A stretch of DNA of 64,000 nucleotides. Origin: Rallus limicola. Lineage: Eukaryota; Chordata; Aves; Gruiformes; Rallidae. The stretch covers positions 1 to 64,000 of the forward strand of contig JAKCOZ010000241.1 in assembly GCA_022605955.1 (NCBI GenBank). The letters are read 5' to 3'. Position 1 is the first letter of the stretch. Each line of letters begins with the position of its first letter. This document shows, piece by piece, positions 1 to 64,000 of this stretch. The position numbers and the translations under genes were made by a program. Under the pieces are notes generated by a model that saw nothing but the letters and a program-made list of their open reading frames with translations, was not told the DNA's origin and ran no database searches.

Positions 1-60
1 GTAGCAGGTATGTTCCTTCTTTCCAGGCAAAGGAAAAGGCTGAGAGCCAAAGTGACAGGG
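1..60 (+). repeat. Left-edge partial monomer
   Basis: The window opens at monomer phase 139, inside the GTAGCAGGTATGTTCCTTC variant of the second variable site. The array therefore continues upstream of the window. Confidence 0.95.
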
Positions 61-93
61 TCTGCTTGTGTGTCCTGTTAGGAGGTTTCAGAC

Positions 94-118
94 AAGCTAT
101 GCCTTTCCGTCCTAGCTT
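94..118 (+). other. Small dyad AAGCTA / TAGCTT with variable loop (example)
   Basis: In every monomer phases 34-39 (AAGCTA) and 53-58 (TAGCTT) are perfect reverse complements separated by 13 bases. The loop holds the most frequently changed site of the monomer, phases 47-52: CATGCC, CAGTCC, CAATCC, CCGTCC, CAGGCC or CATTCC. The first example is given; it repeats throughout the array. Any cruciform or protein-binding role is inference. Confidence 0.6.
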
Positions 119-420
119 CTTTACTTTGGGAGTTATTGCTGGACGTTTAGCATGTTTTGAACTGCAGTCTGCTAGGGGCCGAGAAAGCACCGTAGGAGGT
201 TCCAGGCATGTTCCCTCTTTCCAGGCAAAGGAAAAGGCTGAGAGCCAAAGTGACAGGGTCTGCTTGTGTGTCCTGTTAGGAGGTTTCAGACAAGCTATGG
301 CCTTTCATGCCTAGCTTCTTTACTTTGGGAGTTATTGCTGGACGTTTAGCATGTTTTGAACTGCAGTCTGCTAGGGCCGAGAAAAGCACCGTAGGAGCTT
401 CCAGGCATGTTCCCTCTTTC

Positions 421-424
421 CATA
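421..424 (+). other. 200-bp monomer, TA insertion (1 of 8)
   Basis: TTTCCATAGGC replaces TTTCCAGGC at phase 163/164, adding 2 bp. Its 32-monomer partner is at 6,771. Confidence 0.9.
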
Positions 425-3400
425 GGCAAAGGAAAAGGCTGAGAGCCAAAGTGACAGGGTCTGCTTGTGTGTCCTGTTAGGAGGTTTCAGACAAGCTATG
501 CCTTTCATGCCTAGCTTCTTTACTTTGGGAGTTATTGCTGGACGTTTAGCATGTTTTGAACTGCAGTCTGCTAGGCCGAGAAAAGCACCGTAGGAGGTTC
601 CAGGCATGTTCCCTCTTTCCAGGCAAAGGAAAAGGCTGAGAGCCAAAGTGACAGGGTCTGCTTGTGTGTCCTGTTAGGAGGTTTCAGACAAGCTATGCCT
701 TTCAGTCCTAGCTTCTTTACTTTGGGAGTTATTGCTGGACGTTTAGCATGTTTTGAACTGCAGTCTGCTAGGGCCGAGAAAAGCACCGTAGGAGCTTCCA
801 GGCATGTTCCCTCTTTCCAGGCAAAGGAAAAGGCTGAGAGCCAAAGTGACAGGGTCTGCTTGTGTGTCCTGTTAGGAGGTTTCAGACAAGCTATGCCTTT
901 CATGCCTAGCTTCTTTACTTTGGTAGTTATTGCTGGACGTTTAGCATGTTTTGAACTGCAGTCTGCTAGGGCCGAGAAAAGCACTGTAGGAGGTAGCAGG
1001 TATGTTCCTTCTTTCCAGGCAAAGGAAAAGGCTGAGAGCCAAAGTGACAGGGTCTGCTTGTGTGTCCTGTTAGGAGGTTTCAGACAAGCTATGCCTTTCA
1101 TGCCTAGCTTCTTTACTTTGGGAGTTATTGCTGGACGTTTAGCATGTTTTGAACTGCAGTCTGCTAGGGCCGAGAAAAGCACCGTAGGAGGGTTCCAGGC
1201 ATGTTCCCTCTTTCCAGGCAAAGGAAAAAGGCTGAGAGCCAAAGTGACAGGGTCTGCTTGTGTGTCCTGTTAGGGAGGTTTCAGACAAGCTATGCCTTTC
1301 AGTCCTAGCTTCTTTACTTTGGGAGTTATTGCTGGACGTTTAGCATGTTTTGAACTGCAGTCTGCTAGGGCCGAGAAAAGCACTGTAGGAGGTAGCAGGT
1401 ATGTTCCTTCTTTCCAGGCAAAGGAAAAGGCTGAGAGCCAAAGTGACAGGGTCTGCTTGTGTGTCCTGTTAGGAGGTTTCAGACAAGCTATGCCTTTCAT
1501 GCCTAGCTTCTTTACTTTGGGAGTTATTGCTGGACGTTTAGCATGTTTTGAACTGCAGTCTGCTAGGCCGAGAAAAGCACCGTAGGAGGTTCCAGGCATG
1601 TTCCCTCTTTCCAGGCAAAGGAAAAGGCTGAGAGCCAAAGTGACAGGGGTCTGCTTGTGTGTCCTGTTAGGAGGTTTCAGACAAGCTATGCCTTTCATGC
1701 CTAGCTTCTTTCTTTGGGAGTTATTGCTGGACGTTTAGCATGTTTTGAACTGCAGTCTGCTAGGGCCGAGAAAAGCAACCGTAGGAGCTTCCAGGCATGT
1801 TCCCTCTTTCCAGGCAAAGGAAAAGGCTGAGAGCCAAAGTGACAGGGTCTGCTTGTGTGTCCTGTTAGGAGGTTTCAGACAAGCTATGCCTTTCATGCCT
1901 AGCTTCTTTACTTTGGGAGTTATTGCTGGACGTTTAGCATGTTTTGAACTGCAGTCTGCTAGGGCCGAGAAAAGCACCGTAGGAGCTTCCAGGCATGTTC
2001 CCTCTTTCCAGGCAAAGGAAAAGGCTGAGAGCCAAAGTGACAGGGTCTGCTTGTGTGTCCTGTTAGGAGGTTTCAGACAAGCTATGCCTTTCAGTCCTAG
2101 CTTCTTTACTTTGGGAGTTATTGCTGGACGTTTAGCATGTTTTGAACTGCAGTCTGCTAGGACCGAGAAAAGCACTGTAGGAGGTAGCAGGTATGTTCCT
2201 TCTTTCCAGGCAAAGGAAAAGGCTGAGAGCCAAAGTGACAGGGTCTGCTTGTGTGTCCTGTTAGGAGGTTTCAGACAAGCTATGCCTTTCAGTCCTAGCT
2301 TCTTTACTTTGGGAGTTATTGCTGGACGTTTAGCATGTTTTGAACTGCAGTCTGCTAGGGCCGAGAAAAGCACCGTAGGAGGTTCCAGGCATGTTCCCCT
2401 CTTTCCAGGCAAAGGAAAAGGCTGAGAGCCAAAGTGACAGGGTCTGCTTGTGTGTCCCTGTTAGGAGGTTTCAGACAAGCTATGCCTTTCAGTCCTAGCT
2501 TCTTTACTTTGGGAGTTATTGCTGGGACGTTTAGCATGTTTTGAACTGCAGTCTGCTAGGGCCGAGAAAAGCACCGTAGGAGGTTCCAGGCATGTTCCCC
2601 TCTTTCCAGGCAAAGGAAAAGGGCTGAGAGCCAAAGTGACAGGGTCTGCTTGTGTGTCCTGTTAGGAGGTTTCAGACAAGCTATGCCTTTCATGCCTAGC
2701 TTCTTTACTTTGGGAGTTATTGCTGGACGTTTAGCATGTTTTGAACTGCAGTCTGCTAGGGCCGAGAAAAGCACCGTAGGAGGTTCCAGGCATGTTCCCT
2801 CTTTCCAGGCAAAGGAAAAGGCTGAGAGCCAAAGTGACAGGGTCTGCTTGTGTGTCCTGTTAGGAGGTTTCAGACAAGCTATGCCTTTCATGCCTAGCTT
2901 CTTTACTTTGGGAGTTATTGCTGGACGTTTAGCATGTTTTGAACTGCAGTCTGCTAGGGCCGAGAAAAGCACCGTAGGAGGTTCCAGCCATGTTCCCTCT
3001 TTCCAGGCAAAGGAAAAGGCTGAGAGCCAAAGTGACAGGGTCTGCTTGTGTGTCCTGTTAGGAGGTTTCAGACAAGCTATGCCTTTCAATCCTAGCTTCT
3101 TTACTTTGGGAGTTATTGCTGGACGTTTAGCATGTTTTGAACTGCAGTCTGCTAGGGCCGAGAAAAGCACCGTAGGAGGTTCCAGGCATGTTCCTCTTTC
3201 CAGGCAAAGGAAAAGGCTGAGAGCCAAAGTGGACAGGGTCTGCTTGTGTGTCCTGTTAGGAGGTTTCAGACAAGCTATGCCTTTCATGCCTAGCTTCTTT
3301 ACTTTGGGAGTTATTGCTGGACGTTTAGCATGTTTTGAACTGCAGTCTGCTAGGGCCGAGAAAAGCACCGTAGGAGCTTCCAGGCATGTTCCCTCTTTCC

Positions 3401-4388
3401 AGGCAAAGGAAAAGGCTGAGAGCCAAAGTGACAGGGTCTGCTTGTGTGTCCTGTTAGGAGGTTTCAGACAAGCTATGCCTTTCATGCCTAGCTTCTTTAC
3501 TTTGGGAGTTATTGCTGGACGTTTAGCATGTTTTGAACTGCAGTCTGCTAGGGCCGAGAAAAGCACCGTAGGAGGTTCCAGGCATGTTCCCTCTTTCCAG
3601 GCAAAGGAAAAGGCTGAGAGCCAAAGTGACAGGGTCTGCTTGTGTGTCCTGTTAGGAGGTTTCAGACAAGCTATGCCTTTCAGTCCTAGCTTCTTTACTT
3701 TGGGAGTTATTGCTGGACGTTTAGCATGTTTTGAACTGCAGTCTGCTAGGACCGAGAAAAGCACTGTAGGAGGTAGCAGGTATGTTCCTTCTTTCCAGCA
3801 AAGGAAAAGCTGAGAGCCAAAGTGACAGGGTCTGCTTGTGTGTCCTGTTAGGAGGTTTCAGACAAGCTATGCCTTTCAGTCCTAGCTTCTTTACTTTGGG
3901 AGTTATTGCTGGACGTTTAGCATGTTTTGAACTGCAGTCTGCTAGGGCCGAGAAAAGCACCGTAGGAGGTTCCAGGCATGTTCCCTCTTTCCAGGCAAAG
4001 GAAAAGGCTGAGAGCCAAAGTGACAGGGTCTGCTTGTGTGTCCTGTTAGGAGGTTTCAGACAAGCTATGCCTTTCAGTCCTAGCTTCTTTACTTTGGGAG
4101 TTATTGCTGGACGTTTAGCATGTTTTGAACTGCAGTCTGCTAGGGCCGAGAAAAGCACCGTAGGAGGTTCCAGGCATGTTCCCTCTTTCCAGGCAAAGGA
4201 AAAGGCTGAGAGCCAAAGTGACAGGGTCTGCTTGTGTGTCCTGTTAGGAGGTTTCAGACAAGCTATGCCTTTCATGCCTAGCTTCTTTACTTTGGGAGTT
4301 ATTGCTGGACGTTTAGCATGTTTTGAACTGCAGTCTGCTAGGGCCGAGAAAAGCACCGTAGGAGCTTCCCAGGCATGTTCCCTCTTTC

Positions 4389-4392
4389 CATA
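4389..4392 (+). other. 200-bp monomer, TA insertion (2 of 8)
   Basis: TTTCCATAGGC is followed by the private change AAATGAAAAGG. The same pair of changes recurs at 10,733, confirming common descent. Confidence 0.9.
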
Positions 4393-5778
4393 GGCAAATG
4401 AAAAGGCTGAGAGCCAAAGTGACAGGGTCTGCTTGTGTGTCCTGTTAGGAGGTTTCAGACAAGCTATGCCTTTCATGCCTAGCTTCTTTACTTTGGGAGT
4501 TATTGCTGGACGTTTAGCATGTTTTGAACTGCAGTCTGCTAGGGCCGAGAAAAGCACCGTAGGAGCTTCCAGGCATGTTCCCTCTTTCCAGGCAAAGGAA
4601 AAGGCTGAGAGCCAAAGTGACAGGGTCTGCTTGTGTGTCCTGTTAGGAGGTTTCAGACAAGCTATGCCTTTCAGTCCTAGCTTCTTTACTTTGGGAGTTA
4701 TTGCTGGACGTTTAGCATGTTTTGAACTGCAGTCTGCTAGGGCCGAGAAAAGCACCGTAGGAGGTACGAGGCATGTTCCCTCTTTCCAGGCAAAGGAAAA
4801 GGCTGAGAGCCAAAGTGACAGGGTCTGCTTGTGTGTCCTGTTAGGAGGTTTCAGACAAGCTATGCCTTTCATGCCTAGCTTCTTTACTTTGGGAGTTATT
4901 GCTTGACGTTTAGCATGTTTTGAACTGCAGTCTGCTAGGGCCGAGAAAAGCACCGTAGGAGCTTCCAGGCATGTTCCCTCTTTCCAGGCAAAGGAAAAGG
5001 CTGAGAGCCAAAGTGACAGGGTCTGCTTGTGTGTCCTGTTAGGAGGTTTCAGACAAGCTATGCCTTTCAGTCCTAGCTTCTTTACTTTGGGAGTTATTGC
5101 TGGACGTTTAGCATGTTTTGAACTGCAGTCTGCTAGGGCCGAGAAAAGCACCGTAGGAGCTTCCAGGCATGTTCCCCTCTTTCCAGGCAAAGGAAAAGGC
5201 TGAGAGCCAAAGTGGACAGGGTCTGCTTGTGTGTCCTGTTAGGAGGTTTCAGACAAGCTATGCCTTTCAGTCCTAGCTTCTTTACTTTGGGAGTTATTGC
5301 TGGACGTTTAGCATGTTTTGAACTGCAGTCTGCTAGGGCCGAGAAAAGCACCGTAGGAGGTTCCAGGCATGTTCCCTCTTTCCAGGCAAAGGAAAAGGCT
5401 GAGAGCCAAAGTGACAGGGTCTGCTTGTGTGTCCTGTTAGGAGGTTTCAGACAAGCTATGCCTTTCATGCCTAGCTTCTTTACTTTGGGAGTTATTGCTG
5501 GACGTTTAGCATGTTTTGAACTGCAGTCTGCTTGGGCCGAGAAAAGCACCGTAGGAGGTTCCAGGCATGTTCCCTCTTTCCAGGCAAAGGAAAAGGCTGA
5601 GAGCCAAAGTGACAGGGTCTGCTTGTGTGTCCTGTTAGGAGGTTTCAGACAAGCTATGCCTTTCAGTCCTAGCTTCTTTACTTTGGGAGTTATTGCTGGA
5701 CGTTTAGCATGTTTTGAACTGCAGTCTGCTAGGGCCGAGAAAAGCACCGTAGGAGCTTCCAGGAGTGTTCCCTCTTTC

Positions 5779-5782
5779 CACA
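5779..5782 (+). other. 200-bp monomer, CA form (3 of 8)
   Basis: TTTCCACAGGC has the 2-bp insertion as CA instead of TA. The upstream AGGAGTGTTCC is also private. The only other CA form is at 17,669. Confidence 0.9.
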
Positions 5783-6770
5783 GGCAAAGGAAAAGGCTGA
5801 GAGCCAAAGTGACAGGGTCTGCTTGTGTGTCCTGTTAGGAGGTTTCAGACAAGCTATGCCTTTCAGTCCTAGCTTCTTTACTTTGGGAGTTATTGCTGGA
5901 CGTTTAGCATGTTTTGAACTGCAGTCTGCTAGGGCCGAGAAAAGCACCGTAGGAGCTTCCAGGCATGTTCCCTCTTTCCAGGCAAAGGAAAAGGCTGAGA
6001 GCCAAAGTGACAGGGTCTGCTTGTGTGTCCTGTTAGGAGGTTTCAGACAAGCTATGCCTTTCAGTCCTAGCTTCTTTACTTTGGGAGTTATTGCTGGACG
6101 TTTAGCATGTTTTGAACTGCAGTCTGCTAGGGCCGAGAAAAGCACCGTAGGAGCTTCCAGGCATGTTCCCTCTTTCCAGGCAAAGGAAAAGGCTGAGAGC
6201 CAAAGTGACAGGGTCTGCTTGTGTGTCCTGTTAGGAGGTTTCAGAAAAGCTATGCCTTTCAGTCCTAGCTTCTTTACTTTGGGAGTTATTGCTGGACGTT
6301 TAGCATGTTTTGAACTGCAGTCTGCTAGGACCGAGAAAAGCACTGTAGGAGGTAGCAGGTATGTTCCTTCTTTCCAGGCAAAGGAAAAGGCTGAGAGCCA
6401 AAGTGACAGGGTCTGCTTGTGTGTCCTGTTAGGAGGTTTCAGACAAGCTATGCCTTTCCGTCCTAGCTTCTTTACTTTGGGAGTTATTGCTGGACGTTTA
6501 GCATGTTTTGAACTGCAGTCTGCTAGGGCCGAGAAAAGCACCGTAGGAGGTTCCAGGCATGTTCCCTCTTTCCAGGCAAAGGAAAAGGCTGAGAGCCAAA
6601 GTGACAGGGTCTGCTTGTGTGTCCTGTTAGGAGGTTTCAGACAAGCTATGCCTTTCATGCCTAGCTTCTTTACTTTGGGAGTTATTGCTGGACGTTTAGC
6701 ATGTTTTGAACTGCAGTCTGCTAGGGCCGAGAAAAGCACCGTAGGAGCTTCCAGGCATGTTCCCTCTTTC

Positions 6771-6774
6771 CATA
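6771..6774 (+). other. 200-bp monomer, TA insertion (4 of 8)
   Basis: TTTCCATAGGC. It lies 5 monomers after the previous 200-bp form and is the 32-mer partner of 421. Confidence 0.9.
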
Positions 6775-9700
6775 GGCAAAGGAAAAGGCTGAGAGCCAAA
6801 GTGACAGGGTCTGCTTGTGTGTCCTGTTAGGAGGTTTCAGACAAGCTATGCCTTTCATGCCTAGCTTCTTTACTTTGGGAGTTATTGCTGGACGTTTAGC
6901 ATGTTTTGAACTGCAGTCTGCTAGGGCCGAGAAAAGCACCGTAGGAGGTTCCAGGCATGTTCCCTCTTTCCAGGCAAAGGAAAAGGCTGAGAGCCAAAGT
7001 GACAGGGTCTGCTTGTGTGTCCTGTTAGGAGGTTTCAGACAAGCTATGCCTTTCATGCCTAGCTTCTTTACTTTGGGAGTTATTGCTGGACGTTTAGCAT
7101 GTTTTGAACTGCAGTCTGCTAGGGCCGAGAAAAGCACCGTAGGAGCTTCCAGGCATGTTCCCTCTTTCCAGGCAAAGGAAAAGGCTGAGAGCCAAAGTGA
7201 CAGGGTCTGCTTGTGTGTCCTGTTAGGAGGTTTCAGACAAGCTATGCCTTTCATGCCTAGCTTCTTTACTTTGGTAGTTATTGCTGGACGTTTAGCATGT
7301 TTTGAACTGCAGTCTGCTAGGGCCGAGAAAAGCACTGTAGGAGGTAGCAGGTATGTTCCTTCTTTCCAGGCAAAGGAAAAGGCTGAGAGCCAAAGTGACA
7401 GGGTCTGCTTGTGTGTCCTGTTAGGAGGTTTCAGACAAGCTATGCCTTTCATGCCTAGCTTCTTTACTTTGGGAGTTATTGCTGGACGTTTAGCATGTTT
7501 TGAACTGCAGTCTGCTAGGGCCGAGAAAAGCACCGTAGGAGGTTCCAGGCATGTTCCCTCTTTCCAGGCAAAGGAAAAGGCTGAGAGCCAAAGTGACAGG
7601 GTCTGCTTGTGTGTCCTGTTAGGAGGTTTCAGACAAGCTATGCCTTTCAGTCCTAGCTTCTTTACTTTGGGAGTTATTGCTGGACGTTTAGCATGTTTTG
7701 AACTGCAGTCTGCTAGGGCCGAGAAAAGCACTGTAGGAGGTAGCAGGTATGTTCCTTCTTTCCAGGCAAAGGAAAAGGCTGAGAGCCAAAGTGACAGGGT
7801 CTGCTTGTGTGTCCTGTTAGGAGGTTTCAGACAAGCTATGCCTTTCATGCCTAGCTTCTTTACTTTGGGAGTTATTGCTGGACGTTTAGCATGTTTTGAA
7901 CTGCAGTCTGCTAGGGCCGAGAAAAGCACCGTAGGAGGTTCCAGGCATGTTCCCTCTTTCCAGGCAAAGGAAAAGGCTGAGAGCCAAAGTGACAGGGTCT
8001 GCTTGTGTGTCCTGTTAGGAGGTTTCAGACAAGCTATGCCTTTCATGCCTAGCTTCTTTACTTTGGGAGTTATTGCTGGACGTTTAGCATGTTTTGAACT
8101 GCAGTCTGCTAGGGCCGAGAAAAGCACCGTAGGAGCTTCCAGGCATGTTCCCTCTTTCCAGGCAAAGGAAAAGGCTGAGAGCCAAAGTGACAGGGTCTGC
8201 TTGTGTGTCCTGTTAGGAGGTTTCAGACAAGCTATGCCTTTCAGTCCTAGCTTCTTTACTTTGGGAGTTATTGCTGGACGTTTAGCATGTTTTGAACTGC
8301 AGTCTGCTAGGGCCGAGAAAAGCACCGTAGGAGGTTCCAGGCATGTTCCCTCTTTCCAGGCAAAGGAAAAGGCTGAGAGCCAAAGTGACAGGGTCTGCTT
8401 GTGTGTCCTGTTAGGAGGTTTCAGACAAGCTATGCCTTTCAGTCCTAGCTTCTTTACTTTGGGAGTTATTGCTGGACGTTTAGCATGTTTTGAACTGCAG
8501 TCTGCTAGGACCGAGAAAAGCACTGTAGGAGGTAGCAGGTATGTTCCTTCTTTCCAGGCAAAGGAAAAGGCTGAGAGCCAAAGTGACAGGGTCTGCTTGT
8601 GTGTCCTGTTAGGAGGTTTCAGACAAGCTATGCCTTTCAGTCCTAGCTTCTTTACTTTGGGAGTTATTGCTGGACGTTTAGCATGTTTTGAACTGCAGTC
8701 TGCTAGGGCCGAGAAAAGCACCGTAGGAGGTTCCAGGCATGTTCCCTCTTTCCAGGCAAAGGAAAAGGCTGAGAGCCAAAGTGACAGGGTCTGCTTGTGT
8801 GTCCTGTTAGGAGGTTTCAGACAAGCTATGCCTTTCAGTCCTAGCTTCTTTACTTTGGGAGTTATTGCTGGACGTTTAGCATGTTTTGAACTGCAGTCTG
8901 CTAGGGCCGAGAAAAGCACCGTAGGAGGTTCCAGGCATGTTCCCTCTTTCCAGGCAAAGGAAAAGGCTGAGAGCCAAAGTGACAGGGTCTGCTTGTGTGT
9001 CCTGTTAGGAGGTTTCAGACAAGCTATGCCTTTCATGCCTAGCTTCTTTACTTTGGGAGTTATTGCTGGACGTTTAGCATGTTTTGAACTGCAGTCTGCT
9101 AGGGCCGAGAAAAGCACCGTAGGAGGTTCCAGGCATGTTCCCTCTTTCCAGGCAAAGGAAAAGGCTGAGAGCCAAAGTGACAGGGTCTGCTTGTGTGTCC
9201 TGTTAGGAGGTTTCAGACAAGCTATGCCTTTCATGCCTAGCTTCTTTACTTTGGGAGTTATTGCTGGACGTTTAGCATGTTTTGAACTGCAGTCTGCTAG
9301 GGCCGAGAAAAGCACCGTAGGAGGTTCCAGCCATGTTCCCTCTTTCCAGGCAAAGGAAAAGGCTGAGAGCCAAAGTGACAGGGTCTGCTTGTGTGTCCTG
9401 TTAGGAGGTTTCAGACAAGCTATGCCTTTCAATCCTAGCTTCTTTACTTTGGGAGTTATTGCTGGACGTTTAGCATGTTTTGAACTGCAGTCTGCTAGGG
9501 CCGAGAAAAGCACCGTAGGAGGTTCCAGGCATGTTCCCTCTTTCCAGGCAAAGGAAAAGGCTGAGAGCCAAAGTGACAGGGTCTGCTTGTGTGTCCTGTT
9601 AGGAGGTTTCAGACAAGCTATGCCTTTCATGCCTAGCTTCTTTACTTTGGGAGTTATTGCTGGACGTTTAGCATGTTTTGAACTGCAGTCTGCTAGGGCC

Positions 9701-10732
9701 GAGAAAAGCACCGTAGGAGCTTCCAGGCATGTTCCCTCTTTCCAGGCAAAGGAAAAGGCTGAGAGCCAAAGTGACAGGGTCTGCTTGTGTGTCCTGTTAG
9801 GAGGTTTCAGACAAGCTATGCCTTTCAGTCCTAGCTTCTTTACTTTGGGAGTTATTGCTGGACGTTTAGCATGTTTTGAACTGCAGTCTGCTAGGGCCGA
9901 GAAAAGCACCGTAGGAGGTTCCAGGCATGTTCCCTCTTTCCAGGCAAAGGAAAAGGCTGAGAGCCAAAGTGACAGGGTCTGCTTGTGTGTCCTGTTAGGA
10001 GGTTTCAGACAAGCTATGCCTTTCAGTCCTAGCTTCTTTACTTTGGGAGTTATTGCTGGACGTTTAGCATGTTTTGAACTGCAGTCTGCTAGGACCGAGA
10101 AAAGCACTGTAGGAGGTAGCAGGTATGTTCCTTCTTTCCAGGCAAAGGAAAAGGCTGAGAGCCAAAGTGACAGGGTCTGCTTGTGTGTCCTGTTAGGAGG
10201 TTTCAGACAAGCTATGCCTTTCAGTCCTAGCTTCTTTACTTTGGGAGTTATTGCTGGACGTTTAGCATGTTTTGAACTGCAGTCTGCTAGGGCCGAGAAA
10301 AGCACCGTAGGAGGTTCCAGGCATGTTCCCTCTTTCCAGGCAAAGGAAAAGGCTGAGAGCCAAAGTGACAGGGTCTGCTTGTGTGTCCTGTTAGGAGGTT
10401 TCAGACAAGCTATGCCTTTCCGTCCTAGCTTCTTTACTTTGGGAGTTATTGCTGGACGTTTAGCATGTTTTGAACTGCAGTCTGCTAGGGCCGAGAAAAG
10501 CACCGTAGGAGGTTCCAGGCATGTTCCCTCTTTCCAGGCAAAGGAAAAGGCTGAGAGCCAAAGTGACAGGGTCTGCTTGTGTGTCCTGTTAGGAGGTTTC
10601 AGACAAGCTATGCCTTTCATGCCTAGCTTCTTTACTTTGGGAGTTATTGCTGGACGTTTAGCATGTTTTGAACTGCAGTCTGCTAGGGCCGAGAAAAGCA
10701 CCGTAGGAGCTTCCAGGCATGTTCCCTCTTTC

Positions 10733-10736
10733 CATA
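10733..10736 (+). other. 200-bp monomer, TA insertion (5 of 8)
   Basis: TTTCCATAGGCAAATG. It is 20 monomers after 6,771 and is the partner of 4,389. Confidence 0.9.
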
Positions 10737-12714
10737 GGCAAATGAAAAGGCTGAGAGCCAAAGTGACAGGGTCTGCTTGTGTGTCCTGTTAGGAGGTTTC
10801 AGACAAGCTATGCCTTTCATGCCTAGCTTCTTTACTTTGGGAGTTATTGCTGGACGTTTAGCATGTTTTGAACTGCAGTCTGCTAGGGCCGAGAAAAGCA
10901 CCGTAGGAGCTTCCAGGCATGTTCCCTCTTTCCAGGCAAAGGAAAAGGCTGAGAGCCAAAGTGACAGGGTCTGCTTGTGTGTCCTGTTAGGAGGTTTCAG
11001 ACAAGCTATGCCTTTCAGTCCTAGCTTCTTTACTTTGGGAGTTATTGCTGGACGTTTAGCATGTTTTGAACTGCAGTCTGCTAGGGCCGAGAAAAGCACC
11101 GTAGGAGGTACGAGGCATGTTCCCTCTTTCCAGGCAAAGGAAAAGGCTGAGAGCCAAAGTGACAGGGTCTGCTTGTGTGTCCTGTTAGGAGGTTTCAGAC
11201 AAGCTATGCCTTTCATGCCTAGCTTCTTTACTTTGGGAGTTATTGCTGGACGTTTAGCATGTTTTGAACTGCAGTCTGCTAGGGCCGAGAAAAGCACTGT
11301 AGGAGGTAGCAGGTATATTCCTTCTTTCCAGGCAAAGGAAAAGGCTGAGAGCCAAAGTGACAGGGTCTGCTTGTGTGTCCTGTTAGGAGGTTTCAGACAA
11401 GCTATGCCTTTCATGCCTAGCTTCTTTACTTTGGGAGTTATTGCTGGACGTTTAGCATGTTTTGAACTGCAGTCTGCTAGGGCCGAGAAAAGCACCGTAG
11501 GAGCTTCCAGGCATGTTCCCTCTTTCCAGGCAAAGGAAAAGGCTGAGAGCCAAAGTGACAGGGTCTGCTTGTGTGTCCTGTTAGGAGGTTTCAGACAAGC
11601 TATGCCTTTCATGCCTAGCTTCTTTACTTTGGGAGTTATTGCTGGACGTTTAGCATGTTTTGAACTGCAGTCTGCTAGGGCCGAGAAAAGCACCGTAGGA
11701 GCTTCCAGGCATGTTCCCTCTTTCCAGGCAAAGGAAAAGGCTGAGAGCCAAAGTGACAGGGTCTGCTTGTGTGTCCTGTTAGGAGGTTTCAGACAAGCTA
11801 TGCCTTTCAGTCCTAGCTTCTTTACTTTGGGAGTTATTGCTGGACGTTTAGCATGTTTTGAACTGCAGTCTGCTAGGGCCGAGAAAAGCACCGTAGGAGG
11901 TTCCAGGCATGTTCCCTCTTTCCAGGCAAAGGAAAAGGCTGAGAGCCAAAGTGACAGGGTCTGCTTGTGTGTCCTGTTAGGAGGTTTCAGACAAGCTATG
12001 CCTTTCAGTCCTAGCTTCTTTACTTTGGGAGTTATTGCTGGACGTTTAGCATGTTTTGAACTGCAGTCTGCTAGGGCCGAGAAAAGCACTGTAGGAGGTA
12101 GCAGGTATGTTCCTTCTTTCCAGGCAAAGGAAAAGGCTGAGAGCCAAAGTGACAGGGTCTGCTTGTGTGTCCTGTTAGGAGGTTTCAGACAAGCTATGCC
12201 TTTCCGTCCTAGCTTCTTTACTTTGGGAGTTATTGCTGGACGTTTAGCATGTTTTGAACTGCAGTCTGCTAGGGCCGAGAAAAGCACCGTAGGAGCTTCC
12301 AGGCATGTTCCCTCTTTCCAGGCAAAGGAAAAGGCTGAGAGCCAAAGTGACAGGGTCTGCTTGTGTGTCCTGTTAGGAGGTTTCAGACAAGCTATGCCTT
12401 TCAGTCCTAGCTTCTTTACTTTGGGAGTTATTGCTGGACGTTTAGCATGTTTTGAACTGCAGTCTGCCAGGGCCGAGAAAAGCACCGTAGGAGGTTCCAG
12501 GCATGTTCCCTCTTTCCAGGCAAAGGAAAAGGCTGAGAGCCAAAGTGACAGGGTCTGCTTGTGTGTCCTGTTAGGAGGTTTCAGACAAGCTATGCCTTTC
12601 ATGCCTAGCTTCTTTACTTTGGGAGTTATTGCTGGACGTTTAGCATGTTTTGAACTGCAGTCTGCTAGGGCCGAGAAAAGCACCGTAGCAGCTTCCAGGC
12701 ATGTTCCCTCTTTC

Positions 12715-12718
12715 CATA
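12715..12718 (+). other. 200-bp monomer, TA insertion (6 of 8)
   Basis: TTTCCATAAGC, with an extra G to A change and a private GTAGCAGC upstream. It is 10 monomers after 10,733. Confidence 0.9.
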
Positions 12719-13399
12719 AGCAAAGGAAAAGGCTGAGAGCCAAAGTGACAGGGTCTGCTTGTGTGTCCTGTTAGGAGGTTTCAGACAAGCTATGCCTTTC
12801 ATGCCTAGCTTCTTTACTTTGGGAGTTATTGCTGGACGTTTAGCATGTTTTGAACTGCAGTCTGCTAGGGCCGAGAAAAGCACCGTAGGAGCTCCCAGGC
12901 ATGTTCCCTCTTTCCAGGCAAAGGAAAAGGCTGAGAGCCAAAGTGACAGGGTCTGCTTGTGTGTCCTGTTAGGAGGTTTCAGACAAGCTATGCCTTTCAG
13001 TCCTAGCTTCTTTACTTTGGGAGTTATTGCTGGACGTTTAGCATGTTTTGAACTGCAGTCTGCTAGGGCCGAGAAAAGCACTGTAGGAGGTAGCAGGTAT
13101 GTTCCTTCTTTCCAGGCAAAGGAAAAGGCTGAGAGCCAAAGTGACAGGGTCTGCTTGTGTGTCCTGTTAGGAGGTTTCAGACAAGCTATGCCTTTCATGC
13201 CTAGCTTCTTTACTTTGGGAGTTATTGCTGGACGTTTAGCATGTTTTGAACTGCAGTCTGCTAGGGCCGAGAAAAGCACCGTAGGAGGTTCCAGGCATGT
13301 TCCCTCTTTCCAGGCAAAGGAAAAGGCTGAGAGCCAAAGTGACAGGGTCTGCTTGTGTGTCCTGTTAGGAGGTTTCAGACAAGCTATGCCTTTCATGCC

Positions 13400-13800
13400 T
13401 AGCTTCTTTACTTTGGGAGTTATTGCTGGACGTTTAGCATGTTTTGAACTGCAGTCTGCTAGGGCCGAGAAAAGCACCGTAGGAGGTTCCAGCCATGTTC
13501 CCTCTTTCCAGGCAAAGGAAAAGGCTGAGAGCCAAAGTGACAGGGTCTGCTTGTGTGTCCTGTTAGGAGGTTTCAGACAAGCTATGCCTTTCAATCCTAG
13601 CTTCTTTACTTTGGGAGTTATTGCTGGACGTTTAGCATGTTTTGAACTGCAGTCTGCTAGGGCCGAGAAAAGCACCGTAGGAGGTTCCAGGCATGTTCCC
13701 TCTTTCCAGGCAAAGGAAAAGGCTGAGAGCCAAAGTGACAGGGTCTGCTTGTGTGTCCTGTTAGGAGGTTTCAGACAAGCTATGCCTTTCATGCCTAGCT
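13400..13800 (+). repeat. Partial third copy of the TTCCAGCCATG marker block
   Basis: The private variant TTCCAGCCATG recurs near 13,486, again followed by a TTTCAATCC monomer, 21 monomers after its copy at 9,324. The flanking monomers match for only about three units. This is a short fragment of the duplicated block rather than a full third copy. Confidence 0.7.
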
Positions 13801-15884
13801 TCTTTACTTTGGGAGTTATTGCTGGACGTTTAGCATGTTTTGAACTGCAGTCTGCTAGGGCCGAGAAAAGCACTGTAGGAGGTAGCAGGTATGTTCCCTC
13901 TTTCCAGGCAAAGGAAAAGGCTGAGAGCCAAAGTGACAGGGTCTGCTTGTGTGTCCTGTTAGGAGGTTTCAGACAAGCTATGCCTTTCATGCCTAGCTTC
14001 TTTACTTTGGGAGTTATTGCTGGACGTTTAGCATGTTTTGAACTGCAGTCTGCTAGGGCCGAGAAAAGCACCCTAGGGGCTTCCAGGCTTGTTCCCTCTT
14101 TCCAGGCAAAGGAAAAGGCTGAGAGCCAAAGTGACAGGGTCTGCTTGTGTGTCCTGTTAGGAGGTTTCAGACAAGCTATGCCTTTCAGTCCTAGCTTCTT
14201 TACTTTGGGAGTTATTGCTGGACGTTTAGCATGTTTTGAACTGCAGTCTGCTAGGGCCGAGAAAAGCACCGTAGGAGGTTCCAGGCATGTTCCCTCTTTC
14301 CAGGCAAAGGAAAAGGCTGAGAGCCAAAGTGACAGGGTCTGCTTGTGTGTCCTGTTAGGAGGTTTCAGACAAGCTATGCCTTTCATGCCTAGCTTCTTTA
14401 CTTTGGGAGTTATTGCTGGACGTTTAGCATGTTTTGAACTGCAGTCTGCTAGGGCCGAGAAAAGCACCGTAGGAGGTTCCAGGCATGTTCCCTCTTTCCA
14501 GGCAAAGGAAAAGGCTGAGAGCCAAAGTGACAGGGTCTGCTTGTGTGTCCTGTTAGGAGGTTTCAGACAAGCTATGCCTTTCATGCCTAGCTTCTTTACT
14601 TTGGGAGTTATTGCTGGACGTTTAGCATATTTTCAACTGCAGTCTGCTAGGGCCGAGAAAAGCACCGTAGGTGGTAGAAGGTATGTTTCTTCTTTCCAGG
14701 CAAAGGAAAAGGCTGAGAGCCAAAGTGACAGGGTCTGCTTGTGTGTCCTGTTAGGAGGTTTCAGACAAGCTATGCCTTTCATGCCTAGCTTCTTTACTTT
14801 GGGAGTTATTGCTGGACGTTTAGCATGTTTTGAACTGCAGTCTGCTAGGGCCGAGAAAAGCACCGTAGGAGCTTCCAGGCATGTTCCCTCTTTCCAGGCA
14901 AAGGAAAAGGCTGAGAGCCAAAGTGACAGGGTCTGCTTGTGTGTCCTGTTAGGAGGTTTCAGACAAGCTATGCCTTTCATGCCTAGCTTCTTTACTTTGG
15001 GAGTTATTGCTGGACGTTTAGCATGTTTTGAACTGCAGTCTGCTAGGGCCGAGAAAAGCACCGTAGGAGCTTCCAGGCATGTTCCCTCTTTCCAGGCAAA
15101 GGAAAAGGCTGAGAGCCAAAGTGACAGGGTCTGCTTGTGTGTCCTGTTAGGAGGTTTCAGACAAGCTATGCCTTTCATGCCTAGCTTCTTTACTTTGGGA
15201 GTTATTGCTGGACGTTTAGCATGTTTTGAACTGCAGTCTGCTAGGACCGAGAAAAGCACTGTAGGAGGTAGCAGGTATGTTCCTTCTTTCCAGGCAAAGG
15301 AAAAGGCTGAGAGCCAAAGTGACAGGGTCTGCTTGTGTGTCCTGTTAGGAGGTTTCAGACAAGCTATGCCTTTCCGTCCTAGCTTCTTTACTTTGGGAGT
15401 TATTGCTGGACGTTTAGCATGTTTTGAACTGCAGTCTGCTAGGGCCGAGAAAAGCACCGTAGGAGCTTCCAGGCATGTTCCCTCTTTCCAGGCAAAGGAA
15501 AAGGCTGAGAGCCAAAGTGACAGGGTCTGCTTGTGTGTCCTGTTAGGAGGTTTCAGACAAGCTATGCCTTTCAGTCCTAGCTTCTTTACTTTGGGAGTTA
15601 TTGCTGGACGTTTAGCATGTTTTGAACTGCAGTCTGCTAGGGCCGAGAAAAGCACCGTAGGAGGTTCCAGGCATGTTCCCTCTTTCCAGGCAAAGGAAAA
15701 GGCTGAGAGCCAAAGTGACAGGGTCTGCTTGTGTGTCCTGTTAGGAGTTTTCAGACAAGCTATGCCTTTCATGCCTAGCTTCTTTACTTTGGGAGTTATT
15801 GCTGGACGTTTAGCATGTTTTGAACTGCAGTCTGCTAGGGCCGAGAAAAGCACCGTAGGAGCTTCCAGGCATGTTCCCTCTTTC

Positions 15885-15888
15885 CATA
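15885..15888 (+). other. 200-bp monomer, TA insertion (7 of 8)
   Basis: TTTCCATAGGCTAAGG, with a private A to T just downstream. It is 16 monomers after 12,715. The three or four monomers before both sites have a similar variant order. Confidence 0.9.
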
Positions 15889-17668
15889 GGCTAAGGAAAA
15901 GGCTGAGAGCCAAAGTGACAGGGTCTGCTTGTGTGTCCTGTTAGGAGGTTTCAGACAAGCTATGCCTTTCAGTCCTAGCTTCTTTACTTTGGGAGTTATT
16001 GCTGGACGTTTAGCATGTTTTGAACTGCAGTCTGCTAGGGCCGAGAAAAGCACCGTAGGAGGTTCCAGGCATGTTCCCTCTTTCCAGGCAAAGGAAAAGG
16101 CTGAGAGCCAAAGTGACAGGGTCTGCTTGTGTGTCCTGTTAGGAGGTTTCAGACAAGCTATGCCTTTCATGCCTAGCTTCTTTACTTTGGGAGTTATTGC
16201 TGGACGTTTAGCATGTTTTGAACTGCAGTCTGCTAGGGCCGAGAAAAGCACCGTAGGAGGTACCAGGCATGTTCCCTCTTTCCAGGCAAAGGAAAAGGCT
16301 GAGAGCCAAAGTGACAGGGTCTGCTTGTGTGTCCTGTTAGGAGGTTTCAGACAAGCTATGCCTTTCATGCCTAGCTTCTTTACTTTGGGAGTTATTGCTG
16401 GACGTTTAGCATGTTTTGAACTGCAGTCTGCTAGGGCCGAGAAAAGCACCGTAGGAGGTTCCAGGCATGTTCCCTCTTTCCAGGCAAAGGAAAAGGCTGA
16501 GAGCCAAAGTGACAGGGTCTGCTTGTGTGTCCTGTTAGGAGGTTTCAGACAAGCTATGCCTTTCATGCCTAGCTTCTTTACTTTGGGAGTTATTGCTGGA
16601 CGTTTAGCATGTTTTGAACTGCAGTCTGCTAGGGCCGAGAAAAGCACTGTAGGAGGTAGCAGGTATGTTCCCTCTTTCCAGGCAAAGGAAAAGGCTGAGA
16701 GCCAATATGACAGGGTCTGCTTGTGTGTCCTGTTAGGAGGTTTCAGACAAGCTATGCCTTTCAGTCCTAGCTTCTTTACTTTGGGAGTTATTGCTGGACG
16801 TTTAGCATGTTTTGAACTGCAGTCTGCTAGGGCCGAGAAAAGCACCCTAGGAGCTTCCAGGCATGTTCCCTCTTTCCAGGCAAAGGAAAAGGCTGAGAGC
16901 CAAAGTGACAGGGTCTGCTTGTGTGTCCTGTTAGGAGGTTTCAGACAAGCTATGCCTTTCAGTCCTAGCTTCTTTACTTTGGGAGTTATTGCTGGACGTT
17001 TAGCATGTTTTGAACTGCAGTCTGCTAGGGCCGAGAAAAGCACCGTAGGAGGTTCCAGGCATGTTCCCTCTTTCCAGGCAAAGGAAAAGGCTGAGAGCCA
17101 AAGTGACAGGGTCTGCTTGTGTGTCCTGTTAGGAGGTTTCAGACAAGCTATGCCTTTCATGCCTAGCTTCTTTACTTTGGGAGTTATTGCTGGACGTTTA
17201 GCATGTTTTGAACTGCAGTCTGCTAGGGCCGAGAAAAGCACCGTAGGAGGTTCCAGGCATGTTCCCTCTTTCCAGGCAAAGGAAAAGGCTGAGAGCCAAA
17301 GTGACAGGGTCTGCTTGTGTGTCCTGTTAGGAGGTTTCAGACAAGCTATGCCTTTCATGCCTAGCTTCTTTACTTTGGGAGTTATTGCTGGACGTTTAGC
17401 ATGTTTTGAACTGCAGTCTGCTAGGGCCGAGAAAAGCACCGTAGGAGGTTCCAGGCATGTTCCCTCTTTCCAGGCAAAGGAAAAGGCTGAGAGCCAAAGT
17501 GACAGGGTCTGCTTGTGTGTCCTGTTAGGAGGTTTCAGACAAGCTATGCCTTTCAGTCCTAGCTTCTTTACTTTGGGAGTTATTGCTGGACGTTTAGCAT
17601 GTTTTGAACTGCAGTCTGCTAGGGCCGAGAAAAGCACCGTAGGAGGTTCCAGGCATGTTCCCTCTTTC

Positions 17669-17672
17669 CACA
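17669..17672 (+). other. 200-bp monomer, CA form (8 of 8, last)
   Basis: TTTCCACAGGC, 9 monomers after 15,885. No 200-bp monomer is seen in the remaining 46 kb, so this site marks the right end of the left domain. Confidence 0.9.
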
Positions 17673-18233
17673 GGCAAAGGAAAAGGCTGAGAGCCAAAGT
17701 GACAGGGTCTGCTTGTGTGTCCTGTTAGGAGGTTTCAGACAAGCTATGCCTTTCATGCCTAGCTTCTTTACTTTGGGAGTTATTGCTGGACGTTTAGCAT
17801 GTTTTGAACTGCAGTCTGCTAGGGCCGAGAAAAGCACCGTAGGAGGTTCCAGGCATGTTCCCTCTTTCCAGGCAAAGGAAAAGGCTGAGAGCCAAAGTGA
17901 CAGGGTCTGCTTGTGTGTCCTGTTAGGAGGTTTAAGACAAGCTATGCCTTTCATGCCTAGCTTCTTTACTTTGGGAGTTATTGCTGGACGTTTAGCATGT
18001 TTTGAACTGCAGTCTGCTAGGGCCGAGAAAAGCACCGTAGGAGGTTCCAGGCATGTTCCCTCTTTCCAGGCAAAGGAAAAGGCTGAGAGCCAAAGTGACA
18101 GAGTCTGCTTGTGTGTCCTGTTAGGAGGTTTCAGACAAGCTATGCCTTTCATGCCTAGCTTCTTTACTTTGGGAGTTATTGCTGGACGTTTAGCATGTTT
18201 TGAACTGCAGTCTGCTAGGGCCGAGAAAAGCAC

Positions 18234-18240
18234 TTTTATA
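18234..18240 (+). other. First TTTTATA cassette monomer (of 21)
   Basis: GCACTTTTATAGG replaces GCACCGTAGGAGG at phases 131-137, five substitutions within seven bases with no length change. I place the 21 copies at 18,234; 28,531; 30,313; 31,501; 33,283; 34,273; 36,055; 37,243; 39,025; 40,213; 41,995; 43,183; 44,965; 46,945; 54,073; 56,646; 57,438; 58,428; 59,220; 60,210; 63,774. All are in the right domain. Confidence 0.9.
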
Positions 18241-19705
18241 GGTAGCAGGTATGTTCCTTCTTTCCAGGCAAAGGAAAAGGCTGAGAGCCAAAGTGACAGG
18301 GTCTGCTTGTGTGTCCTCTTAGGAGGTTTCAGACAAGCTATGCCTTTCATGCCTAGCTTCTTTACTTTGGGAGTTATTGCTGGACGTTTAGCATGTTTTG
18401 AACTGCAGTCTGCTAGGGCCGAGAAAAGCACCGTAGGAGGTTCCAGGCATGTTCCCTCTTTCCAGGCAAAGGAAAAGGCTGAGAGCCAAAGTGACAGAGT
18501 CTGCTTGTGTGTCCTGTTAGGAGGTTTCAGACAAGCTATGCCTTTCAGTCCTAGCTTCTTTACTTTGGGAGTTATTGCTGGACGTTTAGCATGTTTTGAA
18601 CTGCAGTCTGCTAGGGCCGAGAAAAGCACCGTAGGAGGTTCCAGGCATGTTCCCTCTTTCCAGGCAAAGGAAAAGGCTGAGAGCCAAAGTGACAGGGTCT
18701 GCTTGTGTGTCCTGTTAGGAGGTTTCAGACAAGCTATGCCTTTCATGCCTAGCTTCTTTACTTTGGGAGTTATTGCTGGACGTTTAGCATGTTTTGAACT
18801 GCAGTCTGCTAGGGCCGAGAAAAGCACCGTAGGAGCTTCCAGGCATGTTCCCTCTTTCCAGGCAAAGGAAAAGGCTGAGAGCCAAAGTGACAGGGTCTGC
18901 TTGTGTGTCCTGTTAGGAGGTTTCAGACAAGCTATGCCTTTCAATCCTAGCTTCTTTACTTTGGGAGTTATTGCTGGACGTTTAGCATGTTTTGAACTGC
19001 AGTCTGCTAGGGCCGAGAAAAGCACCGTAGGAGGTTCCAGGCATGTTCCCTCTTTCCAGGCAAAGGAAAAGGCTGAGAGCCAAAGTGACAGGGTCTGCTT
19101 GTGTGTCCTGTTAGGAGGTTTCAGACAAGCTATGCCTTTCAGTCCTAGCTTCTTTACTTTGGGAGTTATTGCTGGACGTTTAGCATGTTTTGAACTGCAG
19201 TCTGCTAGGGCCGAGAAAAGCACCGTAGGAGGTAGCAGGTATGTTCCTTCTTTCCAGGCAAAGGAAAAGGCTGAGAGCCAAAGTGACAGGGTCTGCTTGT
19301 GTGTCCTGTTAGGAGGTTTCAGACAAGCTATGCCTTTCATGCCTAGCTTCTTTACTTTGGGAGTTATTGCTGGACGTTTAGCATGTTTTGAACTGCAGTC
19401 TGCTAGGGCCGAGAAAAGCACCGTAGGAGGTTCCAGGCATGTTCCCTCTTTCCAGGCAAAGGAAAAGGCTGAGAGCCAAAGTGACAGGGTCTGCTTGTGT
19501 GTCCTGTTAGGAGGTTTCAGACAAGCTATGCCTTTCATGCCTAGCTTCTTTACTTTGGGAGTTATTGCTGGACGTTTAGCATGTTTTGAACTGCAGTCTG
19601 CTAGGGCCGAGAAAAGCACCGTAGGAGGTTCCAGGCATGTTCCCTCTTTCCAGGCAAAGGAAAAGGCTGAGAGCCAAAGTGACAGGGTCTGCTTGTGTGT
19701 CCTGT

Positions 19706-20700
19706 TATAAGGTTTCAGACAAGCTATGCCTTTCATGACTAGCTTCTTTACTTTGGGAGTTATTGCTGGACGTTTAGCATGTTTTGAACTTCAGTCTGCT
19801 AGGGCCGAGAAAAGCACCGTAGGAGCTTCCAGGCATGTTCCCTCTTTCCAGGCAAAGGAAAAGGCTGAGAGCCAAAGTGACAGGGTCTGCTTGTGTGTCC
19901 TGTTAGGAGGTTTCAGACAAGCTATGCCTTTCATGCCTAGCTTCTTTACTTTGGGAGTTATTGCTGGACGTTTAGCATGTTTTGAACTGCAGTCTGCTAG
20001 GGCCGAGAAAAGCACCGTAGGAGGTTCCAGGCATGTTCCCTCTTTCCAGGCAAAGGAAAAGGCTGAGAGCCAAAGTGACAGGGTCAGCTTGTGTGTCCTG
20101 TTAGGAGGTTTCAGACAAGCTATGCCTTTCAGTCCTAGCTTCTTTACTTTGGGAGTTATTGCTGGACGTTTAGCATGTTTTGAACTGCAGTCTGCTAGGG
20201 CCGAGAAAAGCACCGTAGGAGCTTCCAGGCATGTTCCCTCTTTACAGGCAAAGGAAAAGGCTGAGAGCCAAAGTGACAGGGTCTGCTTGTGTGTCCTGTT
20301 AGGAGGTTTCAGACAAGCTATGCCTTTCAGTCCTAGCTTCTTTACTTTGGGAGTTATTGCTGGACGTTTAGCATGTTTTGAACTGCAGTCTGCTAGGGCC
20401 GAGAAAAGCACCGTAGGAGGTTCCAGGCATGTTCCCTCTTTCCAGGCAAAGGAAAAGGCTGAGAGCCAAAGTGACAGAGTCTGCTTGTGTGTCCTGTTAG
20501 GAGGTTTCAGACAAGCTATGCCTTTCATGCCTAGCTTCTTTACTTTGGGAGTTATTGCTGGACGTTTAGCATGTTTTGAACTGCAGTCTGCTAGGGCCGA
20601 GAAAAGCACCGTAGGAGGTTCCAGGCATGTTCCCTCTTTCCAGGCAAAGGAAAAGGCTGAGAGCCAAAGTGACAGGGTCTGCTTGTGTGTCCTGTTATAA
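19706..20700 (+). repeat. 5-monomer segment bounded by GTTATAAGG monomers
   Basis: The variant GTTATAAGG (GG to TA at phases 21-22) appears for the first time at 19,706 and again at 20,696, exactly 990 bp or 5 monomers apart. Both are preceded by a run of three CATGCC/CAGTCC monomers ending in GGAGGTTCC. These are the two leftmost of 15 such sites in the right domain. Confidence 0.8.
19790..19795 (+). other. Monomer that has lost the PstI site
   Basis: GAACTTCAGTC replaces GAACTGCAGTC. This is the one loss of CTGCAG that I noticed. The site is otherwise present in essentially every monomer, so PstI digestion would give a 198-bp ladder. Confidence 0.75.
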
Positions 20701-22109
20701 GGTTTCAGACAAGCTATGCCTTTCATGCCTAGCTTCTTTACTTTGGGAGTTATTGCTGGACGTTTAGCATGTTTTGAACTGCAGTCTGCTAGGGCCGAGA
20801 AAAGCACTGTAGGAGGTAGCAGGTATGTTCCTTCTTTCCAGGCAAAGGAAAAGGCTGAGAGCCAAAGTGACAGGGTCAGCTTGTGTGTCCTGTTAGGAGG
20901 TTTCAGACAAGCTATGCCTTTCATGCCTAGCTTCTTTACTTTGGGAGTTATTGCTGGACGTTTAGCATGTTTTGAACTGCAGTCTGCTAGGGCCGAGAAA
21001 AGCACCGTAGGAGGTTCCAGGCATGTTCCCTCTTTCCAGGCAAAGGAAAAGGCTGAGAGCCAAAGTGACAGGGTCTGCTTGTGTGTCCTGTTAGGAGGTT
21101 TCAGACAAGCTATGCCTTTCATGCCTAGCTTCTTTACTTTGGGAGTTATTGCTGGACGTTTAGCATGTTTTGAACTGCAGTCTGCTAGGGCCGAGAAAAG
21201 CACCGTAGGAGCTTCCAGGCATGTTCCCTCTTTCCAGGCAAAGGAAAAGGCTGAGAGCCAAAGTGACAGGGTCAGCTTGTGTGTCCTGTTAGGAGGTTTC
21301 AGACAAGCTATGCCTTTCAATCCTAGCTTCTTTACTTTGGGAGTTATTGCTGGACGTTTAGCATGTTTTGAACTGCAGTCTGCTAGGGCCGAGAAAAGCA
21401 CCGTAGGAGGTTCCAGGCATGTTCCCTCTTTCCAGGCAAAGGAAAAGGCTGAGAGCCAAAGTGACAGGGTCAGCTTGTGTGTCCTGTTAGGAGGTTTCAG
21501 ACAAGCTATGCCTTTCAGTCCTAGCTTCTTTACTTTGGGAGTTATTGCTGGACGTTTAGCATGTTTTGAACTGCAGTCTGCTAGGGCCGAGAAAAGCACC
21601 GTAGGAGGTTCCAGGCATGTTCCCTCTTTCCAGGCAAAGGAAAAGGCTGAGAGCCAAAGTGACAGGGTCTGCTTGTGTGTCCTGTTAGGAGGTTTCAGAC
21701 AAGCTATGCCTTTCAGTCCTAGCTTCTTTACTTTGGGAGTTATTGCTGGACGTTTAGCATGTTTTGAACTGCAGTCTGCTAGGGCCGAGAAAAGCACCGT
21801 AGGAGGTTCCAGGCATGTTCCCTCTTTCCAGGCAAATGAAAAGGCTGAGAGCCAAAGTGACAGAGTCTGCTTGTGTGTCCTGTTAGGAGGTTTCAGACAA
21901 GCTATGCCTTTCATGCCTAGCTTCTTTACTTTGGGAGTTATTGCTGGACGTTTAGCATGTTTTGAACTGCAGTCTGCTAGGGCCGAGAAAAGCACCGTAG
22001 GAGGTTCCAGGCATGTTCCCTCTTTCCAGGCAAAGGAAAAGGCTGAGAGCCAAAGTGACAGGGTCAGCTTGTGTGTCCTGTTAGGAGGTTTCAGACAAGC
22101 TATGCCTTT

Positions 22110-24100
22110 CAGTCCTGGCTTCTTTACTTTGGGAGTTATTGCTGGACGTTTAGCATGTTTTGAACTGCAGTCTGCTAGGGCCGAGAAAAGCACCGTAGGA
22201 GGTTCCAGGCATGTTCCCTCTTTCCAGGCAAAGGAAAAGGCTGAGAGCCAAAGTGACAGAGTCTGCTTGTGTGTCCTGTTAGGAGGTTTCAGACAAGCTA
22301 TGCCTTTCATGCCTAGCTTCTTTACTTTGGGAGTTATTGCTGGACGTTTAGCATGTTTTGAACTGCAGTCTGCTAGGGCCGAGAAAAGCACCGTAGGAGG
22401 TTCCAGGCATGTTCCCTCTTTCCAGGCAAAGGAAAAGACTGAGATCCAAAGTGACAGGGTCAGCTTGTGTGTCCTGTTAGGAGGTTTCAGACAAGCTATG
22501 CCTTTCATGCCTAGCTTCTTTACTTTGGGAGTTATTGCTGGACGTTTAGCATGTTTTGAACTGCAGTCTGCTAGGGCCGAGAAAAGCACCGTAGGAGCTT
22601 CCAGGCATGTTCCCTCTTTCCAGGCAAAGGAAAAGGCTGAGAGCCAAAGTGACAGGGTCTGCTTGTGTGTCCTGTTAGGAGGTTTCAGACAAGCTATGCC
22701 TTTCATGCCTAGCTTCTTTACTTTGGGAGTTATTGCTGGACGTTTAGCATGTTTTGAACTGCAGTCTGCTAGGGCCGAGAAAAGCACCGTAGGAGCTTCC
22801 AGGCATGTTCCCTCTTTCCAGGCAAAGGAAAAGGCTGAGAGCCAAAGTGACAGGGTCTGCTTGTGTGTCCTGTTAGGAGGTTTCAGACAAGCTATGCCTT
22901 TCAGTCCTAGCTTCTTTACTTTGGGAGTTATTGCTGGACGTTTAGCATGTTTTGAACTGCAGTCTGCTAGGGCCGAGAAAAGCACCGTAGGAGGTTCCAG
23001 GCATGTTCCCTCTTTCCAGGCAAAGGAAAAGGCTGAGAGCCAAAGTGACAGAGTCTGCTTGTGTGTCCTGTTAGGAGGTTTCAGACAAGCTATGCCTTTC
23101 ATGCCTAGCTTCTTTACTTTGGGAGTTATTGCTGGACGTTTAGCATGTTTTGAACTGCAGTCTGCTAGGGCCGAGAAAAGCACCGTAGGAGGTTCCAGGC
23201 ATGTTCCCTCTTTCCAGGCAAAGGAAAAGGCTGAGAGCCAAAGTGCCAAGGGTCTGCTTGTGTGTCCTGTTAGGAGGTTTCAGACAAGCTATGCCTTTCA
23301 GTCCTGGCTTCTTTACTTTGGGAGTTATTGCTGGACGTTTAGCATGTTTTGAACTGCAGTCTGCTAGGGCCGAGAAAAGCACCGTAGGAGGTTCCAGGCA
23401 TGTTCCCTCTTTCCAGGCAAAGGAAAAGGCTGAGAGCCAAAGTGACAGAGTCTGCTTGTGTGTCCTGTTAGGAGGTTTCAGACAAGCTATGCCTTTCATG
23501 CCTAGCTTCTTTACTTTGGGAGTTATTGCTGGACGTTTAGCATGTTTTGAACTGCAGTCTGCTAGGGCCGAGAAAAGCACCGTAGGAGGTTCCAGGCATG
23601 TTCCCTCTTTCCAGGCAAAGGAAAAGGCTGAGAGCCAAAGTGACAGGGTCTGCTTGTGTGTCCTGTTAGGAGGTTTCAGACAAGCTATGCCTTTCATGCC
23701 TAGCTTCTTTACTTTGGGAGTTATTGCTGGACGTTTAGCATGTTTTGAACTGCAGTCTGCTAGGGCCGAGAAAAGCACCGTAGGAGGTTCCAGGCATGTT
23801 CCCTCTTTCCAGGCAAAGGAAAAGGCTGAGAGCCAAAGTGACAGGGTCTGCTTGTGTGTCCTGTTAGGAGGTTTCAGACAAGCTATGCCTTTCATGCCTA
23901 GCTTCTTTACTTTGGGAGTTATTGCTGGACGTTTAGCATGTTTTGAACTGCAGTCTGCTAGGGCCGAGAAAAGCACCGTAGGAGGTTCCAGGCATGTTCC
24001 CTCTTTCCAGGCAAAGGAAAAGGCTGAGAGCCAAAGTGACAGGGTCTGCTTGTGTGTCCTGTTAAGAGGTTTCAGACAAGCTATGCCTTTCAGTCCTGGC
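22110..24100 (+). repeat. Region with three CAGTCCTGG monomers
   Basis: The private form CAGTCCTGG (in place of CAGTCCTAG) occurs at 22,110, 23,299 and 24,091, spaced 6 monomers (+1 base from an insertion at about 23,246) and 4 monomers. It recurs at 28,051, 33,793, 50,821 and 53,593, so this stretch is a relative of the HOR material to the right. Confidence 0.75.
23242..23254 (+). other. Local +1 rearrangement (GTGCCAAGGGTC)
   Basis: AAGTGCCAAGGGTC replaces AAGTGACAGGGTC, making this monomer 199 bp. It is one of only two length changes that are not 2-bp insertions to the right of 5.3 kb. It interrupts the forward open frame and ends the long reverse open frame. Confidence 0.9.
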
Positions 24101-25279
24101 TTCTTTACTTTGGGAGTTATTGCTGGACGTTTAGCATGTTTTGAACTGCAGTCTGCTAGGGCCGAGAAAAGCACCGTAGGAGCTTCCAGGCATGTTCCCT
24201 CTTTCCAGGCAAAGGAAAAGGCTGAGAGCCAAAGTGACAGAGTCTGCTTGTGTGTCCTGTTAGGAGGTTTCAGACAAGCTATGCCTTTCATGCCTAGCTT
24301 CTTTACTTTGGGAGTTATTGCTGGACGTTTAGCATGTTTTGAACTGCAGTCTGCTAGGGCCGAGAAAAGCACCGTAGGAGGTTCCAGGCATGTTCCCTCT
24401 TTCCAGGCAAAGGAAAAGGCTGAGAGCCAAAGTGACAGGGTCTGCTTGTGTGTCCTGTTAGGAGGTTTCAGACAAGCTATGCCTTTCATGCCTAGCTTCT
24501 TTACTTTGGGAGTTATTGCTGGACGTTTAGCATGTTTTGAACTGCAGTCTGCTAGGGCCGAGAAAAGCACCGTAGGAGGTTCCAGGCATGTTCCCTCTTT
24601 CCAGGCAAAGGAAAAGGCTGAGAGCCAAAGTGACAGGGTCTGCTTGTGTGTCCTGTTAGGAGGTTTCAGACAAGCTATGCCTTTCATGCCTAGCTTCTTT
24701 ACTTTGGGAGTTATTGCTGGACGTTTAGCATGTTTTGAACTGCAGTCTGCTAGGGCCGAGAAAAGCACCGTAGGAGGTTCCAGGCATGTTCCCTCTTTCC
24801 AGGCAAAGGAAAAGGCTGAGAGCCAAAGTGACAGGGTCTGCTTGTGTGTCCTGTTAGGAGGTTTCAGACAAGCTATGCCTTTCAGTCCTAGCTTCTTTAC
24901 TTTGGGAGTTATTGCTGGACGTTTAGCATGTTTTGAACTGCAGTCTGCTAGGGCCGAGAAAAGCACCGTAGGAGGTTCCAGGCATGTTCCCTCTTTCCAG
25001 GCAAAGGAAAAGGCTGAGAGCCAAAGTGACAGGGTCAGCTTGTGTGTCCTGTTAGGAGGTTTCAGACAAGCTATGCCTTTCAGTCCTAGCTTCTTTACTT
25101 TGGGAGTTATTGCTGGACGTTTAGCATGTTTTGAACTGCAGTCTGCTAGGGCCGAGAAAAGCACCGTAGGAGGTTCCAGGCATGTTCCCTCTTTCCAGGC
25201 AAAGGAAAAGGCTGAGAGCCAAAGTGACAGGGTCTGCTTGTGTGTCCTGTTAGGAGGTTTCAGACAAGCTATGCCTTTC

Positions 25280-28200
25280 AGTCCTAGCTTCTTTACTTTG
25301 GGAGTTATTGCTGGACGTTTAGCATGTTTTGAACTGCAGTCTGCTAGGGCCGAGAAAAGCACCGTAGGAGCTTCCAGGCATGTTCCCTCTTTCCAGGCAA
25401 AGGAAAAGGCTGAGAGCCAAAGTGACAGAGTCTGCTTGTGTGTCCTGTTAGGAGGTTTCAGACAAGCTATGCCTTTCATGCCTAGCTTCTTTACTTTGGG
25501 AGTTATTGCTGGACGTTTAGCATGTTTTGAACTGCAGTCTGCTAGGGCCGAGAAAAGCACCGTAGGAGGTTCCAGGCATGTTCCTTCTTTCCAGGCAAAG
25601 GAAAAGGCTGAGAGCCAAAGTGACAGGGTCTGCTTGTGTGTCCTGTTAGGAGGTTTCAGACAAGCTATGCCTTTCATGCCTAGCTTCTTTACTTTGGGAG
25701 TTATTGCTGGACGTTTAGCATGTTTTGAACTGCAGTCTGCTAGGGCCGAGAAAAGCACCGTAGGAGGTTCCAGGCATGTTCCCTCTTTCCAGGCAAAGGA
25801 AAAGGCTGAGAGCCAAAGTGACAGGGTCTGCTTGTGTGTCCTGTTAGGAGGTTTCAGACAAGCTATGCCTTTCAATCCTAGCTTCTTTACTTTGGGAGTT
25901 ATTGCTGGACGTTTAGCATGTTTTGAACTGCAGTCTGCTAGGGCCGAGAAAAGCACCGTAGGAGGTTCCAGGCATGTTCCCTCTTTCCAGGCAAAGGAAA
26001 AGGCTGAGAGCCAAAGTGACAGAGTCTGCTTGTGTGTCCTGTTAGGAGGTTTCAGACAAGCTATGCCTTTCATGCCTAGCTTCTTTACTTTGGGAGTTAT
26101 TGCTGGACGTTTAGCATGTTTTGAACTGCAGTCTGCTAGGGCCGAGAAAAACACCGTAGGAGGTTCCAGGCATGTTCCCTCTTTCCAGGCAAAGGAAAAG
26201 GCTGAGAGCCAAAGTGACAGGGTCTGCTTGTGTGTCCTGTTAGGAGGTTTCAGACAAGCTATGCCTTTCATGCCTAGCTTCTTTACTTTGGGAGTTATTG
26301 CTGGACGTTTAGCATGTTTTGAACTGCAGTCTGCTAGGGCCGAGAAAAGCACCGTAGGAGGTTCCAGGCATGTTCCCTCTTTCCAGGCAAAGGAAAAGGC
26401 TGAGAGCCAAAGTGACAGGGTCTGTTTGTGTGTCCTGTTAGGAGGTTTCAGACAAGCTATGCCTTTCATGCCTAGCTTCTTTACTTTGGGAGTTATTGCT
26501 GGACGTTTAGCATGTTTTGAACTGCAGTCTGCTAGGGCCGAGAAAAGCACCGTAGGAGCTTCCAGGCATGTTCCCTCTTTCCAGGCAAAGGAAAAGGCTG
26601 AGAGCCAAAGTGACAGAGTCTGCTTGTGTGTCCTGTTAGGAGGTTTCAGACAAGCTATGCCTTTCATGCCTAGCTTCTTTACTTTGGGAGTTATTGCTGG
26701 ACGTTTAGCATGTTTTGAACTGCAGTCTGCTAGGGCCGAGAAAAGCACCGTAGGAGGTTCCAGGCATGTTCCCTCTTTCCAGGCAAAGGAAAAGGCTGAG
26801 AGCCAAAGTGACAGGGTCTGCTTGTGTGTCCTGTTAGGAGGTTTCAGACAAGCTATGCCTTTCATGCCTAGCTTCTTTACTTTGGGAGTTATTGCTGGAC
26901 GTTTAGCATGTTTTGAACTGCAGTCTGCTAGGGCCGAGAAAAGCACTGTAGGAGGTTCCAGGCATGTTCCCTCTTTCCAGGCAAAGGAAAAGGCTGAGAG
27001 CCAAAGTGACAGGGTCTGCTTGTGTGTCCTGTTAGGAGGTTTCAGACAAGCTATGCCTTTCAATCCTAGCTTCTTTACTTTGGGAGTTATTGCTGGACGT
27101 TTAGCATGTTTTGAACTGCAGTCTGCTAGGGCCGAGAAAAGCACCGTAGGAGGTTCCAGGCATGTTCCCTCTTTCCAGGCAAAGGAAAAGGCTGAGAGCC
27201 AAAGTGACAGAGTCTGCTTGTGTGTCCTGTTAGGAGGTTTCAGACAAGCTATGCCTTTCATGCCTAGCTTCTTTACTTTGGGAGTTATTGCTGGACGTTT
27301 AGCATGTTTTGAACTGCAGTCTGCTAGGGCCGAGAAAAGCACCGTAGGAGGTTCCAGGCATGTTCCCTCTTTCCAGGCAAAGGAAAAGGCTGAGAGCCAA
27401 AGTGACAGGGTCTGCTTGTGTGTCCTGTTAGGAGGTTTCAGACAAGCTATGCCTTTCATGCCTAGCTTCTTTACTTTGGGAGTTATTGCTGGACGTTTAG
27501 CATGTTTTGAACTGCAGTCTGCTAGGGCCGAGAAAAGCACCGTAGGAGCTTCCAGGCATGTTCCCTCTTTCCAGGCAAAGGAAAAGGCTGAGAGCCAAAG
27601 TGACAGGGTCTGCTTGTGTGTCCTGTTAGGAGGTTTCAGACAAGCTATGCCTTTCATGCCTAGCTTCTTTACTTTGGGAGTTATTGCTGGATGTTTAGCA
27701 TGTTTTGAACTGCAGTCTGCTAGGGCCGAGAAAAGCACCGTAGGAGGTTCCAGGCATGTTCCCTCTTTCCAGGCAAAGGAAAAGGCTGAGAGCCAAAGTG
27801 ACAGGGTCTGCTTGTGTGTCCTGTTAGGAGGTTTCAGACAAGCTATGCCTTTCAGTCCTAGCTTCTTTACTTTGGGAGTTATTGCTGGACGTTTAGCATG
27901 TTTTGAACTGCAGTCTGCTAGGGCCGAGAAAAGCACCGTAGGAGGTTCCAGGCATGTTCCCTCTTTCCAGGCAAAGGAAAAGGCTGAGAGCCAAAGTGAC
28001 AGGGTCAGCTTGTGTGTCCTGTTAGGAGGTTTCAGACAAGCTATGCCTTTCAGTCCTGGCTTCTTTACTTTGGGAGTTATTGCTGGACGTTTAGCATGTT
28101 TTGAACTGCAGTCTGCTAGGGCCGAGAAAAGCACCGTAGGAGGTTCCAGGCATGTTCCCTCTTTCCAGGCAAAGGAAAAGGCTGAGAGCCAAAGTGACAG

Positions 28201-28440
28201 GGTCTGCTTGTGTGTCCTGTTAGGAGGTTTCAGACAAGCTATGCCTTTCAGTCCTACCTTCTTTACTTTGGGAGTTATTGCTGGACGTTTAGCATGTTTT
28301 GAACTGCAGTCTGCTAGGGCCGAGAAAAGCACCGTAGGAGGTTCCAGGCATGTTCCCTCTTTCCAGGCAAAGGAAAAGGCTGAGAGCCAAAGTGACAGGG
28401 TCTGCTTGTGTGTCCTGTTAGGAGGTTTCAGACAAGCTAT
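25280..28440 (+). repeat. Left flank of HOR core, 6-mer periodicity
   Basis: CAATCC monomers at 25,871 and 27,059 are 6 monomers apart, each followed by a GACAGAGTC monomer and then by a monomer ending GGAGCTTCC. The block ends with CAGTCC, CAGTCCTGG (28,051) and CAGTCCTACC (about 28,250) monomers. A comparable order is seen at about 47.5-51.1 kb, 112 monomers away by the CAATCC marker (25,871 against 48,047). Confidence 0.7.
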
Positions 28441-29060
28441 GCCTTTCATGCCTAGCTTCTTTACTTTGGGAGTTATTGCTGGACGTTTAGCATGTTTTGA
28501 ACTGCAGTCTGCTAGGGCCGAGAAAAGCACTTTTATAGGTAGCAGGTATGTTCCTTCTTTCCAGGCAAAGGAAAAGGCTGAGAGCCAAAGTGACAGGGTC
28601 TGCTTGTGTGTCCTGTTAGGAGGTTTCAGACAAGCTATGCCTTTCATGCCTAGCTTCTTTACTTTGGGAGTTATTGCTGGACGTTTAGCATGTTTTGAAC
28701 TGCAGTCTGCTAGGGCCGAGAAAAGCACTGTAGGAGGTTCCAGGCATGTTCCCTCTTTCCAGGCAAAGGAAAAGGCTGAGAGCCAAAGTGACAGGGTCTG
28801 CTTGTGTGTCCTGTTAGGAGGTTTCAGACAAGCTATGCCTTTCAATCCTAGCTTCTTTACTTTGGGAGTTATTGCTGGACGTTTAGCATGTTTTGAACTG
28901 CAGTCTGCTAGGGCCGAGAAAAGCACCGTAGGAGGTTCCAGGCATGTTCCCTCTTTCCAGGCAAAGGAAAAGGCTGAGAGCCAAAGTGACAGGGTCTGCT
29001 TGTGTGTCCTGTTAGGAGGTTTCAGACAAGCTATGCCTTTCAGTCCTAGCTTCTTTACTT

Positions 29061-32000
29061 TGTGAGTTATTGCTGGACGTTTAGCATGTTTTGAACTGCA
29101 GTCTGCTAGGGCCGAGAAAAGCACCGTAGGAGGTAGCAGGTATGTTCCTTCTTTCCAGGCAAAGGAAAAGGCTGAGAGCCAAAGTGACAGGGTCTGCTTG
29201 TGTGTCCTGTTAGGAGGTTTCAGACAAGCTATGCCTTTCAGTCCTAGCTTCTTTACTTTGGGAGTTATTGCTGGACGTTTAGCATGTTTTGAACTGCAGT
29301 CTGCTAGGGCCGAGAAAAGCACCGTAGGAGCTTCCAGGCATGTTCCTTCTTTCCAGGCAAAGGAAAAGGCTGAGAGCCAAAGTGACAGGGTCTGCTTGTG
29401 TGTCCTGTTAGGAGGTTTCAGACAAGCTATGCCTTTCATGCCTAGCTTCTTTACTTTGGGAGTTATTGCTGGACGTTTAGCATGTTTTGAACTGCAGTCT
29501 GCTAGGGCCGAGAAAAGCACCGTAGGAGGTTCCAGGCATGTTCCCTCTTTCCAGGCAAAGGAAAAGGCTGAGAGCCAAAGTGACAGGGTCTGCTTGTGTG
29601 TCCTGTTAGGAGGTTTCAGACAAGCTATGCCTTTCAGTCCTAGCTTCTTTACTTTGGGAGTTATTGCTGGACGTTTAGCATGTTTTGAACTGCAGTCTGC
29701 TAGGGCCGAGAAAAGCACTGTAGGAGGTAGCAGGTATGTTCCTTCTTTCCAGGCAAAGGAAAAGGCTGAGAGCCAATGTGACAGGGTCTGCTTGTGTGTC
29801 CTGTTAGGAGGTTTCAGACAAGCTATGCCTTTCATGCCTAGCTTCTTTACTTTGGGAGTTATTGCTGGACGTTTAGCATGTTTTGAACTGCAGTCTGCTA
29901 GGGCCGAGAAAAGCACCGTAGGAGGTTCCAGGCATGTTCCCTCTTTCCAGGCAAAGGAAAAGGCTGAGAGCCAAAGTGACAGGGTCTGCTTGTGTGTCCT
30001 GTTATAAGGTTTCAGACAAGCTATGCCTTTCATGCCTAGCTTCTTTACTTTGGGAGTTATTGCTGGACGTTTAGCATGTTTTGAACTGCAGTCTGCTAGG
30101 GCCGAGAAAAGCACTGTAGATGGTAGCAGGTATGTTCCTTCTTTCCAGGCAAAGGAAAAGGCTGAGAGCCAAAGTGACAGGGTCTGCTTGTGTGTCCTGT
30201 TAGGAGGTTTCAGACAAGCTATGCCTTTCAGTCCTAGCTTCTTTACTTTGGGAGTTATTGCTGGACGTTTAGCATGTTTTGAACTGCAGTCTGCTAGGGC
30301 CGAGAAAAGCACTTTTATAGGTAGCAGGTATGTTCCTTCTTTCCAGGCAAAGGAAAAGGCTGAGAGCCAAAGTGACAGGGTCTGCTTGTGTGTCCTGTTA
30401 GGAGGTTTCAGACAAGCTATGCCTTTCAGTCCTAGCTTCTTTACTTTGGGAGTTATTGCTGGACGTTTAGCATGTTTTGAACTGCAGTCTGCTAGGGCCG
30501 AGAAAAGCACCGTAGGAGGTTCCAGGCATGTTCCCTCTTTCCAGGCAAAGGAAAAGGCTGAGAGCCAAAGTGACAGGGTCTGCTTGTGTGTCCTGTTAGG
30601 AGGTTTCAGACAAGCTATGCCTTTCATGCCTAGCTTCTTTACTTTGGGAGTTATTGCTGGACGTTTAGCATGTTTTGAACTGCAGTCTGCTAGGGCCGAG
30701 AAAAGCACCGTAGGAGCTTCCAGGCATGTTCCCTCTTTCCAGGCAAAGGAAAAGGCTGAGAGCGAAAGTGACAGGGTCTGCTTGTGTGTCCTGTTAGGAG
30801 GTTTCAGACAAGCTATGCCTTTCATGCCTAGCTTCTTTACTTTGGGAGTTATTGCTGGACGTTTAGCATGTTTTGAACTGCAGTCTGCTAGGGCCGAGAA
30901 AAGCACCGTAGTAGCTTCCAGGCATGTTCCCTCTTTCCAGGCAAAGGAAAAGGCTGAGAGCCAAAGTGACAGGGTCTGCTTGTGTGTCCTGTTAGGAGGT
31001 TTCAGACAAGCTATGCCTTTCAATCCTAGCTTCTTTACTTTGGGAGTTATTGCTGGACGTTTAGCATGTTTTGAACTGCAGTCTGCTAGGGCCGAGAAAA
31101 GCACCGTAGGAGGTTCCAGGCATGTTCCCTCTTTCCAGGCAAAGGAAAAGGCTGAGAGCCAAAGTGACAGGGTCTGCTTGTGTGTCCTGTTATAAGGTTT
31201 CAGACAAGCTATGCCTTTCATGCCTAGCTTCTTTACTTTGGGAGTTATTGCTGGACGTTTAGCATGTTTTGAACTGCAGTCTGCTAGGGCCGAGAAAAGC
31301 ACCGTAGGAGGTTCCAGGCATGTTCCCTCTTTCCAGGCAAAGGAAAAGGCTGAGAGCCAAAGTGACAGGGTCAGCTTGTGTGTCCTGTTAGGAGGTTTCA
31401 GACAAGCTATGCCTTTCATGCCTAGCTTCTTTACTTTGGGAGTTATTGCTGGACGTTTAGCATGTTTTGAACTGCAGTCTGCTAGGGCCGAAAAAAGCAC
31501 TTTTATAGGTAGCAGGTATGTTCCTTCTTTCCAGGCAAAGGAAAAGCCTGAGAGCCAAAGTGACAGGGTCTGCTTGTGTGTCCTGTTAGGAGGTTTCAGA
31601 CAAGCTATGCCTTTCATGCCTAGCTTCTTTACTTTGGGAGTTATTGCTGGACGTTTAGCATGTTTTGAACTGCAGTCTGCTAGGGCCGAGAAAAGCACCG
31701 TAGGAGGTTCCAGGCATGTTCCCTCTTTCCAGGCAAAGGAAAAGGCTGAGAGCCAAAGTGACAGGGTCAGCTTGTGTGTCCTGTTAGGAGGTTTCAGACA
31801 AGCTATGCCTTTCAGTCCTAGCTTCTTTACTTTGGGAGTTATTGCTGGACGTTTAGCATGTTTTGAACTGCAGTCTGCTAGGGCCGAGAAAAGCACCGTA
31901 GGAGGTTCCAGGCATGTTCCCTCTTTCCAGGCAAAGGAAAAGGCTGAGAGCCAAAGTGACAGGGTCTGCTTGTGTGTCCTGTTAGGAGGTTTCAGACAAG

Positions 32001-34802
32001 CTATGCCTTTCAGTCCTAGCTTCTTTACTTTGGGAGTTATTGCTGGACGTTTAGCATGTTTTGAACTGCAGTCTGCTAGGGCCGAGAAAAGCACCGTAGG
32101 AGCTTCCAGGCATGTTCCCTCTTTCCAGGCAAAGGAAAAGGCTGAGAGCCAAAGTGACAGAGTCCGCTTGTGTGTCCTGTTAGGAGGTTTCAGACAAGCT
32201 ATGCCTTTCATGCCTAGCTTCTTTACTTTGGGAGTTATTGCTGGACGTTTAGCATGTTTTGAACTGCAGTCTGCTAGGGCCGAGAAAAGCACCGTAGGAG
32301 GTTCCAGGCATGTTCCCTCTTTCCAGGCAAAGGAAAAGGCTGAGAGCCAAAGTGACAGGGTCTGCTTGTGTGTCCTGTTAGGAGGTTTCAGACAAGCTAT
32401 GCCTTTCATGCCTAGCTTCTTTACTTTGGGAGTTATTGCTGGACGTTTAGCATGTTTTGAACTGCAGTCTGCTAGGGCCGAGAAAAGCACCGTAGGAGGT
32501 TCCAGGCATGTTCCCTCTTTCCAGGCAAAGGAAAAGGCTGAGAGCCAAAGTGACAGGGTCTGCTTGTGTGTCCTGTTAGGAGGTTTCAGACAAGCTATGC
32601 CTTTCAGTCCTAGCTTCTTTACTTTGGGAGTTATTGCTGGACGTTTAGCATGTTTTGAACTGCAGTCTGCTAGGGCCGAGAAAAGCACTGTAGGAGGTAG
32701 CAGGTATGTTCCTTCTTTCCAGGCAAAGGAAAAGGCTGAGAGCCAATGTGACAGGGTCTGCTTGTGTGTCCTGTTAGGAGGTTTCAGACAAGCTATGCCT
32801 TTCATGCCTAGCTTCTTTACTTTGGGAGTTATTGCTGGACGTTTAGCATGTTTTGAACTGCAGTCTGCTAGGGCCGAGAAAAGCACCGTAGGAGGTTCCA
32901 GGCATGTTCCCTCTTTCCAGGCAAAGGAAAAGGCTGAGAGCCAAAGTGACAGGGTCTGCTTGTGTGTCCTGTTATAAGGTTTCAGACAAGCTATGCCTTT
33001 CATGCCTAGCTTCTTTACTTTGGGAGTTATTGCTGGACGTTTAGCATGTTTTGAACTGCAGTCTGCTAGGGCCGAGAAAAGCACTGTAGATGGTAGCAGG
33101 TATGTTCCTTCTTTCCAGGCAAAGGAAAAGGCTGAGAGCCAAAGTGACAGGGTCTGCTTGTGTGTCCTGTTAGGAGGTTTCAGACAAGCTATGCCTTTCA
33201 GTCCTAGCTTCTTTACTTTGGGAGTTATTGCTGGACGTTTAGCATGTTTTGAACTGCAGTCTGCTAGGGCCGAGAAAAGCACTTTTATAGGTAGCAGGTA
33301 TGTTCCTTCTTTCCAGGCAAAGGAAAAGGCTGAGAGCCAAAGTGACAGGGTCTGCTTGTGTGTCCTGTTAGGAGGTTTCAGACAAGCTATGCCTTTCATG
33401 CCTAGCTTCTTTACTTTGGGAGTTATTGCTGGACGTTTAGCATGTTTTGAACTGCAGTCTGCTAGGGCCGAGAAAAGCACCGTAGGAGGTTCCAGGCATG
33501 TTCCCTCTTTCCAGGCAAAGGAAAAGGCTGAGAGCCAAAGTGACAGGGTCTGCTTGTGTGTCCTGTTAGGAGGTTTCAGACAAGCTATGCCTTTCAGTCC
33601 TAGCTTCTTTACTTTGGGAGTTATTGCTGGACGTTTAGCATGTTTTGAACTGCAGTCTGCTAGGGCCGAGAAAAGCACCGTAGGAGGTTCCAGGCATGTT
33701 CCCTCTTTCCAGGCAAAGGAAAAGGCTGAGAGCCAAAGTGACAGGGTCAGCTTGTGTGTCCTGTTAGGAGGTTTCAGACAAGCTATGCCTTTCAGTCCTG
33801 GCTTCTTTACTTTGGGAGTTATTGCTGGACGTTTAGCATGTTTTGAACTGCAGTCTGCTAGGGCCGAGAAAAGCACCGTAGGAGGTTCCAGGCATGTTCC
33901 CTCTTTCCAGGCAAAGGAAAAGGCTGAGAGCCAAAGTGACAGGGTCTGCTTGTGTGTCCTGTTAGGAGGTTTCAGACAAGCTATGCCTTTCAGTCCTACC
34001 TTCTTTACTTTGGGAGTTATTGCTGGACGTTTAGCATGTTTTGAACTGCAGTCTGCTAGGGCCGAGAAAAGCACCGTAGGAGGTTCCAGGCATGTTCCCT
34101 CTTTCCAGGCAAAGGAAAAGGCTGAGAGCCAAAGTGACAGGGTCTGCTTGTGTGTCCTGTTAGGAGGTTTCAGACAAGCTATGCCTTTCAGTCCTAGCTT
34201 CTTTACTTTGGGAGTTATTGCTGGACGTTTAGCATGTTTTGAACTGCAGTCTGCTAGGGCCGAGAAAAGCACTTTTATAGGTAGCAGGTATGTTCCTTCT
34301 TTCCAGGCAAAGGAAAAGGCTGAGAGCCAAAGTGACAGGGTCTGCTTGTGTGTCCTGTTAGGAGGTTTCAGACAAGCTATGCCTTTCATGCCTAGCTTCT
34401 TTACTTTGGGAGTTATTGCTGGACGTTTAGCATGTTTTGAACTGCAGTCTGCTAGGGCCGAGAAAAGCACCGTAGGAGGTTCCAGGCATGTTCCCTCTTT
34501 CCAGGCAAAGGAAAAGGCTGAGAGCCAAAGTGACAGGGTCTGCTTGTGTGTCCTGTTAGGAGGTTTCAGACAAGCTATGCCTTTCAATCCTAGCTTCTTT
34601 ACTTTGGGAGTTATTGCTGGACGTTTAGCATGTTTTGAACTGCAGTCTGCTAGGGCCGAGAAAAGCACCGTAGGAGGTTCCAGGCATGTTCCCTCTTTCC
34701 AGGCAAAGGAAAAGGCTGAGAGCCAAAGTGACAGGGTCTGCTTGTGTGTCCTGTTAGGAGGTTTCAGACAAGCTATGCCTTTCAGTCCTAGCTTCTTTAC
34801 TT
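29061..34802 (+). repeat. 29-monomer HOR copy (5,742 bp)
   Basis: Measured between the private TTTGTGAG markers at 29,061 and 34,803. It consists of one odd 15-mer and one even 14-mer together with shared edges. TTTTATA spacing inside is 6, 9 and 5 monomers, with 9 to the neighbours on each side. Confidence 0.9.
30003..32972 (+). repeat. HOR 15-mer unit a (odd type)
   Basis: The unit runs from one GTTATAAGG monomer to the third (30,003; 31,191; 32,973), i.e. 6 + 9 = 15 monomers, 2,970 bp. In order it contains a GTAGATGG monomer, a TTTTATA monomer (30,313), an AGAGCGAAAG monomer, a GTAGTAGC monomer, a CAATCC monomer, then after 31,191 two GTCAGC monomers flanking a TTTTATA monomer (31,501) with AAAAGCCTG, a GAGTCCGC monomer, and an AGCCAATGTG monomer near the end. 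Units c and e repeat this order. Confidence 0.9.
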
Positions 34803-35744
34803 TGTGAGTTATTGCTGGACGTTTAGCATGTTTTGAACTGCAGTCTGCTAGGGCCGAGAAAAGCACCGTAGGAGGTAGCAGGTATGTTCCTTCTTTCCAG
34901 GCAAAGGAAAAGGCTGAGAGCCAAAGTGACAGGGTCTGCTTGTGTGTCCTGTTAGGAGGTTTCAGACAAGCTATGCCTTTCAGTCCTAGCTTCTTTACTT
35001 TGGGAGTTATTGCTGGACGTTTAGCATGTTTTGAACTGCAGTCTGCTAGGGCCGAGAAAAGCACCGTAGGAGCTTCCAGGCATGTTCCTTCTTTCCAGGC
35101 AAAGGAAAAGGCTGAGAGCCAAAGTGACAGGGTCTGCTTGTGTGTCCTGTTAGGAGGTTTCAGACAAGCTATGCCTTTCATGCCTAGCTTCTTTACTTTG
35201 GGAGTTATTGCTGGACGTTTAGCATGTTTTGAACTGCAGTCTGCTAGGGCCGAGAAAAGCACCGTAGGAGGTTCCAGGCATGTTCCCTCTTTCCAGGCAA
35301 AGGAAAAGGCTGAGAGCCAAAGTGACAGGGTCTGCTTGTGTGTCCTGTTAGGAGGTTTCAGACAAGCTATGCCTTTCAGTCCTAGCTTCTTTACTTTGGG
35401 AGTTATTGCTGGACGTTTAGCATGTTTTGAACTGCAGTCTGCTAGGGCCGAGAAAAGCACTGTAGGAGGTAGCAGGTATGTTCCTTCTTTCCAGGCAAAG
35501 GAAAAGGCTGAGAGCCAATGTGACAGGGTCTGCTTGTGTGTCCTGTTAGGAGGTTTCAGACAAGCTATGCCTTTCATGCCTAGCTTCTTTACTTTGGGAG
35601 TTATTGCTGGACGTTTAGCATGTTTTGAACTGCAGTCTGCTAGGGCCGAGAAAAGCACCGTAGGAGGTTCCAGGCATGTTCCCTCTTTCCAGGCAAAGGA
35701 AAAGGCTGAGAGCCAAAGTGACAGGGTCTGCTTGTGTGTCCTGT
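32973..35744 (+). repeat. HOR unit b (even type, 14-mer)
   Basis: This unit has 14 monomers, 2,772 bp. It opens like unit a (GTAGATGG, then TTTTATA at 33,283), then has CAGTCC, CAGTCCTGG (33,793) and CAGTCCTACC monomers, a second TTTTATA (34,273), a CAATCC monomer, a private TTTGTGAG (34,803) and the AGCCAATGTG monomer before the next GTTATAAGG. The segment before 29,061 carries the same middle part, so the HOR order extends left to about 27.84 kb. Confidence 0.9.
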
Positions 35745-38700
35745 TATAAGGTTTCAGACAAGCTATGCCTTTCATGCCTAGCTTCTTTACTTTGGGAGTT
35801 ATTGCTGGACGTTTAGCATGTTTTGAACTGCAGTCTGCTAGGGCCGAGAAAAGCACTGTAGATGGTAGCAGGTATGTTCCTTCTTTCCAGGCAAAGGAAA
35901 AGGCTGAGAGCCAAAGTGACAGGGTCTGCTTGTGTGTCCTGTTAGGAGGTTTCAGACAAGCTATGCCTTTCAGTCCTAGCTTCTTTACTTTGGGAGTTAT
36001 TGCTGGACGTTTAGCATGTTTTGAACTGCAGTCTGCTAGGGCCGAGAAAAGCACTTTTATAGGTAGCAGGTATGTTCCTTCTTTCCAGGCAAAGGAAAAG
36101 GCTGAGAGCCAAAGTGACAGGGTCTGCTTGTGTGTCCTGTTAGGAGGTTTCAGACAAGCTATGCCTTTCAGTCCTAGCTTCTTTACTTTGGGAGTTATTG
36201 CTGGACGTTTAGCATGTTTTGAACTGCAGTCTGCTAGGGCCGAGAAAAGCACCGTAGGAGGTTCCAGGCATGTTCCCTCTTTCCAGGCAAAGGAAAAGGC
36301 TGAGAGCCAAAGTGACAGGGTCTGCTTGTGTGTCCTGTTAGGAGGTTTCAGACAAGCTATGCCTTTCATGCCTAGCTTCTTTACTTTGGGAGTTATTGCT
36401 GGACGTTTAGCATGTTTTGAACTGCAGTCTGCTAGGGCCGAGAAAAGCACCGTAGGAGCTTCCAGGCATGTTCCCTCTTTCCAGGCAAAGGAAAAGGCTG
36501 AGAGCGAAAGTGACAGGGTCTGCTTGTGTGTCCTGTTAGGAGGTTTCAGACAAGCTATGCCTTTCATGCCTAGCTTCTTTACTTTGGGAGTTATTGCTGG
36601 ACGTTTAGCATGTTTTGAACTGCAGTCTGCTAGGGCCGAGAAAAGCACCGTAGTAGCTTCCAGGCATGTTCCCTCTTTCCAGGCAAAGGAAAAGGCTGAG
36701 AGCCAAAGTGACAGGGTCTGCTTGTGTGTCCTGTTAGGAGGTTTCAGACAAGCTATGCCTTTCAATCCTAGCTTCTTTACTTTGGGAGTTATTGCTGGAC
36801 GTTTAGCATGTTTTGAACTGCAGTCTGCTAGGGCCGAGAAAAGCACCGTAGGAGGTTCCAGGCATGTTCCCTCTTTCCAGGCAAAGGAAAAGGCTGAGAG
36901 CCAAAGTGACAGGGTCTGCTTGTGTGTCCTGTTATAAGGTTTCAGACAAGCTATGCCTTTCATGCCTAGCTTCTTTACTTTGGGAGTTATTGCTGGACGT
37001 TTAGCATGTTTTGAACTGCAGTCTGCTAGGGCCGAGAAAAGCACCGTAGGAGGTTCCAGGCATGTTCCCTCTTTCCAGGCAAAGGAAAAGGCTGAGAGCC
37101 AAAGTGACAGGGTCAGCTTGTGTGTCCTGTTAGGAGGTTTCAGACAAGCTATGCCTTTCATGCCTAGCTTCTTTACTTTGGGAGTTATTGCTGGACGTTT
37201 AGCATGTTTTGAACTGCAGTCTGCTAGGGCCGAGAAAAGCACTTTTATAGGTAGCAGGTATGTTCCTTCTTTCCAGGCAAAGGAAAAGCCTGAGAGCCAA
37301 AGTGACAGGGTCTGCTTGTGTGTCCTGTTAGGAGGTTTCAGACAAGCTATGCCTTTCATGCCTAGCTTCTTTACTTTGGGAGTTATTGCTGGACGTTTAG
37401 CATGTTTTGAACTGCAGTCTGCTAGGGCCGAGAAAAGCACCGTAGGAGGTTCCAGGCATGTTCCCTCTTTCCAGGCAAAGGAAAAGGCTGAGAGCCAAAG
37501 TGACAGGGTCAGCTTGTGTGTCCTGTTAGGAGGTTTCAGACAAGCTATGCCTTTCAGTCCTAGCTTCTTTACTTTGGGAGTTATTGCTGGACGTTTAGCA
37601 TGTTTTGAACTGCAGTCTGCTAGGGCCGAGAAAAGCACCGTAGGAGGTTCCAGGCATGTTCCCTCTTTCCAGGCAAAGGAAAAGGCTGAGAGCCAAAGTG
37701 ACAGGGTCTGCTTGTGTGTCCTGTTAGGAGGTTTCAGACAAGCTATGCCTTTCAGTCCTAGCTTCTTTACTTTGGGAGTTATTGCTGGACGTTTAGCATG
37801 TTTTGAACTGCAGTCTGCTAGGGCCGAGAAAAGCACCGTAGGAGCTTCCAGGCATGTTCCCTCTTTCCAGGCAAAGGAAAAGGCTGAGAGCCAAAGTGAC
37901 AGAGTCCGCTTGTGTGTCCTGTTAGGAGGTTTCAGACAAGCTATGCCTTTCATGCCTAGCTTCTTTACTTTGGGAGTTATTGCTGGACGTTTAGCATGTT
38001 TTGAACTGCAGTCTGCTAGGGCCGAGAAAAGCACCGTAGGAGGTTCCAGGCATGTTCCCTCTTTCCAGGCAAAGGAAAAGGCTGAGAGCCAAAGTGACAG
38101 GGTCTGCTTGTGTGTCCTGTTAGGAGGTTTCAGACAAGCTATGCCTTTCATGCCTAGCTTCTTTACTTTGGGAGTTATTGCTGGACGTTTAGCATGTTTT
38201 GAACTGCAGTCTGCTAGGGCCGAGAAAAGCACCGTAGGAGGTTCCAGGCATGTTCCCTCTTTCCAGGCAAAGGAAAAGGCTGAGAGCCAAAGTGACAGGG
38301 TCTGCTTGTGTGTCCTGTTAGGAGGTTTCAGACAAGCTATGCCTTTCAGTCCTAGCTTCTTTACTTTGGGAGTTATTGCTGGACGTTTAGCATGTTTTGA
38401 ACTGCAGTCTGCTAGGGCCGAGAAAAGCACTGTAGGAGGTAGCAGGTATGTTCCTTCTTTCCAGGCAAAGGAAAAGGCTGAGAGCCAATGTGACAGGGTC
38501 TGCTTGTGTGTCCTGTTAGGAGGTTTCAGACAAGCTATGCCTTTCATGCCTAGCTTCTTTACTTTGGGAGTTATTGCTGGACGTTTAGCATGTTTTGAAC
38601 TGCAGTCTGCTAGGGCCGAGAAAAGCACCGTAGGAGGTTCCAGGCATGTTCCCTCTTTCCAGGCAAAGGAAAAGGCTGAGAGCCAAAGTGACAGGGTCTG

Positions 38701-40742
38701 CTTGTGTGTCCTGTTATAAGGTTTCAGACAAGCTATGCCTTTCATGCCTAGCTTCTTTACTTTGGGAGTTATTGCTGGACGTTTAGCATGTTTTGAACTG
38801 CAGTCTGCTAGGGCCGAGAAAAGCACTGTAGATGGTAGCAGGTATGTTCCTTCTTTCCAGGCAAAGGAAAAGGCTGAGAGCCAAAGTGACAGGGTCTGCT
38901 TGTGTGTCCTGTTAGGAGGTTTCAGACAAGCTATGCCTTTCAGTCCTAGCTTCTTTACTTTGGGAGTTATTGCTGGACGTTTAGCATGTTTTGAACTGCA
39001 GTCTGCTAGGGCCGAGAAAAGCACTTTTATAGGTAGCAGGTATGTTCCTTCTTTCCAGGCAAAGGAAAAGGCTGAGAGCCAAAGTGACAGGGTCTGCTTG
39101 TGTGTCCTGTTAGGAGGTTTCAGACAAGCTATGCCTTTCATGCCTAGCTTCTTTACTTTGGGAGTTATTGCTGGACGTTTAGCATGTTTTGAACTGCAGT
39201 CTGCTAGGGCCGAGAAAAGCACCGTAGGAGGTTCCAGGCATGTTCCCTCTTTCCAGGCAAAGGAAAAGGCTGAGAGCCAAAGTGACAGGGTCTGCTTGTG
39301 TGTCCTGTTAGGAGGTTTCAGACAAGCTATGCCTTTCATGCCTAGCTTCTTTACTTTGGGAGTTATTGCTGGACGTTTAGCATGTTTTGAACTGCAGTCT
39401 GCTAGGGCCGAGAAAAGCACCGTAGGAGCTTCCAGGCATGTTCCCTCTTTCCAGGCAAAGGAAAAGGCTGAGAGCGAAAGTGACAGGGTCTGCTTGTGTG
39501 TCCTGTTAGGAGGTTTCAGACAAGCTATGCCTTTCATGCCTAGCTTCTTTACTTTGGGAGTTATTGCTGGACGTTTAGCATGTTTTGAACTGCAGTCTGC
39601 TAGGGCCGAGAAAAGCACCGTAGTAGCTTCCAGGCATGTTCCCTCTTTCCAGGCAAAGGAAAAGGCTGAGAGCCAAAGTGACAGGGTCTGCTTGTGTGTC
39701 CTGTTAGGAGGTTTCAGACAAGCTATGCCTTTCAATCCTAGCTTCTTTACTTTGGGAGTTATTGCTGGACGTTTAGCATGTTTTGAACTGCAGTCTGCTA
39801 GGGCCGAGAAAAGCACCGTAGGAGGTTCCAGGCATGTTCCCTCTTTCCAGGCAAAGGAAAAGGCTGAGAGCCAAAGTGACAGGGTCTGCTTGTGTGTCCT
39901 GTTAGGAGGTTTCAGACAAGCTATGCCTTTCAGTCCTAGCTTCTTTACTTTGGGAGTTATTGCTGGACGTTTAGCATGTTTTGAACTGCAGTCTGCTAGG
40001 GCCGAGAAAAGCACCGTAGGAGGTTCCAGGCATGTTCCCTCTTTCCAGGCAAAGGAAAAGGCTGAGAGCCAAAGTGACAGGGTCTGCTTGTGTGTCCTGT
40101 TAGGAGGTTTCAGACAAGCTATGCCTTTCAGTCCTAGCTTCTTTACTTTGGGAGTTATTGCTGGACGTTTAGCATGTTTTGAACTGCAGTCTGCTAGGGC
40201 CGAGAAAAGCACTTTTATAGGTAGCAGGTATGTTCCTTCTTTCCAGGCAAAGGAAAAGGCTGAGAGCCAAAGTGACAGGGTCTGCTTGTGTGTCCTGTTA
40301 GGAGGTTTCAGACAAGCTATGCCTTTCATGCCTAGCTTCTTTACTTTGGGAGTTATTGCTGGACGTTTAGCATGTTTTGAACTGCAGTCTGCTAGGGCCG
40401 AGAAAAGCACCGTAGGAGGTTCCAGGCATGTTCCCTCTTTCCAGGCAAAGGAAAAGGCTGAGAGCCAAAGTGACAGGGTCTGCTTGTGTGTCCTGTTAGG
40501 AGGTTTCAGACAAGCTATGCCTTTCAATCCTAGCTTCTTTACTTTGGGAGTTATTGCTGGACGTTTAGCATGTTTTGAACTGCAGTCTGCTAGGGCCGAG
40601 AAAAGCACCGTAGGAGGTTCCAGGCATGTTCCCTCTTTCCAGGCAAAGGAAAAGGCTGAGAGCCAAAGTGACAGGGTCTGCTTGTGTGTCCTGTTAGGAG
40701 GTTTCAGACAAGCTATGCCTTTCAGTCCTAGCTTCTTTACTT
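34803..40742 (+). repeat. 30-monomer HOR copy (5,940 bp)
   Basis: Measured between TTTGTGAG at 34,803 and 40,743. TTTTATA monomers lie at 36,055, 37,243, 39,025 and 40,213, spaced 6, 9 and 6 monomers. The following copy (from 40,743) matches it at +5,940 until about 46.06 kb. Confidence 0.9.
35745..38714 (+). repeat. HOR 15-mer unit c (odd type)
   Basis: GTTATAAGG at 35,745, 36,933 and 38,715 gives 6 + 9 monomers. Variant order matches unit a at an offset of 5,742 bp (29 monomers). One difference I noticed is at about 31,492, where unit a has GCCGAAAAAA and unit c has GCCGAGAAAA. Confidence 0.9.
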
Positions 40743-41684
40743 TGTGAGTTATTGCTGGACGTTTAGCATGTTTTGAACTGCAGTCTGCTAGGGCCGAGAA
40801 AAGCACCGTAGGAGGTAGCAGGTATGTTCCTTCTTTCCAGGCAAAGGAAAAGGCTGAGAGCCAAAGTGACAGGGTCTGCTTGTGTGTCCTGTTAGGAGGT
40901 TTCAGACAAGCTATGCCTTTCAGTCCTAGCTTCTTTACTTTGGGAGTTATTGCTGGACGTTTAGCATGTTTTGAACTGCAGTCTGCTAGGGCCGAGAAAA
41001 GCACCGTAGGAGCTTCCAGGCATGTTCCTTCTTTCCAGGCAAAGGAAAAGGCTGAGAGCCAAAGTGACAGGGTCTGCTTGTGTGTCCTGTTAGGAGGTTT
41101 CAGACAAGCTATGCCTTTCATGCCTAGCTTCTTTACTTTGGGAGTTATTGCTGGACGTTTAGCATGTTTTGAACTGCAGTCTGCTAGGGCCGAGAAAAGC
41201 ACCGTAGGAGGTTCCAGGCATGTTCCCTCTTTCCAGGCAAAGGAAAAGGCTGAGAGCCAAAGTGACAGGGTCTGCTTGTGTGTCCTGTTAGGAGGTTTCA
41301 GACAAGCTATGCCTTTCAGTCCTAGCTTCTTTACTTTGGGAGTTATTGCTGGACGTTTAGCATGTTTTGAACTGCAGTCTGCTAGGGCCGAGAAAAGCAC
41401 TGTAGGAGGTAGCAGGTATGTTCCTTCTTTCCAGGCAAAGGAAAAGGCTGAGAGCCAATGTGACAGGGTCTGCTTGTGTGTCCTGTTAGGAGGTTTCAGA
41501 CAAGCTATGCCTTTCATGCCTAGCTTCTTTACTTTGGGAGTTATTGCTGGACGTTTAGCATGTTTTGAACTGCAGTCTGCTAGGGCCGAGAAAAGCACCG
41601 TAGGAGGTTCCAGGCATGTTCCCTCTTTCCAGGCAAAGGAAAAGGCTGAGAGCCAAAGTGACAGGGTCTGCTTGTGTGTCCTGT
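38715..41684 (+). repeat. HOR 15-mer unit d (even type, remodelled)
   Basis: It begins and ends like unit b, including TTTGTGAG at 40,743. However, the three monomers CAGTCC, CAGTCCTGG and CAGTCCTACC are replaced by four: AGAGCGAAAG, GTAGTAGC, CAATCC and CAGTCC. The first three of these are the odd-unit sequence, so the unit is 15 rather than 14 monomers long. Confidence 0.88.
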
Positions 41685-44654
41685 TATAAGGTTTCAGACA
41701 AGCTATGCCTTTCATGCCTAGCTTCTTTACTTTGGGAGTTATTGCTGGACGTTTAGCATGTTTTGAACTGCAGTCTGCTAGGGCCGAGAAAAGCACTGTA
41801 GATGGTAGCAGGTATGTTCCTTCTTTCCAGGCAAAGGAAAAGGCTGAGAGCCAAAGTGACAGGGTCTGCTTGTGTGTCCTGTTAGGAGGTTTCAGACAAG
41901 CTATGCCTTTCAGTCCTAGCTTCTTTACTTTGGGAGTTATTGCTGGACGTTTAGCATGTTTTGAACTGCAGTCTGCTAGGGCCGAGAAAAGCACTTTTAT
42001 AGGTAGCAGGTATGTTCCTTCTTTCCAGGCAAAGGAAAAGGCTGAGAGCCAAAGTGACAGGGTCTGCTTGTGTGTCCTGTTAGGAGGTTTCAGACAAGCT
42101 ATGCCTTTCAGTCCTAGCTTCTTTACTTTGGGAGTTATTGCTGGACGTTTAGCATGTTTTGAACTGCAGTCTGCTAGGGCCGAGAAAAGCACCGTAGGAG
42201 GTTCCAGGCATGTTCCCTCTTTCCAGGCAAAGGAAAAGGCTGAGAGCCAAAGTGACAGGGTCTGCTTGTGTGTCCTGTTAGGAGGTTTCAGACAAGCTAT
42301 GCCTTTCATGCCTAGCTTCTTTACTTTGGGAGTTATTGCTGGACGTTTAGCATGTTTTGAACTGCAGTCTGCTAGGGCCGAGAAAAGCACCGTAGGAGCT
42401 TCCAGGCATGTTCCCTCTTTCCAGGCAAAGGAAAAGGCTGAGAGCGAAAGTGACAGGGTCTGCTTGTGTGTCCTGTTAGGAGGTTTCAGACAAGCTATGC
42501 CTTTCATGCCTAGCTTCTTTACTTTGGGAGTTATTGCTGGACGTTTAGCATGTTTTGAACTGCAGTCTGCTAGGGCCGAGAAAAGCACCGTAGTAGCTTC
42601 CAGGCATGTTCCCTCTTTCCAGGCAAAGGAAAAGGCTGAGAGCCAAAGTGACAGGGTCTGCTTGTGTGTCCTGTTAGGAGGTTTCAGACAAGCTATGCCT
42701 TTCAATCCTAGCTTCTTTACTTTGGGAGTTATTGCTGGACGTTTAGCATGTTTTGAACTGCAGTCTGCTAGGGCCGAGAAAAGCACCGTAGGAGGTTCCA
42801 GGCATGTTCCCTCTTTCCAGGCAAAGGAAAAGGCTGAGAGCCAAAGTGACAGGGTCTGCTTGTGTGTCCTGTTATAAGGTTTCAGACAAGCTATGCCTTT
42901 CATGCCTAGCTTCTTTACTTTGGGAGTTATTGCTGGACGTTTAGCATGTTTTGAACTGCAGTCTGCTAGGGCCGAGAAAAGCACCGTAGGAGGTTCCAGG
43001 CATGTTCCCTCTTTCCAGGCAAAGGAAAAGGCTGAGAGCCAAAGTGACAGGGTCAGCTTGTGTGTCCTGTTAGGAGGTTTCAGACAAGCTATGCCTTTCA
43101 TGCCTAGCTTCTTTACTTTGGGAGTTATTGCTGGACGTTTAGCATGTTTTGAACTGCAGTCTGCTAGGGCCGAGAAAAGCACTTTTATAGGTAGCAGGTA
43201 TGTTCCTTCTTTCCAGGCAAAGGAAAAGCCTGAGAGCCAAAGTGACAGGGTCTGCTTGTGTGTCCTGTTAGGAGGTTTCAGACAAGCTATGCCTTTCATG
43301 CCTAGCTTCTTTACTTTGGGAGTTATTGCTGGACGTTTAGCATGTTTTGAACTGCAGTCTGCTAGGGCCGAGAAAAGCACCGTAGGAGGTTCCAGGCATG
43401 TTCCCTCTTTCCAGGCAAAGGAAAAGGCTGAGAGCCAAAGTGACAGGGTCAGCTTGTGTGTCCTGTTAGGAGGTTTCAGACAAGCTATGCCTTTCAGTCC
43501 TAGCTTCTTTACTTTGGGAGTTATTGCTGGACGTTTAGCATGTTTTGAACTGCAGTCTGCTAGGGCCGAGAAAAGCACCGTAGGAGGTTCCAGGCATGTT
43601 CCCTCTTTCCAGGCAAAGGAAAAGGCTGAGAGCCAAAGTGACAGGGTCTGCTTGTGTGTCCTGTTAGGAGGTTTCAGACAAGCTATGCCTTTCAGTCCTA
43701 GCTTCTTTACTTTGGGAGTTATTGCTGGACGTTTAGCATGTTTTGAACTGCAGTCTGCTAGGGCCGAGAAAAGCACCGTAGGAGCTTCCAGGCATGTTCC
43801 CTCTTTCCAGGCAAAGGAAAAGGCTGAGAGCCAAAGTGACAGAGTCCGCTTGTGTGTCCTGTTAGGAGGTTTCAGACAAGCTATGCCTTTCATGCCTAGC
43901 TTCTTTACTTTGGGAGTTATTGCTGGACGTTTAGCATGTTTTGAACTGCAGTCTGCTAGGGCCGAGAAAAGCACCGTAGGAGGTTCCAGGCATGTTCCCT
44001 CTTTCCAGGCAAAGGAAAAGGCTGAGAGCCAAAGTGACAGGGTCTGCTTGTGTGTCCTGTTAGGAGGTTTCAGACAAGCTATGCCTTTCATGCCTAGCTT
44101 CTTTACTTTGGGAGTTATTGCTGGACGTTTAGCATGTTTTGAACTGCAGTCTGCTAGGGCCGAGAAAAGCACCGTAGGAGGTTCCAGGCATGTTCCCTCT
44201 TTCCAGGCAAAGGAAAAGGCTGAGAGCCAAAGTGACAGGGTCTGCTTGTGTGTCCTGTTAGGAGGTTTCAGACAAGCTATGCCTTTCAGTCCTAGCTTCT
44301 TTACTTTGGGAGTTATTGCTGGACGTTTAGCATGTTTTGAACTGCAGTCTGCTAGGGCCGAGAAAAGCACTGTAGGAGGTAGCAGGTATGTTCCTTCTTT
44401 CCAGGCAAAGGAAAAGGCTGAGAGCCAATGTGACAGGGTCTGCTTGTGTGTCCTGTTAGGAGGTTTCAGACAAGCTATGCCTTTCATGCCTAGCTTCTTT
44501 ACTTTGGGAGTTATTGCTGGACGTTTAGCATGTTTTGAACTGCAGTCTGCTAGGGCCGAGAAAAGCACCGTAGGAGGTTCCAGGCATGTTCCCTCTTTCC
44601 AGGCAAAGGAAAAGGCTGAGAGCCAAAGTGACAGGGTCTGCTTGTGTGTCCTGT
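41685..44654 (+). repeat. HOR 15-mer unit e (odd type)
   Basis: GTTATAAGG at 41,685, 42,873 and 44,655. Variant order matches unit c at an offset of 5,940 bp, exactly 30 monomers, which shows that odd and even 15-mers travel together as a 30-mer. Confidence 0.9.
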
Positions 44655-47640
44655 TATAAGGTTTCAGACAAGCTATGCCTTTCATGCCTAGCTTCTTTAC
44701 TTTGGGAGTTATTGCTGGACGTTTAGCATGTTTTGAACTGCAGTCTGCTAGGGCCGAGAAAAGCACTGTAGATGGTAGCAGGTATGTTCCTTCTTTCCAG
44801 GCAAAGGAAAAGGCTGAGAGCCAAAGTGACAGGGTCTGCTTGTGTGTCCTGTTAGGAGGTTTCAGACAAGCTATGCCTTTCAGTCCTAGCTTCTTTACTT
44901 TGGGAGTTATTGCTGGACGTTTAGCATGTTTTGAACTGCAGTCTGCTAGGGCCGAGAAAAGCACTTTTATAGGTAGCAGGTATGTTCCTTCTTTCCAGGC
45001 AAAGGAAAAGGCTGAGAGCCAAAGTGACAGGGTCTGCTTGTGTGTCCTGTTAGGAGGTTTCAGACAAGCTATGCCTTTCATGCCTAGCTTCTTTACTTTG
45101 GGAGTTATTGCTGGACGTTTAGCATGTTTTGAACTGCAGTCTGCTAGGGCCGAGAAAAGCACCGTAGGAGGTTCCAGGCATGTTCCCTCTTTCCAGGCAA
45201 AGGAAAAGGCTGAGAGCCAAAGTGACAGGGTCTGCTTGTGTGTCCTGTTAGGAGGTTTCAGACAAGCTATGCCTTTCATGCCTAGCTTCTTTACTTTGGG
45301 AGTTATTGCTGGACGTTTAGCATGTTTTGAACTGCAGTCTGCTAGGGCCGAGAAAAGCACCGTAGGAGCTTCCAGGCATGTTCCCTCTTTCCAGGCAAAG
45401 GAAAAGGCTGAGAGCGAAAGTGACAGGGTCTGCTTGTGTGTCCTGTTAGGAGGTTTCAGACAAGCTATGCCTTTCATGCCTAGCTTCTTTACTTTGGGAG
45501 TTATTGCTGGACGTTTAGCATGTTTTGAACTGCAGTCTGCTAGGGCCGAGAAAAGCACCGTAGTAGCTTCCAGGCATGTTCCCTCTTTCCAGGCAAAGGA
45601 AAAGGCTGAGAGCCAAAGTGACAGGGTCTGCTTGTGTGTCCTGTTAGGAGGTTTCAGACAAGCTATGCCTTTCAATCCTAGCTTCTTTACTTTGGGAGTT
45701 ATTGCTGGACGTTTAGCATGTTTTGAACTGCAGTCTGCTAGGGCCGAGAAAAGCACCGTAGGAGGTTCCAGGCATGTTCCCTCTTTCCAGGCAAAGGAAA
45801 AGGCTGAGAGCCAAAGTGACAGGGTCTGCTTGTGTGTCCTGTTAGGAGGTTTCAGACAAGCTATGCCTTTCAGTCCTAGCTTCTTTACTTTGGGAGTTAT
45901 TGCTGGACGTTTAGCATGTTTTGAACTGCAGTCTGCTAGGGCCGAGAAAAGCACCGTAGGAGGTTCCAGGCATGTTCCCTCTTTCCAGGCAAAGGAAAAG
46001 GCTGAGAGCCAAAGTGACAGGGTCTGCTTGTGTGTCCTGTTAGGAGGTTTCAGACAAGCTATGCCTTTCATGCCTAGCTTCTTTACTTTGGGAGTTATTG
46101 CTGGACGTTTAGCATGTTTTGAACTGCAGTCTGCTAGGGCCGAGAAAAGCACCGTAGGAGCTTCCAGGCATGTTCCCTCTTTCCAGGCAAAGGAAAAGGC
46201 TGAGAGCGAAAGTGACAGGGTCTGCTTGTGTGTCCTGTTAGGAGGTTTCAGACAAGCTATGCCTTTCATGCCTAGCTTCTTTACTTTGGGAGTTATTGCT
46301 GGACGTTTAGCATGTTTTGAACTGCAGTCTGCTAGGGCCGAGAAAAGCACCGTAGTAGCTTCCAGGCATGTTCCCTCTTTCCAGGCAAAGGAAAAGGCTG
46401 AGAGCCAAAGTGACAGGGTCTGCTTGTGTGTCCTGTTAGGAGGTTTCAGACAAGCTATGCCTTTCAATCCTAGCTTCTTTACTTTGGGAGTTATTGCTGG
46501 ACGTTTAGCATGTTTTGAACTGCAGTCTGCTAGGGCCGAGAAAAGCACCGTAGGAGGTTCCAGGCATGTTCCCTCTTTCCAGGCAAAGGAAAAGGCTGAG
46601 AGCCAAAGTGACAGGGTCTGCTTGTGTGTCCTGTTATAAGGTTTCAGACAAGCTATGCCTTTCATGCCTAGCTTCTTTACTTTGGGAGTTATTGCTGGAC
46701 GTTTAGCATGTTTTGAACTGCAGTCTGCTAGGGCCGAGAAAAGCACCGTAGGAGGTTCCAGGCATGTTCCCTCTTTCCAGGCAAAGGAAAAGGCTGAGAG
46801 CCAAAGTGACAGGGTCAGCTTGTGTGTCCTGTTAGGAGGTTTCAGACAAGCTATGCCTTTCATGCCTAGCTTCTTTACTTTGGGAGTTATTGCTGGACGT
46901 TTAGCATGTTTTGAACTGCAGTCTGCTAGGGCCGAGAAAAGCACTTTTATAGGTAGCAGGTATGTTCCTTCTTTCCAGGCAAAGGAAAAGCCTGAGAGCC
47001 AAAGTGACAGGGTCTGCTTGTGTGTCCTGTTAGGAGGTTTCAGACAAGCTATGCCTTTCATGCCTAGCTTCTTTACTTTGGGAGTTATTGCTGGACGTTT
47101 AGCATGTTTTGAACTGCAGTCTGCTAGGGCCGAGAAAAGCACCGTAGGAGGTTCCAGGCATGTTCCCTCTTTCCAGGCAAAGGAAAAGGCTGAGAGCCAA
47201 AGTGACAGGGTCAGCTTGTGTGTCCTGTTAGGAGGTTTCAGACAAGCTATGCCTTTCAGTCCTAGCTTCTTTACTTTGGGAGTTATTGCTGGACGTTTAG
47301 CATGTTTTGAACTGCAGTCTGCTAGGGCCGAGAAAAGCACCGTAGGAGGTTCCAGGCATGTTCCCTCTTTCCAGGCAAAGGAAAAGGCTGAGAGCCAAAG
47401 TGACAGGGTCTGCTTGTGTGTCCTGTTAGGAGGTTTCAGACAAGCTATGCCTTTCAGTCCTAGCTTCTTTACTTTGGGAGTTATTGCTGGACGTTTAGCA
47501 TGTTTTGAACTGCAGTCTGCTAGGGCCGAGAAAAGCACCGTAGGAGCTTCCAGGCATGTTCCCTCTTTCCAGGCAAAGGAAAAGGCTGAGAGCCAAAGTG
47601 ACAGAGTCTGCTTGTGTGTCCTGTTAGGAGGTTTCAGACA
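44655..47640 (+). repeat. HOR unit f (hybrid, truncated)
   Basis: It starts as an even unit matching d (GTAGATGG, TTTTATA at 44,965, AGAGCGAAAG, GTAGTAGC, CAATCC, CAGTCC). Near 46.05 kb it repeats AGAGCGAAAG, GTAGTAGC and CAATCC, reaches a GTTATAAGG at 46,635 and continues as the second half of an odd unit (GTCAGC, TTTTATA at 46,945 with AAAAGCCTG, GTCAGC). The odd-unit GAGTCCGC is GAGTCTGC here. HOR order is lost by about 47.6 kb. Confidence 0.85.
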
Positions 47641-50220
47641 AGCTATGCCTTTCATGCCTAGCTTCTTTACTTTGGGAGTTATTGCTGGACGTTTAGCATG
47701 TTTTGAACTGCAGTCTGCTAGGGCCGAGAAAAGCACCGTAGGAGGTTCCAGGCATGTTCCCTCTTTCCAGGCAAAGGAAAAGGCTGAGAGCCAAAGTGAC
47801 AGGGTCTGCTTGTGTGTCCTGTTAGGAGGTTTCAGACAAGCTATGCCTTTCATGCCTAGCTTCTTTACTTTGGGAGTTATTGCTGGACGTTTAGCATGTT
47901 TTGAACTGCAGTCTGCTAGGGCCGAGAAAAGCACCGTAGGAGGTTCCAGGCATGTTCCCTCTTTCCAGGCAAAGGAAAAGGCTGAGAGCCAAAGTGACAG
48001 GGTCTGCTTGTGTGTCCTGTTAGGAGGTTTCAGACAAGCTATGCCTTTCAATCCTAGCTTCTTTACTTTGGGAGTTATTGCTGGACGTTTAGCATGTTTT
48101 GAACTGCAGTCTGCTAGGGCCGAGAAAAGCACCGTAGGAGGTTCCAGGCATGTTCCCTCTTTCCAGGCAAAGGAAAAGGCTGAGAGCCAAAGTGACAGAG
48201 TCTGCTTGTGTGTCCTGTTAGGAGGTTTCAGACAAGCTATGCCTTTCATGCCTAGCTTCTTTACTTTGGGAGTTATTGCTGGACGTTTAGCATGTTTTGA
48301 ACTGCAGTCTGCTAGGGCCGAGAAAAGCACCGTAGGAGGTTCCAGGCATGTTCCCTCTTTCCAGGCAAAGGAAAAGGCTGAGAGCCAAAGTGACAGGGTC
48401 TGCTTGTGTGTCCTGTTAGGAGGTTTCAGACAAGCTATGCCTTTCATGCCTAGCTTCTTTACTTTGGGAGTTATTGCTGGACGTTTAGCATGTTTTGAAC
48501 TGCAGTCTGCTAGGGCCGAGAAAAGCACCGTAGGAGCTTCCAGGCATGTTCCCTCTTTCCAGGCAAAGGAAAAGGCTGAGAGCCAAAGTGACAGGGTCTG
48601 CTTGTGTGTCCTGTTAGGAGGTTTCAGACAAGCTATGCCTTTCATGCCTAGCTTCTTTACTTTGGGAGTTATTGCTGGACGTTTAGCATGTTTTGAACTG
48701 CAGTCTGCTAGGGCCGAGAAAAGCACCGTAGGAGCTTCCAGGCATGTTCCCTCTTTCCAGGCAAAGGAAAAGGCTGAGAGCCAAAGTGACAGAGTCTGCT
48801 TGTGTGTCCTGTTAGGAGGTTTCAGACAAGCTATGCCTTTCATGCCTAGCTTCTTTACTTTGGGAGTTATTGCTGGACGTTTAGCATGTTTTGAACTGCA
48901 GTCTGCTAGGGCCGAGAAAAGCACCGTAGGAGGTTCCAGGCATGTTCCCTCTTTCCAGGCAAAGGAAAAGGCTGAGAGCCAAAGTGACAGAGTCTGCTTG
49001 TGTGTCCTGTTAGGAGGTTTCAGACAAGCTATGCCTTTCATGCCTAGCTTCTTTACTTTGGGAGTTATTGCTGGACGTTTAGCATGTTTTGAACTGCAGT
49101 CTGCTAGGGCCGAGAAAAGCACCGTAGGAGGTTCCAGGCATGTTCCCTCTTTCCAGGCAAAGGAAAAGGCTGAGAGCCAAAGTGACAGGGTCTGCTTGTG
49201 TGTCCTGTTAGGAGGTTTCAGACAAGCTATGCCTTTCATGCCTAGCTTCTTTACTTTGGGAGTTATTGCTGGACGTTTAGCATGTTTTGAACTGCAGTCT
49301 GCTAGGGCCGAGAAAAGCACCGTAGGAGCTTCCAGGCATGTTCCCTCTTTCCAGGCAAAGGAAAAGGCTGAGAGCCAAAGTGACAGGGTCTGCTTGTGTG
49401 TCCTGTTAGGAGGTTTCAGACAAGCTATGCCTTTCATGCCTAGCTTCTTTACTTTGGGAGTTATTGCTGGACGTTTAGCATGTTTTGAACTGCAGTCTGC
49501 TAGGGCCGAGAAAAGCACCGTAGGAGCTTCCAGGCATGTTCCCTCTTTCCAGGCAAAGGAAAAGGCTGAGAGCCAAAGTGACAGAGTCTGCTTGTGTGTC
49601 CTGTTAGGAGGTTTCAGACAAGCTATGCCTTTCATGCCTAGCTTCTTTACTTTGGGAGTTATTGCTGGACGTTTAGCATGTTTTGAACTGCAGTCTGCTA
49701 GGGCCGAGAAAAGCACCGTAGGAGGTTCCAGGCATGTTCCCTCTTTCCAGGCAAAGGAAAAGGCTGAGAGCCAAAGTGACAGGGTCTGCTTGTGTGTCCT
49801 GTTAGGAGGTTTCAGACAAGCTATGCCTTTCATGCCTAGCTTCTTTACTTTGGGAGTTATTGCTGGACGTTTAGCATGTTTTGAACTGCAGTCTGCTAGG
49901 GCCGAGAAAAGCACTGTAGGAGGTTCCAGGCATGTTCCCTCTTTCCAGGCAAAGGAAAAGGCTGAGAGCCAAAGTGACAGGGTCTGCTTGTGTGTCCTGT
50001 TAGGAGGTTTCAGACAAGCTATGCCTTTCAATCCTAGCTTCTTTACTTTGGGAGTTATTGCTGGACGTTTAGCATGTTTTGAACTGCAGTCTGCTAGGGC
50101 CGAGAAAAGCACCGTAGGAGGTTCCAGGCATGTTCCCTCTTTCCAGGCAAAGGAAAAGGCTGAGAGCCAAAGTGACAGGGTCTGCTTGTGTGTCCTGTTA
50201 GGAGGTTTCAGACAAGCTAT
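47640..50220 (+). repeat. Right flank of HOR core, irregular order
   Basis: The 198-bp register is perfect but the variant order is loose. CAATCC monomers are at 48,047 and 50,027 (10 monomers apart), with GACAGAGTC monomers and pairs of GGAGCTTCC monomers between. The order is similar to 25.3-27.9 kb. No GTTATAAGG or TTTTATA monomer is present here. Confidence 0.75.
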
Positions 50221-51130
50221 GCCTTTCATGCCTAGCTTCTTTACTTTGGGAGTTATTGCTGGACGTTTAGCATGTTTTGAACTGCAGTCTGCTAGGGCCG
50301 AGAAAAGCACCGTAGGAGCTTCCAGGCATGTTCCCTCTTTCCAGGCAAAGGAAAAGGCTGAGAGCCAAAGTGACAGGGTCTGCTTGTGTGTCCTGTTAGG
50401 AGGTTTCAGACAAGCTATGCCTTTCATGCCTAGCTTCTTTACTTTGGGAGTTATTGCTGGACGTTTAGCATGTTTTGAACTGCAGTCTGCTAGGGCCGAG
50501 AAAAGCACCGTAGGAGCTTCCAGGCATGTTCCCTCTTTCCAGGCAAAGGAAAAGGCTGAGAGCCAAAGTGACAGGGTCTGCTTGTGTGTCCTGTTAGGAG
50601 GTTTCAGACAAGCTATGCCTTTCAGGCCTAGCTTCTTTACTTTGGGAGTTATTGCTGGACGTTTAGCATGTTTTGAACTGCAGTCTGCTAGGGCCGAGAA
50701 AAGCACCGTAGGAGGTTCCAGGCATGTTCCCTCTTTCCAGGCAAAGGAAAAGGCTGAGAGCCAAAGTGACAGGGTCTGCTTGTGTGTCCTGTTAGGAGGT
50801 TTCAGACAAGCTATGCCTTTCAGTCCTGGCTTCTTTACTTTGGGAGTTATTGCTGGACGTTTAGCATGTTTTGAACTGCAGTCTGCTAGGGCCGAGAAAA
50901 GCACCGTAGGAGGTTCCAGGCATGTTCCCTCTTTCCAGGCAAAGGAAAAGGCTGAGAGCCAAAGTGACAGGGTCTGCTTGTGTGTCCTGTTAGGAGGTTT
51001 CAGACAAGCTATGCCTTTCAGTCCTACCTTCTTTACTTTGGGAGTTATTGCTGGACATTTAGCATGTTTTGAACTGCAGTCTGCTAGGGCCGAGAAAAGC
51101 ACCGTAGGAGGTTCCAGGCATGTTCCCTCT
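50220..51130 (+). repeat. 14-monomer-spaced duplicated block, copy 1
   Basis: Private markers are CAGGCC (50,621), CAGTCCTGG (50,821), CAGTCCTACC and GGACATTTAG (51,053). All recur 2,772 bp (14 monomers) later. About five monomers are shared, beginning with two GGAGCTTCC monomers. Confidence 0.88.
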
Positions 51131-52989
51131 TTCCAGGCAAAGGAAAAGGCTGAGAGCCAAAGTGACAGGGTCTGCTTGTGTGTCCTGTTAGGAGGTTTCA
51201 GACAAGCTATGCCTTTCAGTCCTAGCTTCTTTACTTTGGGAGTTATTGCTGGACGTTTAGCATGTTTTGAACTGCAGTCTGCTAGGGCCGAGAAAAGCAC
51301 CGTAGGAGGTTCCAGGCATGTTCCCTCTTTCCAGGCAAAGGAAAAGGCTGAGAGCCAAAGTGACAGGGTCTGCTTGTGTGTCCTGTTAGGAGGTTTCAGA
51401 CAAGCTATGCCTTTCAATCCTAGCTTCTTTACTTTGGGAGTTATTGCTGGACGTTTAGCATGTTTTGAACTGCAGTCTGCTAGGGCCGAGAAAAGCACCG
51501 TAGGAGGTTCCAGGCATGTTCCCTCTTTCCAGGCAAAGGAAAAGGCTGAGAGCCAAAGTGACAGAGTCTGCTTGTGTGTCCTGTTAGGAGGTTTCAGACA
51601 AGCTATGCCTTTCATGCCTAGCTTCTTTACTTTGGGAGTTATTGCTGGACGTTTAGCATGTTTTGAACTGCAGTCTGCTAGGGCCGAGAAAAGCACCGTG
51701 GGAGGTTCCAGGCATGTTCCCTCTTTCCAGGCAAAGGAAAAGGCTGAGAGCCAAAGTGACAGGGTCTGCTTGTGTGTCCTGTTAGGAGGTTTCAGACAAG
51801 CTATGCCTTTCATGCCTAGCTTCTTTACTTTGGGAGTTATTGCTGGACGTTTAGCATGTTTTGAACTGCAGTCTGCTAGGGCCGAGAAAAGCACCGTAGG
51901 AGCTTCCAGGCATGTTCCCTCTTTCCAGGCAAAGGAAAAGGCTGAGAGCCAAAGTGACAGGGTCTGCTTGTGTGTCCTGTTAGGAGGTTTCAGACAAGCT
52001 ATGCCTTTCATGCCTAGCTTCTTTACTTTGGGAGTTATTGCTGGACGTTTAGCATGTTTTGAACTGCAGTCTGCTAGGGCCGAGAAAAGCACCGTAGGAG
52101 GTTCCAGGCATGTTCCCTCTTTCCAGGCAAAGGAAAAGGCTGAGAGCCAAAGTGACAGAGTCTGCTTGTGTGTCCTGTTAGGAGGTTTCAGACAAGCTAT
52201 GCCTTTCATGCCTAGCTTCTTTACTTTGGGAGTTATTGCTGGACGTTTAGCATGTTTTGAACTGCAGTCTGCTAGGGCCGAGAAAAGCACCGTAGGAGGT
52301 TCCAGGCATGTTCCCTCTTTCCAGGCAAAGGAAAAGGCTGAGAGCCAAAGTGACAGGGTCTGCTTGTGTGTCCTGTTAGGAGGTTTCAGACAAGCTATGC
52401 CTTTCATGCCTAGCTTCTTTACTTTGGGAGTTATTGCTGGACGTTTAGCATGTTTTGAACTGCAGTCTGCTAGGGCCGAGAAAAGCACTGTAGGAGGTTC
52501 CAGGCATGTTCCCTCTTTCCAGGCAAAGGAAAAGGCTGAGAGCCAAAGTGACAGGGTCTGCTTGTGTGTCCTGTTAGGAGGTTTCAGACAAGCTATGCCT
52601 TTCAATCCTAGCTTCTTTACTTTGGGAGTTATTGCTGGACGTTTAGCATGTTTTGAACTGCAGTCTGCTAGGGCCGAGAAAAGCACCGTAGGAGGTTCCA
52701 GGCATGTTCCCTCTTTCCAGGCAAAGGAAAAGGCTGAGAGCCAAAGTGACAGAGTCTGCTTGTGTGTCCTGTTAGGAGGTTTCAGACAAGCTATGCCTTT
52801 CATGCCTAGCTTCTTTACTTTGGGAGTTATTGCTGGACGTTTAGCATGTTTTGAACTGCAGTCTGCTAGGGCCGAGAAAAGCACCGTAGGAGGTTCCAGG
52901 CATGTTCCCTCTTTCCAGGCAAAGGAAAAGGCTGAGAGCCAAAGTGACAGGGTCTGCTTGTGTGTCCTGTTAGGAGGTTTCAGACAAGC

Positions 52990-53900
52990 TATGCCTTTCA
53001 TGCCTAGCTTCTTTACTTTGGGAGTTATTGCTGGACGTTTAGCATGTTTTGAACTGCAGTCTGCTAGGGCCGAGAAAAGCACCGTAGGAGCTTCCAGGCA
53101 TGTTCCCTCTTTCCAGGCAAAGGAAAAGGCTGAGAGCCAAAGTGACAGGGTCTGCTTGTGTGTCCTGTTAGGAGGTTTCAGACAAGCTATGCCTTTCATG
53201 CCTAGCTTCTTTACTTTGGGAGTTATTGCTGGACGTTTAGCATGTTTTGAACTGCAGTCTGCTAGGGCCGAGAAAAGCACCGTAGGAGCTTCCAGGCATG
53301 TTCCCTCTTTCCAGGCAAAGGAAAAGGCTGAGAGCCAAAGTGACAGGGTCTGCTTGTGTGTCCTGTTAGGAGGTTTCAGACAAGCTATGCCTTTCAGGCC
53401 TAGCTTCTTTACTTTGGGAGTTATTGCTGGACGTTTAGCATGTTTTGAACTGCAGTCTGCTAGGGCCGAGAAAAGCACCGTAGGAGGTTCCAGGCATGTT
53501 CCCTCTTTCCAGGCAAAGGAAAAGGCTGAGAGCCAAAGTGACAGGGTCTGCTTGTGTGTCCTGTTAGGAGGTTTCAGACAAGCTATGCCTTTCAGTCCTG
53601 GCTTCTTTACTTTGGGAGTTATTGCTGGACGTTTAGCATGTTTTGAACTGCAGTCTGCTAGGGCCGAGAAAAGCACCGTAGGAGGTTCCAGGCATGTTCC
53701 CTCTTTCCAGGCAAAGGAAAAGGCTGAGAGCCAAAGTGACAGGGTCTGCTTGTGTGTCCTGTTAGGAGGTTTCAGACAAGCTATGCCTTTCAGTCCTACC
53801 TTCTTTACTTTGGGAGTTATTGCTGGACATTTAGCATGTTTTGAACTGCAGTCTGCTAGGGCCGAGAAAAGCACCGTAGGAGGTTCCAGGCATGTTCCCT
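52990..53900 (+). repeat. 14-monomer-spaced duplicated block, copy 2
   Basis: CAGGCC (53,393), CAGTCCTGG (53,593), CAGTCCTACC and GGACATTTAG (53,825) repeat the 50.2-51.1 kb block. After it, this copy continues into a TTTTATA monomer (54,073), whereas copy 1 continues into CAGTCC and CAATCC monomers. Confidence 0.88.
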
Positions 53901-54189
53901 CTTTCCAGGCAAAGGAAAAGGCTGAGAGCCAAAGTGACAGGGTCTGCTTGTGTGTCCTGTTAGGAGGTTTCAGACAAGCTATGCCTTTCATGCCTAGCTT
54001 CTTTACTTTGGGAGTTATTGCTGGACGTTTAGCATGTTTTGAACTGCAGTCTGCTAGGGCCGAGAAAAGCACTTTTATAGGTAGCAGGTATGTTCCTTCT
54101 TTCCAGGCAAAGGAAAAGGCTGAGAGCCAAAGTGACAGGGTCTGCTTGTGTGTCCTGTTAGGAGGTTTCAGACAAGCTATGCCTTTCAT

Positions 54190-54205
54190 GCCTAGCTTAT
54201 TACTT
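54190..54205 (+). other. Local -1 rearrangement (TAGCTTATTACTTTG)
   Basis: TAGCTTATTACTTTG replaces TAGCTTCTTTACTTTG, giving a 197-bp monomer. It is the only single-base loss to the right of 5.3 kb and ends the 10,349-codon reverse open frame. Confidence 0.9.
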
Positions 54206-56335
54206 TGGGAGTTATTGCTGGACGTTTAGCATGTTTTGAACTGCAGTCTGCTAGGGCCGAGAAAAGCACTGTAGGAGGTTCCAGGCATGTTCCCTCTTTC
54301 CAGGCAAAGGAAAAGGCTGAGAGCCAAAGTGACAGGGTCTGCTTGTGTGTCCTGTTAGGAGGTTTCAGACAAGCTATGCCTTTCAATCCTAGCTTCTTTA
54401 CTTTGGGAGTTATTGCTGGACGTTTAGCATGTTTTGAACTGCAGTCTGCTAGGGCCGAGAAAAGCACCGTAGGAGGTTCCAGGCATGTTCCCTCTTTCCA
54501 GGCAAAGGAAAAGGCTGAGAGCCAAAGTGACAGGGTCTGCTTGTGTGTCCTGTTAGGAGGTTTCAGACAAGCTATGCCTTTCAGTCCTAGCTTCTTTACT
54601 TTGGGAGTTATTGCTGGACGTTTAGCATGTTTTGAACTGCAGTCTGCTAGGGCCGAGAAAAGCACTGTAGGAGGTAGCAGGTATGTTCCTTCTTTCCAGG
54701 CAAAGGAAAAGGCTGAGAGCCAAAGTGACAGGGTCTGCTTGTGTGTCCTGTTAGGAGGTTTCAGACAAGCTATGCCTTTCAGTCCTAGCTTCTTTACTTT
54801 GGGAGTTATTGCTGGACGTTTAGCATGTTTTGAACTGCAGTCTGCTAGGGCCGAGAAAAGCACCGTAGGAGCTTCCAGGCATGTTCCTTCTTTCCAGGCA
54901 AAGGAAAAGGCTGAGAGCCAAAGTGACAGGGTCTGCTTGTGTGTCCTGTTAGGAGGTTTCAGACAAGCTATGCCTTTCATGCCTAGCTTCTTTACTTTGG
55001 GAGTTATTGCTGGACGTTTAGCATGTTTTGAACTGCAGTCTGCTAGGGCCGAGAAAAGCACCGTAGGAGGTTCCAGGCATGTTCCCTCTTTCCAGGCAAA
55101 GGAAAAGGCTGAGAGCCAAAGTGACAGGGTCTGCTTGTGTGTCCTGTTAGGAGGTTTCAGACAAGCTATGCCTTTCATGCCTAGCTTCTTTACTTTGGGA
55201 GTTATTGCTGGACGTTTAGCATGTTTTGAACTGCAGTCTGCTAGGGCCGAGAAAAGCACCGTAGGAGGTTCCAGGCATGTTCCCTCTTTCCAGGCAAAGG
55301 AAAAGGCTGAGAGCCAAAGTGACAGGGTCTGCTTGTGTGTCCTGTTAGGAGGTTTCAGACAAGCTATGCCTTTCATGCCTAGCTTCTTTACTTTGGGAGT
55401 TATTGCTGGACGTTTAGCATGTTTTGAACTGCAGTCTGCTAGGGCCGAGAAAAGCACCGTAGGAGGTTCCAGGCATGTTCCCTCTTTCCAGGCAAAGGAA
55501 AAGGCTGAGAGCCAAAGTGACAGGGTCTGCTTGTGTGTCCTGTTAGGAGGTTTCAGACAAGCTATGCCTTTCAGTCCTAGCTTCTTTACTTTGGGAGTTA
55601 TTGCTGGACGTTTAGCATGTTTTGAACTGCAGTCTGCTAGGGCCGAGAAAAGCACTGTAGGAGGTTCCAGGTATGTTCCTTATTTCCAGGCAAAGGAAAA
55701 GGCTGAGAGCCAAAGTGACAGGGTCTGCTTGTGTGTCCTGTTAGGAGGTTTCAGACAAGCTATGCCTTTCATGCCTAGCTTCTTTACTTTGGGAGTTATT
55801 GCTGGACGTTTAGCATGTTTTGAACTGCAGTCTGCTAGGGCCGAGAAAAGCACCGTAGGAGGTTCCAGGCATGTTCCCTCTTTCCAGGCAAAGGAAAAGG
55901 CTGAGAGCCAAAGTGACAGGGTCTGCTTGTGTGTCCTGTTAGGAGGTTTCAGACAAGCTATGCCTTTCAGTCCTAGCTTCTTTACTTTGGGAGTTATTGC
56001 TGGACGTTTAGCATGTTTTGAACTGCAGTCTGCTAGGGCCGAGAAAAGCACTGTAGGAGGTAGCAGGTATGTTCCTTCTTTCCAGGCAAAGGAAAAGGCT
56101 GAGAGCCAATGTGACAGGGTCTGCTTGTGTGTCCTGTTAGGAGGTTTCAGACAAGCTATGCCTTTCATGCCTAGCTTCTTTACTTTGGGAGTTATTGCTG
56201 GACGTTTAGCATGTTTTGAACTGCAGTCTGCTAGGGCCGAGAAAAGCACCGTAGGAGGTTCCAGGCATGTTCCCTCTTTCCAGGCAAAGGAAAAGGCTGA
56301 GAGCCAAAGTGACAGGGTCTGCTTGTGTGTCCTGT
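54206..56335 (+). repeat. Diverged HOR-related segment
   Basis: The order here (CAATCC, GTAGCAGG, GGAGCTTCC, CATGCC runs, AGCCAATGTG at about 56,108, then GTTATAAGG at 56,336) resembles the last part of an even HOR unit but is not spaced like it. A private C to A at about 55,682 (CCTTATTTCC) puts a stop into the reverse frame. Confidence 0.7.
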
Positions 56336-58117
56336 TATAAGGTTTCAGACAAGCTATGCCTTTCATGCCTAGCTTCTTTACTTTGGGAGTTATTGCTGGA
56401 CGTTTAGCATGTTTTGAACTGCAGTCTGCTAGGGCCGAGAAAAGCACTGTAGATGGTAGCAGGTATGTTCCTTCTTTCCAGGCAAAGGAAAAGGCTGAGA
56501 GCCAAAGTGACAGGGTCTGCTTGTGTGTCCTGTTAGGAGGTTTCAGACAAGCTATGCCTTTCATGCCTAGTTTCTTTAATTTGGGAGTTATTGCTGGACG
56601 TTTAGCATGTTTTGAACTGCAGTCTGCTAGGGCCGAGAAAAGCACTTTTATAGGTAGCAGGTATGTTCCTTCTTTCCAGGCAAAGGAAAAGGCTGAGAGC
56701 CAAAGTGACAGGGTCTGCTTGTGTGTCCTGTTAGGAGGTTTCAGACAAGCTATGCCTTTCAGTCCTAGCTTCTTTACTTTGGGAGTTATTGCTGGACGTT
56801 TAGCATGTTTTGAACTGCAGTCTGCTAGGGCCGAGAAAAGCACCGTAGGAGGTTCCAGGCATGTTCCCTCTTTCCAGGCAAAGGAAAAGGCTGAGAGCCA
56901 AAGTGACAGGGTCTGCTTGTGTGTCCTGTTAGGAGGTTTCAGACAAGCTATGCCTTTCCGTCCTAGCTTCTTTACTTTGGGAGTTATTGCTGGACGTTTA
57001 GCATGTTTTGAACTGCAGTCTGCTAGGGCCGAGAAAAGCACCGTAGGAGCTTCCAGGCATGTTCCCTCTTTCCAGGCAAAGGAAAAGGCTGAGAGCCAAA
57101 GTGACAGGGTCTGCTTGTGTGTCCTGTTAGGAGGTTTCAGACAAGCTATGCCTTTCATGCCTAGCTTCTTTACTTTGGGAGTTATTGCTGGACGTTTAGC
57201 ATGTTTTGAACTGCAGTCTGCTAGGGCCGAGAAAAGCACCGTAGTAGCTTCCAGGCATGTTCCCTCTTTCCAGGCAAAGGAAAAGGCTGAGAGCCAAAGT
57301 GACAGGGACTGCTTGTGTGTCCTGTTAGGAGGTTTCAGACAAGCTATGCCTTTCAATCCTAGCTTCTTTACTTTGGGAGTTATTGCTGGACGTTTAGCAT
57401 GTTTTGAACTGCAGTCTGCTAGGGCCGAGAAAAGCACTTTTATAGGTAGCAGGTATGTTCCCTCTTTCCAGGCAAAGGAAAAGGCTGAGAGCCAAAGTGA
57501 CAGGGTCTGCTTGTGTGTCCTGTTAGGAGGTTTCAGACAAGCTATGCCTTTCATGCCTAGCTTCTTTACTTTGGGAGTTATTGCTGGACGTTTAGCATGT
57601 TTTGAACTGCAGTCTGCTAGGGCCGAGAAAAGCACCGTAGTAGCTTCCAGGCATGTTCCCTCTTTCCAGGCAAAGGAAAAGGCTGAGAGCCAAAGTGACA
57701 GGGTCTGCTTGTGTGTCCTGTTAGGAGGTTTCAGACAAGCTATGCCTTTCATGCCTAGCTTCTTTACTTTGGGAGTTATTGCTGGACGTTTAGCATGTTT
57801 TGAACTGCAGTCTGCTAGGGCCGAGAAAAGCACCGTAGGAGGTTCCAGGCATGTTCCCTCTTTCCAGGCAAAGGAAAAGGCTGAGAGCCAAAGTGACAGG
57901 GTCTGCTTGTGTGTCCTGTTAGGAGGTTTCAGACAAGCTATGCCTTTCATGCCTAGCTTCTTTACTTTGGGAGTTATTGCTGGACGTTTAGCATGTTTTG
58001 AACTGCAGTCTGCTAGGGCCGAGAAAAGCACCGTAGGAGGTTCCAGGCATGTTCCCTCTTTCCAGGCAAAGGAAAAGGCTGAGAGCCAAAGTGACAGGGT
58101 CTGCTTGTGTGTCCTGT
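56336..58117 (+). repeat. 9-monomer tandem duplication, copy 1
   Basis: GTTATAAGG at 56,336 and 58,118 are 9 monomers (1,782 bp) apart. In order: GTAGATGG; a private TAGTTTCTTTAATTTGG monomer with TTTTATA (56,646); CAGTCC; CCGTCC with GGAGCTTCC; GTAGTAGC; CAATCC with TTTTATA (57,438); then a second GTAGTAGC and two GGAGGTTCC monomers. Confidence 0.9.
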
Positions 58118-59230
58118 TATAAGGTTTCAGACAAGCTATGCCTTTCATTCCTATCTTCTTTACTTTGGGAGTTATTGCTGGACGTTTAGCATGTTTTGAA
58201 CTGCAGTCTGCTAGGGCCGAGAAAAGCACTGTAGATGGTAGCAGGTATGTTCCTTCTTTCCAGGCAAAGGAAAAGGCTGAGAGCCAAAGTGACAGGGTCT
58301 GCTTGTGTGTCCTGTTAGGAGGTTTCAGACAAGCTATGCCTTTCATGCCTAGTTTCTTTAATTTGGGAGTTATTGCTGGACGTTTAGCATGTTTTGAACT
58401 GCAGTCTGCTAGGGCCGAGAAAAGCACTTTTATAGGTAGCAGGTATGTTCCTTCTTTCCAGGCAAAGGAAAAGGCTGAGAGCCAAAGTGACAGGGTCTGC
58501 TTGTGTGTCCTGTTAGGAGGTTTCAGACAAGCTATGCCTTTCAGTCCTAGCTTCTTTACTTTGGGAGTTATTGCTGGACGTTTAGCATGTTTTGAACTGC
58601 AGTCTGCTAGGGCCGAGAAAAGCACCGTAGGAGGTTCCAGGCATGTTCCCTCTTTCCAGGCAAAGGAAAAGGCTGAGAGCCAAAGTGACAGGGTCTGCTT
58701 GTGTGTCCTGTTAGGAGGTTTCAGACAAGCTATGCCTTTCCGTCCTAGCTTCTTTACTTTGGGAGTTATTGCTGGACGTTTAGCATGTTTTGAACTGCAG
58801 TCTGCTAGGGCCGAGAAAAGCACCGTAGGAGCTTCCAGGCATGTTCCCTCTTTCCAGGCAAAGGAAAAGGCTGAGAGCCAAAGTGACAGGGTCTGCTTGT
58901 GTGTCCTGTTAGGAGGTTTCAGACAAGCTATGCCTTTCATGCCTAGCTTCTTTACTTTGGGAGTTATTGCTGGACGTTTAGCATGTTTTGAACTGCAGTC
59001 TGCTAGGGCCGAGAAAAGCACCGTAGTAGCTTCCAGGCATGTTCCCTCTTTCCAGGCAAAGGAATAGGCTGAGAGCCAAAGTGACAGGGTCTGCTTGTGT
59101 GTCCTGTTAGGAGGTTTCAGACAAGCTATGCCTTTCAATCCTAGCTTCTTTACTTTGGGAGTTATTGCTGGACGTTTAGCATGTTTTGAACTGCAGTCTG
59201 CTAGGGCCGAGAAAAGCACTTTTATAGGTA
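58118..59230 (+). repeat. 9-monomer tandem duplication, copy 2 (at least 6 monomers)
   Basis: It repeats the first six monomers of copy 1 in order, including the private TTTAATTTGG and TTTTATA at 58,428 and 59,220. Copy-specific changes are CATTCCTATC at about 58,147 and GGAATAGGCTG at about 59,062. After TTTTATA at 59,220 it carries AAAAGCCTGATAG and leaves the copy 1 order. Confidence 0.88.
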
Positions 59231-59299
59231 GCAGGTATGTTCCTTCTTTCCAGGCAAAGGAAAAGCCTGATAGCCAAAGTGACAGGGTCTGCTTGTGTG

Positions 59300-60440
59300 T
59301 CCTGTTAGGAGGTTTCAGACAAGCTATGCCTTTCATGCCTAGCTTCTTTACTTTGGGAGTTATTGCTGGACGTTTAGCATGTTTTGAACTGCAGTCTGCT
59401 AGGGCCGAGAAAAGCACCGTAGGAGGTTCCAGGCATGTTCCCTCTTTCCAGGCAAAGGAAAAGGCTGAGAGCCAAAGTGACAGGGTCTGCTTGTGTGTCC
59501 TGTTAGGAGGTTTCAGACAAGCTATGCCTTTCAGTCCTAGCTTCTTTACTTTGGGAGTTATTGCTGGACGTTTAGCATGTTTTGAACTGCAGTCTGCTAG
59601 GGCCGAGAAAAGCACCGTAGGAGCTTCCAGGCATGTTCCCTCTTTCCAGGCAAAGGAAAAGGCTGAGAGCCAAAGTGACAGGGTCTGCTTGTGTGTCCTG
59701 TTAGGAGGTTTCAGACAAGCTATGCCTTTCAGTCCTAGCTTCTTTACTTTGGGAGTTATTGCTGGACGTTTAGCATGTTTTGAACTGCAGTCTGCTAGGG
59801 CCGAGAAAAGCACCGTAGGAGCTTCCAGGCATGTTCCCTCTTTCCAGGCAAAGGAAAAGGCTGAGAGCCAAAGTGACAGAGTCTGCTTGTGTGTCCTGTT
59901 AGGAGGTTTCGAACAAGCTATGCCTTTCATGCCTAGCTTCTTTACTTTGGGAGTTATTGCTGGACGTTTAGCATGTTTTGAACTGCAGTCTGCTAGGGCC
60001 GAGAAAAGCACCGTAGGAGGTTCCAGGCATGTTCCCTCTTTCCAGGCAAAGGAAAAGGCTGAGAGCCAAAGTGACAGGGTCTGCTTGTGTGTCCTGTTAG
60101 GAGGTTTCAGACAAGCTATGCCTTTCATGCCTAGCTTCTTTACTTTGGGAGTTATTGCTGGACGTTTAGCATGTTTTGAACTGCAGTCTGCTAGGGCCGA
60201 GAAAAGCACTTTTATAGGTAGCAGGTATGTTCCTTCTTTCCAGGCAAAGGAAAAGGCTGAGAGCCAAAGTGACAGGGTCTGCTTGTGTGTCCTGTTAGGA
60301 GGTTTCAGACAAGCTATGCCTTTCATGCCTAGCTTCTTTACTTTGGGAGTTATTGCTGGACGTTTAGCATGTTTTGAACTGCAGTCTGCTAGGGCCGAGA
60401 AAAGCACTGTAGGAGGTTCCAGGCATGTTCCCTCTTTCCA
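59300..60440 (+). repeat. 18-monomer-spaced block, copy 1
   Basis: Two CAGTCC monomers with GGAGCTTCC lead to a private GTTTCGAACAAGC (59,908), then a CATGCC monomer and a TTTTATA monomer (60,210). The same order occurs 3,564 bp (18 monomers) later. Confidence 0.85.
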
Positions 60441-61679
60441 GGCAAAGGAAAAGGCTGAGAGCCAAAGTGACAGGGTCTGCTTGTGTGTCCTGTTAGGAGG
60501 TTTCAGACAAGCTATGCCTTTCAATCCTAGCTTCTTTACTTTGGGAGTTATTGCTGGACGTTTAGCATGTTTTGAACTGCAGTCTGCTAGGGCCGAGAAA
60601 AGCACCGTAGGAGGTTCCAGGCATGTTCCCTCTTTCCAGGCAAAGGAAAAGGCTGAGAGCCAAAGTGACAGGGTCTGCTTGTGTGTCCTGTTAGGAGGTT
60701 TCAGACAAGCTATGCCTTTCATGCCTAGCTTCTTTACTTTGGGAGTTATTGCTGGACGTTTAGCATGTTTTGAACTGCAGTCTGCTAGGGCCGAGAAAAG
60801 CACCGTAGGAGCTTCCAGGCATGTTCCCTCTTTCCAGGCAAAGGAAAAGGCTGAGAGCCAAAGTGACAGGGTCTGCTTGTGTGTCCTGTTAGGAGGTTTC
60901 AGACAAGCTATGCCTTTCAGTCCTAGCTTCTTTACTTTGGGAGTTATTGCTGGACGTTTAGCATGTTTTGAACTGCAGTCTGCTAGGGCCGAGAAAAGCA
61001 CCGTAGGAGGTTCCAGGCATGTTCCTTCTTTCCAGGCAAAGGAAAAGGCTGAGAGCCAAAGTGACAGGGTCTGCTTGTGTGTCCTGTTAGGAGGTTTCAG
61101 ACAAGCTATGCCTTTCATGCCTAGCTTCTTTACTTTGGGAGTTATTGCTGGACGTTTAGCATGTTTTGAACTGCAGTCTGCTAGGGCCGAGAAAAGCACC
61201 GTAGGAGGTTCCAGGCATGTTCCCTCTTTCCAGGCAAAGGAAAAGGCTGAGAGCCAAAGTGACAGGGTCTGCTTGTGTGTCCTGTTATAAGGTTTCAGAC
61301 AAGCTATGCCTTTCATGCCTAGCTTCTTTACTTTGGGAGTTATTGCTGGACGTTTAGCATGTTTTGAACTGCAGTCTGCTAGGGCCGAGAAAAGCACTGT
61401 AGGAGGTAGCAGGTATGTTCCTTCTTTCCAGGCAAAGGAAAAGGCTGAGAGCCAAAGTGACAGGGTCTGCTTGTGTGTCCTGTTAGGAGGTTTCAGACAA
61501 GCTATGCCTTTCATGCCTAGCTTCTTTACTTTGGGAGTTATTGCTGGACGTTTAGCATGTTTTGAACTGCAGTCTGCTAGGGCCGAGAAAAGCACCGTAG
61601 GAGGTTCCAGGCATGTTCCCTCTTTCCAGGCAAAGGAAAAGGCTGAGAGCCAAAGTGACAGGGTCTGCTTGTGTGTCCT

Positions 61680-62480
61680 GTTAGGAGGTTTCAGACAAGC
61701 TATGCCTTTCATGCCTAGCTTCTTTACTTTGGGAGTTATTGCTGGACGTTTAGCATGTTTTGAACTGCAGTCTGCTAGGGCCGAGAAAAGCACCGTAGGA
61801 GGTTCCAGGCATGTTCCCTCTTTCCAGGCAAAGGAAAAGGCTGAGAGCCAAAGTGACAGGGTCAGGTTGTGTGTCCTGTTAGGAGGTTTCAGACAAGCTA
61901 TGCCTTTCAGTCCTAGCTTCTTTACTTTGGGAGTTATTGCTGGACGTTTAGCATGTTTTGAACTGCAGTCTGCTAGGGCCGAGAAAAGCACCGTAGGAGG
62001 TTCCAGGCATGTTCCCTCTTTCCAGGCAAAGGAAAAGGCTGAGAGCCAAAGTGACAGGGTCTGCTTGTGTGTCCTGTTAGGAGGTTTCAGACAAGCTATG
62101 CCTTTCAGTCCTAGCTTCTTTACTTTGGGAGTTATTGCTGGACGTTTAGCATGTTTTGAACTGCAGTCTGCTAGGGCCGAGAAAAGCACCGTAGGAGCTT
62201 CCAGGCATGTTCCCTCTTTCCAGGCAAAGGAAAAGGCTGAGAGCCAAAGTGACAGAGTCTGCTTGTGTGTCCTGTTAGGAGGTTTCGAACAAGCTATGCC
62301 TTTCATGCCTAGCTTCTTTACTTTGGGAGTTATTGCTGGACGTTTAGCATGTTTTGAACTGCAGTCTGCTAGGGCCGAGAAAAGCACCGTAGGAGGTTCC
62401 AGGCATGTTCCCTCTTTCCAGGCAAAGGAAAAGGCTGAGAGCCAAAGTGACAGGGTCTGCTTGTGTGTCCTGTTAGGAGG
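61680..62480 (+). repeat. Intermediate GTTTCGAAC block
   Basis: The private GTTTCGAAC form is also found at 62,284, 12 monomers after 59,908 and 6 before 63,472. It is preceded by CAGTCC monomers, the first with GGAGGTTCC and a private GTCAGGTTG (about 61,863), and is followed by CATGCC and CAATCC monomers rather than TTTTATA. Confidence 0.8.
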
Positions 62481-62879
62481 TTTCAGACAAGCTATGCCTT
62501 TCATGCCTAGCTTCTTTACTTTGGGAGTTATTGCTGGACGTTTAGCATGTTTTGAACTGCAGTCTGCTAGGGCCGAGAAAAGCACCGTAGGAGGTTCCAG
62601 GCATGTTCCCTCTTTCCAGGCAAAGGAAAAGGCTGAGAGCCAAAGTGACAGGGTCTGCTTGTGTGTCCTGTTAGGAGGTTTCAGACAAGCTATGCCTTTC
62701 AATCCTAGCTTCTTTACTTTGGGAGTTATTGCTGGACGTTTAGCATGTTTTGAACTGCAGTCTGCTAGGGCCGAGAAAAGCACCGTAGGAGGTTCCAGGC
62801 ATGTTCCCTCTTTCCAGGCAAAGGAAAAGGCTGAGAGCCAAAGTGACAGAGTCTGCTTGTGTGTCCTGTTAGGAGGTTT

Positions 62880-64000
62880 CAGACAAGCTATGCCTTTCAT
62901 GCCTAGCTTCTTTACTTTGGGAGTTATTGCTGGACGTTTAGCATGTTTTGAACTGCAGTCTGCTAGGGCCGAGAAAAGCACCGTAGGAGCTTCCAGGCAT
63001 GTTCCCTCTTTCCAGGCAAAGGAAAAGGCTGAGAGCCAAAGTGACAGGGTCTGCTTGTGTGTCCTGTTAGGAGGTTTCAGACAAGCTATGCCTTTCAGTC
63101 CTAGCTTCTTTACTTTGGGAGTTATTGCTGGACGTTTAGCATGTTTTGAACTGCAGTCTGCTAGGGCCGAGAAAAGCACCGTAGGAGCTTCCAGGCATGT
63201 TCCCTCTTTCCAGGCAAAGGAAAAGGCTGAGAGCCAAAGTGACAGGGTCTGCTTGTGTGTCCTGTTAGGAGGTTTCAGACAAGCTATGCCTTTCAGTCCT
63301 AGCTTCTTTACTTTGGGAGTTATTGCTGGACGTTTAGCATGTTTTGAACTGCAGTCTGCTAGGGCCGAGAAAAGCACCGTAGGAGCTTCCAGGCATGTTC
63401 CCTCTTTCCAGGCAAAGGAAAAGGCTGAGAGCCAAAGTGACAGAGTCTGCTTGTGTGTCCTGTTAGGAGGTTTCGAACAAGCTATGCCTTTCATGCCTAG
63501 CTTCTTTACTTTGGGAGTTATTGCTGGACGTTTAGCATGTTTTGAACTGCAGTCTGCTAGGGCCGAGAAAAGCACCGTAGGAGGTTCCAGGCATGTTCCC
63601 TCTTTCCAGGCAAAGGAAAAGGCTGAGAGCCAAAGTGACAGGGTCTGCTTGTGTGTCCTGTTAGGAGGTTTCAGACAAGCTATGCCTTTCATGCCTAGCT
63701 TCTTTACTTTGGGAGTTATTGCTGGACGTTTAGCATGTTTTGAACTGCAGTCTGCTAGGGCCGAGAAAAGCACTTTTATAGGTAGCAGGTATGTTCCTTC
63801 TTTCCAGGCAAAGGAAAAGGCTGAGAGCCAAAGTGACAGGGTCTGCTTGTGTGTCCTGTTAGGAGGTTTCAGACAAGCTATGCCTTTCATGCCTAGCTTC
63901 TTTACTTTGGGAGTTATTGCTGGACGTTTAGCATGTTTTGAACTGCAGTCTGCTAGGGCCGAGAAAAGCACTGTAGGAGGTTCCAGGCATGTTCCCTCTT
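62880..64000 (+). repeat. 18-monomer-spaced block, copy 2 (cut by window end)
   Basis: It repeats the 59.3-60.4 kb order: CAGTCC with GGAGCTTCC twice, GTTTCGAAC at 63,472, CATGCC, TTTTATA at 63,774, then a CTGTAGGAGG monomer at the window edge. Confidence 0.85.
63842..64000 (+). repeat. Right-edge partial monomer
   Basis: The last landmark T is at 63,842 and the sequence stops at phase 159 in CCCTCTT. The array therefore continues downstream. Neither array boundary is visible. Confidence 0.95.

What the first reader, a model, noticed from the sequence alone, without database searches (positions are those of the whole stretch)
29061..46654. 15-mer higher-order unit dimerised into a 30-mer
GTAGATGG monomers begin units just after GTTATAAGG at 30,003, 32,973, 35,745, 38,715, 41,685 and 44,655. 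The spacings are 15, 14, 15, 15 and 15 monomers. TTTTATA spacing alternates 9, 6, 9, 5, 9, 6, 9, 6, 9, 6, 9, 10 from 28,531. Odd and even units differ consistently, so the repeating entity is a 30-mer (5,940 bp) built from two related 15-mers. Two nested periods above the monomer are a clear record of successive amplification steps.
Basis: seen in the sequence. Interest (0 to 1): 0.75.

Follow-up and report, generated by a model that had tools for sequence, protein, structure and literature searches.

The report
Nested tandem duplications in satellite DNA
A stretch of repetitive 198-letter satellite DNA looks as if a 15-copy block had doubled into a 30-copy block, but it is better read as two overlapping local duplications, of 29 and then 30 copies, which is an ordinary way for such arrays to change.

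Summary
The listed motif spacings are real and exact, inside a 198-bp satellite array that fills every fetched part of a 369-kb contig. A 29-monomer and then a 30-monomer tandem duplication rebuild all 103 monomers of 27,634-48,027 from 44 sources, with 9 mismatches in 20,394 bases and both spacing series. The even "15-mer" b2 is the junction chimera of the second event (0 mismatches). Odd and even spacers show no clear kinship (71 of 500 shuffled orders align as well). What recurs every 14-15 monomers is a cassette, W-X-Y in 18 of 18 cases in 264 kb, with other neighbours elsewhere. A paralogue 84-91 kb away has the first event but not the second; two diagnostic sites order the events. Raw identity at lag 15 equals that at lag 30 (0.986, 0.985) because one unit is a 14-mer; in phase, lag 30 is far better (0.03 against 1.65 mismatches per monomer). 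Species not identified. Ordinary satellite turnover, unusually legible.

The parts
86..63866 (+). Array of 322 head-to-tail 198-bp satellite monomers; the window is satellite throughout
   Evidence: TRF period 198, 323 copies, 97% matches, 5-64000; 322 monomers segmented
27634..33375 (+). First copy of the 29-monomer tandem duplication (event 1): P(10) ZWXY Q(11) ZWXY, 5,742 bp
   Evidence: monomers 139-167 pair with 168-196 with 5 mismatches in 29 monomers; exact lag-29 stretches 27693-28448, 28730-31491, 31493-33596
33376..39117 (+). Second copy of the 29-monomer duplication
   Evidence: as above
34168..40107 (+). First copy of the 30-monomer tandem duplication (event 2), 5,940 bp; overlaps the second event-1 copy
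   Evidence: monomers 172-201 equal 202-231 with 0 mismatches; exact DNA identity 34000-40130 = 39940-46070
40108..46047 (+). Second copy of the 30-monomer duplication
30010..32979 (+). Odd unit a1 (15 monomers: X Y Q Z W)
32980..35751 (+). Even unit b1, a 14-mer; source of the phase slip
35752..38721 (+). Odd unit a2 (15 monomers); 1 mismatch to a1
38722..41691 (+). Even unit b2, a 15-mer; junction chimera of event 2: 7 monomers identical to b3, then 8 identical to b1
   Evidence: 0 and 0 mismatches
41692..44661 (+). Odd unit a3 (15 monomers); identical to a2
44662..48027 (+). Even unit b3 and exit from the structure; from 46048 ten monomers match a-unit monomers 4-13 (1 mismatch)
29812..30405 (+). 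One W-X-Y cassette (GTTATAAGG-ending monomer, GTAGATGG monomer, TTTTATA monomer), the recurrent unit marker
   Evidence: 18 of 18 X monomers in 264 kb are W-X-Y

Best explanation
This is an interior patch of a large satellite array (198-bp monomer, taken to be non-coding). It grew by two overlapping in-register tandem duplications, most likely from unequal homologous exchange, between sister chromatids or homologues, at nearly identical monomers. The starting string was P(10) ZWXY Q(11) ZWXY R(15), with a single pair of cassettes 15 monomers apart. Event 1 duplicated 29 monomers (P ZWXY Q ZWXY). A segment of tens of kb then gave a paralogue in the same contig. Event 2, in the window copy only, duplicated 30 monomers running from the middle of P to R5. 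Its junction created b2, whose 15-monomer length matches the odd unit by coincidence. Shown: the repeats, the chimeric junction, the paralogue and the diagnostic sites. Inferred: that the events were unequal exchanges, and that the assembly is right here.
For: The two-event model gives 103 monomers from 44 sources with 9 mismatches in 20,394 bases (5 independent) and reproduces both spacing series exactly. b2 equals b3[1-7] plus b1[7-14] with 0 mismatches. Event-2 copies differ by 0 in 30 monomers and are exact over 6,131 bp. With event 2 undone, the stretch aligns to the paralogue with gaps of 1 (end) and 2 monomers only, 12 mismatches in 70 monomers; as it stands the second gap is 32 monomers. 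Monomer P6 carries 106T in the first and 106C in the second event-1 copy in both paralogues, so event 1 predates the split; P5 24-25GT occurs only in the two event-2 copies among five homologous monomers, so event 2 follows it. At the paralogue divergence 5.1 mismatches would be expected between event-2 copies, 0 seen, Poisson 0.006. Steps between monomers are 198 in 1,309 of 1,332 cases, so gains and losses are mostly in register.
Against: The stage-0 string was chosen from the same data, so its fit is partly built in; the paralogue is the independent check. A deletion of 30 monomers in the paralogue gives the same topology and is disfavoured only by the divergence and one pair of adjacent diagnostic bases, which gene conversion could imitate. 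In one search a control that removed a different 29 monomers also aligned 70 monomers with 12 mismatches and needed only one more one-monomer gap, so the exact breakpoints are weakly fixed by that alignment. The P-Q test leaves room for an ancient 15-mer relation (cost 45, shuffled mean 52, 71 of 500 as good), and R is related to Q (0 of 500). One paper on human arrays argues that the spread of new units there needs more than simple unequal crossover (PMC11062924, passage). No reads were available to exclude assembly error.
Confidence: 0.85

Rival explanations
1. One reading: a 15-mer arose, duplicated, diverged into two versions, and the 30-mer dimer was then amplified as a higher-order repeat.
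For: The inner a-b2 alignment is closer than any of 1000 shuffled orders and a-b2 identity is 99.2%, against about 97.1% for random monomer pairs of the stretch; cassettes fall every 14-15 monomers.
Against: The a-b1 inner part is matched or beaten by 229 of 1000 shuffled orders and P-Q by 71 of 500; a-b2 kinship comes from b2's first half, which is b3's a-like start. Even units are not one type. The paralogue shows the first duplication without the 30-mer.
Confidence: 0.08
2. The exact 30-mer pair, or the larger paralogous segment, is an assembly product (a false extra copy, or two haplotypes joined end to end). This can hold together with the duplication history and is not exclusive of it.
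For: The 30-mer copies are identical over 6,131 bp; monomers of odd length cluster near the contig start and 198-periodicity is weaker in its last 7.5 kb, as consensus noise would give; the contig begins and ends inside satellite.
Against: The paralogue differs by 59 mismatches in 280 aligned monomers and by eight monomer-block gaps, so it is not a simple repeat of one sequence. If it were an allele, event 2 would still postdate the split. Event 1 is seen in both paralogues.
Confidence: 0.1
3. A fixed array-wide higher-order repeat of about 30 monomers.
For: Lags of 32 and 31 are best at 0-24 kb.
Against: Local exact runs of 6 or more monomers at lag up to 100 occur at 21 distinct lags from 10 to 84, covering 587 of 1332 monomers; best lags change from patch to patch.
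Confidence: 0.02

Closest known systems
Human alpha-satellite higher-order repeats (171-bp monomers)
   Same: Head-to-tail monomers, whole-monomer gains and losses, and local expansion. PMC9859433 (passages seen) describes a 34-mer thought to derive from a 36-mer by monomer deletions, and array duplications of hundreds of kb; [quoted passage not shown]
   Different: There one unit is repeated over long arrays; here unit size changes every few tens of kb and the 30-mer has about two copies. The window has 0 CENP-B-box-like sites with up to 2 mismatches (box recalled). The monomer sequences themselves were not compared.
Local or irregular higher-order duplications of plant centromere satellites such as Arabidopsis CEN178 (recalled; one search gave a listing only)
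   Same: Many local duplications of differing unit length inside one array.
   Different: Different monomer length (178 bp, recalled) and organism; not compared by sequence here.
Unequal-crossover model of tandem repeat evolution (Smith 1976; recalled, not read)
   Same: Nested periodicities arise from random in-register exchange without a dimerisation step.
   Different: No contradiction seen; here individual events can be ordered through a paralogue. No simulation was run.

Membership tests
Satellite DNA array | Long head-to-tail array of near-identical monomers | tested here: met
   198-bp period through 264 kb of contig C241 plus the last 10 kb; 97% matches in the window
Higher-order repeat (HOR) array | A multimonomer unit whose copies are more alike than the monomers within it | tested here: met
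   30-monomer copies 0 mismatches against 5.76 per random monomer pair, locally
Higher-order repeat (HOR) array | Unit repeated many times and dominating the array | tested here: not met
   One 29-mer pair and one 30-mer pair; 21 distinct local lags in 264 kb
   71 of 500 shuffles of Q align to P as well; clear homology is limited to the cassette and to the b3-derived monomers of b2. An ancient relation is not excluded
Functional centromere satellite | Binds the centromeric histone | not testable with these tools
   No chromatin data; 0 CENP-B-box-like sites within 2 mismatches in the window, which does not exclude it
Protein-coding repeat | Selection on the reading frame or protein relatives | tested here: inconclusive
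   A minus-strand frame is open for 10,349 codons, as a 66-codon period without a stop allows; 0 of 536 candidates at E 0.001; no codon-level test was run

The most novel reading that the evidence does not exclude
The W-X-Y cassette could be a recombination-prone or protein-bound anchor: it keeps its order in arrays whose neighbouring monomers differ, and event 1 joins in the monomer directly after it, so duplications might be seeded at cassettes rather than at random monomers.
Probability: 0.06. Interest if true: 0.55.

Novelty: new member of a known kind. Interest (0 to 1): 0.3.

Why it matters
It shows that regular-looking nested periods in a satellite (15 and 30) need not record a 15-mer that dimerised. 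A junction chimera can imitate an even unit by length alone, so lag plots should be checked against explicit duplication models. Two paralogous stretches 84-91 kb apart in one contig let single duplication and deletion events be ordered within one assembly.

Tried and rejected
Rejected: array-wide 30-mer; two homologous 15-mers; internal half-monomer duplication (score 18 against shuffled mean 20 and maximum 36). A coding repeat as the reason for the long minus-strand frame is thought unlikely, not excluded (no codon test made). CENP-B-box-like sites: 0 in the window. RNA families in 29,000-36,000: 0 matches.

Led nowhere: no similar DNA in phages or plasmids, and no exact match of one 27-base piece in viral or prokaryote contigs. 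Paper searches for a 198-bp satellite listed 0, 2, 5 and 2 papers, none of which I opened. The search by sequence words found 0 papers; one of its six words is not a true piece of the monomer, by my typing error. Listings for context. So I cannot say that this satellite is undescribed. The species was not identified: the family search meant to help never got an answer. One control (a pure 30-mer laid over monomers 151-240, 429 mismatches) is unfair because it ignores the one-monomer phase slip; I do not use it. The a-b alignments are optimised, so their identities are slightly flattering.

Full report
What the window is. TRF reads 5-64,000 as one array of period 198, 97% matches. I segmented 322 monomers, 100 of them distinct. 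The window is bases 1-64,000 of contig C241 (369,090 bp) in a 1.395-Gb, 1,102-contig assembly, which by size I take to be a eukaryote's. I read bases 1-264,000 and the last 10 kb of that contig: satellite throughout. Steps between monomers are 198 in 1,309 of 1,332 cases. The two DNA queries matched 17 other contigs between them (40 of 540 candidates scored; 40 of 593 scored), and 7 of 7 short probes across the 1.86-Mb contig C77 fall in the satellite, in both orientations.

The observation. Spacings of GTAGATGG and TTTTATA are exactly as reported. Units: a1 30010-32979 (15), b1 32980-35751 (14), a2 35752-38721 (15), b2 38722-41691 (15), a3 41692-44661 (15), b3 from 44662. a1-a2 and a1-a3 differ by 1 base, a2-a3 by 0; b1-b2 by 8 bases plus one monomer; a-b1 and a-b2 by 24-33; a-b0 and a-b3 by 53-57; b2 and b3 agree for 7 monomers and then part. 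Random monomer pairs in the stretch differ by 5.76 bases.

Over its span, mean identity is 0.986 at lag 15 and 0.985 at lag 30, which by the stated rule would refute the claim. The tie comes from the 14-monomer b1, which shifts the phase. In monomers 171-231 lag 30 gives 0.03 mismatches per monomer (31 pairs) and lag 15 gives 1.65 (46 pairs); in monomers 145-197 lag 29 gives 0.04 (24 pairs). The lags exceed chance: 2.84 observed for the best lag up to 45, against a minimum of 4.17 in 1000 permutations of monomer order.

The two-event model. Name the monomers Z, W, X, Y (cassette), P (10 monomers, 139-148), Q (11, 153-163) and R (197-201 then 232-241). From the string P ZWXY Q ZWXY R, duplicating the first 29 monomers and then the 30 monomers from P5 of the second P to R5 gives 103 monomers. 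Compared with the real 103 monomers (27,634-48,027) there are 9 mismatches in 20,394 bases; 4 of them repeat others through the second duplication, so 5 are independent. The model yields GTAGATGG spacings 15, 14, 15, 15, 15 and TTTTATA spacings 9, 6, 9, 5, 9, 6, 9, 6, 9, 6, 9, 10; the starting string has only 9, 6, 9, 10. 59 of the 103 monomers are predicted rather than given. The starting string was chosen from these data, so the fit is partly built in. The chimeric origin of b2 is exact: its first 7 monomers equal those of b3 and its last 8 equal b1's last 8, 0 mismatches each. The exact DNA identity of event 2 runs 34,000-40,130 against 39,940-46,070: 191 bases more than the unit, so I infer an exchange within a 191-bp identical tract, in register.

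Are odd and even units related? The inner part of a2 against b2 is better than all 1000 shuffled orders, but against b1 229 of 1000 shuffles do as well; P against Q 71 of 500, Q against R 0 of 500, P against R 40 of 500. P against 11-mer windows elsewhere: 12.5% of 376 are as close as Q. So b2's kinship to a comes through R, and the shared part otherwise is the cassette and the monomer before it. An ancient relation of P and Q is not excluded.

The paralogue. An alignment of monomers 90-559 with 575-919 pairs 280 monomers (19,119-102,080 with 115,938-174,347) with 59 mismatches; 245 pairs are identical. It has eight monomer-block gaps: six in the second copy, 140 monomers, and two in the first, 16 monomers. 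Here the stretch reads b0, a, b (12 monomers), a, b3. With event 2 undone the window aligns with a one-monomer end gap and a two-monomer gap, 12 mismatches in 70 monomers; as it is, the second gap is 32 monomers. A control that removed a different 29 monomers gave the same 12 mismatches and one further one-monomer gap, so that alignment alone fixes the breakpoints weakly; the exact b2 junction fixes them better. The two-monomer gap falls at a monomer at 125,244 that carries the 24A of one neighbour type and the 114C and 130T of another, as an in-register deletion inside a monomer would leave.

Order of events. P6 has 106T at 28,624 and 119,304 (first copies) and 106C at 34,366, 40,306 and 125,046 (second copies): event 1 predates the split of the paralogues. 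P5 has 24-25GT at 34,168 and 40,108 only, and TG at 28,426, 119,106 and 124,848: the change came after the split and before event 2. Event-2 copies differ by 0 where 5.1 would be expected at the paralogue rate, Poisson 0.006. Each step rests on few sites, and gene conversion could imitate them.

The rest of the array. Exact runs of 6 or more monomers at lags up to 100 number 34, at 21 distinct lags from 10 to 84, covering 587 of 1,332 monomers; 5 permutations gave none. The longest is 51 monomers at lag 59. X monomers number 18 in 264 kb and all 18 sit between W and Y. In the eight loci fetched by an X+Y query (L001-L008; L007 and L008 overlap) X is preceded by a W-type monomer in 8 of 8, while the monomers after Y differ between loci. 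Cassette spacing is 21 monomers in part of C334 (L030) and 17 in part of C164 (L031, with a variant X). The start of the odd spacer (793 bases) has full-score matches only on C241, at 7 places, among the 40 of 593 candidates scored.

Placement. It behaves like a satellite with local higher-order duplications. It is a HOR by the criterion of copy identity but not by the criterion of a dominant, many-copy unit. Literature for comparison: PMC9859433 and PMC11062924, passages only; the second argues that the spread of new units in human arrays implies more than simple unequal crossover, so the exchange mechanism here stays an inference. Arabidopsis CEN178 and the unequal-crossover model are recalled; one search was a listing only.

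Noticed in passing
G000:C241:19119-102080 (window part 19119-64000) and G000:C241:115938-174347: A segmental duplication within the array: 280 monomers aligned with 59 mismatches and whole-monomer gaps, offset 72-97 kb along its length.
   Followed up: partly
   Followed up: no
window 86-11984: A 32-monomer local repeat (lag 32 best), more diverged than the 30-mer.
   Followed up: no
window 56343-59114: A 9-monomer repeat carrying the same W-X-Y cassette.
   Followed up: no
monomer positions 21-40 and 101-140: Variation is concentrated: these 60 of 198 positions hold 4,619 of 5,524 variant letters in 1,607 monomers, much of it a linked haplotype.
   Followed up: partly
window 23140-54189, minus strand: An open frame of 10,349 codons, as a stop-free 66-codon period allows; 0 of 536 candidate proteins at E 0.001.
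   Followed up: partly
L043 (G000:C77:600001-600400): Satellite in both orientations within 400 bases: an inversion junction in a 1.86-Mb contig in which 7 of 7 probes are satellite.
   Followed up: no
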